Shown here piece after piece: positions 1 to 64,000 of a stretch of 64,000 nucleotides of DNA. Within the stretch, counting starts at the first letter, position 1; each line of letters begins with the position of its first letter. Below the pieces are notes generated by a model, which ran no database searches, was not told the DNA's origin, and worked only from the letters and a program-made list of their open reading frames with translations. Source of the stretch: Membranipora membranacea (Eukaryota; Bryozoa; Gymnolaemata; Cheilostomatida; Membraniporidae); the NCBI GenBank assembly GCA_914767715.1, contig OU612074.1:14742062-14806061 (forward strand), in the 5' to 3' direction. The position numbers and the translations under genes were made by a program.

Positions 1-122
1 AGTCAAGTATGGTACTGAAGTTCATTTCAATGTTAGACAAGCACCAAGCAAGATGACTGATTGATCTTGAAATGGCACCACCCGCAATGAAGGCTACAGC
101 TTTTCTTCGCTTTTCTTGTGAT
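1..122 (-). CDS. Possible further (last?) exon of the sulfotransferase gene
   Basis: On the minus strand an acceptor-like CTTAACAG at 130-123 is followed by an open frame to the window edge. Its first base completes the split codon left by the exon ending at 2347, giving an in-frame continuation starting with ISQEKRRKAVAF. The translation is open for about 40 codons. I do not recognise a sulfotransferase signature in it, and a phase match has a one-in-three chance of being accidental. Confidence 0.3.
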
Positions 123-236
123 CTGTTAAGTCAATACAGATTGCTGTTACATTGGATAATAGTCTGACCTTGAATTCTACTTGCAGTATAATCGCAATGG
201 TCTTTACCTTCCAATTTTTTTATCACAATAGTCGAG

Positions 237-286
237 GTGGTGGTGGTGGTGGTGGTGGTTGCGGCGGCTGTTATGGTGGTGGTAAT
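237..286. repeat. (GGT)n microsatellite, interrupted
   Basis: A run of GGT trinucleotides with GCGGCGGC in the middle. It produces a polythreonine shadow ORF on the minus strand that is not a credible gene. Confidence 0.9.
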
Positions 287-2071
287 ACGTAGTAACAGTG
301 GTTTATGTTGCGAATAATGCAACAACCTTATAATCTTTGTCTTTTGTTAAAGGCGAGGTTATTGGGACAATCAGAGATGACCAACCACGTAGTAAGATGT
401 CTCTTACCTATGACCTGTTCATAGAGGGTGACACACTGATAATACCCAGATATGATGAGAAGAAAGTCTTATTCTACAATCTAGAGTGAAAGATTGGCAG
501 TCTGTCAACATTTGTGTAAAAGTATGATAAACGATCACATTAGCTAACTTTTTTCATAATGCCGATAAGTTAACTTGCATATAACACATCACCTTTCATC
601 GATAAAAATTGTATTCTGATCTCTGACGCGGTGATACATGCAACATATGATACCTTCATAGCTTAATCAGACGGAAAGCTCTTGATACTCTCCTACCTAA
701 CATGAATGGCACAATCAATACTCGCATCACCACCGAAGCACTAAGAATAGTGGCAACCAAGTGCAAGTCTGTTTTAACATTTGATAGACTGCCACCTGGG
801 TGCTATCGATTGAGTGCACGTGTGAGCATCCAAAGCAGACCAGTTGCTGTCCGGTCTCATAAACTTTTTAGTTTTTTGTCTCAGAATTTTTTATTCATAG
901 ATAATATTATTTTTGTTATGAAGACAAACATATTTTTATCATTGCCGTCTATTTTATTGAGCTCACAATCTCTTTTTTTTGGATTTTTCTACGCAGCTAT
1001 TCAACTTTTCATTTCGCATGAAATATTGTGATGATAAAGGTCCATTCACTCAGATCATCACACAATTGAAGCCTAACTTTTAAGTCTCATTAAACTGCCC
1101 ACAATTTGAGACTTATGCTGTAAAACCTTTTGGCTCTTAATCCCTCTGGATGATGTTGCAGTGCGAGTGATAAGATGTGTGATCCTTGCCGCATAATTAT
1201 TTTAGTATTTTCATAGTTTCCTTCCGTTTCAACATGACGGGACAACTACGCATTTAATTGAATTGGATATCTTACTCCCTTTTATTTGACAGAGAGAGAG
1301 AGAAAGAGAGATTTTCTTAAAATTGTCCTATACCAACCTGAATGCATCAATATTTGTTCCAAAACATGAAAAGAGGGATTTGAGTTGTGAAGTAGTAATA
1401 TGTAACAAAAAGAGACAGCATTATAGGTATTGAGTATATTTCCAGAAATTAATAACTGTTTAAAAATCAACATTGAAACCGATTGAGTAGGCATTTGTGC
1501 AAAAAGCTATAATGTCCGAATTTCTGTTGGTATAATCGGATCTGTGTTACGTCTAACATAAACCTAGATGACGATTGTACTTTTTATGGTATAAATTATT
1601 CACTATAGAAATATTTTCCTCGATTTGATTTGCGCATAGGGAGCGCAGTTTCTCTTTTGATCCATCTATTGCTGGTATATACGGCCTCTTTTTCTTTTTT
1701 GTCAGTTGGAGATTGCTTAGAAAGCAAGAGAATCGCTCTGACCTTAGGGAGTAATACAAATAAATAAATAATTAATGGGGTTCTGTCAAGAGACGCCCCT
1801 TATTATAAGGGGCGCTAAACCGAAGAGAACGTGGATTTGCAATTTTTTTATTTATGCTTTCATTTGAACAGATCACACTTTTTGGTCTGACAGCATGGGA
1901 AATTAAGATAGAAAGAGAATGCGAAATTTGCATGTGATAACAATCCCAAATAGGAGTCAAAATCTTTATTGTGCTTGAGCATGTGGAAAAATTAGGTGTC
2001 TTATTAAACAAAGGACACTCATCAATTGGCTTGTCTTTATCATCGTCTGAGTGAAGTAAACTAATAATAAG
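287..2071. other. Intronic or 3'-flanking DNA without recognisable gene
   Basis: AT-rich sequence between the candidate last exon and exon 5 of the sulfotransferase. I see a short (AG)n tract near 1292-1312 but no convincing exon, RNA gene or transposon ORF. The small ORFs here lack splice borders and protein signatures. Confidence 0.5.
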
Positions 2072-2330
2072 CCTAAAAAGAGTTCGGCAACAGCAATATA
2101 TAGTCTGACAGCTAGTTCTGTAGTAATTATGCAATGTTTTCACATTTAGAAAATTCAGAGCACTTCTGGCTTGAAATTATGTATAGTGTTAGAAATTGTC
2201 CTACCTTCGCATCTATGAGGTATCGTGGCCTAATGCTGTGCCAATCTAATAAGCCACCACCAAGTGTGAAAATATTGCATAATTACTGCAGAACTTGCTG
2301 TCAGACTATATATTGCTGTGGTTCTTCTGA
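2072..2330. repeat. Foldback (inverted repeat) element
   Basis: The minus-strand sequence of 2146-2072 and the plus-strand sequence 2263-2330 match over about 65 bp (both read through TTGCATAATTACT and GTCAGACTATATATTGCTGT), with a spacer of roughly 115 bp. The right arm ends next to the donor site of sulfotransferase exon 5. Probably a decayed MITE-like insertion. Confidence 0.7.
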
Positions 2331-2346
2331 AGTCTTTAATACTCAC

Positions 2347-5300
2347 ATTTTCTCATCGCGGCATGAATCGTAACCAAAGAATCTTGTCATCAGCCTGAAC
2401 TGAGTGATGTCATCGACCAAGTTCTGATATAGAACAACCATTAGCTCCCTGCTGTACTCTGACAACCAGTAAGTATGATGCCGCCTCCATTTAGCTAAAT
2501 ATGCTTGGAAGAATGTCTCAAATCCTGCATTAACGTAATATAAACATAGACTATAGATATAGAGACCTTCCACTTGCGCATAAAATGCGAATAGCCAATC
2601 GGCGTTATTTAACGGTCACGCCCACTTCTGGTTGTAAAGTAAGCGCTGCTGCCTTGGACAGCAATGGGTTTCTCAATAAAGTTTCAGGTTTTTCACCTGA
2701 GTTATTTGAGGCAAAATAACCACAATCTTGATGACAAAACTATAGACCAGACAGCAACAAAGTCACTATCAACTTGTTATTGCATTCTTAACCAGAGATT
2801 TATATTATACAGGCCTGTATTTTTGTAAGAAAGTAAGGGGGCTGGCAGTATAATCCATCATAGTTGCCCACTGCAATGCAATGATGGCCTGACATAGGTT
2901 AGCTATTGTGATGAGTTTCATGGACAAAGTTTTCATGTGTGAGGACAAGAGGGAGAGGCCTTCTTTTTGTTTGGATATCATCGCTTGTTAATATGTGCTA
3001 AGATTAATAAAAAAAAATTTAATCATGGTGACTAGTACCAACCATACACACGCATGCGAAAATGAAGTAAGAATAGCATCAGAGTAAAATGCATTGTCAG
3101 CAGATTCATACTGACAATTCATTACTGGGAAATGTAAAGAAATTACTGCATCGAGAGATAGGAGACCTCCCTCTCTGCCTCAAAGTTATTGTGGAATGGT
3201 TGGGGCTATGAAAAGCTGTTTTTTACAAATCACCTTGAAAACTTGTTTGGGCTTCATAGACAGGATTCAGATCAGTTCAAAACACATATCTTCAGGCAAC
3301 AATCAGCAATATGCTAACTTTAAACAGGAAAACTTATATTTTTTGAGGATGATGCTTTTCTCAGACCTATGCTATTGAAAATTTCTGTGCTGGCCTGACT
3401 GATTAATTCAATTCAAGTCACCAGAACTGGAGAATATATCATCAGTGATTGTTCACATTTAACTATTTTCACATTGAATATTCAATTCTCCATATATGGC
3501 CGTATATATGGGGGCTACATTACCAAAAGTTTTTATCATCCCTCAAGCATTTTGGTTCCTTGATGCCTATATTCTATATAAATGTCACATCTTAGTTAGA
3601 TTTCATTTGTCCCGGTTGATATGATTGAAAGATTTGTGTGAATGTTCTTATAAAATAAACAACTAAAATGTTCACCTTGTCAATTTTTGATAGTAAATTC
3701 ATAGCACTGGGTACGTTTATCTCCAACCAATTACCACCAGAAAGGGGTGGAGCCTAATTTTCAATGTGTTCGCATTGGTTATATACGTTATCATGGAAAG
3801 TGGAAGGTCTCTATATCTATAGTCTCTGATATAAATAAAAAAACTCACGCTCATTTATAGTCGTGATACCCTGTGAGAAACCATGATTTTGTTTGGTTTA
3901 TTTGTTTCCGGTATCATTGTTATGGGTCTACGAAGTGTATACTAAAGTGGCACAGAAGCATTTGAGGTCAGATGCCCTTCCTGACACCACCGTGATCCGC
4001 CGGAACTTGAAACACGTGACCTCTCGATTGGAAGACCCATGCCCTATCCATTACACCGCGGGCACTCACTCCACATAATATAAATGTGAGTTAATATTTG
4101 GAATCGTTCACAGGACAGACATGTTGATAATCTTTACTAAACAACATATATATGATTACATGGACAAACTTAATTTCGAAAATTTTAACCACAAGTCAAA
4201 TTTCACTTGCCGGTACAATTTAATACAAGTTTGATTAATGATAGCATACATAACTACGTTAATAAAGTATATTTTTGTGGATGGAGTTGTATATTTGTGT
4301 GGATCAAGGAGTTACAGACAACTTTAACTCCTTTGTCTTTAACTCCTTGTGTGGATTAAATCTTTTGATTCCTTTCAAAGCCTTTAAATATTAGTTATCT
4401 ACGACAAGGGTCCTCTTTCCTAAATTTTTAAGTGTCTTTTTAAAAAAAAATTCTTGGCAAAATAAGCTCGGCTTGTACGTTTACATGTCATCATACTTGC
4501 CAAGTAATCTAAATACAAAATAGGGAGATACCATTTTATGGCGATACTGCACCACAACGTGGTGCTTCGAAGGTGCGAAGCACCCGAGTCACCCACCTGG
4601 GGGTTTGGGGGGCGGTGTGACCCCAAATAATTCCATGTTCTTACTAGTACTAAAATATCAAACTGAGGTGAAATACACTTTAAACAATTACAATCAATCC
4701 ATGGGCCCCTGGGACTCTTACATACATGCCTTTACATTGTCAATGTCCAGTATCAAACACCCCATTGGCAAAGTGCTATATTGAATATTAGTCAAATTCT
4801 AATAGCCATCATATATTACTTTGGAGTTGCCCCACCACACATAAATTAAGGCAACTCCCATTTTTACATGTAGTTGGAATACAAAGGTATAAATAATATG
4901 ACTCAGCCAGAAACCAGTCAGTCACATAACGGCAACCAGATAGTGCAGACTACTATCATATTTCGTACTGAGGAATCATATTATACCTTTGTACCAACTA
5001 CATATATATATATATACATCATTACAATTATGGATCCAAACAAATCAACCAAAAACTTGTAGGACGCTACAACAAAAACAGAAAATAAAAACCGACAGAA
5101 AAAGCAAAAGAAAATAAAGGAAGAAGGCAAGAATGGGAAAGGGACTCTACTTATAACTGCTTACTGTACAACATGTATACTCATGAGGACAGCTAGATTA
5201 CTCATATGAGGATTATATTACTTGTAGAGTCACCCAGAAGGCTGGCGGCTAGTAGAGAGGACAATCCACTGATAGCTCTGTACTGAGAAGATCTTGCTTG

Positions 5301-8300
5301 AGCAAGTCAGACATTTGTAACAGTGATTTGAGGTGAGCCTGTTCTATCGATTGTATTGAGTTTAGTTGTATCGGTTATTCTAAAACCCCTTAGTTTCAGA
5401 TATAACATAATGGTGGAACATAAGGGTTGTATTCAGAGGTACCCTCACTGCAAGCGAGTTGTTTCCTGTTGGTAGTTGTTCTTAGGCGCAGGGACGCGCC
5501 ATTGTCGTTGTCAGCGAGGCTTAGAGTCTGTTATTTAAGTAGGGTATTTTGAAATTGGGCTAAAAAGCCATGGATCAAATTCCTTCATTAATTAAACAAA
5601 TTACAGTCTTGGCAAAGAACTATAAAAACCCACTTCACATCCCCATTTTCAATGATTCAGCAGAAGGGGTAAACTATGCTGAATTCAAATTCAGATTTTG
5701 CAGCGTAGCAGGTGCTCTTGGTATTGCATCGCATCATCAGCAAATATCTCTATTAGGGTTGTTTCTCAAAGACTATCCCCTCGCAGTTTTCAAAAACAAG
5801 ACCAAAGACTGCGACAATGTGAACGACCTATTTTCGTATATGGATAAGATTTTTGAGCCACTAATAAATGATGACTCGTATATTAAAATGATGGTTCAGC
5901 AAAATAAAATCCATCAGAATGCTGACGAGTCAGTCTCTTCCTTTCTGGCCAGAATAATGCGAGCCTTTGAGACAATAGAGGGAGATGCATTGAGTTTGTA
6001 TGTCGACCAGGCCCTTAAACAAGGCCTCAGATCAGACTTACTCAGATCATACTGGCTGAAATTCGGTTCTTTTAAAATAATTAATTTGAATGAGGTGTAT
6101 AGATTTCTTCGTTTTGAGGAGACATTGGATCATCACTTACAGAATAGTGATGGCGATGAGAGTTTCATTACAGGCAACACATCTAGAACCCATAGCTCAC
6201 AGGTTTTTAAAGGTACCAGAAAAAGGAAACGCCGAAGACGGCAAAATTCCTCTGCAAAACTGGTATTTGTTGATAAATGCTTGGAGGTTCAGGAAGATTG
6301 TGTTGAGTTGAAGGTCCCACATACAGTATCATTTCAACCTCGCCCAATGGATCAGTCTATGGCTAAGTTTAGCTTGGAAGCTTTTGGTATGCTGGAGAAT
6401 TATTCAGTAACCCAGGAAGTTGTTTATCTCCCACCAAAAAGTCCCTTAGTTGAGCCATTTGCTGTCAGACGGATGGAAGATTATCAGCCCACAGAAAAAC
6501 CTTCATGTACCATGAAGCCAGCGACCGATCTTCAATGTGGAACTGTCACAATCACACCAGATTCATCATTAAAACTATCAGCAAGGAAGGGCACAGACCC
6601 ATTGTCTGATGAGGGCTATAATTCAGGGTAATGTGAGAAACGGATTGGGCCGTGTACACAACAAGGTGTAGTTGGATTGCTCCGAGTCTACTCTTTGATG
6701 AGCGAGTGGGCTTTTTATCTTGAGTTTTAGAAAATGTGTTATAAAATGGTTAGCAAGTCGGTGGACGACTCCAAACTTAACTGCAAACAAGTTAAGTCTA
6801 ATAGTTTTTGTGTCGATTAAGATTGAATAATTCTTTGTGTGTTATAGTTCACTGGTGACTAAGTTTATAAATCATCATTCATTCAAAAGGTTTACTCTTT
6901 TATTCATAAAACTATATTTCTCAAATCATCTTGTCTTCACTGCCAAATTCTTTCTCTCTTTTCTCACTGCTGACCTACTGTCAAGCTTCACCATAGTCTT
7001 TTGTAACAATCAATCCTGCAATCAAATATGACATGTAACAGTGTGCTTTTACATAGGTCATAAATTAGCCTATCCAATGAGGTTATAGTTTGTGGAATCA
7101 GTGGGCAGGATTTCGGTGAGGTGAAGTGCACTTGTCTCATCCCCTGCCTCCTTTGGATGTTTCACATAGTTTCGTATGTATTGTGAACAGAGTACATGAT
7201 ATTGTTGCCACCATTAATCATGGGGCAGCGTACCCCACACTAAAGATTGTCTAGAGGTTTTGACTTACGATTTTCTACCCACACAAATATCACAAGAGTA
7301 TTTGGCCAATACCATGTGGTATAGACATAAATTAGGCCAGTCAGTCCTTCTCAGTGAAATCTGAGAGTTTGAAGTCAGAAGTATGCCTTCTCTTATTACG
7401 GGCAGGTAGCTGGGATAAAACCTGGAAGGTCTGTATCTAGAATGATACCTTTTGTCCATCTCAAAAAAAAAGAGGAATGTTCTGCTACCACAAAGGCGGA
7501 ATTGACGTCATATCCTGTGCTGCGTCTTTCATTGTTCGACATGTAAAATCTGCCATTGAATTAAGACAGGGTTTTTCCCACCCTGACAGTAACATGACCT
7601 GGAATATATTTTGTGCAATTATAATCTGCATGAAACAGGCAGGTGATATATCAGTATTTTATCACCATATAATGTTGGTGTAAATGGTAGTCAGTAGTGA
7701 TACCAGTTCTATCTTGTTATCAAGGTTATTACAGTTATAATCCAGTTGAGCCAATATAAGTAATTACAGATAATTAGCTCAGCTAATAAACATAATTACA
7801 GTAACAATGAGCTCAGCTAGTATGCACCTCTATCGGTATGGAGGTTAGGGGCTCAGGAATATATTTTTAAACAACTAGGGCCGGACCGGATGTCAAAAAG
7901 CCTGCATCATTGACCATAGCGTTGCATATATTCTTTTAACAAGCAGGGCTTACAAGAGTCATAAAGCCTGCATCATTGAACATAGCATTACGATTTTCAC
8001 AGATTTTTATAACCAGCTACTGAGGTAGTCTGAGCAATCACTCGATATCTGACCCTACTGAGGATAATTTTGAAAATGTGTCCCTCACTGTTGTTAGGTT
8101 TCTTTTTATTAAATCAAGTCTGGATAGCTTGATTCCACCACAGCGTTATATTTTTACCATTCGATGATCGAGCTTCATTTTTGATTGTTAGAGGATGAGT
8201 TTGGCGCCGGGAATGGCGGCCGTGTTTTGTTAGAGCTCCTGAAAAATTGTGATTTTATTGCTATATTGACTGGTCATAAGCCACTCTGATCATTCAAAGC

Positions 8301-11300
8301 TACCACAATTGATAGAAACAGTCTCCTAAAACTCAAAAAGACCACAAAGGACACTCAAAAACAGGTGTGGACTGATAATTATAAGGAGTCAATCAAGTGC
8401 AGTCATCCAGAGCTGCTCAGGAGCAAGAAAAGAGGCAAACGAGCTGGAGTCAGACAAAGTCTCAGGGAGCTCAAGTACAAAGGAAAGATAAAAGAAACAC
8501 TACCATCTATATTGCTAGCTAATACTAACCGTTTGTACAACAAGGTTGATCAACTTGAAGCCTTGCTGACCACAAGTTTATTGCAAAACTGCTGTCTAAT
8601 TGCAATAACAGAGACATGGCTATCAGACAAATTTCTGGATTCTCAGATAGCCTTAGCAGATTATATGACAGTGAGGGCGGACAGGAATGTAATTAGCACG
8701 GATAAAACAATAGGCGGTGGATTAGTACTGTATATCAATAAACATTGGAGCGATTCATTTCATGTCATATCGACCCACTCCAGCCATTATTTGGAAACTA
8801 TGGCTATCTCCCTGCGGCCATTTTGGACACCACGAGAAGTCTCATCTATCACGGTATTGTTGATATACGCAGCTGTGTTTGAGTCAACACCCAACAACGT
8901 TGCCAAGGAAACCATAAAAACAATCAATCACCAAATAGATGCCCTTGAGAAAGTCAACCCTAATTCCACTATAATAGCACTTGGTGACCTCAACCACATT
9001 GATATTAAACTCCCTAGCTTCTACCAGCAGGTCACTTGTCCAACTAGGAAGTCAAAAACATTGGATAAGTGTTATATAAAGTTCAAGAATGCATTCAAGA
9101 GCTACCCTCTAGGAAAACTTGGCAAGTCAGACCACAATCCAGTAGCTCTCATCCCTCGTTATAAACCTGTAAGCAGACATCTAGTGAAAACTACAGTTCC
9201 TGTCCGTAAGTGGAATGATGATACCACAGAGAAGCTGCTATCTGCTATCGAAACTACTGATTGGTCTGTGCTGACAGACCATGTAAGTGACTCTTCTGAG
9301 AAAGCAGAAATTATGTCAGATTACCTAGCTTTTTGCCTTGGTGAATGCGTTCCAACTGTTAATCGAGTTGTCAGTAATGACAAAACATGGATAACTGGCA
9401 AGATCAGAACGCTCCTGACGGCTCGGACCGCTGCACTCAATTCATGCGATCGTGCCAAACTCAATGATATAGAAACTGAGCTACAATGTGAAATACGGAG
9501 AGCAAAAAGAAGCTATGCTAAGACCGTAGAGCAGGAATTCAAAACAAGTGATAGGCAATCCTGGAAACGTTTGAAAGAAGTTATTAAACTAAACAATCAG
9601 CCTCCAAAAGAGTGTAATGTAGACCCTAACGCTCTTAATGACTTCTATCTTCGTTTCGAGAAAACCCAGGACCCTCCCGAGCTACCTCCACTCTGCAGCG
9701 ATAATATCCCTAAGCTGGTTGCTGGTGATGTCATCAAAACCCTACGTCAAACTGACACCAGAAAAAGCTGTGGACCAGATGGCATTCCAGGTAAATTACT
9801 CAAAACTGCAGCCTATGCACTTGGTGATCCTCTAAGTGATTTATTCAATGACTGTATCAAGGAGGGTAAATATCCAGATGTATGGAAAAATGCTGTTATC
9901 AAGCCAATCCCAAAGTCAAACACTGCAAATGTGGCCAAGGACTATCGACCGATAGCCCTTACATCAGTCCTCTCTAAGACCTTTGAGCGAGTCACGAAGC
10001 CACTACTTACCAAATGTTTGACAGATGACAGTCAATTTGCCTACAGAGAGCATCGCTCAACAGAAGATGCACTCACTGTCCTCTTAGATACGGTTACGGA
10101 GCACCTCGATGCAAATTCTAAGAACTATGCACGCTGCCTCTTTGTGGACTTTACTAGCGCTTTTAATACCATAAGCCCTACACTTCTCGTAGACAAGCTG
10201 AAGTCCGCTTCAATACACAACAACATGCTGAACCTGATACATAGCTTCCTGGTGAATCGTAAGCAGTGGGTGGCTACGAAAGAAGCCAAATCTCTCATTA
10301 AGACATCTTCAACAGGCTCGCCCCAGGGCTGTGTATGGAGCCCAATCCTATTCTCAATTTATGTACAGGATATGCCGGTACCATCGATGGGTAACTATCA
10401 CCTTATCAAATATGCAGATGATACAATCTTACTAGAGCTATGCTATCCTAATGTACCATCTACATTACCTGCTGCAGCAGAATGTCTAACCAGCTGGTTC
10501 AGCTCGCAAGATCTGCTCCTCAATGTCTCTAAGACTAAAGAACTCATATTTACCAACATGAGAGACAACCGTGCATGTGATCCCCTGGTAATCAATGGCA
10601 CAGTAGTTGAGCAGGTCGAGTCATTTGTATATTTAGGTACCACTGTTGACCACAAGTTGAGCTTTAAGGCACATTCTGAGGCAGTAATCAAGAAAGCTCG
10701 TAAGCGCCTATTTATTATGAAGAAGTTGTCCTCTCTTGGTATTTCTAAACCAATCAGAATGCGATGTTACTATACTTTCATTGAATGTGTTTTTATTTAT
10801 CATCTATGTACATTATTTGGCCATATATCCAAAACATGTCGCAACTCCATTAATGATGTTATATCAACCGCTAGCTTTTTAGCTGACTGTGAAGTCCCAT
10901 CTCTGTGCGAGGTTTTTACCAGAGTTTTTAAGAACCGTTGTCTTCGTATGTATGCAACAGACAATGAGCCAATCTTAGCCCTAGCTACACTTCCATCAGG
11001 GCGCTACTGTAATATCAAATGTAGGATAGAGCTACGGAGACAATGCTTTAGAGCACAATGTGTGAAATTTTTAAACTCCGTTTTCTTCAAAAGATAATAT
11101 TTTATAATGTGCAGACTTTTATATCACTAGTAACTTTTTAGCTCTACAAAACCAATATTTCTTAACCATAACGGCAGAGACAGAATAAAGTATATATACA
11201 AGATTTATTTTCTCCGAATTCCAAATCGCTGAAATAGAGCGTTGTATGTCGAGTTTGTTGAGGGAAATATTCACCTTCTCAAGATAATTAATCATTTTTA

Positions 11301-14300
11301 CCTTGCTCTCATCTCAAAGAATGTGTATCAAATTAAAATATAATGTAGGATTAATTCAATTTACTTGGGAAGTAGAATCACCTATGTAATGTATCATTCG
11401 GAGGTTTGATTAATTATCACCTCAGAGAAATGTAATTTTTGAACCAAAAGCATATAAGTTGAAACAATAATGGGTGAAAAACCCTCTGCGCAGGGGTCCC
11501 GGCCGGGTGGGTCTACAGGATATCCATGACCTGACTTAGCAAACGACATGACTTATACTGAGAATGTATGATCATGAAATGTATGTGTGTATAGAATGAA
11601 TGTCTTTCATAGCGTATTAGAAAAGGGTCGGTAATGGAAAGATAGAGTTAACTAGCTTTTGATGACCCATTAATTATATTAATGTAGATGCTTGGCAGTG
11701 AAACCTTTATCGCACAACCCAATTAAACTGTCTGGCTGCATGATTTGTGTTGCTATTATCATGCTTATTTTATGCTCGTTATTGTGGTGGTAGATATATT
11801 AACCCACTTAAAATATCTTCGTCGGCCAGCAACAGATTGTTACAGGCAAAGGAAATGAAGAGTGACCTTTATGCCAGAATGATTAATAGCTACTTTATCA
11901 AGCAACCAAACACTGTTTGATAAGTCTATGATGGGGGTACCATCATGAGCCGTAATCATGATCTTCACCACAAAGAATTTGTATACATGCCGATATAGGA
12001 AATCGGCATCAGCTAAGTGACGAGCCAATCGTTACAACGCCCAAGACATGAGTACCCGGTACCATGGTTATGTGGTCAAAAATCTGTGATCACCCGAATT
12101 CAGAGAGACTCAATCGTGCCTGAACCGAGAGAGAGAGAGGCACGTCTTCACACCCCACAATAGATGACTCAGTGTATCATATTTATCCCCAATTTAGTTC
12201 ACATAGTATATAATATTAAACAAATTTCTTGCTGATCGTGTGTTTCAAGCGATCGGGAAAAGTTGATTATCTCTTGATGTTAAAGCAGCACTCATATTGA
12301 GGATTGTACCACAATCACATTGAAATGTATGCTCTTATGTATGCACTAAATCCTTTCCTCCCACAGCTTTATTATAGAAGAAATCATTTGTCAGTAAACC
12401 AGACTACGGTGCCGGGCAGTCAAAGCCCAAGATATGCACTGTTTATATATAGATAAGATGTTGGTATACAGAGAGGAGCGGCATTCAGGTGGTATAGTGA
12501 AACACGGTAGAGTAACTCAATTATTATTTCAAGAGATCTTTTGTTTTATAGTGTAGACTGTGACCTAGGGACTAGGTCATTTAAGAGCCAGAATAATGCT
12601 ATATTGAATATTAGTCAAATTCTAATAGCCATCATATATTACTTTGGAGTTGCCCCACCACACATAAATTAAGGCAACTCCCATTTTTACATGTAGTTGG
12701 AATACAAAGGTATAAATAATATGACTCAGCCAGAAACCAGTCAGTCATATAACGGCAACCAGATAGTGCAGACTACTATCATATTTCGTACTGAGGAATC
12801 ATATTATACCTTTGTACCAACTACATATATATATATATACATCATTACAATTATGGATCCAAACAAATCAACCAAAAACTTGTAGGACGCTACAACAAAA
12901 ACAGAAAATAAAAACCGACAGAAAAAGCAAAAGAAAATAAAGGAAGAAGGCAAGAATGGGAAAGGGACTCTACTTATAACTGCTTACTGTACAACATGTA
13001 TACTCATGAGGACAGCTAGATTACTCATATGAGGATTATATTACTTGTAGAGTCACCCAGAAGGCTGGCGGCTAGTAGAGAGGACAATCCACTGATAGCT
13101 CTGTACTGAGAAGATCTTGCTTGAGCAAGTCAGACATTTGTAACAGTGATTTGAGGTGAGCCTGTTCTATCGATTGTATTGAGTTTAGTTGTATCGGTTA
13201 TTCTAAAACCCCTTAGTTTCAGATATAACAAAAGTAGAGGCATGTAAGTCCCAGGGGCCTTTGCCTGTCAAGACAGGCTACAAGTGCCCATGCATCATCA
13301 AGATCTGAAAATGTGCTCAGTCACAGACAGTGAGAATCCAGATAAGGTACTATATTTGTTTGACTAACATTAAATATGTTTCAAAGTCTTTGGTCCGAGC
13401 TTTGTTAAATTGTAGTGGACCTACCTTTGGAATTGTTAGGTTTCTATTTTCCTTCACTTAAATTTAACTAGAGTAGACAGTACAAAATTAATACTAAAAA
13501 ATGTGTGATCTGAAAGGAAATGAAAACTAAAGGTATGCACTTGGCTCGCTACTTTATATTGTGACCAATGACAGTCAGTGTTGTTAGTTATGAGAGGATG
13601 CTATTGGTCATTTACAATAATAGGCTGAATCTTAACAAAACAGGTAAATTTGTTAGGATTGTTAAATATGATAATTGCTTTCAATTTTGTGTGCAAAGAC
13701 CTGAACAGTCATACTGACTCTCGTGATCTGACTGGGCATGTAGATCACTGATAAACTAGGCTGTAGTTACCACAAAGTAGATGTCGTAAGGCTAAGTATA
13801 AATCATGCGTGACTTGAATTTGCGCATGTGTAAGAACAATGAGTTTAGTCTGGGTTCTAATTGGTCTGGGAAGATAGGACACCCCCTGCATCAATTTCTA
13901 GTCAACTTTAGCTAATAGTGACAATAGAAGATAACTCGTTCTAACAATTCCGCACGCATTTGTGAGTGTGCCACCAGAGCAGGTAGCCAATCAGATGGCT
14001 TCGGAATTCCGAGGCTCAATTTTGCAGAGATCAGCTCATGCCCAGAGCTGAGCATGCGCAGAATGCTGAACAGTAACTAGTCAACAACAACATGTGCTTG
14101 GATAACTATCAAAAAACTCCGATTGGACTGTTTTCTCTAAAATCTGGAGGAAATAGTGAGATTTACAAAAAGTGGGAGGTGGGTGTAAAAATCTGGAGGG
14201 TCACGCCTAAATCAGGAGAGTTGGCAAGTATGCATGTCATTTAAATACAGTTATTCACTTGAATTTCAATTTCATACATACATACAACAATTAGAACATC

Positions 14301-17300
14301 TACACTTAGTGAATTTTCGTGATTCATTCGCACAACTTACAGTTCACATACCTTTTGATGGCTGCGGTCCACCATTATCTGTTGAATTCATCAAGAAATC
14401 TTCTACATTCACAACTTTAGTGAGCTGGCGATATTTGCATCCAGTTCCTCTTTTTCTCTGTTTTGCTCTTACAATCACCATCCTCCTGTATTGAAATTAA
14501 AAATTAAAATTTTTTAATTAAATTTTTTGATTTCATTAAAAATGGCCTTTTTTTGTGAAAAAAAAGTCTAGTCATCAGAGACCTCAATATCACAATATTG
14601 AACTTATTAGATGCAGTATGCACGGTTATTGCTACCGCAGTGCATTGCTGTCTGGCAATATAAAAAAAGTGGAGTTAGGATCAGTTCTAAATCCTCGGTA
14701 TCGATTTTCATACTTTGACGAAAAATCTAACCCAATTCTGGATAACAAAATGCAAAAAACATGCTGTCAATGTCTTGATTGCTGATAATATAATTCATGA
14801 GACTCGTAGGCCCGTTATATCAATTTGACAAAAGTACCATAGAGCACTTTATTGCACTGGGCCAGCAAATAATTTTCCTTATCCTATTTTACGATGAGGA
14901 TTGTAAAATAACGCCATTAATGTGGCCTACATAACGACAGCATCGTGAGACAGTTATAACGAATTCAATCAATTTGTTTATAGCTCTTTCTTAACTCTAA
15001 GCATACCTGATGTATTCGGAGAAGCTGGCATCAAGAGGATTTCTAATGACCACTATAACTTTATCAGGATGCAAATTTAGATAGTTTTTGTTCGTATTGA
15101 AAGGATAGTGTGATTTATAATACATCGGTAAGTTCCCACGTTTCAGCACATCATCCAGAGTCATATTGGGTGGTGTGTCGTACACTGTGACTACTTTGAA
15201 ACCTGTAGCGAACAAAAAAAACCAATAGTTGTGATCTCAGACAAGAGCTAACGTTAAAATTAGGCAACACTGACTGAGATTCCGCCTTTGCTGGAGAACG
15301 ACTGAGTATGTGACCTAAACCGCAAACAAGCCGTACATATCAATACTGCCCTCTGCGGGTTAAACTCGTTATCACAAATTTCGTTATTTTTGGTTGGGAT
15401 TAGGAAATTATCAAAAATAGCTTTTAATAATTTAAATATGTAAAGTTTTAGTTATGATAACAAATGTTTGATGATCAATCATCCCAATGAGCAAAAGAAA
15501 TTAATTGAGAATTATTTGTGAAAGGAATTATTCATAATAGACAGTTTTCTGAGCTCTGATTTATGCCCCAATTTGGAGTTGTCCTCTCTCCAGTTTGGTA
15601 CTTTTAACCCACGCCGCATAGGAAAAACGTGCTGAAAGAGGGTTTTCTTGAAAACCGCTTATGTTAGGATAAATTTTATTTTTGATTCAGAATACGCACC
15701 ATTGAAAACCCTGAGAGACAGGGTTTCCAAATCATTGGAGGCTTGAATGTTGATAAATCTTAATTTTAGTGACGAAATTCAAGAAAAATTCTGCCAAATG
15801 GTCAGCAAAGCTGGCAGAAATTGATATAATTGACTAACCGAATACCAAAAATGTTTCCCAAATCAGTTTTCAATGGTGCAGAGTCTGAATCAAAAACCTT
15901 TTTTATCCTACCATAAGCGGATATCAAGATAACCCTCTTTTCAGCACGTTTTTCCTATGTGGCGTGGGTTAAAAGTACCAAACTGGAGAGAGGATAACTC
16001 CGAATAGAGGCCTAAATCAGAGCTCAGAAAACTGTCTATTAAAAATGTGACATAATGCAATCGAAATTTTGTGATAACGAGTTTTACCAGCAGAGAATAG
16101 CCAGGCTGATGGTCAGTAATATAGCTTGTAGCCCCGGCCCCTCCTGACCATCTGCGTGCCCCTCTCCTCCTGACGATCTTCCTGCCTCTTCGCTTGCACG
16201 TACACCCACCCTCTCTGGTTACCGATTGCCTGATTTCTAGCAAATCTTGTCATGTAAAGGTAGATACCACGCGCTCTGATGGATTCAAAATGATCGATAA
16301 GATTTGTGTTCCATTGTTTTTGATTTTTCACCAGACATGCAACGGTGTAGTGGGAATATCATGTGTTACTCAATAATTTCCAGCGAACAAGTTAATCTGC
16401 ATGAAAGATAATAAAAACTTGGATCAGCTACTGACTTAGTCTTAGTTTGCGCAGTCCATATAGTTACTAAGTAGGAAGAAGCTCAGTTGGTTAGAGCGCC
16501 TGACCTCTAATACGCAAGTGTTGGAGGTCTTATGTTCGAATCCCTCTGCAGTCTACCGACTACTGAGCTCAATTGACGCCCCAGGTGTGCTTCAACCTGC
16601 CTGCAAACTGAATGCAACTTGGCGCCAAATATGACGGCTGCGTCCTGAGGTCACTTCGGACAGAGACAGAACTTTCGATTTAATCCCACCTTCCATGTAT
16701 GGATTCCAAATTAGGATGCCCACTCTCAATTCCAATAGATTCTTATACGAATTCAATGATGATGAAATTTCAAAAAGATCCGATACAAACAGGATTTGCA
16801 TCCGGGCGCCCCGCATCGCAGTCATTGAAGCTAATCATCCACACCACCACTTTGCCAAAGATCTACGAATCGAACGAAAGAACATGTACGGGTGTATGCC
16901 CAAATTTAACCTGCGCTATTTCCATGCTTCAATAACTCCTAAAGTAGATGTGAAATCAAAGCATGGGACCCTAATGATTGTGATGAATGGATAGCATCAA
17001 TGACTGCGATGCGGGGCGCCCATACTCTAATTCTGTTTGTATCGAATCTTTCTAAAGTTTCATCATCATGGAATTTGTAAGAATCAATTGGAATTGAGAT
17101 TGGGCAACGTTATTCGAAATCGATACATGGAAAGTGGGTTACAAAAAATGGGGTCATTTTTTCACCTGTTATAAGAGGAATAGTTGCTCTACACCAGTCG
17201 CTTCCGGACCCAGGTGCCGCTGCAATGAGTTGTATGGAGTAATATGATTGGTTGACAGAGCGCTGTTTGTTAAGGATCCTGTTACATATCTCCTGAGTTT

Positions 17301-17764
17301 GGTACGGCATCTCCGTCATTGATGCCCTCAATCTCACAGGTTTTAGTAAGGATTGTCCCTGATAGGACTCACTTGAGACAAAAAAACAGTATATTACTAC
17401 ATGGATTAGGATTAGGATCACTACATGGAAAAGATGACAATAGTTTTAGTAATCTGATGCAAGATATACACCAGTAACTAGTGGGTCCAAAGTGTGCTAG
17501 CAAGTGCCAAGATTAGTTGGAGGTATGTGTGATGGTCCTAAAGGGACCGCCTACTTTCATCCGCATTATACTACATTCTTGTAGAAATGGCGTCCATTCT
17601 GGTGCCTCTTTCAAATAACTAATTTTACTTTTACTACTAATGAGTACGGTACACGACAAGCTCTCCACTTACTTATTAGATGTTGTTATGAAACAGAATG
17701 CAGATATGCACAGAGCCAGACCGATAATAAAGACGATTTTCCGTTGAGAATCCACAAGTCTCAT
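2347..17764 (-). CDS. Type II membrane (carbohydrate) sulfotransferase, at least five exons
   Basis: Joined minus-strand exons: 17764-17673, 17371-17166, 15202-15007, 14485-14352 and 2524-2347, 806 nt so far (about 268 codons), with reading phase preserved at all four junctions. Exon 1 begins MRLVDSQRK and has a hydrophobic anchor (IVFIIGLALCISAFCF), as in Golgi type II enzymes. Exon 2 has the PAPS 5'-phosphosulfate loop-like motif APGSGSDWCRATI. Exon 3 carries the 3'-phosphate motif VIVVIRNPLDASFSEYIR. Exon 5 has the family's C-terminal W-x(3)-H-x(3)-WL and LMVVLYQNLVDDI signatures. The family transfers sulfate from PAPS to glycans or other acceptors; the acceptor cannot be predicted. The P-loop style is closest to WSCD-like sulfotransferases. 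Intron 4 (2525-14351) contains a whole LTR retrotransposon. The 3' end is uncertain; a candidate last exon lies at the window edge. An upstream in-frame ATG at 17869 would add residues before the membrane anchor, so I prefer the ATG at 17764. Confidence 0.85.
2548..3825. mobile_element. Putative non-autonomous DNA transposon with about 28-bp terminal inverted repeats
   Basis: The left end AGACTATAGATATAGAGACC (2548 on) is repeated in inverse orientation at the right end, finishing at 3825; identity runs for about 28 bp through CTTCCACTT. The 1.28-kb interior has no transposase-like ORF. A target-site duplication is not obvious. It lies only 24 bp upstream of sulfotransferase exon 5, inside intron 4. 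Confidence 0.6.
3935..4076 (-). repeat. Degenerate tRNA-derived SINE fragment
   Basis: Read on the minus strand, the stretch from about 4076 has an A-box-like GGTGTAATGGATAG and a degenerate B box (GTTTCAAGTTCC), spaced as in a tRNA. The anticodon and acceptor arms do not pair well, so it is not a functional tRNA. It differs from the other SINE family in this window. Confidence 0.45.
4774..5407 (+). repeat. 5' long terminal repeat
   Basis: 634 bp, TG...CA. Inside is an imperfect inverted repeat: GTTGGAATACAAAGGTATAA near 4872 and its complement near 4978-5001. A (TA)n run follows at 5003-5018. The inverted repeat would fold into a stem with a loop of about 80 nt. The promoter is presumably in this LTR, but I could not assign its start. 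Confidence 0.93.
5570..6631 (+). CDS. gag: Gag-like protein of the LTR retrotransposon
   Basis: 353 codons from an ATG, uninterrupted. Residues about 30-190 look like a retrotransposon Gag capsid: a globular, helix-rich region with an F-x(2)-F start, a conserved-looking LFSYMDKIFEPL helix and QALKQGLRSDLL. A strongly basic stretch (TRKRKRRRRQ, residues about 215-225) takes the position of a nucleocapsid, but no CCHC zinc knuckle is present. The last 130 residues are low in recognisable structure. It begins about 160 bp after the 5' LTR, as gag should. The product would package RNA in cytoplasmic particles. With no pol in the element it would need enzymes from a related copy. The family (Gypsy versus other) cannot be assigned from this alone. 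Confidence 0.75.
   Translation: MDQIPSLIKQITVLAKNYKNPLHIPIFNDSAEGVNYAEFKFRFCSVAGALGIASHHQQISLLGLFLKDYPLAVFKNKTKDCDNVNDLFSYMDKIFEPLINDDSYIKMMVQQNKIHQNADESVSSFLARIMRAFETIEGDALSLYVDQALKQGLRSDLLRSYWLKFGSFKIINLNEVYRFLRFEETLDHHLQNSDGDESFITGNTSRTHSSQVFKGTRKRKRRRRQNSSAKLVFVDKCLEVQEDCVELKVPHTVSFQPRPMDQSMAKFSLEAFGMLENYSVTQEVVYLPPKSPLVEPFAVRRMEDYQPTEKPSCTMKPATDLQCGTVTITPDSSLKLSARKGTDPLSDEGYNSG
6632..8289. other. Non-coding interior of the LTR element
   Basis: No ORF with retroviral signatures. A short local duplication (AAAGCCTGCATCATTGA, near 7898 and 7962) is the only internal structure I noticed. The 3' part presumably includes the 5' UTR of the LINE ORF that follows. Confidence 0.5.
8290..11097 (+). 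CDS. LINE endonuclease-reverse transcriptase (CR1/Rex1-like), intact ORF
   Basis: One uninterrupted frame from the stop at 8287-8289 to the TAA at 11095-11097. A GTG at 8365 gives 910 codons; the first ATG in frame is only reached inside the endonuclease domain, so the true start is unclear and may come from upstream. An apurinic-type endonuclease comes first: LLANTNRL, the catalytic glutamate in ITETWLSD, ALGDLNH and the SDHNPV block. The RT follows: CGPDGIPGKLLK, LFVDFTSAFNTI, GSPQGCVWSPILF and the active site YADD in IKYADDTILL. This is a non-LTR ORF2-type protein, resembling the Rex1/CR1 side of the LINE tree as I remember it. It lies in the same orientation as gag inside the LTR element. 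The simplest reading is a LINE nested in the LTR element. Confidence 0.9.
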   Translation, partial: SFKATTIDRNSLLKLKKTTKDTQKQVWTDNYKESIKCSHPELLRSKKRGKRAGVRQSLRELKYKGKIKETLPSILLANTNRLYNKVDQLEALLTTSLLQNCCLIAITETWLSDKFLDSQIALADYMTVRADRNVISTDKTIGGGLVLYINKHWSDSFHVISTHSSHYLETMAISLRPFWTPREVSSITVLLIYAAVFESTPNNVAKETIKTINHQIDALEKVNPNSTIIALGDLNHIDIKLPSFYQQVTCPTRKSKTLDKCYIKFKNAFKSYPLGKLGKSDHNPVALIPRYKPVSRHLVKTTVPVRKWNDDTTEKLLSAIETTDWSVLTDHVSDSSEKAEIMSDYLAFCLGECVPTVNRVVSNDKTWITGKIRTLLTARTAALNSCDRAKLNDIETELQCEIRRAKRSYAKTVEQEFKTSDRQSWKRLKEVIKLNNQPPKECNVDPNALNDFYLRFEKTQDPPELPPLCSDNIPKLVAGDVIKTLRQTDTRKSCGPDGIPGKLLKTAAYALGDPLSDLFNDCIKEGKYPDVWKNAVIKPIPKSNTANVAKDYRPIALTSVLSKTFERVTKPLLTKCLTDDSQFAYREHRSTEDALTVLLDTVTEHLDANSKNYARCLFVDFTSAFNTISPTLLVDKLKSASIHNNMLNLIHSFLVNRKQWVATKEAKSLIKTSSTGSPQGCVWSPILFSIYVQDMPVPSMGNYHLIKYADDTILLELCYPNVPSTLPAAAECLTSWFSSQDLLLNVSKTKELIFTNMRDNRACDPLVINGTVVEQVESFVYLGTTVDHKLSFKAHSEAVIKKARKRLFIMKKLSSLGISKPIRMRCYYTFIECVFIYHLCTLFGHISKTCRNSINDVISTASFLADCEVPSLCEVFTRVFKNRCLRMYATDNEPILALATLPSGRYCNIKCRIELRRQCFRAQCVKFLNSVFFKR
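11098..12596. other. LINE 3' region and distal LTR-element interior
   Basis: An AATAAA occurs shortly after the LINE stop (near 11183). No further ORF is convincing. A short (GA)n tract lies at about 12129-12141. I could not place the LINE 3' end or its target duplication. Confidence 0.4.
12597..13230 (+). repeat. 3' long terminal repeat
   Basis: 634 bp, same length and nearly the same sequence as the 5' LTR, followed directly by the target duplication AAAG. Confidence 0.93.
13935..14225. repeat. Dispersed repeat shared with 34877-35010
   Basis: The stretch around CCAGAGCAGGTAGCCAATCA through GAGATCAGCTCATGCC recurs with about 85 percent similarity by eye at 34877-35010, in an intron of gene B. 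The following part ends ATCAGGAGAGTTGGCAAGTATG, typical of a repeat tail. It lies in intron 4 of the sulfotransferase. Confidence 0.6.
14640..14770 (+). pseudogene. Possible hAT transposase remnant
   Basis: A short plus-strand frame reads GSVLNPRYRFSYFDEKSN. This resembles the LDPRYK-type segment of zinc-finger-BED/hAT transposases. Only about 40 residues are recognisable and there are no terminal repeats, so this is at most a fragment in sulfotransferase intron 3. Confidence 0.3.
15535..16041. mobile_element. MITE / foldback element with long terminal inverted repeats
   Basis: Ends TAATAGACAGTTTTCTGAGC and its complement, with arms of roughly 170-180 bp each (15535-15716 and about 15868-16041). 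They match through CTCCAGTTTGGTACTTTTAA and beyond. About 507 bp in total, no ORF of its own, in sulfotransferase intron 2. A related, more diverged copy lies at 33375-33715. Confidence 0.85.
16473..16700 (+). repeat. tRNA-derived SINE, copy 1
   Basis: Pol III A box in AGCTCAGTTGGTTAGAGCGCC and B box in GTTCGAATCCC. They are followed by a shared body (CCAGGTGTGC..CAACCTGCCTGCAAAC). The same head and body recur at four other places in this window on both strands. Confidence 0.85.
16708..17107. repeat. Large inverted repeat, arms about 125 bp
   Basis: 16708-16833 and the reverse complement of 16983-17107 match over about 125 bp, enclosing a 150-bp loop. Both arms can be read as related peptide, for example DTNRIRVWAPRIAVI in the right arm on the minus strand and DTNRICIRAPRIAVI in the left arm on the plus strand. 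The source therefore looks like duplicated coding DNA of unknown kind. It lies in sulfotransferase intron 2. Confidence 0.75.
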
Positions 17765-17998
17765 GGTTCCTGATCCTCCCAAATTCTTAGCTGTGCAGAC
17801 AGAGTAATGATCCCCGGGAGGCCCTCGGATGGGGCTAGAGTCTGGAGACCCTGACAGAGTAATAATCAATAAAAATCTAAAAAAGGGCAGATATCCTGTA
17901 CAACTATGGCTAACGCTAAATCAAACATGATCCAACAGAAGAATGAGAATGACTGGACTGAGGGCAGATTGGATCAAACTTGTTCTAGGCTAAAGCCC

Positions 17999-18030
17999 AA
18001 TTGTTATTGTTATTGTTATTGTTGTTATGA
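17999..18030. repeat. (TTGTTA)n-like microsatellite
   Basis: Short tract of TTGTTA units. Confidence 0.8.
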
Positions 18031-18166
18031 TTTGTGCCCTTGCATGCCTGCTAAATGAATTGCATTCACTAATATATCGTTATAGTTTAGCCTTTACAAT
18101 GCTAATCAATATAATATAATTATACTTATATATAACTATGTATATATATATATATTGTAATAGTTA

Positions 18167-18282
18167 GTTAAAGAGCTCTAACTCCAGCGGTTCAGTGGCA
18201 TTACATTATCATCTGATGATGATGATAATAATGATGATGATAATGTAATGCCACTGAACCACTGGAGTTAGAGCTCTTTAAC
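18167..18282. repeat. Near-perfect palindrome, 47-bp arms
   Basis: Left arm 18167-18213 and right arm 18236-18282 are inverse copies with one mismatch that I see. The loop is made of GATGAT/AATAAT triplets. RNA or single-stranded DNA would form a long stable hairpin. It lies upstream of the sulfotransferase first exon, in sequence without genes. Confidence 0.9.
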
Positions 18283-19690
18283 TATGTAATAGTAGAAGAT
18301 AGAATATGTAAGTGTAACTTTAATATTAATTACAGGAGTGTAAGGTCCCGTCCTGCACACTTCTTGTCGGATAAATTTATAATTCAAATATTAATACTAT
18401 AATTATCGCTTTGAATGGTTTGGCACAAGGTAAATTTTGGTTCTATTTTGTGTAATGGTGTATGTGTAATGGCGTTACTATATAATGTGTAATGGTTAGC
18501 ACTCTTAACTTTATGGACCTCTGAAATCCACCTAAGCAATCATTAACTTGATTATGTGTGATTCCGCAAAGTTCGGCCTAAACATGTGGTTGAGTCGCAG
18601 ACTCGCCAATAACGATGGAGCTTATTATTATAACCGATGATCAGTCGATATAACCAAGGACTTACCTTTGCCTTGAACTGGAGCTTTATAATAATTATTT
18701 TATCAAACAAATTTCATCCTGAATATTGCCACGCAATACTAATAGGAGTTTTCACAATTGTGATAAACTTACCTCGTCAATTTTTCTGACGGAAAGATGC
18801 TCGCTCCCTTCGGCCGGAATTCAATAAATGTATGTTTCTGAGTAGTTCAGTAATTTCACCAAGTTCTTAATGTGGAGAAGACATTTATTTAATTATAATT
18901 ATTCCATAAAAATTAATCCAAGTAAATTGCACGTAACACAACCTTCGTCAAGGCTGTACCAAAATGAGCTTTATCTTTATTGAAAGTATAAGTTTAAAAT
19001 CAATATTCTTTTCAGATAAATCAATGTTAACTAATCCTAAACTATTCCTAAGATGAGCTACTGCTTGCGTTTTTCTGCTACTCTTATATAGTCACAGGAA
19101 TGATTGGTCACAGCAGGGGTCGATCCTTAATCATTTCACTCGGTTGGTCGCTTAAATGTCGACATTATTGCGACACTTTCTTTGTGCCTGCATACAAAGG
19201 TCTTGCTACCTTTCTAAAGGGCTCTCGAACATTCTTATAGAGTTCTCGAATGTTCTTACTCTAGCTTAACTATTGTCCCTCATAAGATAGTAATCTTTTC
19301 ATCATCCTGGCTGTTTTGATTTCTCAATAGCATCGGCATTTAATGATCTTATTCAGATGTTAGCTCTTAAACCATAAAGTTTTGGTTTCGCAAGAGATTG
19401 TATTGTCACTCTATCTTTATGTAACTAAGAATCTAAAATTATCGAAGCTAAGAAAAGTAATATCGTGCAGTAAATCATAAAACATTGTAGCAACTGGAAT
19501 TTAAAATCATGAGAATCTAAAATAATGTCATACATTAAATCATAAAAATATTATAGAAGTTAGAGTTTAAAATATGAAAATTTATAATAATCTCAAGTAA
19601 ATTAGAAATAACAGCTAAAAGTGGTAAAACATCATAATATGAAATTGTACATTAATGTATTAGTTATCAGGTACTTACATAAGTCACGTA
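18283..19690. other. Intergenic DNA without recognisable content
   Basis: AT-rich spacer between the sulfotransferase 5' side and the duplicated upstream block of gene A. I see no ORF with splice borders and no RNA gene. Confidence 0.5.
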
Positions 19691-19699
19691 TGCATATGG

Positions 19700-21892
19700 T
19701 CATAAATTTAGCAGGCAAAATGACTTGAAAATTACTCGGTGTAGTGTTGATCTTAGTCAATGTACATAAACTTAGGCAAATTGTCTTAGAAATTAGGCAG
19801 ACGATCCAACATTTTGAGACTTGTTGAGGCAAAAGATCCAAGCCTGTAGACACAATTTATGCACATTACCTAGAAGGCAGAATGACTATGATTCCTTACT
19901 CACTTCAGACAAAATATTCTTGCAACTTCGACAGAGCGAATCGGATTAGAGCTTGTGGTTTAGCTTGGGGATGTCCGCAAGGCTTAAATAAATGCTGAGA
20001 GATTTTTTAGGCTTATACATTTTTAAGTAGTTTAATCTCCAGAATTGGACATGCATCTGGCAATCACAACCTTGCATTACAATTACAATATTACGTTGAG
20101 ATAATAAGATGATATGTTTATTAACAGACGATAATTGCATTTCTGTAAGCGGTTGATGTCTCATGGCATAATGTGGTAGGGAGTATGAGATCAAGGCAAA
20201 CAGCTGCTTGTAAACTGCTGTGTACAGCAAAAAGTGGTTACAGCAAGAGATTGTCATTATAGTCGTAATTATAGTGTCATAAGGCGTTAGTCCGTTATCG
20301 GAGTTGTGCTCTTTTGTTATGGGAAAGGACAATTCCTTCCATCTTGCAACTACGCTTATGAGTCTAGGTTGCTACAATATAAGGATCAGCCAATAGGAGA
20401 CCTATGATGACCGAACACACCAATAAGACCATATATATACTTCTAGCGAACATAGTATTGGTGTTTCTTTTCATTTCCTGTTCAAAATGAAACGTCCTCA
20501 GTCGAGGTTGTAAATTTATTTTGATCAAGAATCCCCAGGCATTTTAGAAAGTTTGCTACGCTAATGAGTAGTCTAGTGATCATGTATGCAAGGAGTTGAT
20601 CCTTGATGTATGTAAGTTAGATGTTTGATTGAAATATATTCTGTTCAATGGCATGAGTCTGCAAAGTCCTTGAACTGACACGATCCTCTTTGCTTCAAAT
20701 GTGTATCAGTTGAGTTCTGAAAGGACACCTTGAACAGTCAGCAGACTTTGGACATTGTAGAGCAGTCTTGGAACTTCTCAAGACGTAGTGAGGCCGTGTT
20801 GGGATGTTGTAGGACTGTCTTAATTGAGACCTCATTCATTGACTCAATCTATCTCACTGCTCAAACAAAATATCCGGGTGTATAACTATGCACCCAAACC
20901 TTTGATTTTTATGGAACTAATGTTAGTTTTGTAATGGAACTAAGTAATAGTGAGAGGTATATGACTTGCTTCCAAAGTAGCCAAACACTATTAGGATATT
21001 AATTTTGAATGAAACACAGGCTCTACTGCAATCTTTGCAAGTCCAATGCCGTCAAGTTGTTATTGCAGAAATAAGTCCAGTCCAGTTTTATGTTAATGTT
21101 ATGCTGTTCTGAAAAGGCACCAAAAACAGATACAGACGATGGGTGTTGTAGAGCATGTGACACATGCTGTATGGGACATATCTTACATCACCCAAGGTCT
21201 ATACAGCAGTGCTCTTGGTGCGGTAGGGGCAGCATGAGTGCTATAAGAAACATGTACCATACAGCTCCTGCCACACAAATTACAACACCCATCTCACCTC
21301 GAGACATTGTATGAGTGTTGAATTGGACTACGTATCTAAGATGTGTTTTAAGAAGCAACATGGGCAGCACCAACAAACTTTCTATATGTCTTATAGCAAT
21401 CATGCAGCCCCTACAGCACAAATAACGATGGCGTTTAGGCCTATAAGTAAGTAAGACATGCCCAATAAAGTACCTATCACATGTCTTAGTACCCATTTAG
21501 AACAAGATACATTTTTGCAATGACTATTTCTGATTACGATTTTACCTCAATTTTATATATATGGCATGATAATTTGCTTTACATCACTGAAACTTATAAA
21601 CGGGTATTTTGGATGAGGATCCCAGGGTCACTCTGCACATAGTCGTCCATCTCATTTCAACCACCACCATCACCACACAAACCATCACACAAAATACCAT
21701 TCATGTATGCTTTTTCTGATACCTTTACCTAATGTTATGCTATTTATATGTAGTACGTGGTCGAGAATAGAACCTGATTGTAGCTGGATTATTTTTTACT
21801 TCTGTAGGATCGAAGCGGAAAATTTCAGCTTGGGTCAATGCGCTGTGATTGATGGTATTTAGGGAACAAAAAGTCGACAGCAAAAACATTAC
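19700..21892 (+). repeat. Segmental duplication, upstream block of gene A
   Basis: Collinear with 29290-31655. Examples: AAAATGACTTGAAAATTAC at 19738 and about 29308, GCGGTTGATGTCTCATGGCA at about 20149 and 29713, and the stretch CATCACCCAAGGTCTATACA at about 21187 and 31079. The block runs up to the start codons of genes A and B and so contains both promoters. I could not place a TATA box or transcription start. Confidence 0.85.
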
Positions 21893-24800
21893 ATGGCATC
21901 AAAGTTCAGCTCAGCAGCAGAGACTTTAGAGGAGTATATTAAATGTCCGATATGTTTTGAGTTTATCTGCCTACTGCTGCCACATTGCCAACATCATATA
22001 TGCGATAAATGTGTGGGTGAGTTTAGATATATAGGAGCTGTTTCTCTTTTTGCGCTGATTTTCTTTGCTTTCCAGACCCTCTTTTTCTTGCCTGGAAGGC
22101 AAGCAGCCCTTTGTAACTTGTAATTCTCACAGAATGAGACATTTTTTTTGTGACTGTAAGTTCTATTTTAGCAAAGTAAATTTGTATTTCATAGATTTTT
22201 CATTCATTATTATAATTTTGACAAGTTGTTGGTATCACGATAGTTGATTTGGCTGTATAATCTCAGATGGGATAAGAAAGCGGAACCGTGGAAAGTTTGT
22301 TTGTCCGCAATGTAGAGAGGAGTGTACTGGAGACATTCCAAAATTTCGGTTAGCAGAGAATCTCAGGAACGAACGTTTTATGACTGACGACGCAAAAGTA
22401 CTCGGTAAGATTAAAATCATTTTGGTCTTATTTTCAACTTCTGAATCACACCTATTCATCCGACACCACTGATGTCATGACACTATATGTGAAGTATGCC
22501 ATTTAGTGACCTCTATGGTATGGGTGTTACTTTGTCCTGTTATCAATCTCATTAAACAATTTCCTTCCAATTTTTCTACACTGGAGCAACGAACTAGGTT
22601 TTCAGTCCTGCTCTCTTGGATAATTAGATAATCTATTATTTATTTTCCATGCAGTTGTGGCTCAAATGAAAGAAATGTGCTTAAAAGTGTGGGTGTGTCT
22701 TTTTTAGGTGCTAAAGAAGATGGCAGTTTAAAAGGGTGCCAGTTGTGTAACAATGGGAAGGTTGATATGAGATGCAAGGAATGTAAAAAGTTTACATGCT
22801 ACAGGTGAGACTGTAAATCTGCTTTCTTATTTGATAAATTTATCAAATTGAGAATAAGTCATACTACTACAGGGTTGTGAAATTAGTTAATGAAGGTGGC
22901 ATGTTGTGTAAATAAGGTTGGTGGTATGCCATTTTTTGTGGGAACTTATTAACAGTCGATTACTAGGCCGCAGTTGGTTATCCTTTTGCCTTGTCAAGTG
23001 CCCAGCTTATTCTGAAAATTGGCTGCATAACAAGGACATGTTGTCACTGACAAACAGTTTGAGCACACAATGTATCTGCGGCTGTGTAATAATGATCCTT
23101 TTTTTAAAACCCATGAAGCGTTAAATTCGTATTGATTTCATTGATTATAAATCACTATGTATGTGTACTAAAAGCTGCGAAACATGAAGCCTAGTCTCGC
23201 TTTATTGTTTTGCGTTGTGTTGTCAATATACAAAAGACGAGTGGTGCAGAAACAACGTCACTTCGAGAATTGAATTTGAGGTACCAAACACATTTTGAAT
23301 CAAAGTTTCAGCCCATAATACATTTAGCAGTGCCAGGTCGATACTAAGAACAATAATTATGATTTGAAGATGCAGCAGAAGAAATGCTCAATGTGGTGGA
23401 AACAAACATGAGTGTGAAGATCTGGAAGACATAGAGTCAGACAGCTATAAACAGCTTGAGGCTTGGAAGAAAACAAAAAATGACCAGGTAAATAAATGTG
23501 ATTGGTTTTGAAGACCTTAGCCTAATTGTTAGATTTATATTTGACCAAGTCTGGTCCATTTGCCTATATTTGGAGTTGCTTCTCCTACACTGTTCAGGCC
23601 GCAGGGGAGCAACCGGTGTGCAGGATAACTGGGTATATCTTGTTCTAGATTTAAGTGGACTCATATCCCAACTTTCAGCAGGAGAAATGTGGTTTATCAC
23701 GTAGCTTAAATTGAAACTACATGACACAGAAGCTGAGAAAGCCCTTAAAACATTTCTCACAAGTTCTGAGAAATCAGCCTCTTTGGTTTCCTGAAACAGC
23801 TAAAAAAAAAAATTCTTTACATATGAATGAGTACCAAATTTTAAATGAAATAATCTATCCATAGGCTTAATGCCAATTATGAGTTGTATAATAATATAAA
23901 TGCATACTAAAAAGATAATAATGACTATTATTTGTTAACCCAACAAGTCTACGTTCTACTTTCTCCTTTAATTTAGATTACTTCAAAACGAAATCGACTT
24001 CAACAACTGCTAGAAGAGACTCACAGACTTGAAAAGGAGATTGTTGATATGACATCAATTTCAGAGGCTGCCTCAGAAATATGGAAAAAAGAGAGAGATA
24101 CTGTGGAAAGAATCGTTTTCGTAGAACAGCTATGTAAGATTTATCACATCATTAACCTGTCAAATATGTTTGAGATCGTAACTTAAGTTAATATCTACAG
24201 ATTATTTGTTGTTTTGACATAGCGTCCATGAAATAAAGCCTTACATCATCAGAAAGGGTTCTCCAGCCAATTAACTTTTAAATGAGACAAAAATAACAGC
24301 AACTAGGCCTGAAAATAGGACTTCTCAAAGTAAGGCCTCGCCGATGCTTGCTGTCGAACCTCAACATACACTTTGCTTATAAGTCTACCATTTGAAACTT
24401 TGGATGCTTGTATTTTCAACAATTTTGGATGAAACCAGTTGAAATCAAATGTAGCTTGTGCCATCATAAAGGTTACTCCAATGCACAAAACATGAAAGGA
24501 GATTGACCCACACTCCAAGGTAGAAAGAAATTGCTTTCACTTTAACAATTCTGTATAAGAAAAATGTCAAAGTTATTGATCGGAAATCCTGCGTCGGCCT
24601 CACGCCAGGACTTTCGGTTCTTGGGAGCAACTATAAAAAGGGCTAGTTTCAACACCTCGTTACTCACTTTCTGGTGATCCAAGTTTTGGGCTTGTTTCGA
24701 AGCTGGCTAGCTGAAGAAACAAATTTGCTGATCCAAATATTTATTTATTGGATGCTTTTGAGGGATTGATGATTACTTTCTCAGAATGTGTTCAGTTTGG

Positions 24801-27551
24801 TATTCAATTTATTGAACAGCTGACACATGATCTTTTTGGCTTGCAATGTTATTGAAACAGCCACTGGGTCTGCAAGCAACGTTTATATATCGCAACATTA
24901 AAATATTGCGATCAATTCATATCCATTTTGTTCATAGTAAGAGGTAAACTATCATGAGGAAACCAGTCAAATCCCAAATCCCTTCAACAAACTGCCACAC
25001 ACTGTTGCCTCAAAGTTTTGGGGTTGTAACAGAAGCCAGTCTTTTCTCACTGCAAATGTCGGTAAAAGGAGTAGGAGGATGCTCAGTAGGTTAGAGCGCC
25101 GTTCCTTAAGCATGCAAATGTTTAAGGTCATCAGTTCGAATCCCACAGCAGTCCGACGCCTATTAGGGTTTGGTTGGCCTCGAGGTGTGCTCCGACCCGC
25201 CTGCAGACAGAGAGCAACCTGGTGAAGATATTGCTGCCCTGCCACTGAGGCACTAATATTTCGCCCTCCATGCTTGGGGATGTGGCGTGTGATTTTAAAT
25301 CGATTTTCAATCAAAAATGTGGTATCATTTTGGCCATTCAACAGTGTCGTGTCGTGTATGGCAGTCATTTCTCGCAGCGTACTGTTTTCATTTCTTTACT
25401 CCATGTAATCCATCCACTCTACCATTCATATCTTTTTAGCCTTGAAACCTGATGTACTGCCAAAGTTGAGAGCAAACGAAGCTCAGCAACCAATTACAAA
25501 AGTCATCGATACCCATCACGGAGACATCATCAAATCTTCCCATATGAATGCGATTAATAATGTCATCAAACCACCGCATAAGAATGATAGGTCACACCCA
25601 CATGGCAAGACTAAACAGGTATGTAATAGGGTTGTTTCGAACAACGGACTGGGAAGACAAGCAATAGTTAAATGTGAATTTTTTTTGGATCAAGCCTTTC
25701 ATCAGGCCATAGCCAATCTGGTCAAAGAGGTGCAATTAAAGACATTGTATGAGTGCTTGAGCACCTTTCTTACAGCCTTTTCCTTACTTTCAGCATCTGT
25801 TAGCCCCATGTTTATAGGGTAACCCAATTGATACCTTATACTTTTGTAGATTGGTATCGTATCATAGGTATTTGCTATAAGGATCCAACTTTTTATCAGT
25901 AAGGTTTGCAAGATTCGCTGTAAACTTTGATTTAGTTGAACTACTCTAGAGGAGTGAATTATTTGCAGAAGGAAAAATTCTTGAAATAATGAACTTTATA
26001 GATAGCCAACAATTATTCATGTCTTTACTTTAATTAGATCTCCATCCCAACTAGCCAAAATTGAGCAGCATTTTATTTCCCTAGAGTAAACATTCACATT
26101 ATTTGAATGACAGCATGTAATATTTTTTGCTTCTTGCATGCATGCTAAGTTTAGAATCATGATGTCATACCTATGCTCAAACCAAAATACCGTACAATGT
26201 TCCATACAAACCTTCGCTCATACCATAATCAGAAATATCTGTTTCATTTTAATTTCATGATATTATCATGAAATTAAAATGAAACCGATATTTCTGATTT
26301 CTAATTTACTCCCCCATCACAAAATTCAGATTTTAGTGAAACAGATAAGTGGGTAATTATCTCCTACTAGGATTGTCTCAAGGCTACTTTTTGGGTTTTG
26401 AGGGTACCCCAAAAAAAGTAGCCACGTAACAAGACTAATTCCCTACCATGTGGGAAAGTAATGAATAACTAGAACATTTATGCGTTTGCCAAACAGTTCA
26501 ACATTTTTTGCTACTACGGAAGTGTTATATAGTGTGATAATAATGTTGCTGTCCGTCTATGACTGCACCGAGGTGCGGCTAGGAAGAGGTTTTTATAGTG
26601 AAGACTAGGTTTCCAAGTTGTTAGTGTCACTTTCATTATTTGATAAAGGGCTATCGTCAGGTTCTATGTTAAGTCCTGATTGCCTCTAATCTGCTGCAAT
26701 TATATTTTATAGTCTGTTCAACGTTCTGAATTAATACCTACTGCTCCGTGCTTCGTTCCTCGGCTAAGGATGGTGAGTAGCTTTTATGATTGCGCTGTTT
26801 CGTTATTATGATTAACCCACACCAATTCTAGTCTCCAGTCATTGTTTTGTTCCAGCCGAGGCTTCCAAATCATTTGTTTACCGAGATTTGTAAAATCTGA
26901 AGGTTTTCTTTGCCATAAAACTGAGAGAAGCACTCGAGTTAATGATCGTAGTCATCTTGATCGCGTAATTGTCAACTGTGATTTGTTACTTGTGACACAA
27001 TTTTTTCATTATTTTTTTTGATGATGTTGCTCATATACATTACATACATCATTATTGATTCTTACTACCACTAACTATCTAGACAGTTGAAGAAATCGGA
27101 GCGAAGACCATTTGCCAAACAGATCATCATTTTGTTGCTAGCTATATATTGTGATTAACTACCAGATTTAGGTCTATCAGCAGAGTCTATTTTAAGTCCT
27201 GTGATAGTGAAAGCCAGATTCAATTTTTCTTTCTAGCCTGTTCCCGGTTCAGAATTAATACCTACTGCTCCGCGCTTTGTTCCTCAGCAACAAGTGGTGA
27301 GTAGCTACTATGATTTCATTTTTCTCATATTATCATTGACCCACACACACATCATAGTTCCCAGTCATTACATCCACAAGCGATGGCTAAATATGACCCA
27401 CACATACCTACGTAACTCCTTTTATATATCAGATTGTTGTTGACAGCCACAGGTGTTGCAGAAAAGGGACCGAAGACCTTTGAGTATAGTCAATCCTGAC
27501 ACTAATGAGACCGTGAACACTGCTTTAGCTAGATTGTTCGATGACCTTTGA
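21893..27551 (+). CDS. Gene A: RING / B-box-like / coiled-coil protein with two PAM2 motifs
   Basis: Exons 21893-22016, 22267-22404, 22708-22804, 23376-23487, 23977-24133, 25440-25618, 26713-26772, 27237-27296 and 27453-27551. The sum is 1026 nt (341 aa), in phase throughout. Exons 1-2 form a C3HC4 RING: CPIC, then CQHHICDKC, then CPQC. Exons 3-4 form a B-box-like zinc module (C-x2-C-x8-C-x2-C-x4-C, later H-x-C). Exon 5 is a charged coiled coil ending VERIVFVEQL. Exon 6 is a polar linker. Exons 7 and 8 each encode 20 residues with a PAM2 motif (SELIPTAPCFVP and SELIPTAPRFVP), the short peptide that docks on the MLLE domain of poly(A)-binding protein. The last exon has KRDRRPLSIVNPDT, like the KRERK..I.DPN stretch of eIF4G. 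Predicted role: cytoplasmic E3 ubiquitin ligase tethered to PABP or mRNPs. AATAAA at 28335 may end the mRNA. Confidence 0.8.
25075..25275 (+). repeat. tRNA-derived SINE, copy 2
   Basis: A box in GCTCAGTAGGTTAGAGCGCC, B box in GTTCGAATCCC, body GAGGTGTGCTCCGACCCGCC. Lies in intron 5 of gene A, sense orientation. Confidence 0.85.
26228..26298. repeat. 71-bp near-perfect palindrome
   Basis: Arms 26228-26262 and 26264-26298 are inverse copies (one mismatch, CTGTTTC against GAAACCG) around a single central base. Cruciform-capable, in the intron before the first PAM2 exon of gene A. Confidence 0.9.
26382..26423. repeat. Hairpin GGCTACTTTTTGGGT / ACCCCAAAAAAAGTAGCC
   Basis: Inverted repeat of 15-18 bp with a 9-base loop, just downstream of the 71-bp palindrome and in the same intron of gene A. 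Confidence 0.75.
26488..27460 (+). repeat. Tandem duplication of a PAM2-exon unit
   Basis: Unit 1 (about 26488-27110) and unit 2 (27111-27460) are alignable. Both start TTTGCCAAACAG, run through intron sequence (TTAAGTCCTG), a 60-bp PAM2 exon with the same borders, GTGAGTAGCT after the donor, and CCAGTCATT. An exon-like CTAGACAG|TTGAAGAAATCGG at 27080-27110 (KKSERRPF) is the decayed partner of the terminal exon at 27453 (QKRDRRPL). Confidence 0.75.
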
Positions 27552-29285
27552 TCTTCGTAGCACTGCCGCGTCTATTTCTACACTTTTGTTATCATGGGTT
27601 ATTGGAGTCCAGTTGATTTTGTACCTAATAGTTTTCACTCCGAGCCAAGCGCTCGATCCTGGAACGACTCAAATATCTGAACTCAGAGATCTTAATGAAC
27701 ACACTAAGTCGCACAACATTAATAGTCAAAATCAATTTCGATACTCTGATTATTTCAATTGAAAATGCACCAATAGCAGTTCATGTTTACACTTTTGATC
27801 TACGCGGTAGAATCAGTTTATAATACACAATACTAAACCGTACTATTATCTAGTAACTAAGCTATACAAGATTTCGCCCTATTTTATTGATTTCAAATGT
27901 ATCTGCTCTTAAAATGATAGTAGCAGCATATTTTTCCGTCTTTTGTGAATAATATTTGTAAATGTAAAACATTTATATGCATTATTTTTCCATCATAATT
28001 AGAAGATGAGCCATTCTATTTATATTACAATTTAGACTTGTTATTGAAAGTTGGTTCAGTACATTGGGTGTAGATAAATGAATCAATGGAAATTGATGTT
28101 TTTTTTAATTCAAAGTCTCAGACTCTAAACCCTAAGACTAGAGTTTATCAAGAATTTCTGTTATTTAGCCATGCCTTTTCGCTCGATTTACGAGTATTCT
28201 TTACCAAGGTTGTTTAGTGTGATCTAGACAAATACATATTTTCACCTAGTTTTACAACTACTGTGCCACTGATTCAGGTAAATTTATCATACTTGTGAGC
28301 AGTTATTGCTTCTTTGACTGATTTTTGTAATATAAATAAAATATAATTTCTTCTGAGGTTATCTTTTTGTTTTTTTAATTTAACTATCGTCAACCCGAGG
28401 GCTTATGCCCTGTCCCCTCTAACGTATTTACCTTTACTAATTTTCAGAAGCACCCTAATCGTGCATTCTGCCAACATAAATGGCACAAAATAGTAGTAAG
28501 CTGGAGCGATAGGGTATTATTGATTTATTTTTCAACTCTCAATCTCAGTATAACCCATTTGTTGTTCGTCTAACTTGCCTTTAATGAAAAAAATTGGATT
28601 ATTAGGTTCCAAGTTAACTTTCCACATGTTGAAGGCCTGTTAAGTTAGAAGTTCCATTACTCTAGAGGGAATTCAACATTCCAACTGAAGAGTTTTGAAG
28701 AAAATGCTATTTGCTTAGTGACAATTCTTCAATCACTACAAGGGGGTCTAGCAGTAGTCCATGCAAGGCCAATAACCCTAGCATGTACGCTGTGTTTCAT
28801 AAGGTAGTGAATTGCGGACATGCTAAATAGCGCCCTCCACCCCTTCTGTTTTGGGATTGGTGAGATGGCACGATTGTTTGATGCGTTGCTATTCACTGCT
28901 AGCCGATTGATGCCGCAGGATTTGTTGGTTAGAGGTTGCTTGTTCCAGCCCCCAGCACCCTCAGATGTTTACCTCTTTCTGTCTTTAACCAATATCTCCA
29001 TTGTAAGACCTCAATCAAAAATTTTGATGAATACACCACCATTCATTGGCTTTTGTCACCAGAAATGTGAGAAAAAGAAAGCAGAAAATTGAACTTAGAA
29101 GTGTAGGGGTAGCTGTGTGAAAATAACAAGAGTCAGAAAATTTTATGAATATGCATGCCACTTTAGCCAGCGTAACAATGGTTTTGTATTTACAATAACA
29201 AACAACGACACACTGGACGGGAGAAGCTGAGTATCATAATTGTCTAGTAGAAGGTAGAATATGTTAGTCAGGTGGGCATATTGTC
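27552..29285. other. Gene A 3' UTR and spacer to the second duplication block
   Basis: No exon matching the W2 region of gene B is visible here, so gene A does not appear to continue into a W2 domain. AATAAA at 28335-28340 is a plausible poly(A) signal. Confidence 0.5.
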
Positions 29286-29289
29286 TGAA

Positions 29290-31655
29290 ATATAGAAGAC
29301 AAAATGACTTGAAAATTACACAGTCTGTATGTAGTGACGATCTCGGTCAATACACATAAACTTAGGCACAATATCCTTGAAATTAGGCAGACAATCCCAC
29401 AATTGGAGATATGTTCACAGGTCTTATAGGCACAATCGCGCAATGACTAGTATTCCTTACTTCAGACAGATTGTTGTTGTGATTTTGACAAAGAAAATCG
29501 GATTTGAGCATGTGGTTTAGCTAGGGGTGCCCGCAAGGCTTAAATAAAGACTGATAGATGCTAGTTTTTTTAGACTTATACATTTTTAAGTAGTTTAATT
29601 TCCAGATATCCAGATATTGGACATGTATCTCGCAATAACACTCCTTGTATTACAATGCTACGTTGAGATAATAAGATGATATCTATTAACATACGATAAT
29701 TTCATTTGTGTAAGCGGTTGATGTCTCATGGCATAAAGTGGTAGGGAGTATGAGATCAAGGCAAACAGCTGCTTGTAAACTGCTGTGTCACAGCAAGGAG
29801 TGGTCACAGCAAGAGATTGTCATTATAGTCACAATTATAGTGTAGTTAGGCCAGAGACCATAGGTAATCCATAGTCTCTGGTTATGAGACTATAGTCATA
29901 TATATAGTATCTGGTTAGGTGGTGAGCCATTATTGGAGTTGTGCCCTTTTGTTCCGGAGAAGAACAACTCCTTCCATTTTTAAACAACCGTTGCTACAAA
30001 ATAAGGATGAGCCAATAGGAGACCTATGATGACCGAACCCACCAATGACACGAAATATAAGCTTCTAGCGATTGTAATACTGATGTTTCTTTCCATTTCC
30101 TGTTCAAAAAGAAACTTCTTCAGTCAAGGTTTTAAATGTATACTGATGGGGAATCCCCAGGCACTTTAGAAAGTTCCTAGGACAGCTGCATATTTTCAGA
30201 CTTTGGACTTGGTCAGTCGTTGACTCCATCATTAGTCCCAAATTTAAGCCAGTGCTTGTTTTGACAACCGCATCATAATGAGGTAACTTTTGAAACAAGC
30301 ACTTGCTACACTACTATAGACATGGGCACCTGCCCTGGGGGATCTGCCCAGCAGTACACTTTGCCCATGTCCACTATCACATGGACATGGACATTGGCAA
30401 AGTGTACTGCTGGGCAGATCCCCCAGGTGCCCATGACTATAGATAGTCTAGTGATCATTTAGGTTAGACTTAGAGGTCTAATTTAATTGTATATTCAGTT
30501 TCATCGACTGTGAGCCTGGAAAGTCCTTGAACTGACATGAGCCTCTAACATAATATCGTTCATCAGTTCTGAACGGATACCTTGACTGGTCGCTAGCGGC
30601 GGGTGCGTGAAGTCACTTGTTGGACACTGGCAGACTTGGGGCATTGCCAGGCAGTCTTGAGGCATTGTAGAGCAGTTGTTAGACCGTCTCAAGATTGTGT
30701 GAGGCAGTCTTGAGATGTTGTAGGACTGTCTTGAGACGTTATCATAGACTCACTCTATCTCACAGCATGAGAAAAATATTCAGGTTGATAACTATATATG
30801 CTCCCAAACCTTTGATTTTTATTGAACTAATTTTAATTTCGTAATAAAACTATGTTAAGTGAGAGGTATATGACTTGCTTCCAAAGGGGCTAAACCCTTG
30901 TAAGATATTAATTATGAATTTAGCATAGGCTCTACTGCAATTTTTTGCAAGTCCAATGCCCTCAAGTTATTATTGCAGAAAAAGCTCCAGTTGTGTATTG
31001 ACAGTAGCCACAACGACATGAAGGCGTTTGTGATTGGTGTTATAAAACTTGACAGGTGCTGTAAGGGACTTATCTTACATCACCCAAGGTCTATACAGCA
31101 GTGCTCCGGGTGCCCTAGGGGTAGCATGAGTGCTGTAAAAGACATGTTCCATACAGCACCTGCCACACAACTTACATCAACCATCTCACCTTGGGACATT
31201 GTATCAGGGTTTAATTTGACTAAGTATCTAAAATATGTTTTAACACACAGCATGGGCAACACCAACAAACTCTCTACTATGATTTTCTCATAGTTTTTCA
31301 TGCAAACCTTATAACACCTAAGAATGCCATCAATAGTCTTGCTACATCTTAAACCTACAGAACCCGATGCCAGCGCCAATTCAGAACAGGCTTTCTGATA
31401 TAACGAGCGAATATTGAAAGGGTCAACTTCAATACCTCATAACACAACTTGTATTGGGCTAAGAGGGTCAATTTTGGGCTTGTTTTGAAGCTGATTAGCT
31501 GGAGAAACAAATCTTACTTTCATGGATGCTTTAACATGACATATCACCAATGATAACTAAGATCCTCTTGCCAATACTAGAACAGCAGTATTGAAGCTCT
31601 GGTCATGAAATAGTTATGCTTTGCGGAATATTTTAGGTAACAAGAAAGACATGCG
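29290..31655 (+). repeat. Segmental duplication, upstream block of gene B
   Basis: Collinear copy of 19700-21892 with extra insertions (30178-30300 and the palindrome at 30320-30435). Conservation of this non-coding block up to both start codons suggests the two genes share ancestral control sequences. Confidence 0.85.
30320..30435. mobile_element. 116-bp palindromic insertion with 7-bp target duplication
   Basis: Arms of about 50 bp (30320-30371 and 30385-30435) read ACATGGGCACCTG..GCCCAGCAGTACACTTTGCC and its complement. They are flanked by ACTATAG on both sides (30313-30319 and 30436-30442). The collinear place in the gene A block (about 20553-20575) lacks it, giving an empty site. A minimal foldback transposon or MITE. 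Confidence 0.8.
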
Positions 31656-34600
31656 ATGGCTTCAAAGTTCAGCTTGCTGACAGAGGCTTTGGAACGGCTG
31701 ATAGAATGTCCAATTTGCAATGAGTCTGTCACTCTGCAGCTGCCCCCTTGTCAACATCACATCTGTCAGTCTTGCATTGGTGAGTTCAGATCCTGATGGG
31801 ATATGTTTCCATTTTAAATTGCCTTGCAAGAAAAACTAAGCTCTCAAAGGTGCATAACATGATTTCCTTGAAACTCAAAGGCCTAGGCTAGGGTGTATTG
31901 ATAGCTTAACTGTTTTAACACCAAATCTTGTGAGTTGTTGCAACATTTCGCCGTTCAGAACTGGTAAGAAAACTTTTAATGACTCACCAAATTGCCGCAT
32001 AAACTAAGGGCTTCAATGGTTATGCTCCGTATAGTGTCCTGTCTATGTTTGTTTTTGAGTCTATTGGAGAACCTTACATAATTACAGTATAGAACAAATT
32101 ACCTAACTTTTCTTCTGACAGATCGGATAAAGAAAGACAATGCTGGAAAGTTTCTTTGTCCGGAATGTAGGCAAGTGTTCACAGGAAGATTTCCAAAATC
32201 TCTCCTAGCAGAGAGCATTAGGGATGATGCTGCCAAGATTGGAGATACTGGTAGTCTCAATGCAGGTAGGCTTATTAAAAAGGGCGATTAAAAGGGTCAA
32301 TTCAAATCGGATGTCTTATAAAACGCCACATCCCGAAGTATGGGCGGTGAAGTGAGTTGCGTTAGTGGCGAGGCTGCAATATATTCGCCAGGTTGCTCTC
32401 TGCTTGCAGGCAGGTTGGAGCACACCTGGGGGCCAACCAAACCCCAGCAGTCGATGAACCCCAGTGGGATTAGATCCGACAACCTTCAACATTTGCATGC
32501 TAGAGATACGGCGCTCTAACCAATTTGAACAGGGTACTACTCTGTAGTTTTAAAACGATAGTTTCACTACGAAAACAATGTTTCAGTATGATTCCTGTCA
32601 ATCGTTCTTGAATTTCGATGATGCTCTAAATCATCCCTCTTACAACAATTTGAAAGGATGAGACACTGTATTGACTTTTAACGCTGAAAAGTATGCACTA
32701 CATAATCACGCTGAACACGTGATATACTATTGCATGTATATCTCTGATCGATAGAGAGTGAATTAATTCACTTAACAAGAGTACCATCACCAGAAATTCT
32801 GAGTGACGACCTGTGTTCAATTTTACTAATTAGGGTCGGGTACATGTTAGGTACTCTTACTATATTGACTCTAACAATCAGAGATACATATGATAATAGT
32901 GTAGTCTCAATGTGAGTGTGCTGCATAATCTTACGCATTTGTTATATCAAAAGTTTGAATTAGGTGTGCTGTCCAACCCTGACAGCAAAGCAAATTTAGA
33001 AATTTGACAATTTCTATTCTAATCTTAAATTGCTATAATAGAAAGAATTACTGCATTCCCTCAGGTACAAGAAATAAATGTTTGACTGGATGCCAACAGT
33101 GCAAAGATGGAAGGATCGATATGAGATGTGGACAGTGTAAAGTATTTATGTGCTATAGGTCAGTAGAATTTTCATAGTATTGACATTGCTGTTTCTTCAG
33201 GAAATGTCCTGATATGCTTGTTAGACTATCTAGAATCTAGATTCTCTCTTTCGTATCAAATTATAATATATTCTTTTCTGCCCCGATTCGTCATTATTGC
33301 CAACAGGCAAAATCCGGATGCATTGAGATGCATTTGATTTAAACATGCTCTGCTAGTTAATATGTCTCTGTAATATAGACAGTTTTCTGAACCCAAATAT
33401 GAGCCTTTGTTCGAAGTTTACCTCCTTCCAGTTGAGTACTCTTGAAAACCGATTGTAAAAGGATAATAATTCCTTTTGATAAAACACCGGCATCATCGAA
33501 AACTCATGGTATTCGAATAGTTATTCATATTAACTTCTGTCTGTCTTGTTGACAATTTTCCATGGATTTCGTGAAAGAAACTGAGATTCATCAGCCTTCT
33601 AACCCATGATGATTTGAAAACACCTGTCCATCTAACTTTCAAATGATGCTAATGCTGAATCTTGAATAGTTCATAAGCATTTTGAAAGATATGCCCATTC
33701 CAGAAAACTATCTATTGCAAATATCACACGTATACGGCTTAAAAATATGGTGCTCTCTGCTTTATCGCCACATTACACAGATGTAGCAGAAGAAAGACTT
33801 GCGATGATAAAAAACATGATTGTGAGGATGTAGAAGACTTAGAGTCTGAAAGCCAAAGGAGCCTTGAAGCTTGGAAAGAAGAAACAAAACAGAAGGTTAG
33901 CTCAAAGTTCGAGAATGAACTTTGAAGTGATAGCGCACTATCACTTTTAAAGTTCATTCAGCGATTTTGGAAAACGAGATGATAAGAATATGAAATTCTG
34001 TTATTTTACTGATGTCCTAATTTTATATTAGACAGATGATGATGGTTTTGATTTGATTAATCGATAAGTAGACTGTTCGTTAGTTTATGTCCCCAAAGCT
34101 TACTGCCTGTTGCTGACTTACTTGCTGTGTACTATCTCTGGCTAGTTTTGCGGGCATGTAAGATACTTTGATCAGTGTCCTAATGGAAGGGGAGGGGGCA
34201 GTATAGATAGCGTCTCATGATCTGAAAGCAGACCTCAACTACATTTTCACATAATGGTGTTAAAGGTTTATCAAGAAACAAAATACATAAATATTGTAAT
34301 ACTAGGTGATTAAATTCGCAAAAAAACTGAAAAACCAGCTTTTATGAATAAATGGGTTGGTGTGCTTAATATGACCTACTGTCTTTACTATAATTGTATT
34401 GGTGATTGTATGTATCATAACATTGGCCAACACCCTGTATCTATTAATTTAGATTGCTTCAAAACAAGCTCAAGTTCAACGAGCCGTTGAGAAGATAGCT
34501 CAGCTAGAAATTGAGAAGCAGACTACAAGGGAGGAGATTGATAACATGACCTCTCTATTGAGCTCAGCTACAGTGATATGGGAAAACGAAAAAGATGCTG

Positions 34601-37600
34601 TGGAAAGAATTGTATTTGTTGAACAGCTTTGTAAGTAGATCAAATGGAAAAAGTTTGAGGACCATATCTTCCCGAATAAACTTTGATTATTTTACTGTAT
34701 ACTGTAAGTTGCCCACATGCTATAGTAAAGTATGGGGAATGAGATGTTATACAGGAAATACTGCATCTGTAACCATAATGAGTTTAGCTCAGGGTTCCAT
34801 TAGCAATATTAAAGAGAATGACACAGCCCCTTTATGAACTGATAGGCAGCAACAGTATTAACACCAGAAGACAACCTTCTCTAACAATGCCGCATGTATA
34901 AGAAAGAGTCGCCATCAGAGCAGGTGGCCAATCAAATGGCTTTGGAATCCCTAGACTCAATACTGCAGAGATCAGCTCATGCCTCAGAGCTGCGCATGCG
35001 CATGATGGTTATTGAGAAAGTCTGCTTTAAAACCATCGAGTCTTTGGACACTAGGAGCCTCATGGTGCTGAATAGTACGGCAGTGTGGTATCCTAGTGCC
35101 TCGAAAGCAACCATTTTACATCTTCAAAGAGCACGGTAGTTTGAGACTCATTTGTAAACATATTTTAAAGATCGAGTGATCATAACCTTGACTGTTTTTC
35201 AGCATCTTGTTTTCCTTGTTGTCATTGTCAGAGGAAACAATCAAGTCTTCAGTGAACACTGTTATTCATACTACTTTCAGCATCCACAAAGCCAGGATCT
35301 AACAAACCCTTACTTCAGCTGAAAGCTCGACAAGCTAGGTCTCAGCGACAAGCCGTAATGAAATGTGAATATGAGAGCCATCATAAGCCATCAAAAGCCA
35401 TCAAGAGCCATCAGAATCAGGATCTCATCAAAGGTGAACACGCGAAGGTCATAAACAATGAAATCCGAACTCAACCTGCCAAGCTGCCCACCAGGAGAGA
35501 GCCTAAAACTGTGGAGGTGAGAACTTATTTACTGTGTGCCCTAGGTGTATATCTTAGTTCTAGGTGTAATAGAGGGGACTTGGAGTCAAGAAAACTATGG
35601 CAACGTCAAAGCAGTCTGGTATCATAACAGGTCAACTGGTTAATAATGGAATACTACTACCATAAACCTTGGTCATGCTTTAGCACATAAACTAAGTAAA
35701 ATGTGCACTACATTCTATCTGTCTTCTATCTGACTTTAGGAGTTATCCATTGACACATCTGTGTATACGGTTCAGACATTATATCAAATTCTCCTGGAAC
35801 TAGTACCAAATGCAGCAGTATCACGATGGATCAACTCTCACAACGCACAAAGGAAACATAACTCGTTCGGATTTATCAAGATTCTTACGCAAGCTGTGTT
35901 GAAAGCATGTTTCAGTGAGTTAATTTTTTTATTACCATGTACGTGTTTAGTGTGGTCGGTTTTTGGAGACTTAATTTTAGCTAGCAGCAGTTTTGCTAGC
36001 TAAGTTACCACTGTCGAACTTACAAAATTGATATTTGATTTCCTCAACTCCCATTGGTCAGTTATTTATATCTTGAAATATCATGGGTGATAGGACCATA
36101 ACCAAGGATGTCAAATTATACCTATTAATACAAAAACTCATACCAGCGCCACAAGAAAATGGCACAGAATCCAAGACAAGTAGTTGTCATTCTAAATACA
36201 GAAATAAAGTTTTCTGGTACTACCGGAAACAAAAATACCGCTTGAATTTGAACACATCATAGGTCATGTTGCTAACTATTTTGTGGGTAATGCAATACAA
36301 GTTACTTACCATTCCTCTGCAGACTCCAGAATAAAAAAAGAAAAATTCATTGTTCATAAATTTATGGAGGAGCTGTGAAGAGATAACATATGTGTATATA
36401 TTTCATTAGCAAGTGCTCCGAGCAATATAGTAATGAAAAAAAAAAGTTGCACCAGAGTGGACATTTCATTTACTAACCATTTTCATCAAATTTTTATAAA
36501 CATCTTTGTCTCATTTCCGTTCTCATGAATTGGCATTGCTTATAATCGATGATGTTTCTTCTCTATCATGAACTCAACCGTGTTAGGGAGATTAACCTGT
36601 TCAAGTAACTCCTTAATTGTCTTGTCAATTTCTGCAGTTTCACTAATTTGAGTGTGTGCATAGACTAGCCTTGATCAATGCTATCAGTCTGATTTATTCT
36701 TCAAATCTATCACTGTAGTTATTGCATACTCTTTTTGATTGTTCAGATTCAGTCCAGGAGTTGGATGAGGAGATGTTGAAAAGCCGTGCACCTCTGCTTA
36801 AACAATTTTACAATCGTGATAAACGAAGAGAAGCTCATGCACTTAATATATTGGAAGAACTGCCTGAGGTACGGGAAAATATGGGTAAGCTACTCTGTTT
36901 AGGTACTGTGTTTGTAATGAGAGGCTAAAAAACTTTTGATTTGAAGGCTGGTCCTATCTATATAGACACATGCATTTGTAGGCAAGACTTGAACTTACAG
37001 CGGGAATATGTTTTAAATCCAGGTAAATATGGCCCTAAATATGGCTTTCTAAAGTCCACATGCTTTTGAAACTTTTATTACAAGGTATACCTGCTATTGG
37101 CCATAATTGTTTAAGAATTTTTTTTTTCTTACCTCAATGATTAACAAGATAGCTGGGGGTTCCCCTTTAGGAGGGGGGCGACTAATACGCCATTTCCTGG
37201 TTAACCCCCAATAAGTTAGAAATAAACATTTTAGTAAGTACAGTAAGTTGCTGGAGAACAGCATGGGCAGGGCAAGAACTTTATAGGAGGAAATTCGGCC
37301 TCGATACTTTAGAAAAGGCGGAAAATTTAGCACCAAATGAGAGGAGTTTATAACGGAACTCCCTCTCGCCAAATACACAGCCCAATAAGTATCAGTTATG
37401 TTTAATATAACTTAAGTAGGCATCTGATTTCCACCTGCCGTGCACCTGTATCTGAGCTGCGGTCCATCCTCTCTTTCTAGCCCAAGTAGCCCCTCCATGA
37501 CGGAAACAGTGCGGTGTGAGTTTTGACTTTATCCCCGCTCTGCCAGCTACTTACTGTAATATTTTCCCAAACTCCTGGGCGGAAACATCAAAGAGTGGTG

Positions 37601-40600
37601 ACTCAGTGCCCTGTCAAGTCTGAGCAGATGACTGGAAGACACTGCAGTTTTCGTGCCTTCTGTAGACTCATTCCTAAACCCTTTCAGCAGCATCTTGAGT
37701 CTTTCTGAGTCCAGGGATACTTTTAGGTCTAACTTGCGAAAAGAATGGCGTAGGGAGGGATGTGGGTCAGTACTGTACTGTAAGCAAGGCCCTCTTTCTT
37801 CAGATGTGCAATCCACAACTCCACCGAAGATTTACAGGCTTCTGTCTGGTAAGGAAGGTCCATGCCGTCACAGAACTTTTTGAATTTGTTAAAATATTTT
37901 TCATAAATCTTTGCAGACGCCGGGCATACTGATGCACCGATCAGTCTGTCCACTTCTTCTTCAAGTTCTACAAAAAGAGGAGGAAAGAATTGAATGTATC
38001 ATTAAATGTACTGATACCTAATTATTATAAGGTCAAGAAGAAACTAATTTATCTCTCGCCACGGGTGAAGAAATGCCCTGCTGACAAGGGGCAACTAATA
38101 CGTCATTGCGATAGCTGTTTGTTAGATCCATGTAATGAAACCCGAGTTGATTGGGTTGAGATGGTGGGGGATGACTATTGGATCTGATCTCATAGCAGAA
38201 AATGTAAGCCGAAATTTCTCTATTTTGCCTCTTGATAGGAGATCTGGACCGATATTATCCACACCTTTCACATGGAATGCGGAGATGTGAATATTCCTGT
38301 ACAGGCAGAGCTTTGCAATGTGGCGAAGCATCCTACGTAGAGCAGGTTCCTTACTGTATAGCTTGTTGATAACGGCGACCAGGGCCATGTTGTCGGTGAA
38401 CACTCGAATGGAACAGTTGGCCACACACTCCTGAAGCATCAGGAGAGCAATCACTATTGGGAACAGTTCCAGCACTGCTATATTAGGCACTGCAACCTGA
38501 GGCCAGGATCCGTAAAACCACTGGTCTCCCCAGACGCCTCCAAAACCCACAGAAGTTGATGCATCTGTGATTAACGGTGAGAATGAAGTAAAATCCACCA
38601 GGACAATGTCGTATGGTTTTTCAGGAGGGGCCTCAAGTAAAGCACACCACACCCTTAGATCCTCTTTCACCTCCTCACTCACTCGCCTTCTCTTGTTCTT
38701 ACTCTGAGACAAAACACCTGCTAATCCACCATACACACTACTAAGGTGAGTGCGTCCTGCTCGCATCACTTGTGCCAAGTAATTCAGGGAGCCTGCTATC
38801 GACTGCCACAACTTTACTCGGGGGGCCTGCAACCGCAAAAATGAGGTGAGCTTCTCTTGGACTTTGACCCTCTTCTAAGCTGGTATAAAGAATGTCCTTC
38901 TTTGTGAGTCTATCCGTAGACCTAAGAAAACTAGCCGTTGAGTTGCCCGGACTGTTTTATGAGCTGCTATGGGGATTCCTACCCAAAGACAAAGGTCCTC
39001 GAAAGCACTAAGGGCTGCATCACAAGCCTCTCTTGAACTCGCCATAAACAGAAAGTCATCTAGATAGTTAAACACATCAGCATCTTCCCTGTAAACATTG
39101 TGGAACATTGACTTTATGCCATCACTAATCCTCTGGAAAATGTTACAAGATGATGAAGCGCCCATTGGAAGCATCCTGTCGATGTGAAACTCTCCCTGGA
39201 CACAAATTTCTAGGTATTTCCAGTCCTGGGTCCGAATAGGGACTATTCTATAGGCATCCGCTAAATCCACTTTGGCTAGCCACACGTTACCAAGAGGCTG
39301 TCTAGCTACCATGCTCTTTGCAAAATCCTCAACTGAACAATAATGGACTGATTTTTTTCCTCTTTGATGAAGTCATTCACAGAGTTACCTTGTGGGGATG
39401 AAAGATTGAAAATCAATCGGTGCTTTGTTCCACATGGTTTTGGTATCACATAAAGAGGATATATTTTTATATCATGAAGCGGAGGGATTGCGAAAGGCCC
39501 TATAACTCTATTGTGTTTTTGTTCTTCTTTCAGTTTAGCCAATAGTGCAGTATTTGCTGGTCTGAGCCTCACTTCCGTTTTTGATATTGAGCAGCTCTCT
39601 TGAACGCCTAGTGAAAGCCCGTTCGAGAACCCTTCTACCATAAATTCTTTGTCCACACAACCCTCTAGTTCAATTGCCAGTTTGGATGGGCTGACTGGAG
39701 TTTGTACCTTATACCTCTCAAAATCTGAAAATAAAGGTTAACATTATGCAATTTGCTAGACACAATTATTTCTGTGCCAATCATAAATGTGACCAAACCC
39801 CCCCTCCTCCCCCCATCCTGAAGAGACCGACTAATACGGCATTATTGACATCACCATGCACAGTTAAGAAGCCTTTTGTTTAGAGCATCTGTAGTCGGGG
39901 TGTTGGGCGCTGTAGCACACCTTGCATTTATGGGCGAAGCGGCAGCTCAGTCCAAACTTACACCCCTCGTGTGAGTTAAACTTGTGACAAAGCTTCCTTT
40001 TATGGGAAAGCTTGGCCCCCGATCTATCCTGGTCGCTGGTCTTTTTGGTGTCTTTTTTTACTGGCTGCTGGATGTTGTTTGCCAGCTCTGTAAGGTACTC
40101 CTCCCAGACTATATCTACATGTTGGGCTTTCAGTTTCCTAAACTGGAAGTCATACTCGACTGCCTCTTTCTCTGCCGCGTGCATTCTTTTTACAATTTGA
40201 AGATGGCGTAGCATGCCCTGAGCCTCGCCAGTAAAGAATTCCAGAGTTAAGCTCATATATATGATATATGCATCTAACCATTTGTAAAAGACCAGATTCT
40301 CATTGTCTTCCACCTCCTCGAAGTAGCCGTCACTTAGGGTGAATTTCTTCCTTGTTTTTGCCCACGAAGATGAGGAAGAAGGCTTTTAAAGCCCACAAAC
40401 TTACCCAGTCGGACCTTTTCTCTGACTTTATCATCGTCCGATGTTGTAGGGACGATGGGCATGGAGCCCAGAGGCCTGACCCTCTTGTTGCTCGCCTGCA
40501 CCTGCACCTGCACCGGAACCACCTCCTCCACTTCTGAATCCTCAAAGCAGCTCGAGTTGATCTCCGAGGTTGTAACCCTGGAGGTAGAAGGTACAGGACC

Positions 40601-42387
40601 TTCAGGCTAAGAAGCCTTTCTCTTGGAAGAGCCGCGAACCGGGGCCTTCCCCTTCCTGCTGGAATCCAACGTTGCCTTACGAGTTGTCTCCTGTAAATCA
40701 TAATAAGAATGAAAACTGCCCTACTCCTTTTACAGCAAATGGCGGGATATCCTTTTATTGTTACATACACAATACTTAGAAATAACAGGGCACTTCCTTT
40801 CCATAAATTAATGACGCCCAGAAATATTAAATTTTTTGAATGTTGCGAACTAAGCATGAGCTAATGCCGACAATTTGAACTTTAGGCAACGGTCATCTTG
40901 TGGCACGGCTATTGATAACACATCACCTTTACAACGCTGTGTATTTCACCACTGTTTTGTATATCATAACACACTTCATTAGCGACAATTCATGTACATT
41001 TATTTCAAATAAACTTTTTGTCTTGAGAATTGTTTTATTGGTATTTAACAAGGACAAAATAACTATACAGCAAATAAAATGATGGTTGAGTGAGGTCCGA
41101 CTAATACGGAATTTAGATCTGCTGGTATCACCAGAGGTTGTGGTGGGCTGCCCATACAATGATGGCCTGGAGATATCGAACGGCTGTTCGGTAACCGTGG
41201 TCAGTAAGGTGGGTGTTGTCTCTGTTTCTCCACGGTTGCCTTCTATCTCAGAGCCAAAAGGTTACCGCCTCATCCCCCAAGTGTCTTTGCTCCATTATGG
41301 ATGCAAACTCCCTGGCTCTCAGATTGTACTGAGGGTTGGACCTTGGCCACTGAGAAGTTATGACGACAGTCTGGGCCCGGTACTGGTCCACCATCTGCCG
41401 TCCTAGATGACCAATCCTGTCAGCCAGTTGAGTTGCAGACATGCCACTGTCGAGATCACTGCCTCCAAGCATCAAGATGACCACATCCACATCTGTTGCC
41501 GAGAGGGCATTCCTCTCTCCCCATCTTATGCCGGCCCCTCTTCTCTCCGTAAATCTAAGTGAAACCCCACTCAGGTGGTGTAAGAGCTCTTGCTGGTATC
41601 TATCCAGTCTTGACACATGGGAATCCCCCATTATGAGTACAGAACAATTCTGGAAATAGAAAGCACAATTGTAAGCAAACAGGCACCACCATTCTTTAGA
41701 TGTTAATTCTTGCACCTACCCAGCTGTTATATATATATAGCGTTAATATAAAGCGAGAAAAGTGATGAATCCATAAGTGCATGAGCGAGAATGAAAGCAT
41801 TCACTTATGCGTTAAATTATGAAATTATTACATTATTTAAAGCGTATGTTACTAAACTACCCTGATTTCCCTCCCCTCAGCCAGATAATCCAAAAAGCCT
41901 TAACTCTGGTTCCCCAGCAGGATGAAGTGGGGTGTTTAAAGTAAGCCGATTAATCCACAGGTAATGGTCACCTCAAAGCCGTTGCTCAACTCTTAAAGAA
42001 GTGCTTCCCTGTGTTGTATAACTCCAGAGCCCTTTGGGGTTGCGTATTTATTATGCAGATAGCTTGATAAACACAACTCAAAACTTAGCCCATACCTGCT
42101 ATTGGCTAAAATTGTTTAAGAATTTTTTTTTACGAATTTGCCATCTAAAGCCATCATTTCTAGCCAGTAATTGAATCAATGACATCAAATTTTTTATTTA
42201 AGCCATATAGTTGATATGATATATGTGGAATTTTGTAGCCTATCTTAGTGACATATTCTATGTATTGTCCGATGAAGATGTAATATCGGATGATTCCTTC
42301 ATCAGCTGGTACTCAAAAAGTATGGATGATGAGGTGAAATGGTCGGTTGCAGAATTCTTCTTAACTCATCTTCGCCATGTAGTTTAA
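31656..42387 (+). CDS. Gene B: RING / B-box-like / coiled-coil protein with eIF4G-type W2 domain
   Basis: Exons 31656-31779, 32122-32265, 33065-33158, 33787-33895, 34453-34630, 35281-35516, 35740-35914, 36747-36884 and 42239-42387. The sum is 1347 nt (448 aa plus stop), in phase at every junction. RING: CPIC, CQHHICQSC, CPEC. B-box-like: CQQC, CGQC, CYS, HDC. The coiled coil again ends VERIVFVEQL. Exon 6 is a basic, histidine-rich linker with an in-frame 8-11 bp DNA repeat (AGCCATCA). Exons 7-9 form a HEAT-like W2 domain: FIKILTQAVLKACF, then LLKQFYNRDKRREAHALNIL, then the acidic AA-box LSDEDVISDDSFISWY and a final AEFFLTHLRHVV. In eIF4G and DAP5 this C-terminal domain binds Mnk kinases or eIF2beta. 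Predicted role: E3 ligase acting on or through the translation-initiation machinery. Intron 8 is 5.35 kb because of the DIRS-like insertion. AATAAA at 42973. Confidence 0.87.
32320..32535 (-). repeat. tRNA-derived SINE, copy 3
   Basis: Minus-strand head with A-box GGTTAGAGCGCC (mutated) and a damaged B box, and the shared body GTGTGCTCCAACCTGCCTGC. Lies in intron 2 of gene B, antisense. Confidence 0.8.
33375..33715. mobile_element. Diverged copy of the 15535-16041 MITE family
   Basis: Left end ATAGACAGTTTTCTGAACCC and right end (complement) ATAGATAGTTTTCTGGAA, 341 bp, in intron 3 of gene B. Confidence 0.6.
33913..33959. repeat. Hairpin just after the exon 4 donor of gene B
   Basis: GAATGAACTTTGAAGTGATAG (33913-33933) and its complement (33938-33959) around a 4-base loop, starting 18 bases after the splice donor at 33896. 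Confidence 0.8.
37392..37967 (-). pseudogene. Tyrosine recombinase of the DIRS/Ngaro-like element, frameshifted and internally deleted
   Basis: Starts after TTTTTGTAG at 37968. The N-terminal SAM-like core is readable (ASAKIYEKYFNKFKKFC) to about 37745, then the frame shifts to RHSFRKLDLKVSLDSERLK. The C-terminus regains the catalytic signature in a third segment (37540-37392): LTPHCFRHGGATWA, then HGRWKSDAYLSYI with the likely nucleophilic tyrosine, then a stop at 37392-37394. Total span is about 190 codons, short for this family, and I cannot find the first catalytic arginine box, so an internal deletion is likely. The enzyme would have joined circular cDNA into the genome. Confidence 0.8.
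38122..39724 (-). pseudogene. Reverse transcriptase-RNase H of the DIRS/Ngaro-like element, two lesions
   Basis: Begins after TTTATTTTCAG at 39725. RT: LFNLSSPQGNSVNDFI, then a one-base shift at an A7 run (about 39352-39360), then LAKVDLADAYRIVPI and the active-site YLDD in FNYLDDFLFM. A TAG at 38875-38877 interrupts before the linker. RNase H follows intact, with aspartate in PLITDASTS, glutamate in AVLELFPIV, and aspartates in VFTDNMALV and VDNIGPDLLS. The gene ends in a stop at 38122. With two lesions it is not functional, though each half is well preserved. Confidence 0.88.
39864..40690 (-). pseudogene. Gag-like protein of the DIRS/Ngaro-like element
   Basis: Starts after GATTTACAG at 40691. 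The first frame (ETTRKATLDSSRKGKAP) meets a TAG after 27 codons and continues PEGPVPSTSRV to about 40334. Another frame then carries the main body (KKFTLSDGYFEEV to the stop at 39864). A strong donor-like GGTAAGT near 40408 leaves open a small intron instead of a frameshift. The C-terminus has a CCCH zinc finger (CHKFNSHEGCKFGLSCRFAHKC) running into a second CxxC/H/C cluster, a nucleic-acid-binding tail. Confidence 0.7.
41128..41649 (-). pseudogene. SGNH/GDSL hydrolase-like ORF of the DIRS/Ngaro-like element, one in-frame stop
   Basis: Starts after TTCTATTTCCAG at 41650. Block I is VLIMGDSHVSRLD with the nucleophile serine. Block II is suggested by the glycine in RRGAGIRWGE, and VVILMLGGSDLD replaces the usual GxND (S for N). 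A TGA at 41248-41250 breaks the frame, but the same frame goes on to block V, DNTHLTDHGYRTAV, with the Asp-x-x-His pair, ending at 41128. Such hydrolase domains are known from Ngaro-type elements and may act as esterases; their role in transposition is unknown. Here it is the 5'-most ORF, before gag. Confidence 0.8.
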
Positions 42388-44459
42388 ATACACAAGTTGA
42401 CTAGGCAACATGAACAATCATTTAAAATCACTAGTATTACAAATCGATAATGTTGAAGACCATACATACACAACAGTCTCTGATATCACGGTTTTGTTTC
42501 TTTTTTGCATAGGACAATCCTGTGATTTTCATGGGAGATCTGTAGCAAATAGTTCTCTTCTGTTTAAGTGCTCCAATCCCTTTTCATATTATACATTTGC
42601 AAATAATTACAGCTTTTTTTTGGTCCTAGCTGCCATAACTCCATTGTCACAAAGGTATTATTTATTAACATTAACATTCTTCGCACATTTTAGGTTAATA
42701 ATCTCAACACTCTACCGAGTTTCTTTTGATTAATTATTTTTGATTACCTATCTTCAGCTGGTACATGGTAATTCTTGAGGAATATCTATAATTTATTACA
42801 CATTGTGATTTGCTCTTTTTTTCTTAGATGGTAAGCTGTGATCTATTTTTCTAAATCAAATTGATTTCAATATATTGTGAGACTCTATATCATATCTATT
42901 CTTATATGAAAATTCATAACACAAAAAAAGGTACATCCGTTGTGTTTTATTTCTTTCATGTATTAACACGAAAATAAAAGAGTACATCTACAATCAAGTT
43001 GCAAACTTGACATCTGCTTATTGATTGAAGATATTAGTATTGTAGTGTAAGCGTTGATTGAAGGTTGGGAATGTTATTAAGCCTGAGAACGGGTCTATAT
43101 TGTCTATAAGAGACGGTCCACTTAAAGTAGCATACAACACCGGCACCACCAGATATAAATCCACTTGCAATTTGCCTTCACAGATAGGCAACACACTCAA
43201 CAATGAAAATCAGAGGTATGAGCTCTGGTTCTGGTTCTTCCTAAACCGCAATGGCTGCAGAAAACCGAATTGATACTGGAAGTTATGTTCTGTTTGTAAT
43301 CTCAGAGAAAAGCGTAATTTTTTTTAATTGAAGGCAAAAATATTGTTTTTGTTGACGATTTTTTCAATTGACATGACTGTTTATGTACTAAGATTAAAAC
43401 AAACAAAAGATAACTGCTTTAATTCTTGAAGCAAATGGTTTTCTACATAAAATTTATCCAGCAATATATTTATTTCGAGAGTATGAACACTTGGCCAATC
43501 ATATCGGGTATGCCTGTTACTACAACAAAATGGTGGAAGAGAATTTGCAATCAAAATACTTAAAATTTTCTAATTTAATACTTTTTTATAACATGCAAAT
43601 TTAGAATGAGTACATCATTACGCATCAAATATCAAAATATAACTTTTGTGGTTGTCTGCTACTTTTAACTTTATAGGACCAGAAAATTAATTCAATGTAC
43701 CACATGCAAAAAAAATAATATTATGATTTAAGGCTGCCTGCAGGCTTCTTTTTCCAACTTAGGTTGGATTCTACCACTTGTCTGTTACTGGTAACCAGCA
43801 GTATTCACCCTTGACATCAAAACTTTAGTTTTTACAATGAAGCTTAGTTGTTGTGATCTTCCCTCACAGAGTACACTGCCGCTTTGGTCCAAAGTTTACA
43901 TACTCTAGTTACACTGTGTTTCAATTGGTACTCAGAACCACAACAAACGAGCTTTCTTGTTACTGAGAACCAGATTAAAGCCAGTGATGGCATTTAAATA
44001 GTTTTTTATTTCTATGCTTTGGACTTAGTTCTGCTCCACGGATCTAAAGAAACTTCTTCCCGCCTTATTGTCCTTTCAATATTCAGGTTTTGGTCATCTT
44101 TTTCCAAATTATGATGATGAAAAATAATATTTTTTGTATATAATTTGCTATCCACAAAGTGTTTAGGCAACATTGCTACCCTCATTTAAAGGAGTAATAT
44201 GAATATTGTGCGAATTGGCAGTATTTGATGGTGATTTTTGACCACACAGAAATTGATTTCATATGTTTTTATTTATCAAAATTAAAAGCTTTTGAGAATT
44301 CTCAATCCATAAAACATGTTGTGGTCATTGTTTGCAGAAGTTTTATTCTATAAACAACAAGATGAAAGTGATGAAGCATCTAAAGCAAAGCAAAGTAATA
44401 GTTAGGTCAAGTCGTAGGATTCAAGTTGGTTTGTCTTCACTGGATAAGATCTGCCATCT
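42388..44459. other. Gene B 3' UTR and gene-poor spacer
   Basis: AT-rich, with many T and A runs. AATAAA at 42973-42978 may be the poly(A) signal of gene B. I found no exon, RNA gene or transposon ORF. Confidence 0.5.
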
Positions 44460-45112
44460 CTAAGATCCGCAGCAGAAACATTTGCCGCTCGACACCAGGT
44501 GACTGAATGGTTTGCAGAAGCTCTCACATTCTGATGTCGGGACATTCGCTCCTGTTGGGTTAGCTACAAATAATAAATAATATGAAGAGGATTGTGCCAA
44601 CAGCTGTCATGATACATGAGATCTGAGATTTGCAATGAGATTTACAATCGAGACAGATGCTATGAACAGAGTTGATATGTATGGTGAGCATAATCTTGTC
44701 ATTCATAACAAAGCTGTGACCTAATTTGAGAGTGATCAGTGCGCCAGCAAGCTGCATGCAACTGACTGAAACTGTGAAAGCTTTCATCCCATAACCAATA
44801 GGGATACGTCAGATAATAGTTAGGAATATAATATTAGCAAGTCTTTCCTTGTAAATTAAAAAGACAACTTATATTAATCCCTCTAAAAGATCGCTTTTTC
44901 AAGAAAAACTCGTATTTGTTTCTTCGCTCCAATTATCTTCGTTGAATTGAAGGTTCAAAATAAGTTTCAATCAATCATTGTGAAGTATGAGAATAGAAGA
45001 TGATAGTTGAGTACTCACGACAGCTCTGTGCAGAAACAATTGACTGCATAACCAGAAGAGTTGCAATAACGATCATAATCATTCCACGTCTTGTGTTTCT
45101 AAAGAGGAGCAT
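44460..45112 (-). CDS. Cysteine-rich secreted peptide, copy 1 (intact)
   Basis: Two exons on the minus strand, 45112-45019 and 44563-44460, 198 nt, 65 aa. Exon 1 is a signal peptide (RRGMIMIVIATLLVMQSIVSA) ending AQSC at a GTGAGT donor. Exon 2 follows TTATTTGTAG and supplies the rest of the mature region (ECESFC, then KCFCC, stop). Mature chain is about 35-40 residues with cysteine pattern C-x13-C-x3-C-x11-C-x-C-C. The C-x3-C plus C-x-C spacing recalls cysteine-stabilised alpha/beta peptides (defensin-like), but the adjacent last pair is atypical. Likely secreted and immune or venom/epidermal in nature; activity cannot be inferred. TATA box and promoter lie about 80 bp upstream. Confidence 0.8.
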
Positions 45113-45190
45113 GGTTATTGCTGTGTTGTTGGATCCTTGATTTTTGGTTGATGATTGAAAGAGTTTGTGTTTCAACTGGAGACAAGTCGA

Positions 45191-45199
45191 CCTTTTATA
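45191..45199 (-). promoter_or_regulatory. TATA box of peptide copy 1
   Basis: TATAAAAGG on the minus strand, 79 bp before the ATG, followed about 25 bp on by ACACAAACTCT. The same pair occurs before copies 2 and 3. Confidence 0.75.
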
Positions 45200-45299
45200 C
45201 GCCAGAAAAAGGCTGCATCACTTTATTTTTGGTAAAGAAAAACAAAAAAGTATGCGATTTATTAACAAATATTGGCACATTGAATAACTTGTATCGAAC

Positions 45300-48200
45300 A
45301 TACGCGAATGACAAGGAAAAGCGAAACGGATATTTTGTTCAACATTAAACAAAAAAATGAGGATGTAGATGTCTATTGCGATGGCTGGCTGTTTTGTTTT
45401 TGTTGACTTGTTTTCGTTACCATAAGGTATGCAATGCACTCTTATCCGCTGTCACCCAAAATAATCATGTATCAAAATAATTGATTGCAAAAAACACGAA
45501 CTTAAAAAATTTACAAAGTTTCATCGGCAATGGTGCCATGGTGAGTGTGGCAAAATACTTGATCAATAATTATCACAAATTAGTCGGAATTCGCTGCTAC
45601 CAGTACTAGCTGTTTCCTAGTTATCCCTGCTTGAAATTGCTGATATTTGAATTGACTGAAACCGCGGATCCCGCTGCTGTTTATTGCAGTTGTGAATATG
45701 TTATTTATGTTACACATGAGTCATGTGTTTCACTCACGATATAATACTCAGAAATAACATGAACCTCAGAAAGTCATGCCATCTGAACCCTCTAGATATC
45801 TGTTTCATAGTTTGACATCAATATTTGTAACAAATCCCCTTTTTTTTTTATAAATTTGTGCATTTTTTGTGCAATGCATGTAGTTGTTGGTAGTTTTGGA
45901 AAAGTTGATTATTGTTTTTTGGTAGTGTACAAAACGACGACGACAACACATGGATAAATGCTCCCACTAGCATCTCTTTTTCCCTCAGTGACTCATGTTT
46001 TCTATTATATGTTATAATATCTTTGTGTAAATATTGCGTTGCTGCAAATTAATGCACTAATTCATATACGATCATTTCAAATGGATGTCGTTATCCAGGA
46101 CACATTAATCAACCTATTTGATAAAAACTATTGTCCCTGCCAAATTTAAGTGTAGATCATTTGAAAAGTATGTTTCATCCTTCAATTGACAATTGACAGA
46201 AAGACAATTATTACAGATATTGCTGCCAAGTGAATTGCCGTAGTTTTGGCAAACTCATAGATTTATTATCCATGATGGACCGACATTTTGACTCTCCACC
46301 AGATGTCAAGATGAACAACACAGCTTATAATTTTTTGCATTCATGAGATTCTTTTAGTGATCAATACTTAGTAAAAATAGAAATATGATATTTGCAGCCG
46401 CTACACTTGATAAAAAAAAATCTTGCAATTTAAGTACTTTCAAACGCCAACAAATAAGGCATACATCATGGAGTTATTTCTAGTATCCGCCTAATTTTAC
46501 TTATCAACCCATGTCATTAAGCATAGCCTCCAAAAGTTAGATCGTTATTTTGTACAGTTTTGCAATATAAAACTTTAGTGATTGACTGTGTTTGATTAGA
46601 ATGGACAAAATTACTGCGCAATGCCCTTGGAGGTACAAGTACTCATTTAAACCAAATATAACTAGATTTTTATATCCTTGAGCATGTTGTTTTCAGAAAA
46701 ACTTAAGACAAAATAGACAATTTTAAAAATTTCAAAGTAGAAAGAGCTGGTTGTAACTGATATAATTGATAATTTTTAAATCATCATCAACAACATTACC
46801 ACCATCAACACCACCATCATCAACACCACCATCATCAACACCACCACCACCATCAACACCACCACCATCAACACCACCACCATCATCATCATTTTTGAAT
46901 CCCACAATATTCTTTTAGGATGCTGAGGAAAAGAGTTAGACTAGTTATGATTATTTCTACACTGAATCATCTATGCTAAATATGTGCTCCATGAGAGCTT
47001 GTTTTTTTTTAAAAACTGTGAAGTTTTAACAATTACATGAGTGACAAGTAATGTTTATAAATATATATCAGTTGACAGAATATTGATTGCAGCTTTAGTT
47101 TGAACTGAGGCTGCTGCCCATGACTGTGTTGAGAACAGCCTCAAGCTGTGAAATGAAGTGAAATGATAAACAGCTTTCCAGGCACGGCTTAACACATCGT
47201 TCTAAGCTCAATGGTAACAGGACATCACAGTTGGCTAGAATTTTAAGGCAAAAACTTCAAAAATGTTATCGGTCCACCCAGCAATCATAATAAATTGGTA
47301 AAAAGTAGGGTTTTTTATAATAAGCATAGTTTGCCAACTTTAGGCATATAAACTAAGTACATGTGTACTACTCTGGCTATATGTACTTTATGTTGAATAT
47401 ATAATGATATAGCGGTACAACTATGTATAGAGACAAAGTATTTTTTGCATGGAAGTGCAATTCTATAGAAAAACTAAAACTGGATCAATGCCTATTATTG
47501 TCAGTTGATTACTGGCACCTCATGTTATGAAAATCAGCTTAGGTATTTTGGTGGCGAATCCAAAACAATGAACTAGTTTCCAAAACAATGACCTAATTCT
47601 TTGTTAACAAAAAATTGATGATGAACGGAGGTGATAGAGGATATCAAGGTAGAAAACTAATCAACTAGAGAGGGTGTTCTGTACGAGCAGACACTCTATT
47701 CATGACGCCTATAACGAAAAACACAATGAGGCTGCCTGCACAGCCTTTTTATCTGTCTACTCTGTGATGCGTGCATATATATTTGATGACACCTATAAGA
47801 ATAAAATCTCAACCTTCAGGAGGTTGGACCCCAGGCTACGTTGCAGCCATAATTTGTTACTATCAATCTTACTACGTACAGTTGAGGATAAGAAACCGCC
47901 TAAGCAAAAAAAATTTAAATCACACCATTTGCAACCAGCGATGCTGTTCATGTTATCTGCTGAAAGGAACAATAAATTAATTCATTAGGAGATAATTGTT
48001 TAATGATTTCCTCAAATTACTGCCATTGGTACATTAGTACATTAACCATTTGTACAGAATAACATTTGTAACTACATCAGATTTTTTGCAAGTTTGGGAC
48101 ATCCATTGTAACCCAACATGCAACGACAAAATTGACATAATAACCTATAAAAAAACAATTGATTGACATAAGTTTGGTACGATGCAATGATGGATCAGCA

Positions 48201-48300
48201 GTGTTAGATTAAAAGTATGAATAGTCGGATACTGGTTAACACTGGCACTCAATTTTGACAGCATTCAGAATTTATTGACATTAGGAATAACTTGAGTTGT
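45300..48300 (-). repeat. Segmental duplication block 1 (inverted)
   Basis: Reverse complement resembles parts of the blocks at 51-52 and 56-58 kb. For example, the minus strand around 46240-46320 reads like GGATATCTGGTGGAAAGTCA at 51398 and about 58226, and 47674-47790 resembles the complement of 56990-57100. The orientation matches that of peptide copy 1. Confidence 0.65.
46784..46892. repeat. (CACCATCAA)n / (CAT)n minisatellite
   Basis: About 110 bp of irregular ACCACCATCATCA units. Confidence 0.9.
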
Positions 48301-48619
48301 AAGAACCCCAGCTGTTTGTTGAAGATCCCATCAAATAAGTGGTGATCAAAAATATAACCCTGAGCGATAGCATTAAAATTAAAATCATGTCATCTGCACC
48401 CAGTTTTGTTCTTACTCGGGAATTTTATTTTTATTATTGATCTCCTGAAAACACCAACAGCAACAAAATGAAATGAAAACCAGAAATTATGCCATCTGCA
48501 CCTTGCTACGTTGTTCAACTAGGTCTATTGAGAGATCATCGAGCAACGAGCTCCTCAAATATCTAACCAAAGCTTAGCAAGGAAACCAAGAGACAAGTGC
48601 ATGTTATAGTCAGGCATAT

Positions 48620-48860
48620 ACTCATGATAAAGTTTTGTAGGATTTGCATGAATTACTTATGGTGGAAAAAGTGCCTCCCATAACGGAAGGTATCTCCCAA
48701 TCTTTTTATTACAATGTCACAGTCTCCCGGAAGTGCAATACAAGAAACAAGCACTTTTGGGAGACTGTGACCTTCCCTATGATAAGCAGCCACTTTTTCC
48801 ACCATCAATAATTCAACCCACGTTTTTTAAATGCAAATCTGACAAAACTTTACCATAAGT
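48620..48860. mobile_element. Foldback element, about 240 bp
   Basis: Nested inverted repeats: ATGATAAAGTTTTGTAGGATTTGCAT against its complement near 48828-48855, TGGTGGAAAAAGTG (48661) against its complement at 48791-48804, and GTCACAGTCTCCC (48717) against GGGAGACTGTGAC (48759). The whole would fold on itself. Confidence 0.8.
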
Positions 48861-49854
48861 ACCTTGGTCTTTGGGTAGTCTTTATTCCTTCAATTTGGAA
48901 TTTTGATATATAGTTCCATAACGGTTCAAAATGTACTTATTAGGCAAATTTTTGTCAGGCCGTCATACTTCCCTTGGGGCAATCTTCCCTGATAAATATA
49001 GTTTTCACGTAAATCATAATATTCATTTCTCAAATAACCAAGGACTTGTATGAAAGGTTCTGTCCCAAATATTTAGGCTAAAGCTGCAAGAAACTCCGCT
49101 GCATTCTAACCCATCGTAACACATCATAATCATCACCAAAGTTTGTAATCTGCAAAAAATGTCATAGCACAAACTTATTACAAGTTCGGCATTAATTGGC
49201 TTTTTTGCAATGATGGCTCAGCGATATCAGTAATTTGTTCAAATAGTCAAATTTGTACACTGTGACATTACCAGACTTGATGACATTGCGAATTATTGCA
49301 AGCTGCAAGAGTTAATGTTGCAAAAAGGTAATTGATGCTATGTATCAGTGAATATCACATAACCAAATCAGTTAAACCGCAAAAAATCTACCAACCTTTG
49401 TTGATAACTATCTGATAACCATAGCTATGAAAAAAAATGTAAGTGAGTTGTCCACTAGGAGAGAATTGATTAATTGCTTCCTGAAAACTCTATCATGCTT
49501 TGCAACAATAGTTTTAACCAGTATTTTTTATTTACTCAATTAGGTAATTTTTTGCGCGCTGTAGAATCTACACATTTTGGCTTCTGTGAATTTTGGCGTA
49601 CATGTTCCTTGTCTCTCCCAAAGGATACCTACCCCAGAATAAAAGGTTTTCACTCAAATGTTCTACCTAGATATCCTCTATCACCTCTTCTTGTACATGA
49701 TCAGATTTTTGTTCAGAAAGAAAGAGGTCACAGAAGATATTATTGCATTGTTTAGGATTTGCCACCGCAATACCTAACCTGATTTGCATAACAGGAGGTG
49801 CCAGTAACCAAAATGATATATTACGCAGCGATCCGTTGGTTAAAATTGCGAGGT

Positions 49855-50032
49855 TCCACCACTCACCACATCCCGGAGAATGGGTGGCAAGTTGGAGGGA
49901 GGGGGCCAGTTTTGCTCTCAGTTTCTAGGCAGGTCCGAGCACACCTGGGGGGGGGGGCAAATAATCCCAGTAGTCAGTGGACTGCAGCGGGACTTGAAGG
50001 TCGGCTCTCTAACCAACTGAGCCACCTCCAGT
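49855..50032 (-). repeat. tRNA-derived SINE, copy 4
   Basis: Minus-strand head GGAGGTGGCTCAGTTGGTTAG and shared body GGTGTGCTCGGACCTGCCT. A G9/C9 run has grown inside the body. Confidence 0.85.
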
Positions 50033-50767
50033 TTCAGTTTTTGTATCGTATTCCACAAAAAAACTTTATCCTTTTCTCTGTTCAAAGTTGTACTATCATA
50101 TCATTATACACTCAGCATAAAGTACATGGAGCAGGAGTAGTGCACATGTACTTAGTTTATATGCCTAAGTTTGGCAAGCTGTTTGGTACCAAAAAAGATC
50201 CCTTCTCTTTACCAACATAATGATTGTAGGATGAAAGGATCAAATTTTTGGTGTTTTTATCATTTAATTAATCATATTGAGGCTGCTCTCAACACAGTGT
50301 TTGTACAAACACCTGGTTTCAATTTTGCTAAAAAAACTGAAAATTCCTGTGTAGGATTAGAAATGTTTTCTCATGATATTATTATAATCATTTCGGCTCC
50401 TGCAGTAAATTATGTTATTTATTCTTGGATGCTAAAATATATTTGTAATGCTCGTTAAACCAAATGAAAACATTTGCATGTCATTTCAGATGGGCAATAG
50501 CCTTAGTGAGATTAAAGTTGCAGTTAACATTCTACATACTGATAAATATTTATTTATTTTTATTTATTCCCCAAAACCTCGTTGGTTTTCAGAACCATCC
50601 CTCATGGAGCAAATCTTTAACATAAATGGTAGATAGAGTGTAGAAACACAACTTGTAGAATAAGTAAAACTCGTGAATCGCTTAACTCTTTTCCTCGATC
50701 TGCATAATTTAAGATTATTCAGGCATTCATCACACTTTGAGTGATTCTGCTGCTCCTACGCACATAC

Positions 50768-50824
50768 TCGAGGATGAGGATGACGATCACAATGACAATG
50801 ACGATGACAATGACGATGATGATG
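50768..50824. repeat. (GATGAC/AATGAC)n microsatellite
   Basis: Irregular hexanucleotide tract. Confidence 0.85.
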
Positions 50825-50914
50825 GTTTCCGTGAAATCCGTAACATCCTCAAAGACATTTAAATAAATCTGGTTGGTTAAATGTTTGTTAAAATCCCAAT
50901 GGTCAGTCACTCAC

Positions 50915-51092
50915 CACCTCGTGGCTGCGAAATAGTGCAGCGCCTATTTGCTCTCTATTTGCAGGCAGGTCGGAGGACATGTGGGGTCCAACAACTCCAA
51001 GTAGCCAGTGGACTGCAGTGGGATTCAAACCCACAACCTTCAACACTTGCATGCTGAAGGACCGGCGCTCTAACCACTGAGCCACCTCCTTC
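50915..51092 (-). repeat. tRNA-derived SINE, copy 5 (best preserved)
   Basis: Minus-strand A box GGCTCAGTGGTTAGAGCGCC and B box GGTTTGAATCCC, then the shared body CCGACCTGCCTGCAAATAGA. This copy gives the clearest view of the pol III promoter. Confidence 0.88.
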
Positions 51093-53892
51093 TTGTTATA
51101 CTTGTTTTAACATAATCAATAAAATTGTACAACGCAAAACCGTACAACATAAAAAACTATTCTGTGTGAAATAATAACTCAACAACATGGGCTTTTATGT
51201 TAGAATAGGCGAATGCTGGTACTAGCTCCAGGATGTATGCCATATTTGTTGGCATTTAAAAGTACCCAAATTGCAAGATTTAAGTTGTGTTATCGAATGT
51301 AGCGGCTGCAAAAATCATGTCTTTATGTGTAAGAGGTGATCACATATGAATATCGCTAATACCAAAAATAAAAATAAGGAGAGCAGTGTTGTTCCTCTGG
51401 ATATCTGGTGGAAAGTCAATATGGGGGTCCATCATGGATAATAAATCAATGAGTTTGCCAGAAACTCTGACAATCAACTTGGGAACAATATTCAGCGTGA
51501 AATCAATTAATGAAACATACTGAACACCTTTCAAATGATCTAGAACAAGAACTGGCAGGGATATTACGTTTTATAAAATAGTTGACAAATATATCCTGGA
51601 TAGCAGCATCCAATTTGGAATGAAAGTTAATGAATCGGTACATTCACTTGCAACAACAGAACTTTTACAAAAATTCACCAAAAAGATGCAAAATAGAAAT
51701 TGTCAAAAAAGGAAAATGGTGCATTTTCTGTGTAAATAATCTGTTCTTGCAAGTGAAAGGATTAATTAATATTAGCGTATAATATTTGATGCACTACCCT
51801 GCAAGGCTGGAACGGGTTCGATCCTGTCGATAAACTTACAACAACAAAAAAACAGAAATTGCACCATCTGTACCCGACTATGATATTAATCCATTAGGAG
51901 ATAATTGATTAATGAGTTCCTCATATGACAGACATTAGTACAGAAATAAATTTGTTATTACATAATTTTTGTGTGTGAAAATTTGGGAGATTTAATCTCT
52001 AACATATCATTTTTTGTCAGTCACATTGTTTATTCCCTAAGGGGCTGGACGATATCCACCCTGAATATATATGTTATCACCCTAATCATGTTATCTTTAC
52101 TAAATGAGTGCGGCAATGACCCTTGTAGTTTTGGAGATCACCCTTCACACAAAAACTTTGATAGCTTAAGGCTTCCTAATACAATTTAATACCAAAACAG
52201 AAAAAAATTCTGAATAGCCTACCTGTGATCAGTGTATTGCCTGTAATATTCTCATTTTTACCTCTCTTTGCTCATTTTCCTGTTATTTACAACCTCTATC
52301 TGAAACAATATCTGGTCGTATTTGTTTTACTGCCTTTTTTATCGTCAAATTGATTGCGCTGGACTCTTATCATTTTAAACAGAACATTCCAGATTTGTTG
52401 GCATTTGAAATTAATTGAGTTAAGATTTCAAGATATTTTTAACTCTCATGAGATTGCGCCCACTCTAATCCATTGTATCCCAACATTATGAGTCAACAAA
52501 ATTTGTAGTTTGCAATGAAAACATAACACGTGAACAAAACTTGACTGACATAAGTTGGCGATGGTGCAATGATGGACCAACGACATAGGGTTAAACCTAC
52601 GGCTCCTACCTATTGGCACTCAAATTTTTCGACATCTGGAGTTACTTGCAAGCGCCCCAGCGGTTTGTTGCAGATCCCGACAACTAAGTTGCGATCAAAA
52701 ACATTAATCTCGATGATAGAAAAAAAAAGAATATCATGTCATCTACACCCAGTATTGTTGTTACTCAGGATATCTGATGAAATGTAACTGGGTTGGTCTA
52801 ATAGAATCTTATTTTTGTTTTCTCCTGAAAACACAAGCAATCAGCTCAGCAACAATATCTCTACAAGCCTTCCTTCTTGCGAACTTTTTGAGTTATTTAT
52901 ATTTTTCATTGTCGATTATAATCATCTTTATGAATGTTTTTCATACAGTGATAGAACAAATAACTTAAAAAATAAGGAAAAGCGGAGAGACAAAGAAAAG
53001 ACAAATACTTTAGTAATAATTTTAACAAGATTTAAATTGCTTTCATAATAGTTGTTTGATATGAAATATTGTACGATATGAAATCCGACGATACTCAGAT
53101 ATTAAGGGTAGTCAGGCAGTATGGAACCATGAGCCTCGAGACCGTGTAACTTGCTCTTTGCTCATTAACACTCTACAGGCATCGGGAGTCACTTCTAACC
53201 TACTGCTGCTAGTATATGGAAAGTTTGATTCTAATCGAAATTTTAATTGTTCTCAGGAAACTAGGTGATTGCAATGTTTAGCACAACAATTAGGGTGGTA
53301 AAACAAATTATGAATCGATTTAAAACTGAAAAGAAAATCTGAAGTACTTTCCGCAAATCGAGCTAGCTCTGCGAAATGTTTTCCATTGGGGTCATCATGC
53401 AATCAAATTCACAAACTAGAAGACTCAACCCTGCATCATAAAGTCAAGAGTTAGATATAATTAAAGAAAAACATATTCTTTTACATTTTAAAAACGTGAG
53501 GTTATGTGACACACCAATTGCAGCATTATAAGTGTAACACCATGGCTAGAAGACAATCCATAATTTGTACATTTGTACATTTGTGAAAATAAATATCTTA
53601 ACAGATGGCAATAAATTCACCTAGGTACCATAGCCAACTACTACCATTATTTGCAAGCAACAAATTTTGGAGATTGATTATATTGTGTTTCAATGGATTA
53701 AGGTCCAGCGCAATTCCTTTTGAGATACAAATGATATTTAGAAAACAAAACAGCCTGTCTGCAAACACCTGGGCGCTGGGCTAGGCATCCTTTTTCTGCA
53801 GTAAAGAGTCTTTTTTTTTGTGATATCAAACTTTTACACCCATTAAATATGGCTGGGTATTGTTTAATATGTGATGCAAATTTCTTTCGGTC

Positions 53893-53900
53893 TATAAAAG
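53893..53900 (+). promoter_or_regulatory. TATA box of peptide copy 2
   Basis: TATAAAAG followed by ACACAAACTCTCAC at about 53923, the same arrangement as in copies 1 and 3. Confidence 0.7.
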
Positions 53901-53975
53901 CGCCGCTAGCATCAAGTCAAAACACAAACTCTCACAATCTCAATCTATCGAGAAGAACACAGATTATCAGCAATC

Positions 53976-54657
53976 ACGCTCTTCGTTAAGACTTTAAGTG
54001 GAGTGAAATTTAATTTTATCTCGATTCTTATCATTTAAGCAACTCTTCTGATCATGCAGTGTATGGTTGGTGCCCAAAACTGTAGTAAGTAGTTATTTTT
54101 TGACATCAGTATTCATATTTACTGTTTACTTTATCTCACAATGACTTGTACCGAGGAGCATGCATAGGAAGAGTTTGTAAAGCAACGAGAAGGTTTCCTA
54201 GTCATTAGTGCCACTTATAAACCACTGACAGCTGTAACTCAGCGTCAAGCATATCGCTACAAGGTTGGAGATGTAGTGGCTGGTGACAGCGTCCAAATGC
54301 ATAAAGTTATACCATACGGGATTGTTCTTTCGTCTGCATGCACATGTACATACAGAAGACCTCCATTATTTTGTGACCTATTTATCTACAAAAAATTAAG
54401 ACTGGTTCAAACTATTGTTGCAAAGCTAATTTCTAGAGTTTTCAGGAAACCATTGTGCTAATGGACCAACTCACTGATTTTTGTGATCAGTCAAAGTTGA
54501 AACGATTATGACAGCTTTGGCACAAACCTGATTATCGTCTTTTATTTTCACAGTGGAACCAAGTTATGCAGGACCGAGTATTTCAGCGATGGAATGTGAG
54601 AGCTTCTGCCTATCATTGGATCACATGGTTACAGATATGGAATGTTACTGCTGCTGA
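53976..54657 (+). pseudogene. Cysteine-rich peptide, copy 2 (start of signal peptide lost)
   Basis: Exon 1 homology 53976-54084 and exon 2 54554-54657 (104 nt, same length as in copy 1), with donor AGTAAGT and acceptor TTTTCACAG. All six cysteines are kept (AQNC; ECESFC; ECYCC). At the position of the copy 1 start codon the sequence is ACG, and the signal-peptide frame is shifted with a TAA shortly before the next ATG at 54054. That ATG gives only ten residues before the splice, too short for a signal peptide. The poly(A) signal present in copy 3 (AATAAA at 60847) reads AAAAAA here (near 54775). The 5' promoter looks sound. Either a pseudogene or a leaderless peptide. Confidence 0.7.
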
Positions 54658-54899
54658 TTATAGTGATAGCAGCTCTTACCAAATATTGAAACCCTTGATT
54701 TTGACCTGACTATTACATTGCTCTACTATAAATACTTTATCACTTTAAATTTATATGAGACCCGAGAGCTTGTAGAAAAAAACATCTTGCATTATGACCA
54801 ATCTGTCTTATTTTACCTACGCCAGAACTCTTTATAAGAATAAGATTTCAGTTTGTCAAGTAGCTTTTCACTACAATTATTTCTTTATGTATGTTAATT

Positions 54900-57800
54900 A
54901 TTACCTTAAGTGATGGTCACATTTTGACCTCAGTAACAAAATTAAATGAAAACAAGAAATTATGCCAGCTTGACCTAGCAAAGTTGTTCAACTAGGTCTT
55001 TGAGAGATAATTGAGCAGTGAGCTCCTCAAATATCCAGCATGAGCTTAGCAATGACACTTCCAATCTTTTTTGCAAGCTTAAGTCATTTTATCCTTTAAT
55101 TGAGAATTTGTAAATGTGGTTGCTTGATGGTTCAAGACACACTGATTAAAAACTCAATTTTTTGTCAAGCCATCATTTATCCCTCAGTGGGAGATCTACC
55201 CTGATAATAACAGCTTTCACCCAATTTATAATACTTTTGAGAAACATTTCATTATCCAAACATAAGTCAATCTAGTTAGCTGCAAAGGCATTGCACTGTA
55301 CTCTAATCTAAGGTAACCACAAACATAATCATAATTATAATCATTTGTAAAATGGCATAGCACAAAACTGAAGAATTGATCGGCATTAATTGGTTTTTGT
55401 GCAATGATGGCTTGGTGATATGTTCAAATAGTCCGATACAAACTGGTGCCCTGTGACATATACCGCGAAAGTTCACCAAGCTCTTTTGTTAGCTATCTGA
55501 TAAAAAAGTCGGTAAGTCGGCCTATTAGCCCGTTCGGCCCATTTGATTAATGGTTTCCTGAAACTGTAACAATTAGCTTTGCAACAATAGTTTCAACTGT
55601 CTAATTTGTTTGCACATTTACTTAATTTTTTACATGATGTAGGATCCACACATTTTGGTCTTTGAAAATTTTGACAGACATGTTCCTTGTCTCTCCCAGA
55701 GGATACCTACCCTGAAATAAAATATTTTCACCCGAATTTATATATCCTATATAAGATAACTTTTTCTTTCGTGATTTTTTATTCTCCTTTCAAACTGTCT
55801 ATTTTTACAAAAATTTCTGTGTAAATAACAGAACCTCAAACAAAGTTTTAAGGACATTTTTTATGGCCAAAAATCGTGTGCTGCACCCAAATCCATTGTA
55901 ATCCAACATAAGTGATCAACAAAATTGTTAGCTTGCAAATAAAATCATAACAGACTCAAACGAATCAAGCAATATGAACCCACTTCGGTGAACTACTTGG
56001 CTTATAAAAATTGTGACATATAACTCAGGATACTAGTTTACCAGTACTAGATGTTACCTTTTTACTCAGATTTGGAAGCACCTAGGTTGCAAGACATCAA
56101 AAGCAACTCAATTTCGCAGATACCATCATCAATAATACTACGCTGAAATTGTGATCACCATATATATCTCAGCAAATCATTAGATACATACAAAACCATG
56201 CCACTGTAGCTAGTTATGTTTTTCCTCTAGATATCTGGTAAGAGTCTAAAGGTCCGTCTACCAATGATAATTAATCAATGAGTTTGCCAAGAGTTTGACA
56301 ATAATTTGGCAAAAATATCTGTAACTAGATTTTGTGTCAACTCAATTCAATTATAATTCAGTGTGCATTCAAACAATTAAACTTATTGAACACGTTTTTA
56401 TTGTTCTTGTTGCTGGTTGTTAGTTTTCGTCTCCTCAAACTGGTAGGGACATATACTCGTATTAGAATATTACAGGCTCTCCAGATATTCAAATTTTTTA
56501 ATTTTTATCATGTTTCAAAGTGATCTGATTTGTCTGTGAAGGGTGGTCAATAAAACAATCAGGTTAATATGGGTCACTGTTTATTATTGTTGCTGCACTC
56601 TTCTCTGCATTCTTCAAAGCAACACATTTTGGGTGAAAACCTTCATTGTGAGGGTGGATATCCCCTAACCACCGAGGGACAGACAATGTGACTGACGAAA
56701 TTGTTGTGTATGAGATTGAATCTCCCAAACTTGCAAAAAACAACAATGTAGTTACAAATTTTGGTTCAGAACTAAGGTTGGTATAATGAGGAACTCATTA
56801 ATCAATTATTTCCCAATGGATTAATATCATAGCCAGGTACAGTTGGTACGATGTCATTTTTTTTTGGTCCCTCGATTGCTAAGGTGCAATTTTTGCCATC
56901 GACATAACAAATTTTGGCTGAAACATGTCGCACAGGGTCTAAACTCTTGAATGTTAGGATTCCATTCAATATAGGTCGAAGCGAACCTATATGCATGCAT
57001 CACAGAGAAATTCAGGTACATAAAAAGACAATGCAGGCAGCCACATTGTATTTTTCGTATTTTGGTATCTTGAATTCATTTTCTGCTCGTACAGAACGAA
57101 GACCTCCTTTAGTTGAGCTGTTCTCTACCTTGATCACCTCAGTCACCTTGTTTATGATTAATATTTTGGCCTAGAAAGTAAAAGGTCATAGAAGATATAT
57201 ATGCAGTGTTTTGGATTCGCAATCAAAATACCTAAGTTGATTTGCATAATATGAAATGCCAGTCACCAAAATGATAATTACAGGCATTGATTTAGTTCAA
57301 GCATTTGTATTATATTCAATTTCATTGCAAAAAAACCTATATATTTTTCCCTATAAATAGTTGTACTGTAATATCATTCTGTTTATTTGACTAAAAGTAC
57401 ATATAGCAGGAGTAGTACACCTGTACTCAATTCAGAAAACAAGCAAGGCAAGCTAGTACATGAAATATAAAAAATCATCCATACCATCAGTATGATTTCA
57501 GGGTGTATCAATAACATTTTTGAAGTTTTTGCCTAGAGTCTCTTGCCAACTTTGATATCCTGTTACCATTGATCTGAGCTGACAACAATATAGATGTGAC
57601 TCCTCGTGCTATTGTCATTTCATTTCATTGAGTCTGAACTCAACAAAGTGTTTGCACCAATACCTTGATTCATTATAACTAAAGCTTAAAATTCTCAACA
57701 ATCTTGGGCAGGATTAAAATGTTTTCTGATATTATATCACAATCCAATCAGCTCCAATAGTTAGTGATGATATATAATCCTGCATTTTAAATATATTTTC

Positions 57801-60060
57801 GTACACTGTTAATCAGATGAAAACAATAGCGTGTCATTACAGATGGACAGAAGCCTTAGTTTAAAGAAAAGCTGCGGTGATTATATAAAAGAACTTGTAG
57901 AAATATCATACATTGTTTGACTCTTTTCCTCTGCCTCCTATATAATTATTGTGGCATTCAACACACTTTGAGTGGTTCTGCTCAAACCTGATCAATCACC
58001 AAAATTTTATAATGAAAAATGGTACAAAATGATAACTCAACAACATGGGCTGATAAGTATGAATAGGCTGATATTGGTACTAGCTCCATGATGTATTTGA
58101 AAGATTTTGGTTTGTCATCCAATGTAGAGGCTGCAAAAACCTTGTTACTATGTGTAGGTATTGATCACCATAAGAATCTCACCGATGCAAAAATAAAAAA
58201 TCATTTAAATCTGTGTTGTTGCTCTGGATATCTGGTGGAAAGTCAATATGTGGGTCCACCAATGATAATCGATCAATGAGTTTGCCAAAACTTTGACAAC
58301 TATCTTGGCCGCAATATATGTCTTTTTGTCAATTAAGAAATTACAATTCAATCAAACAACAAAACTTATTAAACACAATTTTAAGGTTTTTATTGCTGGG
58401 GGTAGTTTTTGTCTCCTCAGATTGGCAGGGATGAATATTTGTATCAAATAGATGATTTATGTGTCCTAGATAGCACATCCAAATTTGAGATGACAATAAA
58501 TGAACCAGGGCATTCACTTGCATCAGCACTATAGATCATTAAAAACATATAATAGGAAAAGTGGGTAACAAAAAAAGGTGCATTTTTCAATAAATCCGTG
58601 CAAGAATGTGTTCTTGAAAATGAGAGCCCTTATTTTTTATTGTCATATAATATTTGATGCTCTTCTCTGGACATAAAAACCAACTTGATGTTATATTGTC
58701 TCTATCATTTTTACATGACCAAAACTCCCTCCAACAACGTACTGGATATTTTCAACCAATTAATCTCCGAATTGTAACCCACAAATTCACAAACAAGTAC
58801 ATTTGTTACAGATATCAATGCCAAACTATGTAACAGATGTCAACAGAAACAACAAAACTGGGTGCATGATTTTCTAAGTTTATTTAATCACTGAGATTGA
58901 TATCTCTAAATACGGGTAATGGCTAATTCCGAATAATTTTTGATCACTTCTTTTTGCACTATGTAGGATACACATTTTGGTGTTCAAAGATTTTGCCAGA
59001 TATGTATCTTGTCTCTCCCTGTACATACCTACCCTGAAATAAAAGCTTTTTGTAATCCATAGCCTGTAATTCTATAATCCAGCTTATAGATGACGGTATT
59101 AGGTTGTACACAAAAAAAGCATAACATGAATCAATACTTTCATTGTTGACATTGCTAAAAATTATTGCCAGATTTGGAATACTAAGTAAAAATCTGGATC
59201 ACTAAGTTACTGCTAGCACAAAAAAGAAAATCTATCCCGTGCTTTGGATATCTGAGGAAAAATTTAAGCTTGTCCATAAAGAGTTGATTGATTGTTGATT
59301 TCCTTAAAACTCCAACCATCTGCATAGCAATTAATTTGTGTAACCAGTCTAATTTGTTTTGCAATAATCTCAATTCAGTTCAAAGTTATTGAATTTATTG
59401 AATAAATTTTAAATGTCTAAAATATCTTGTTAATTGGTGGTAGTTTAATTCCTGTATAGGGAACCGATCTGTTGCCAGGTAAATGAAATGAAAAGAAAAA
59501 GAAATGTAGCCTACTTTCAGTGGCAGTAACTGACCAATATTAACGAAATAGTCATCAACGATGATACCTCCTATCTTTCTTCCGTTTTTGGTGCATGACA
59601 CAAATAGCTAAATGCAAATGGCGAGATTCTTTTATTTAATTTGTGGCTTAGGCCATCATCCGTTCTTTGTGTGTGACATTGTTGTTATGTTAGCAACTGG
59701 GAAATACAGAACAGGATCCAAATTTTTCTCAACAAATCCAGTATGAGTCACAAGGTAACAGCATATACTAATTACCAACTAGTCTGAGTTTTTGTAATTA
59801 AGATTTTTTGCCAATGTTTCCATATCCATGTATATATCTATTTAAATCATCTTGGATATTTTTTTTGCATTTAATAAAATCGGATTAAGAGCATTAAAAG
59901 CATACACCTAGACACTGCACTTTAAACGCCTCAACCACATTCAAGGCTCTTTTTTATATAATGACAAACATTTATGATAATGTTGGTGCTTGTGCAACCA
60001 TGTGTGCTTGACACGATTTCCTCAATGTGCCAATCTATTTTTTGCCTGTTTACATACTCT
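54900..60060 (+). repeat. Segmental duplication block 3
   Basis: Second tandem copy of the spacer that precedes a peptide gene. Within it a shorter unit repeats again near 56.2-56.3, 58.2-58.3 and 58.97-59.05 kb (GGATATCTGGTGGAAAGTCA-like and CTTGTCTCTCCC-like stretches), so the block has its own internal tandem history. Confidence 0.7.
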
Positions 60061-60092
60061 CTCTGCCAAAAATAGTGTGATCTATGTTTTTT

Positions 60093-60100
60093 TATATAAG
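60093..60100 (+). promoter_or_regulatory. TATA box of peptide copy 3
   Basis: TATATAAG followed by CACACAAACTCTCAC at about 60120. Confidence 0.7.
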
Positions 60101-60173
60101 CTTGGCTTGCAACCAGTGGGCACACAAACTCTCACGGTCTCGTACTGTAAAGTCAGGGATCTAAAAGGGAACC

Positions 60174-60711
60174 ATGCCCTGTTCAACAACTGCAAGAGGA
60201 GTGTGGCGCAAATTTGTTTCGATTCTAATCGTTATTGCAATTGTGGTGTCTATTGTTGGTGCTACAAAACACTAATGTAAGTAGTATGTTATTTATACAT
60301 GTATATAAATCAACATCCTCATTAGCAACGTAACTATTTCAAACAGCTAACTGTGAACAGTTAAAAACTCTTTTAGCTCAAAAATTTGAAAATATTTTTA
60401 CACATCATAACAAAAGTATGTTTTTAAGGTACGATAGCAAACTTGACTGGTATGATATTTCACATTCCATCAGAATTCCCAATGACTATATTTTAGGTCC
60501 TTGTTGAGATTAGAATGTGATGCTCAACTAATAAGTTCAAAATATCATTCCACCTTAGTTCTATAGCACATAGACATCATGTGACATGTTTGCAGCTCGC
60601 CGAACATATGCAGGACCAGGTGTCTCAATATCAGACTGTATAAACCACTGCCGACCATTGGAGATGGTGGTGACTGATGATTTCAAACGTTACTGCTGCA
60701 AATTGTTCTGA
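60174..60711 (+). pseudogene. Cysteine-rich peptide, copy 3 (stop at exon 1 border, two cysteines lost)
   Basis: Exon 1 60174-60276 starts ATG and encodes a signal-peptide-like VSILIVIAIVVSIVGA, but a TAA (60273-60275) stands directly before the GTAAGT donor. Exon 2 60596-60711 follows ATGTTTGCAG and reads RTYAGPGVSISDC onward. The first cysteine (end of exon 1) and the fourth (K-C-x-C-C is K-R-Y-C-C here) are missing, leaving C-x3-C and CC. AATAAA at 60847 is intact. Probably a pseudogene, or a four-cysteine variant if a different donor is used. Confidence 0.65.
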
Positions 60712-62859
60712 TAATATCCAGTAAGGACAAAACAAACTCTTATCTGATGACATGATGATATAACTATCACTTTGCTATCCATTATACGTTATACATAATT
60801 ATTACATTACGTCATTACTCTGTTATGAAATATTCAGAGCTTATGGAATAAAACATCTTGCGAAATGATCAATTGGTCTAATTTTTACTAAGATTTCTAT
60901 TCATCCCAGTAGATCTTCACTTCAATGATGTACTAAGAGTTTCAATATGTTACAACACGCCACTGCCGTAAGTTGTCAATCCAACAATCGGTTAAAAATT
61001 TCAGTCTCCCCACTCCGCATTCATTGATAAAAACAGGTTCCAATAACAATAACCATAGGCAAACCAGATACATGTATTTAAGAAAAAAGACCATGATTAA
61101 TTTCAATAACTAGTTTTGAAATTCCTACGATTTATTTCTGTGGTCACATGAATAGCATTGTCCAACTCAGAAGATCTGAGTAGAACGGTTGGTTCTCCAT
61201 TCATCAATGTACTACCACAGCACCAAAAATCTTTAAAGTGGTTAGGGAAATCTAAAAATAAGCCACAGTTCATATCAAAGCAATCTCATAGCAATGAACA
61301 AAAAACCAAATTGCTTCTCATGAGGACATCAAATGATATGACCCATTTCTTTGTGCGAAAACTCAGGGTCTAGAAGGGTCTAGAGTACATTATCTCCCCT
61401 GCGACAAATTGAAACTTAAATCATGATTTACTGACAGTATAATTGTAAGTCTATCCCTGGCTTGCCTGGGACAGAATAGGAAAGACTGTTTTACTGATAT
61501 GAAACTTTACTGATAATTTGTCATAGGATAGATAACATACTCTAGACCGTTCTAGACCCTGGGTTTTGGCACGTTTGGAGTAAATTTAGTTTCTTTTTTT
61601 CACTTCTATGCTGTTTTGATATGAACAGTGGATGTATTTCGCTATCAGTATATTCAGAATATCTGATTCTAACCATTTTACACTTGTAGCACCATAATTA
61701 CTTAGCTTTCTTTTATCCATACACTGTTACACACCCAGTCATATGCAGCAAGGCAATTATGTGCTAGTGTCAATTTAGCCACCGAAGTGGGCACTCTAGT
61801 GTGTACGTCACCATCACACCACTGATTTTATGAGATACAATATCTTACATCAGTACAGCAGACGCTGACTTTGTTACTATGTCAGCAGATCATACTCAAC
61901 ATTCTATTTAACCGTACTGTTTTCTATTCTACCAAACGGATAACATCTACAATAGTTATAAAGATCTACATCTATACGTTAATCATTAGACCAGATCTTA
62001 ACTATTTATCCTACCTACTGTATGTTAACGGAGGGGCAGTATTTTTGTAAGTGTAATAATAATTATCATGTAACATCATTCTTTGCATTCAAATGTTTCA
62101 TTCAATATGAATCAATTCGAATAGCAAGCAACACCTAACGTTATTGACAGCATAATAATTAATAATATCAAATTGTATTTCGCTGAGGCTGATTTTTCAT
62201 ACATATAGCACCTTTGCTTTGTATCATCACCACACTATGCCAGTTTTATTATTTACTTTGAATTTTATTATTCAGGGTACCAGCTCGTGATATTACACAA
62301 ATAAACGTCTGTGTTGCTAAAACTCTCCTGATATATTAACATACCGGTACACACATCAAGTTCAACGGCTATATATAATAGATGAACATTTGGTATTCCG
62401 CTGTTATGCCTCCAACCGTAAAGCGGCTGGGATGACTGCGGTCAACCAAATAGCCAACTCTAGACTATTCAAGATCATGATACCATACTTTTGATACTTT
62501 TAATGATGCGGCTTGATTGAAACTCTGTGCAATATCAGCAGGTCAACAGCTCTTGACTGTCCGTGAATCAGGCTGTCTAAGTTCGAAAAAAAAATAAAAC
62601 CAGCATGGAAGATATTTTTAGTAACAATTGCAATACTTTGGATCATACTACAAACCAGAATTTATAGATCATAATTGTTTATTTGTTTAAAGAGGTTTTC
62701 TAGAAAGTTTACAGATAACAGGGTAGTTAAAAAGTAACTTGTTGACCTCTGCACACAGTTAAGTACACAAAAAAAAAAGGGGTTATACATAAATAAATGA
62801 CGATGTTCTAGAAATGGGAAAGTAAGTAAGTTATTTATGGCTTTATAGAAATAGAAAAT
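60712..62859. other. Intergenic DNA with one small MITE
   Basis: Apart from the foldback at 61353-61572 I see no gene or RNA. Confidence 0.5.
61353..61572. mobile_element. 220-bp MITE
   Basis: Terminal inverted repeats of about 43 bp: left 61353-61395 (GTGCGAAAACTCAGGGTCTA on), right its complement ending 61572. No ORF. Confidence 0.75.
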
Positions 62860-62911
62860 GATATATATATATATAAAATTATTGTACTTGTGACAATTAT
62901 TATAAAAAGTA

Positions 62912-64000
62912 TTAGTTAAAAGATAGTAGGCTGTCAGCCGTTTTGCATTTCAGTTTGAAATTGTGCAGCAGATTTGAGAGAGCTGTTTTGCCAAAATGTG
63001 TCCTAAAAGAGGGTTTTATTACTGAACATTTACTTCTAAGGGAGCGTTGGTGTATATTGGACTTTTGCACCAGGCGAAGAATATGCTTTGATGCTTTATT
63101 TTTGAATAATTTTTTATGTGTAAATTTGTGAAATAGGTAATGTCTTCTACTTTTTAGGGTGGGTAAGTTTAAGAGTGATCTACCAGTTGTGACAGAAAAC
63201 TTTTTAGGTGCAGATATTATGATTCTAATTGCTTTATTCTGAACTTTTTCAATTGAATCGGATGTTTTTTGAGTGCCTTCTAGGTAGATAGATGAGCAGT
63301 ATTCTAGGATAGGTCTGACCAGAATTTTGTAAGTCCTTAAGGATTCCTCAACATTCATGTATTTTCTCAGTTTTGAGAGTAGTTATACTACTTTGTTTGC
63401 TTTGGTTGCCGTTTCATTGGCATGGATGTGGAAAGATAAATCAGTATCCAGGGTAACCCCTAGTACATTGATAGAGAGTTTTGTCTCAATTTTTGAGTTT
63501 TGAAAATTGATGTGGTAAAAGTTTTTAATGTTTCTGTTGGAAAATATGCACAATTGTGTTTTCTCAATGTTGTGTCTCAGTAAGTGGCTATGATACCAAT
63601 CTGATGCTTTCTTTAGCAGAGTATTGGACTCCACTAGTACTTCATCTATGCTTGTGGCTGTACAGTAGATTTGCGTATCATCTGCATAAGCGAATGAATT
63701 GTCAAATGTTGCTAGCAATCCATTGATGGCTAAGTTAAAGAGGATAGGACCCAGAATTGAGCCTTGAGGTACCCCACAGGTGATTGCTTGTGAATTAGAT
63801 CGTGACAACCCCACTTTCATTACTTGGGATCGGTTTTGAAGATATGGTCGAAGTAGTGCTATTGCAGAACTGGAGAATTGTTTCTTATCCAGTATGTATA
63901 GAAGAAGTTTGTGATTGATTGTATCAAAAGCTTTTCGGACATCTAGGGATAAGGCTCCAATGTAACATGGAGTGGATTGGTCAAGTTTAGTTTTCCATTG
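62912..64000 (-). pseudogene. Second LINE reverse transcriptase, 5' part beyond the window, one in-frame stop
   Basis: Minus strand, open from the window edge: ALSLDVRKAFDTINHKLLL, CGVPQGSILGPILF, the YADD active site in FAYADDTQIY, and INVLGVTLDTDLSF. A single TAA at 63383-63385 interrupts. The same frame then continues into a typical post-RT tail (ILVRPILEYCSSIYL, IRIIISA) to the stop at 62912. An (AT)n tract at about 62862-62878 probably marks the 3' tail. It is a different LINE family from the ORF at 8290-11097. Confidence 0.85.

Follow-up and report, generated by a model that had tools for sequence, protein, structure and literature searches.

TRIM-like RING genes carrying pieces of eIF4G in the bryozoan Membranipora membranacea

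The DNA analysed here, referred to as the window, is a 64,000-nucleotide stretch of the Membranipora membranacea genome that contains two related plus-strand genes, gene A and gene B. The nine exons of gene B, located between positions 31656 and 42387, join in phase from an ATG at 31656 to a stop codon ending at 42387, and all eight introns are bounded by GT-AG (Table 1). An earlier note on this DNA had also described nine in-phase exons; its coding length of 1347 nt (448 residues) is revised here to 1353 nt (450 residues), a difference of two codons at the exon junctions. Sequence and profile comparison place a C3HC4 RING first, followed by a degenerate zinc module resembling a B-box, a presumed helical linker and, at the C terminus, a W2 domain. 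Intron 8 is enlarged by the remains of a retroelement with a reverse transcriptase match above the Pfam cut-off (RVT_1, 53.5 bits) and sub-threshold matches to Lipase_GDSL_2 (28.7 bits; cut-off 32.9) and Phage_integrase (21.5 bits; cut-off 27.1). The presence of this approximately 5 kb element could impair splicing to exon 9.

Table 1. Positions of genes A and B and associated features in the window
Feature	Position	Strand	Description
Gene A	21893..27551	+	Tandem paralogue of gene B; 9 exons, 345 aa
Gene A exon 7	26713..26772	+	PAM2 motif SELIPTAPCFVP; 60 nt, phase 0-0
Gene A exon 8	27237..27296	+	Second PAM2 motif SELIPTAPRFVP; 60 nt, phase 0-0; repeat D3
Gene A last exon	27447..27551	+	KRDRRPLSIVNPDTNETVN; 22 residues at 73% identity with an exon from the animal's own eIF4G-type unit
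Gene B 5' flank	29266..31276	+	Collinear pieces duplicated from the gene A flank (19682-21384), 80-95% identity
Gene B exon 1	31656..31779	+	Start codon, first half of C3HC4 RING; splice/phase, Pfam, invariant Cys/His in paralogue rows
Gene B exon 2	32122..32265	+	Second half of RING; splice/phase, Pfam, PDB match
Gene B exon 3	33065..33158	+	First part of B-box-like zinc module; splice/phase, profile scan, paralogue alignment
Gene B exon 4	33781..33895	+	End of B-box-like zinc module, start of helical linker; splice/phase, paralogue alignment
Gene B exon 5	34453..34630	+	Presumed coiled-coil/helical linker, ending ERIVFVEQL (kept in gene A); splice/phase, paralogue alignment
Gene B exon 6	35281..35516	+	Linker, poorly conserved (20.5% identity to array gene C)
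Gene B exon 7	35740..35914	+	W2 part a; splice/phase, phmmer, family profile
Gene B exon 8	36747..36884	+	W2 part b; splice/phase, phmmer, family profile
Gene B intron 8	36885..42238	+	5354 nt; enlarged by minus-strand retroelement
Retroelement remains, presumably Ngaro/DIRS-like	37087..42131	-	Inside gene B intron 8, flanked by two 40-nt direct repeats, 95% alike
Gene B exon 9	42239..42387	+	W2 part c including AA-box, stop codon; splice/phase, Pfam, phmmer, family profile

The amino-terminal part of gene B resembles that of TRIM/RBCC ubiquitin ligases. The RING called in the earlier note scores above the Pfam threshold (zf-RING_UBOX, 27.1 bits; cut-off 25.2), as do those of the related genes C and D described below, whereas the gene A RING is below it at 16.9 bits; all eight C3HC4 zinc ligands are kept in genes A, B, C, and D. 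Among PDB structures, the RINGs closest to gene B include TRIM32, TRIM21, and TRIM5, as well as BRCA1, UHRF1, and RAD18. The B-box-like module is sub-threshold in gene B, both for zf-B_box (E=1.3, not significant) and for the ANCHR-like B-box (E=0.049, weak), the latter also being weak in gene A (E=0.0032). Within the module, seven Cys/His positions are nevertheless invariant across four aligned paralogue rows, and the TRIM21 RING-B-box chain 5olm aligns over both modules. Exon 5 is 178 nt long in gene B versus 94 nt in the array copies introduced below, which leaves this exon 28 residues shorter in the latter and makes a TRIM-type antiparallel dimer doubtful.

The C-terminal domains of the TRIM classes are SPRY, NHL, MATH, and others, and are not known to include W2. 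In a Pfam scan at E<=1, RING-type and W2 were the only families found in gene B and array gene C, with no recognised TRIM C-terminal domain such as SPRY, NHL, or MATH; the W2 thus takes this place in gene B, as the earlier note had proposed. The W2 match (PF02020) is below the cut-off of 30 bits when the whole gene B protein is scanned (23.7 bits) and above it with exons 7-9 alone (33.9 bits). A phmmer search of 177,635 distinct PDB sequences with these exons returned five matches at E<=10, the best at E=3.3e-8, and all five are eIF4G1 or eIF4G2/DAP5. Likewise, a profile of four W2 sequences of the family matches human eIF4G1 at E=4.3e-21 and eIF5 at just 0.27. These searches, together with the AA-box and the terminal AEFFLTHLRHV, both present as first described, bear out the assignment of the domain to the eIF4G/DAP5 type. 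The eIF4E-binding motif, MIF4G, and MA3 were not detected in gene B at E<=1, and E4 exon queries (the eIF4E exon, the end of MIF4G, and MA3) found no match within the window at E<=0.05. The acidic run that we take to end human eIF4G1 is missing from the gene B W2, and Mnk binding may therefore have been lost.

At least five further genes with the RBCC-W2 layout are present in the same genome, on the same contig and approximately 10 Mb from gene B. Each of these array copies possesses nine exons with the exon phases of gene B and an open frame of 420 aa, so that the frame is open through all nine exons in six of six RBCC-W2 gene models. The recurrence of the layout in five other genes argues that gene B is not an artefact of exon joining, and supports a single gene model in which a front of RING, B-box-like module, and linker is combined with a W2 of the eIF4G type. 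Gene C, the sole array copy scanned, has a RING and a W2 each above its Pfam cut-off. The exon 6 donor of the array genes was chosen for keeping the frame; in gene C an alternative donor breaks it. The tandem array holds 12 RING first exons, and eIF4G-type units stand beside the RBCC genes within it. Three of the array units present, in order, the RBCC, an N-exon, the PABP motif, the eIF4E site, and W2; gene B has its three-exon W2 in common with the animal's own eIF4G-type units. A DAP5-like gene, identified by eye, is located separately on C1 (W2 in locus L002, MIF4G at 8111101).

Two further genes combine the same front with different parts of eIF4G. In gene A, exons 1-6 encode the RBCC, exons 7 and 8 each encode a PAM2 motif, and the last exon corresponds to the PABP-binding motif of eIF4G; a W2 was looked for in this gene and not found. 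Both motifs, SELIPTAPCFVP and SELIPTAPRFVP, agree with the PAM2 definition given in the available text of PMC2854688 (hydrophobic at position 3, P/V at 5, A at 7, F at 10, and P at 12), and two such motifs were observed against 0.04 expected. They depart from the stricter consensus LNxxAxEFxP, taken from excerpts of PMC7356810: position 4 is Ile rather than the usual polar residue (Asn), and position 9 is Cys or Arg. Compared with each other, the two exons give a pN of 0.20 and a pS of 0.25, with no clear constraint. No PAM2 match was found in gene B, nor on either strand of the 21 loci scanned of 48 outside gene A. The last exon of gene A does not match the human eIF4G PABP-binding peptide significantly in direct comparison, its score being reached by 193 of 20,000 shuffles of the tail and 183 of 20,000 shuffles of the peptide and exceeded by at least seven other open reading frames of the window, and PDB searches with the whole gene A tail and with the last exon alone gave 0 matches each. 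We retain it as eIF4G-linked because of its identity to an exon of the animal's own eIF4G-type unit (Table 1); in a genome-wide search the gene A site scores E=0.0085.

Gene D, a third RBCC gene, lies 29 kb from the window and has an eIF4E-binding exon behind its RBCC. It consists of seven exons and six GT-AG introns in a single phased frame of 318 aa; its exon 1 donor was likewise selected for keeping the frame, which the other donor breaks. The array counterpart of the eIF4E-binding exon matches the eIF4G1 chain 5t46_B at E=7e-6, in an entry that we take to be an eIF4E complex. On sequence comparison, then, gene B is a member of an RBCC-eIF4G family rather than a lone oddity. The RBCC portions of genes A and B differ by a dN of 0.33 and a dS of 1.46, and the W2 of gene B differs from that of array gene C by a dN of 0.60 with dS saturated; dN/dS is below 1 wherever both are estimable.

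The scaffold of cap-dependent translation, eIF4G, is a standard viral target, and there are known RING ligases with stalled ribosomes and PABP as their sites of action. We propose, as a reading on which we are evenly balanced, that the product of gene B is an E3 ubiquitin ligase of the TRIM-like kind that would dock through its eIF4G W2, and that the family would reach initiation complexes by means of borrowed eIF4G pieces. The RING would recruit an E2, the B-box and linker would support oligomerisation, and the eIF4G piece would position the ligase in the place of eIF4G: gene A on PABP, gene D on eIF4E, and gene B on W2 partners, presumed to be MNK1, EIF2S2, and EIF5C as reported for the DAP5 W2 in the available text of PMC10746786. 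The earlier note had suggested Mnk, eIF2, and eIF3 as docking partners of the gene B ligase, with a possible use in stress or antiviral control. Once at the complex, the ligase would either ubiquitylate initiation factors or displace eIF4G from them, and so throttle translation under regulated conditions, of which stress and infection are examples. The differing tails may reflect different mechanisms.

Several known systems share part of this organization. TRIM/RBCC ligases have the C3HC4 RING, the cysteine-rich B-box-like module, the helical linker, and a variable C-terminal part in common with gene B, which differs in its sub-threshold B-box, short linker exon, and C-terminal W2. The C-terminal W2 (HEAT-3) of eIF4G1 and eIF4G3 likewise includes an AA-box, but no MIF4G, MA3, or eIF4E-binding region was detected in gene B. 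DAP5/eIF4G2, an eIF4G relative with a terminal W2 that is able to act without eIF4E, lacks a RING. MKRN1 contains CCCH fingers and, to our knowledge, no eIF4G-derived part; gene B differs from it in having no PAM2 match. Gene A is closer to MKRN1, which provides a precedent for the proposed function as a RING ligase that is recruited to PABP by PAM2, ubiquitylates PABP, and acts on translation, according to excerpts of PMC6805484. A search of the open-licence literature found no report of a RING or TRIM protein joined to W2 or eIF4G. We know of no RING ligase built from eIF4G pieces.

An alternative that we consider unlikely is that the eIF4G pieces act as bait for pathogen proteins that attack eIF4G or PABP, a bound pathogen protein being ubiquitylated in the manner of the fusion of TRIM5 to cyclophilin A (TRIMCyp). 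TRIMCyp arose by retrotransposition and catches capsids with its cyclophilin A, whereas the gene B family uses intron-bearing eIF4G exons that derive from several parts of one protein. Every tail found corresponds to a surface of eIF4G with a known function, and PDB entry 1lj2 contains the human eIF4G PABP-binding peptide with a second molecule that is presumably rotavirus NSP3. Genes in conflict would be expected to form a tandem array such as this one, in which there are 12 RING first exons and the five RBCC-W2 copies are near-identical, although arrays also arise without conflict, and there is neither a signal of positive selection, given the dN/dS values, nor a known pathogen partner. Like gene B, TRIMCyp combines an RBCC with a domain borrowed from an unrelated host protein in an expanding cluster (PMC6677749 and PMC2924388), and TRIM clusters gain such fusions repeatedly (PMC6677749, in the text available).

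It is quite improbable that these proteins are competitive mimics devoid of ligase function, in which the RBCC merely oligomerises and a free W2, or the PABP- and eIF4E-binding tails of genes A and D, titrates the partners of eIF4G as 4E-BP or Paip2 would. The eIF4E-binding exon of gene D, with its weak similarity to 4E-BP (eIF_4EBP, 15.9 bits; cut-off 24), and the partners reported for the DAP5 W2 are consistent with such a role; a pure competitor would have no need of the eight RING zinc ligands kept in all four genes. We also find it improbable that deletion and unequal exchange within an RBCC-eIF4G array produced the RBCC-W2 genes as by-products that are intact through youth alone. The five array copies are indeed recent, with an RBCC dS of 0.01-0.14 and identical W2 coding sequences in two of ten pairs, and some array units look partial (MIF4G-W2, with N-terminal exons undetected), but gene B is old, its synonymous sites being saturated relative to gene C, and is open in nine exons, and the RBCC dN between genes A and B is far below dS. 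Finally, the poor conservation of gene B exon 6 and the position of RBCC genes next to eIF4G-type units in the array might suggest that the W2 of exons 7-9 is a remnant separate from an RBCC gene made up of exons 1-6, which is very improbable given that W2 directly follows exon 6 in matching phase at six of six loci (intron of 223 nt in gene B, 205-206 nt in the copies) and that the same RBCC exons are joined in phase to other eIF4G pieces in genes A and D.

Returning to the ligase family proposed above, its RBCC module appears to have joined eIF4G within a tandem array, after which internal deletions and duplications would have left RBCC genes with single eIF4G pieces. A broader and tentative proposal, which we consider unlikely, is that in this lineage an RBCC ligase and eIF4G came together in a single gene family. 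A ligase module would stand at the start of some eIF4G-type units, and single surfaces (PABP-binding, eIF4E-binding, and W2) would be spread among short RBCC proteins. The resulting modular ligases could capture, or take the place of, each contact that the cap-binding complex makes, and might serve as an anti-viral lure system. The RBCC-eIF4G family may parallel TRIMCyp, with a borrowed host part that comes from the translation machinery. One RBCC front carrying in turn PABP-binding, eIF4E-binding, W2, and near-complete eIF4G sets offers ready-made, testable proteins with which to ask whether ubiquitin directly controls eIF4F assembly, and the joining of the same RBCC to such varied parts of eIF4G points to a putative ligase family built to enter the protein-synthesis machinery.

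Gene B, which joins an RBCC front (RING, B-box-like module and helical linker) to an eIF4G-type W2 domain, is modeled with nine exons that join in phase, as the earlier note proposed (entry phases 0,1,1,2,0,1,0,1,1; GT-AG in 8/8 introns). Its coding length, put there at 1347 nt, is 1353 nt, and the spliced model predicts a product of 450 residues. The first ATG can be the true start because an in-frame TAA precedes it, with 15 nt between, and an AG acceptor-like site directly 5' of this ATG suggests a non-coding first exon. The proposed RING is borne out by a zf-RING_UBOX score of 27.1 bits (Pfam cut-off 25.2), and its closest PDB RINGs are those of TRIM32, BRCA1, UHRF1 and TRIM21. The zinc module claimed to follow it stands in part: B-box-like ligands are present and the TRIM21 RING-B-box chain 5olm aligns across both modules in a PDB search, but the zf-B_box score in the Pfam scan is not significant.

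The carboxyl-terminal domain had been likened to that of eIF4G/DAP5, and the searches agree. Exons 7-9 score 33.9 bits against PF02020 when scanned alone (cut-off 30) and 23.7 bits, below the cut-off, within the whole protein; a phmmer search of PDB with these exons returned five sequences, every one eIF4G1 or DAP5. A profile built from four W2 sequences of the M. membranacea genome and searched at E<=1 gave 19 matches, comprising eIF4G1 (E=4.3e-21), DAP5 (E=8.5e-5 and 0.0031), eIF5 (E=0.27 and 0.29) and, for the remainder, unrelated proteins (interleukin-2, a ribosomal protein). These matches place the predicted W2 domain of gene B in the eIF4G class.

Predicted genes and elements (window coordinates unless prefixed C10, the contig)
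Feature	Position	Strand	Description
Gene B exon 1	31656-31779	+	splice model
Gene B exon 2	32122-32265	+	splice model
Gene B exon 3	33065-33158	+	splice model
Gene B exon 4	33781-33895	+	splice model
Gene B exon 5	34453-34630	+	splice model
Gene B exon 6	35281-35516	+	splice model
Gene B exon 7	35740-35914	+	splice model
Gene B exon 8	36747-36884	+	splice model
Gene B exon 9	42239-42387	+	splice model
Gene A	21893-27551		tandem paralogue of gene B; 9 exons, 345 residues
Array RBCC-W2 gene	start C10:4207690		nine exons, 420 residues
Array RBCC-W2 gene	start C10:4298884		nine exons, 420 residues
Array RBCC-W2 gene	start C10:4329287		nine exons, 420 residues
Array RBCC-W2 gene C	start C10:4431357		nine exons, 420 residues
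Array RBCC-W2 gene	start C10:4492575		nine exons, 420 residues
Gene D	C10:14835059-14838381 (L047 159-3481)		seven exons, 318-residue phased frame; 29 kb past window end
Ngaro/DIRS-like retroelement remains	37087-42131		inside gene B intron 8; RT
LINE-type element	8290-11097		935-aa frame; reverse transcriptase RVT_1, 101 bits

The genome searched (339 Mb, 18 contigs; window at C10:14742062-14806061) holds seven PF02020 matches: C6, C1 (DAP5-like by eye) and C5 have one each and the stretch of C10 at 4.19-4.60 Mb has four, all of the last four sharing the three-exon layout of the gene B W2. Exon 9 of gene B is 49-54% identical to all four of these C10 loci, and exon 8 is 54% identical to two, the other two alignments overrunning the exon at 42%. 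A genome search with gene C, an RBCC-W2 copy from this array, scored 100 of 162 candidates and yielded 104 matches, so that array counts are lower bounds. At least 12 RING first exons lie at C10:4.21-4.67 Mb, five of these 12 with exons 2-6 and W2 within 4.4 kb downstream. All five resulting genes have nine exons, GT-AG introns and uninterrupted 420-residue frames, with the exon 6 donor picked from two candidates, the other of which breaks the frame. Gene C, the only copy of the five scanned, has RING (33.0 bits) and W2 (40.6 bits) above the Pfam cut-offs; its exon phases are those of gene B, to which it is 31% identical over residues 9-442 (E=1e-58). Some of the recent array copies may be duplicates introduced by the assembly, although they differ from one another in sequence. 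An exon bearing the eIF4G PABP motif lies about 2.2 kb 5' of the RING exon in 4/5 of these genes. At the fetched locus L049 (217-432, 645-1187; RING ATG 2390) the frame appears by eye unbroken between an AG acceptor-like site and the RING ATG, and a single eIF4G-N-terminus/RBCC/W2 transcript is therefore conceivable.

Among the five array copies, dN/dS across the RBCC is below 1 in 10/10 pairs; the nine whose dN is not zero range from 0.06 to 0.6. For genes A and B the RBCC gives dN 0.33 and dS 1.46, and for B and C dN is 0.69 in the RBCC and 0.60 in W2, with synonymous sites saturated. Frames that stay intact despite such divergence speak against gene B being debris.

In other gene models the RBCC is tied to further parts of eIF4G. 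Gene A, the tandem paralogue, is 42% identical to gene B over residues 1-283 (blastp, E=2e-75), and collinear duplicates of pieces of its 5' flank stand before gene B at 80-95% identity. Its RING, at 16.9 bits, is under the Pfam cut-off and recognisable by PDB matches to RAD18 and TRIM21; a search for W2 in gene A found none. The tail instead comprises two 60-nt exons, each with a PAM2 motif (SELIPTAPCFVP, SELIPTAPRFVP), and a last exon, KRDRRPLSIVNPDTNETVN, with the stop at its end. The pattern L.P.A..F.P occurs twice in six frames of the window, both times in this tail (0.04 expected from 300 shuffles), and is absent from the 21 fetched loci scanned. Under the definition in PMC2854688, PAM2 is set by positions 3, 5, 7, 10 and 12, with Asn usual at one site; both motifs satisfy these positions and carry Ile in place of the usual Asn. 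Between the two exons pN is 0.20 and pS 0.25, and thus there is no clear constraint. Over a stretch of 22 residues the last exon shares 73% identity (E=1e-5) with KRERKPLTIINPDTHETVN, the PABP motif of the array unit starting at 4572016. The PAM2 exons stand in tandem at 26713-27296, and a stretch at about 27085-27124 resembles by eye the start of the last exon; together these read, by eye, as an exon-level tandem duplication.

Gene D, a third RBCC gene, has GT-AG at 6/6 introns and phases 0,1,1,2,0,1,1; an alternative exon 1 donor was rejected, as it breaks the frame. Its RBCC (RING 25.9 bits, barely above the cut-off of 25.2) is followed by a presumptive eIF4E-binding exon, KRVYGVDFLMSLRTAPASKVKPVGTPTLNE, 55% identical to the array exon (eIF_4EBP 15.9 bits, below the Pfam cut-off), and shortly afterwards by a stop. 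Gene D is a putative ligase with a 4E-BP-like tail, and onward splicing into further eIF4G exons is possible. Diverged MIF4G exons lie on both sides of the window (C10:14734192, minus strand; 14817640 and 14831377, plus strand; two are covered by loci L045 and L046), and the window may belong to a second and older eIF4G/RBCC cluster.

Longer array units were read piecewise, as domain or exon matches in order. Unit 4572016 runs on the plus strand through RING, B-box, linker, exon 6-like exon, N-terminal exon, KRERKPLTIINPDTHETVN, KKVYDRDFLM exon, MIF4G end (seen by tblastn; MIF4G was not listed by the Pfam search), MA3 and W2. Its KRERKPLTIINPDTHETVN resembles the human eIF4G PABP-binding peptide (PDB 1lj2, 4f02), with KRERK identical, and for the YDRDFLM exon the strongest match is eIF4G1 fragment 5t46_B (E=7e-6), with weaker matches to four further eIF4G chains (best 2.5e-4). 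By eye, phases from linker to PABP motif permit a single reading frame. Two exon 6-like exons lie between linker and eIF4G N-exon (C10:~4581050-4583150) and are candidates for mutual exclusivity because both are phase 1-0. In units 4224978 and 4530476 the order is RING, linker, exon 6, N-exon, PABP motif, eIF4E exon, MIF4G and W2, with MA3 not listed by the Pfam search. Unit 4388511 has RING, MIF4G, MA3 and W2, with no N-terminal exons detected. At 4179325, 4448680 and, in part only, 4469109 lie MIF4G-W2 units in which neither N-terminal exons nor RING were detected. Unit 4126562-4164517, which gave no RING match, is a candidate ordinary eIF4G: it matches N-exon, PABP motif (with an internal TGA that may be intronic), eIF4E exon, MIF4G, MA3 and W2.

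Several other elements occupy the window. The intron 8 retroelement has SGNH-like and recombinase-like parts below cut-off and a 40-nt direct repeat on either side; a GACTAATACG-like decamer occurs by eye about four times within it. A 355-aa frame (5564-6631) precedes the LINE-type frame. A near-perfect inverted repeat at 30334-30427 (40 nt, 98%, 14-nt gap) is predicted to form a strong hairpin in the gene B flank. A minus-strand exon-like frame at 14997-15236 appears sulfotransferase-like by eye; it has no Pfam match at E<=0.001.

The predicted gene models and domain identities show one RBCC module repeatedly tied to different eIF4G parts. We infer that RBCC and eIF4G were joined once in an ancestor and that internal deletions came later; loss of the middle would give RBCC-W2 directly, since the end of exon 6 and the start of W2 are both phase 0. 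The DAP5 W2 domain is reported to bind EIF5C, EIF2S2 and MNK1 (PMC10746786), the RING ligase MKRN1 is taken by PAM2 to PABP and ubiquitylates PABPC1 and RPS10 (PMC6805484), and host-domain fusions with antiviral effect can arise in TRIM clusters (PMC6677749). The encoded proteins would act as ligases at the initiation complex. RBCC-eIF4G genes may regulate translation; alternatively, they may be competitive mimics of eIF4G or lures for proteins of pathogens.
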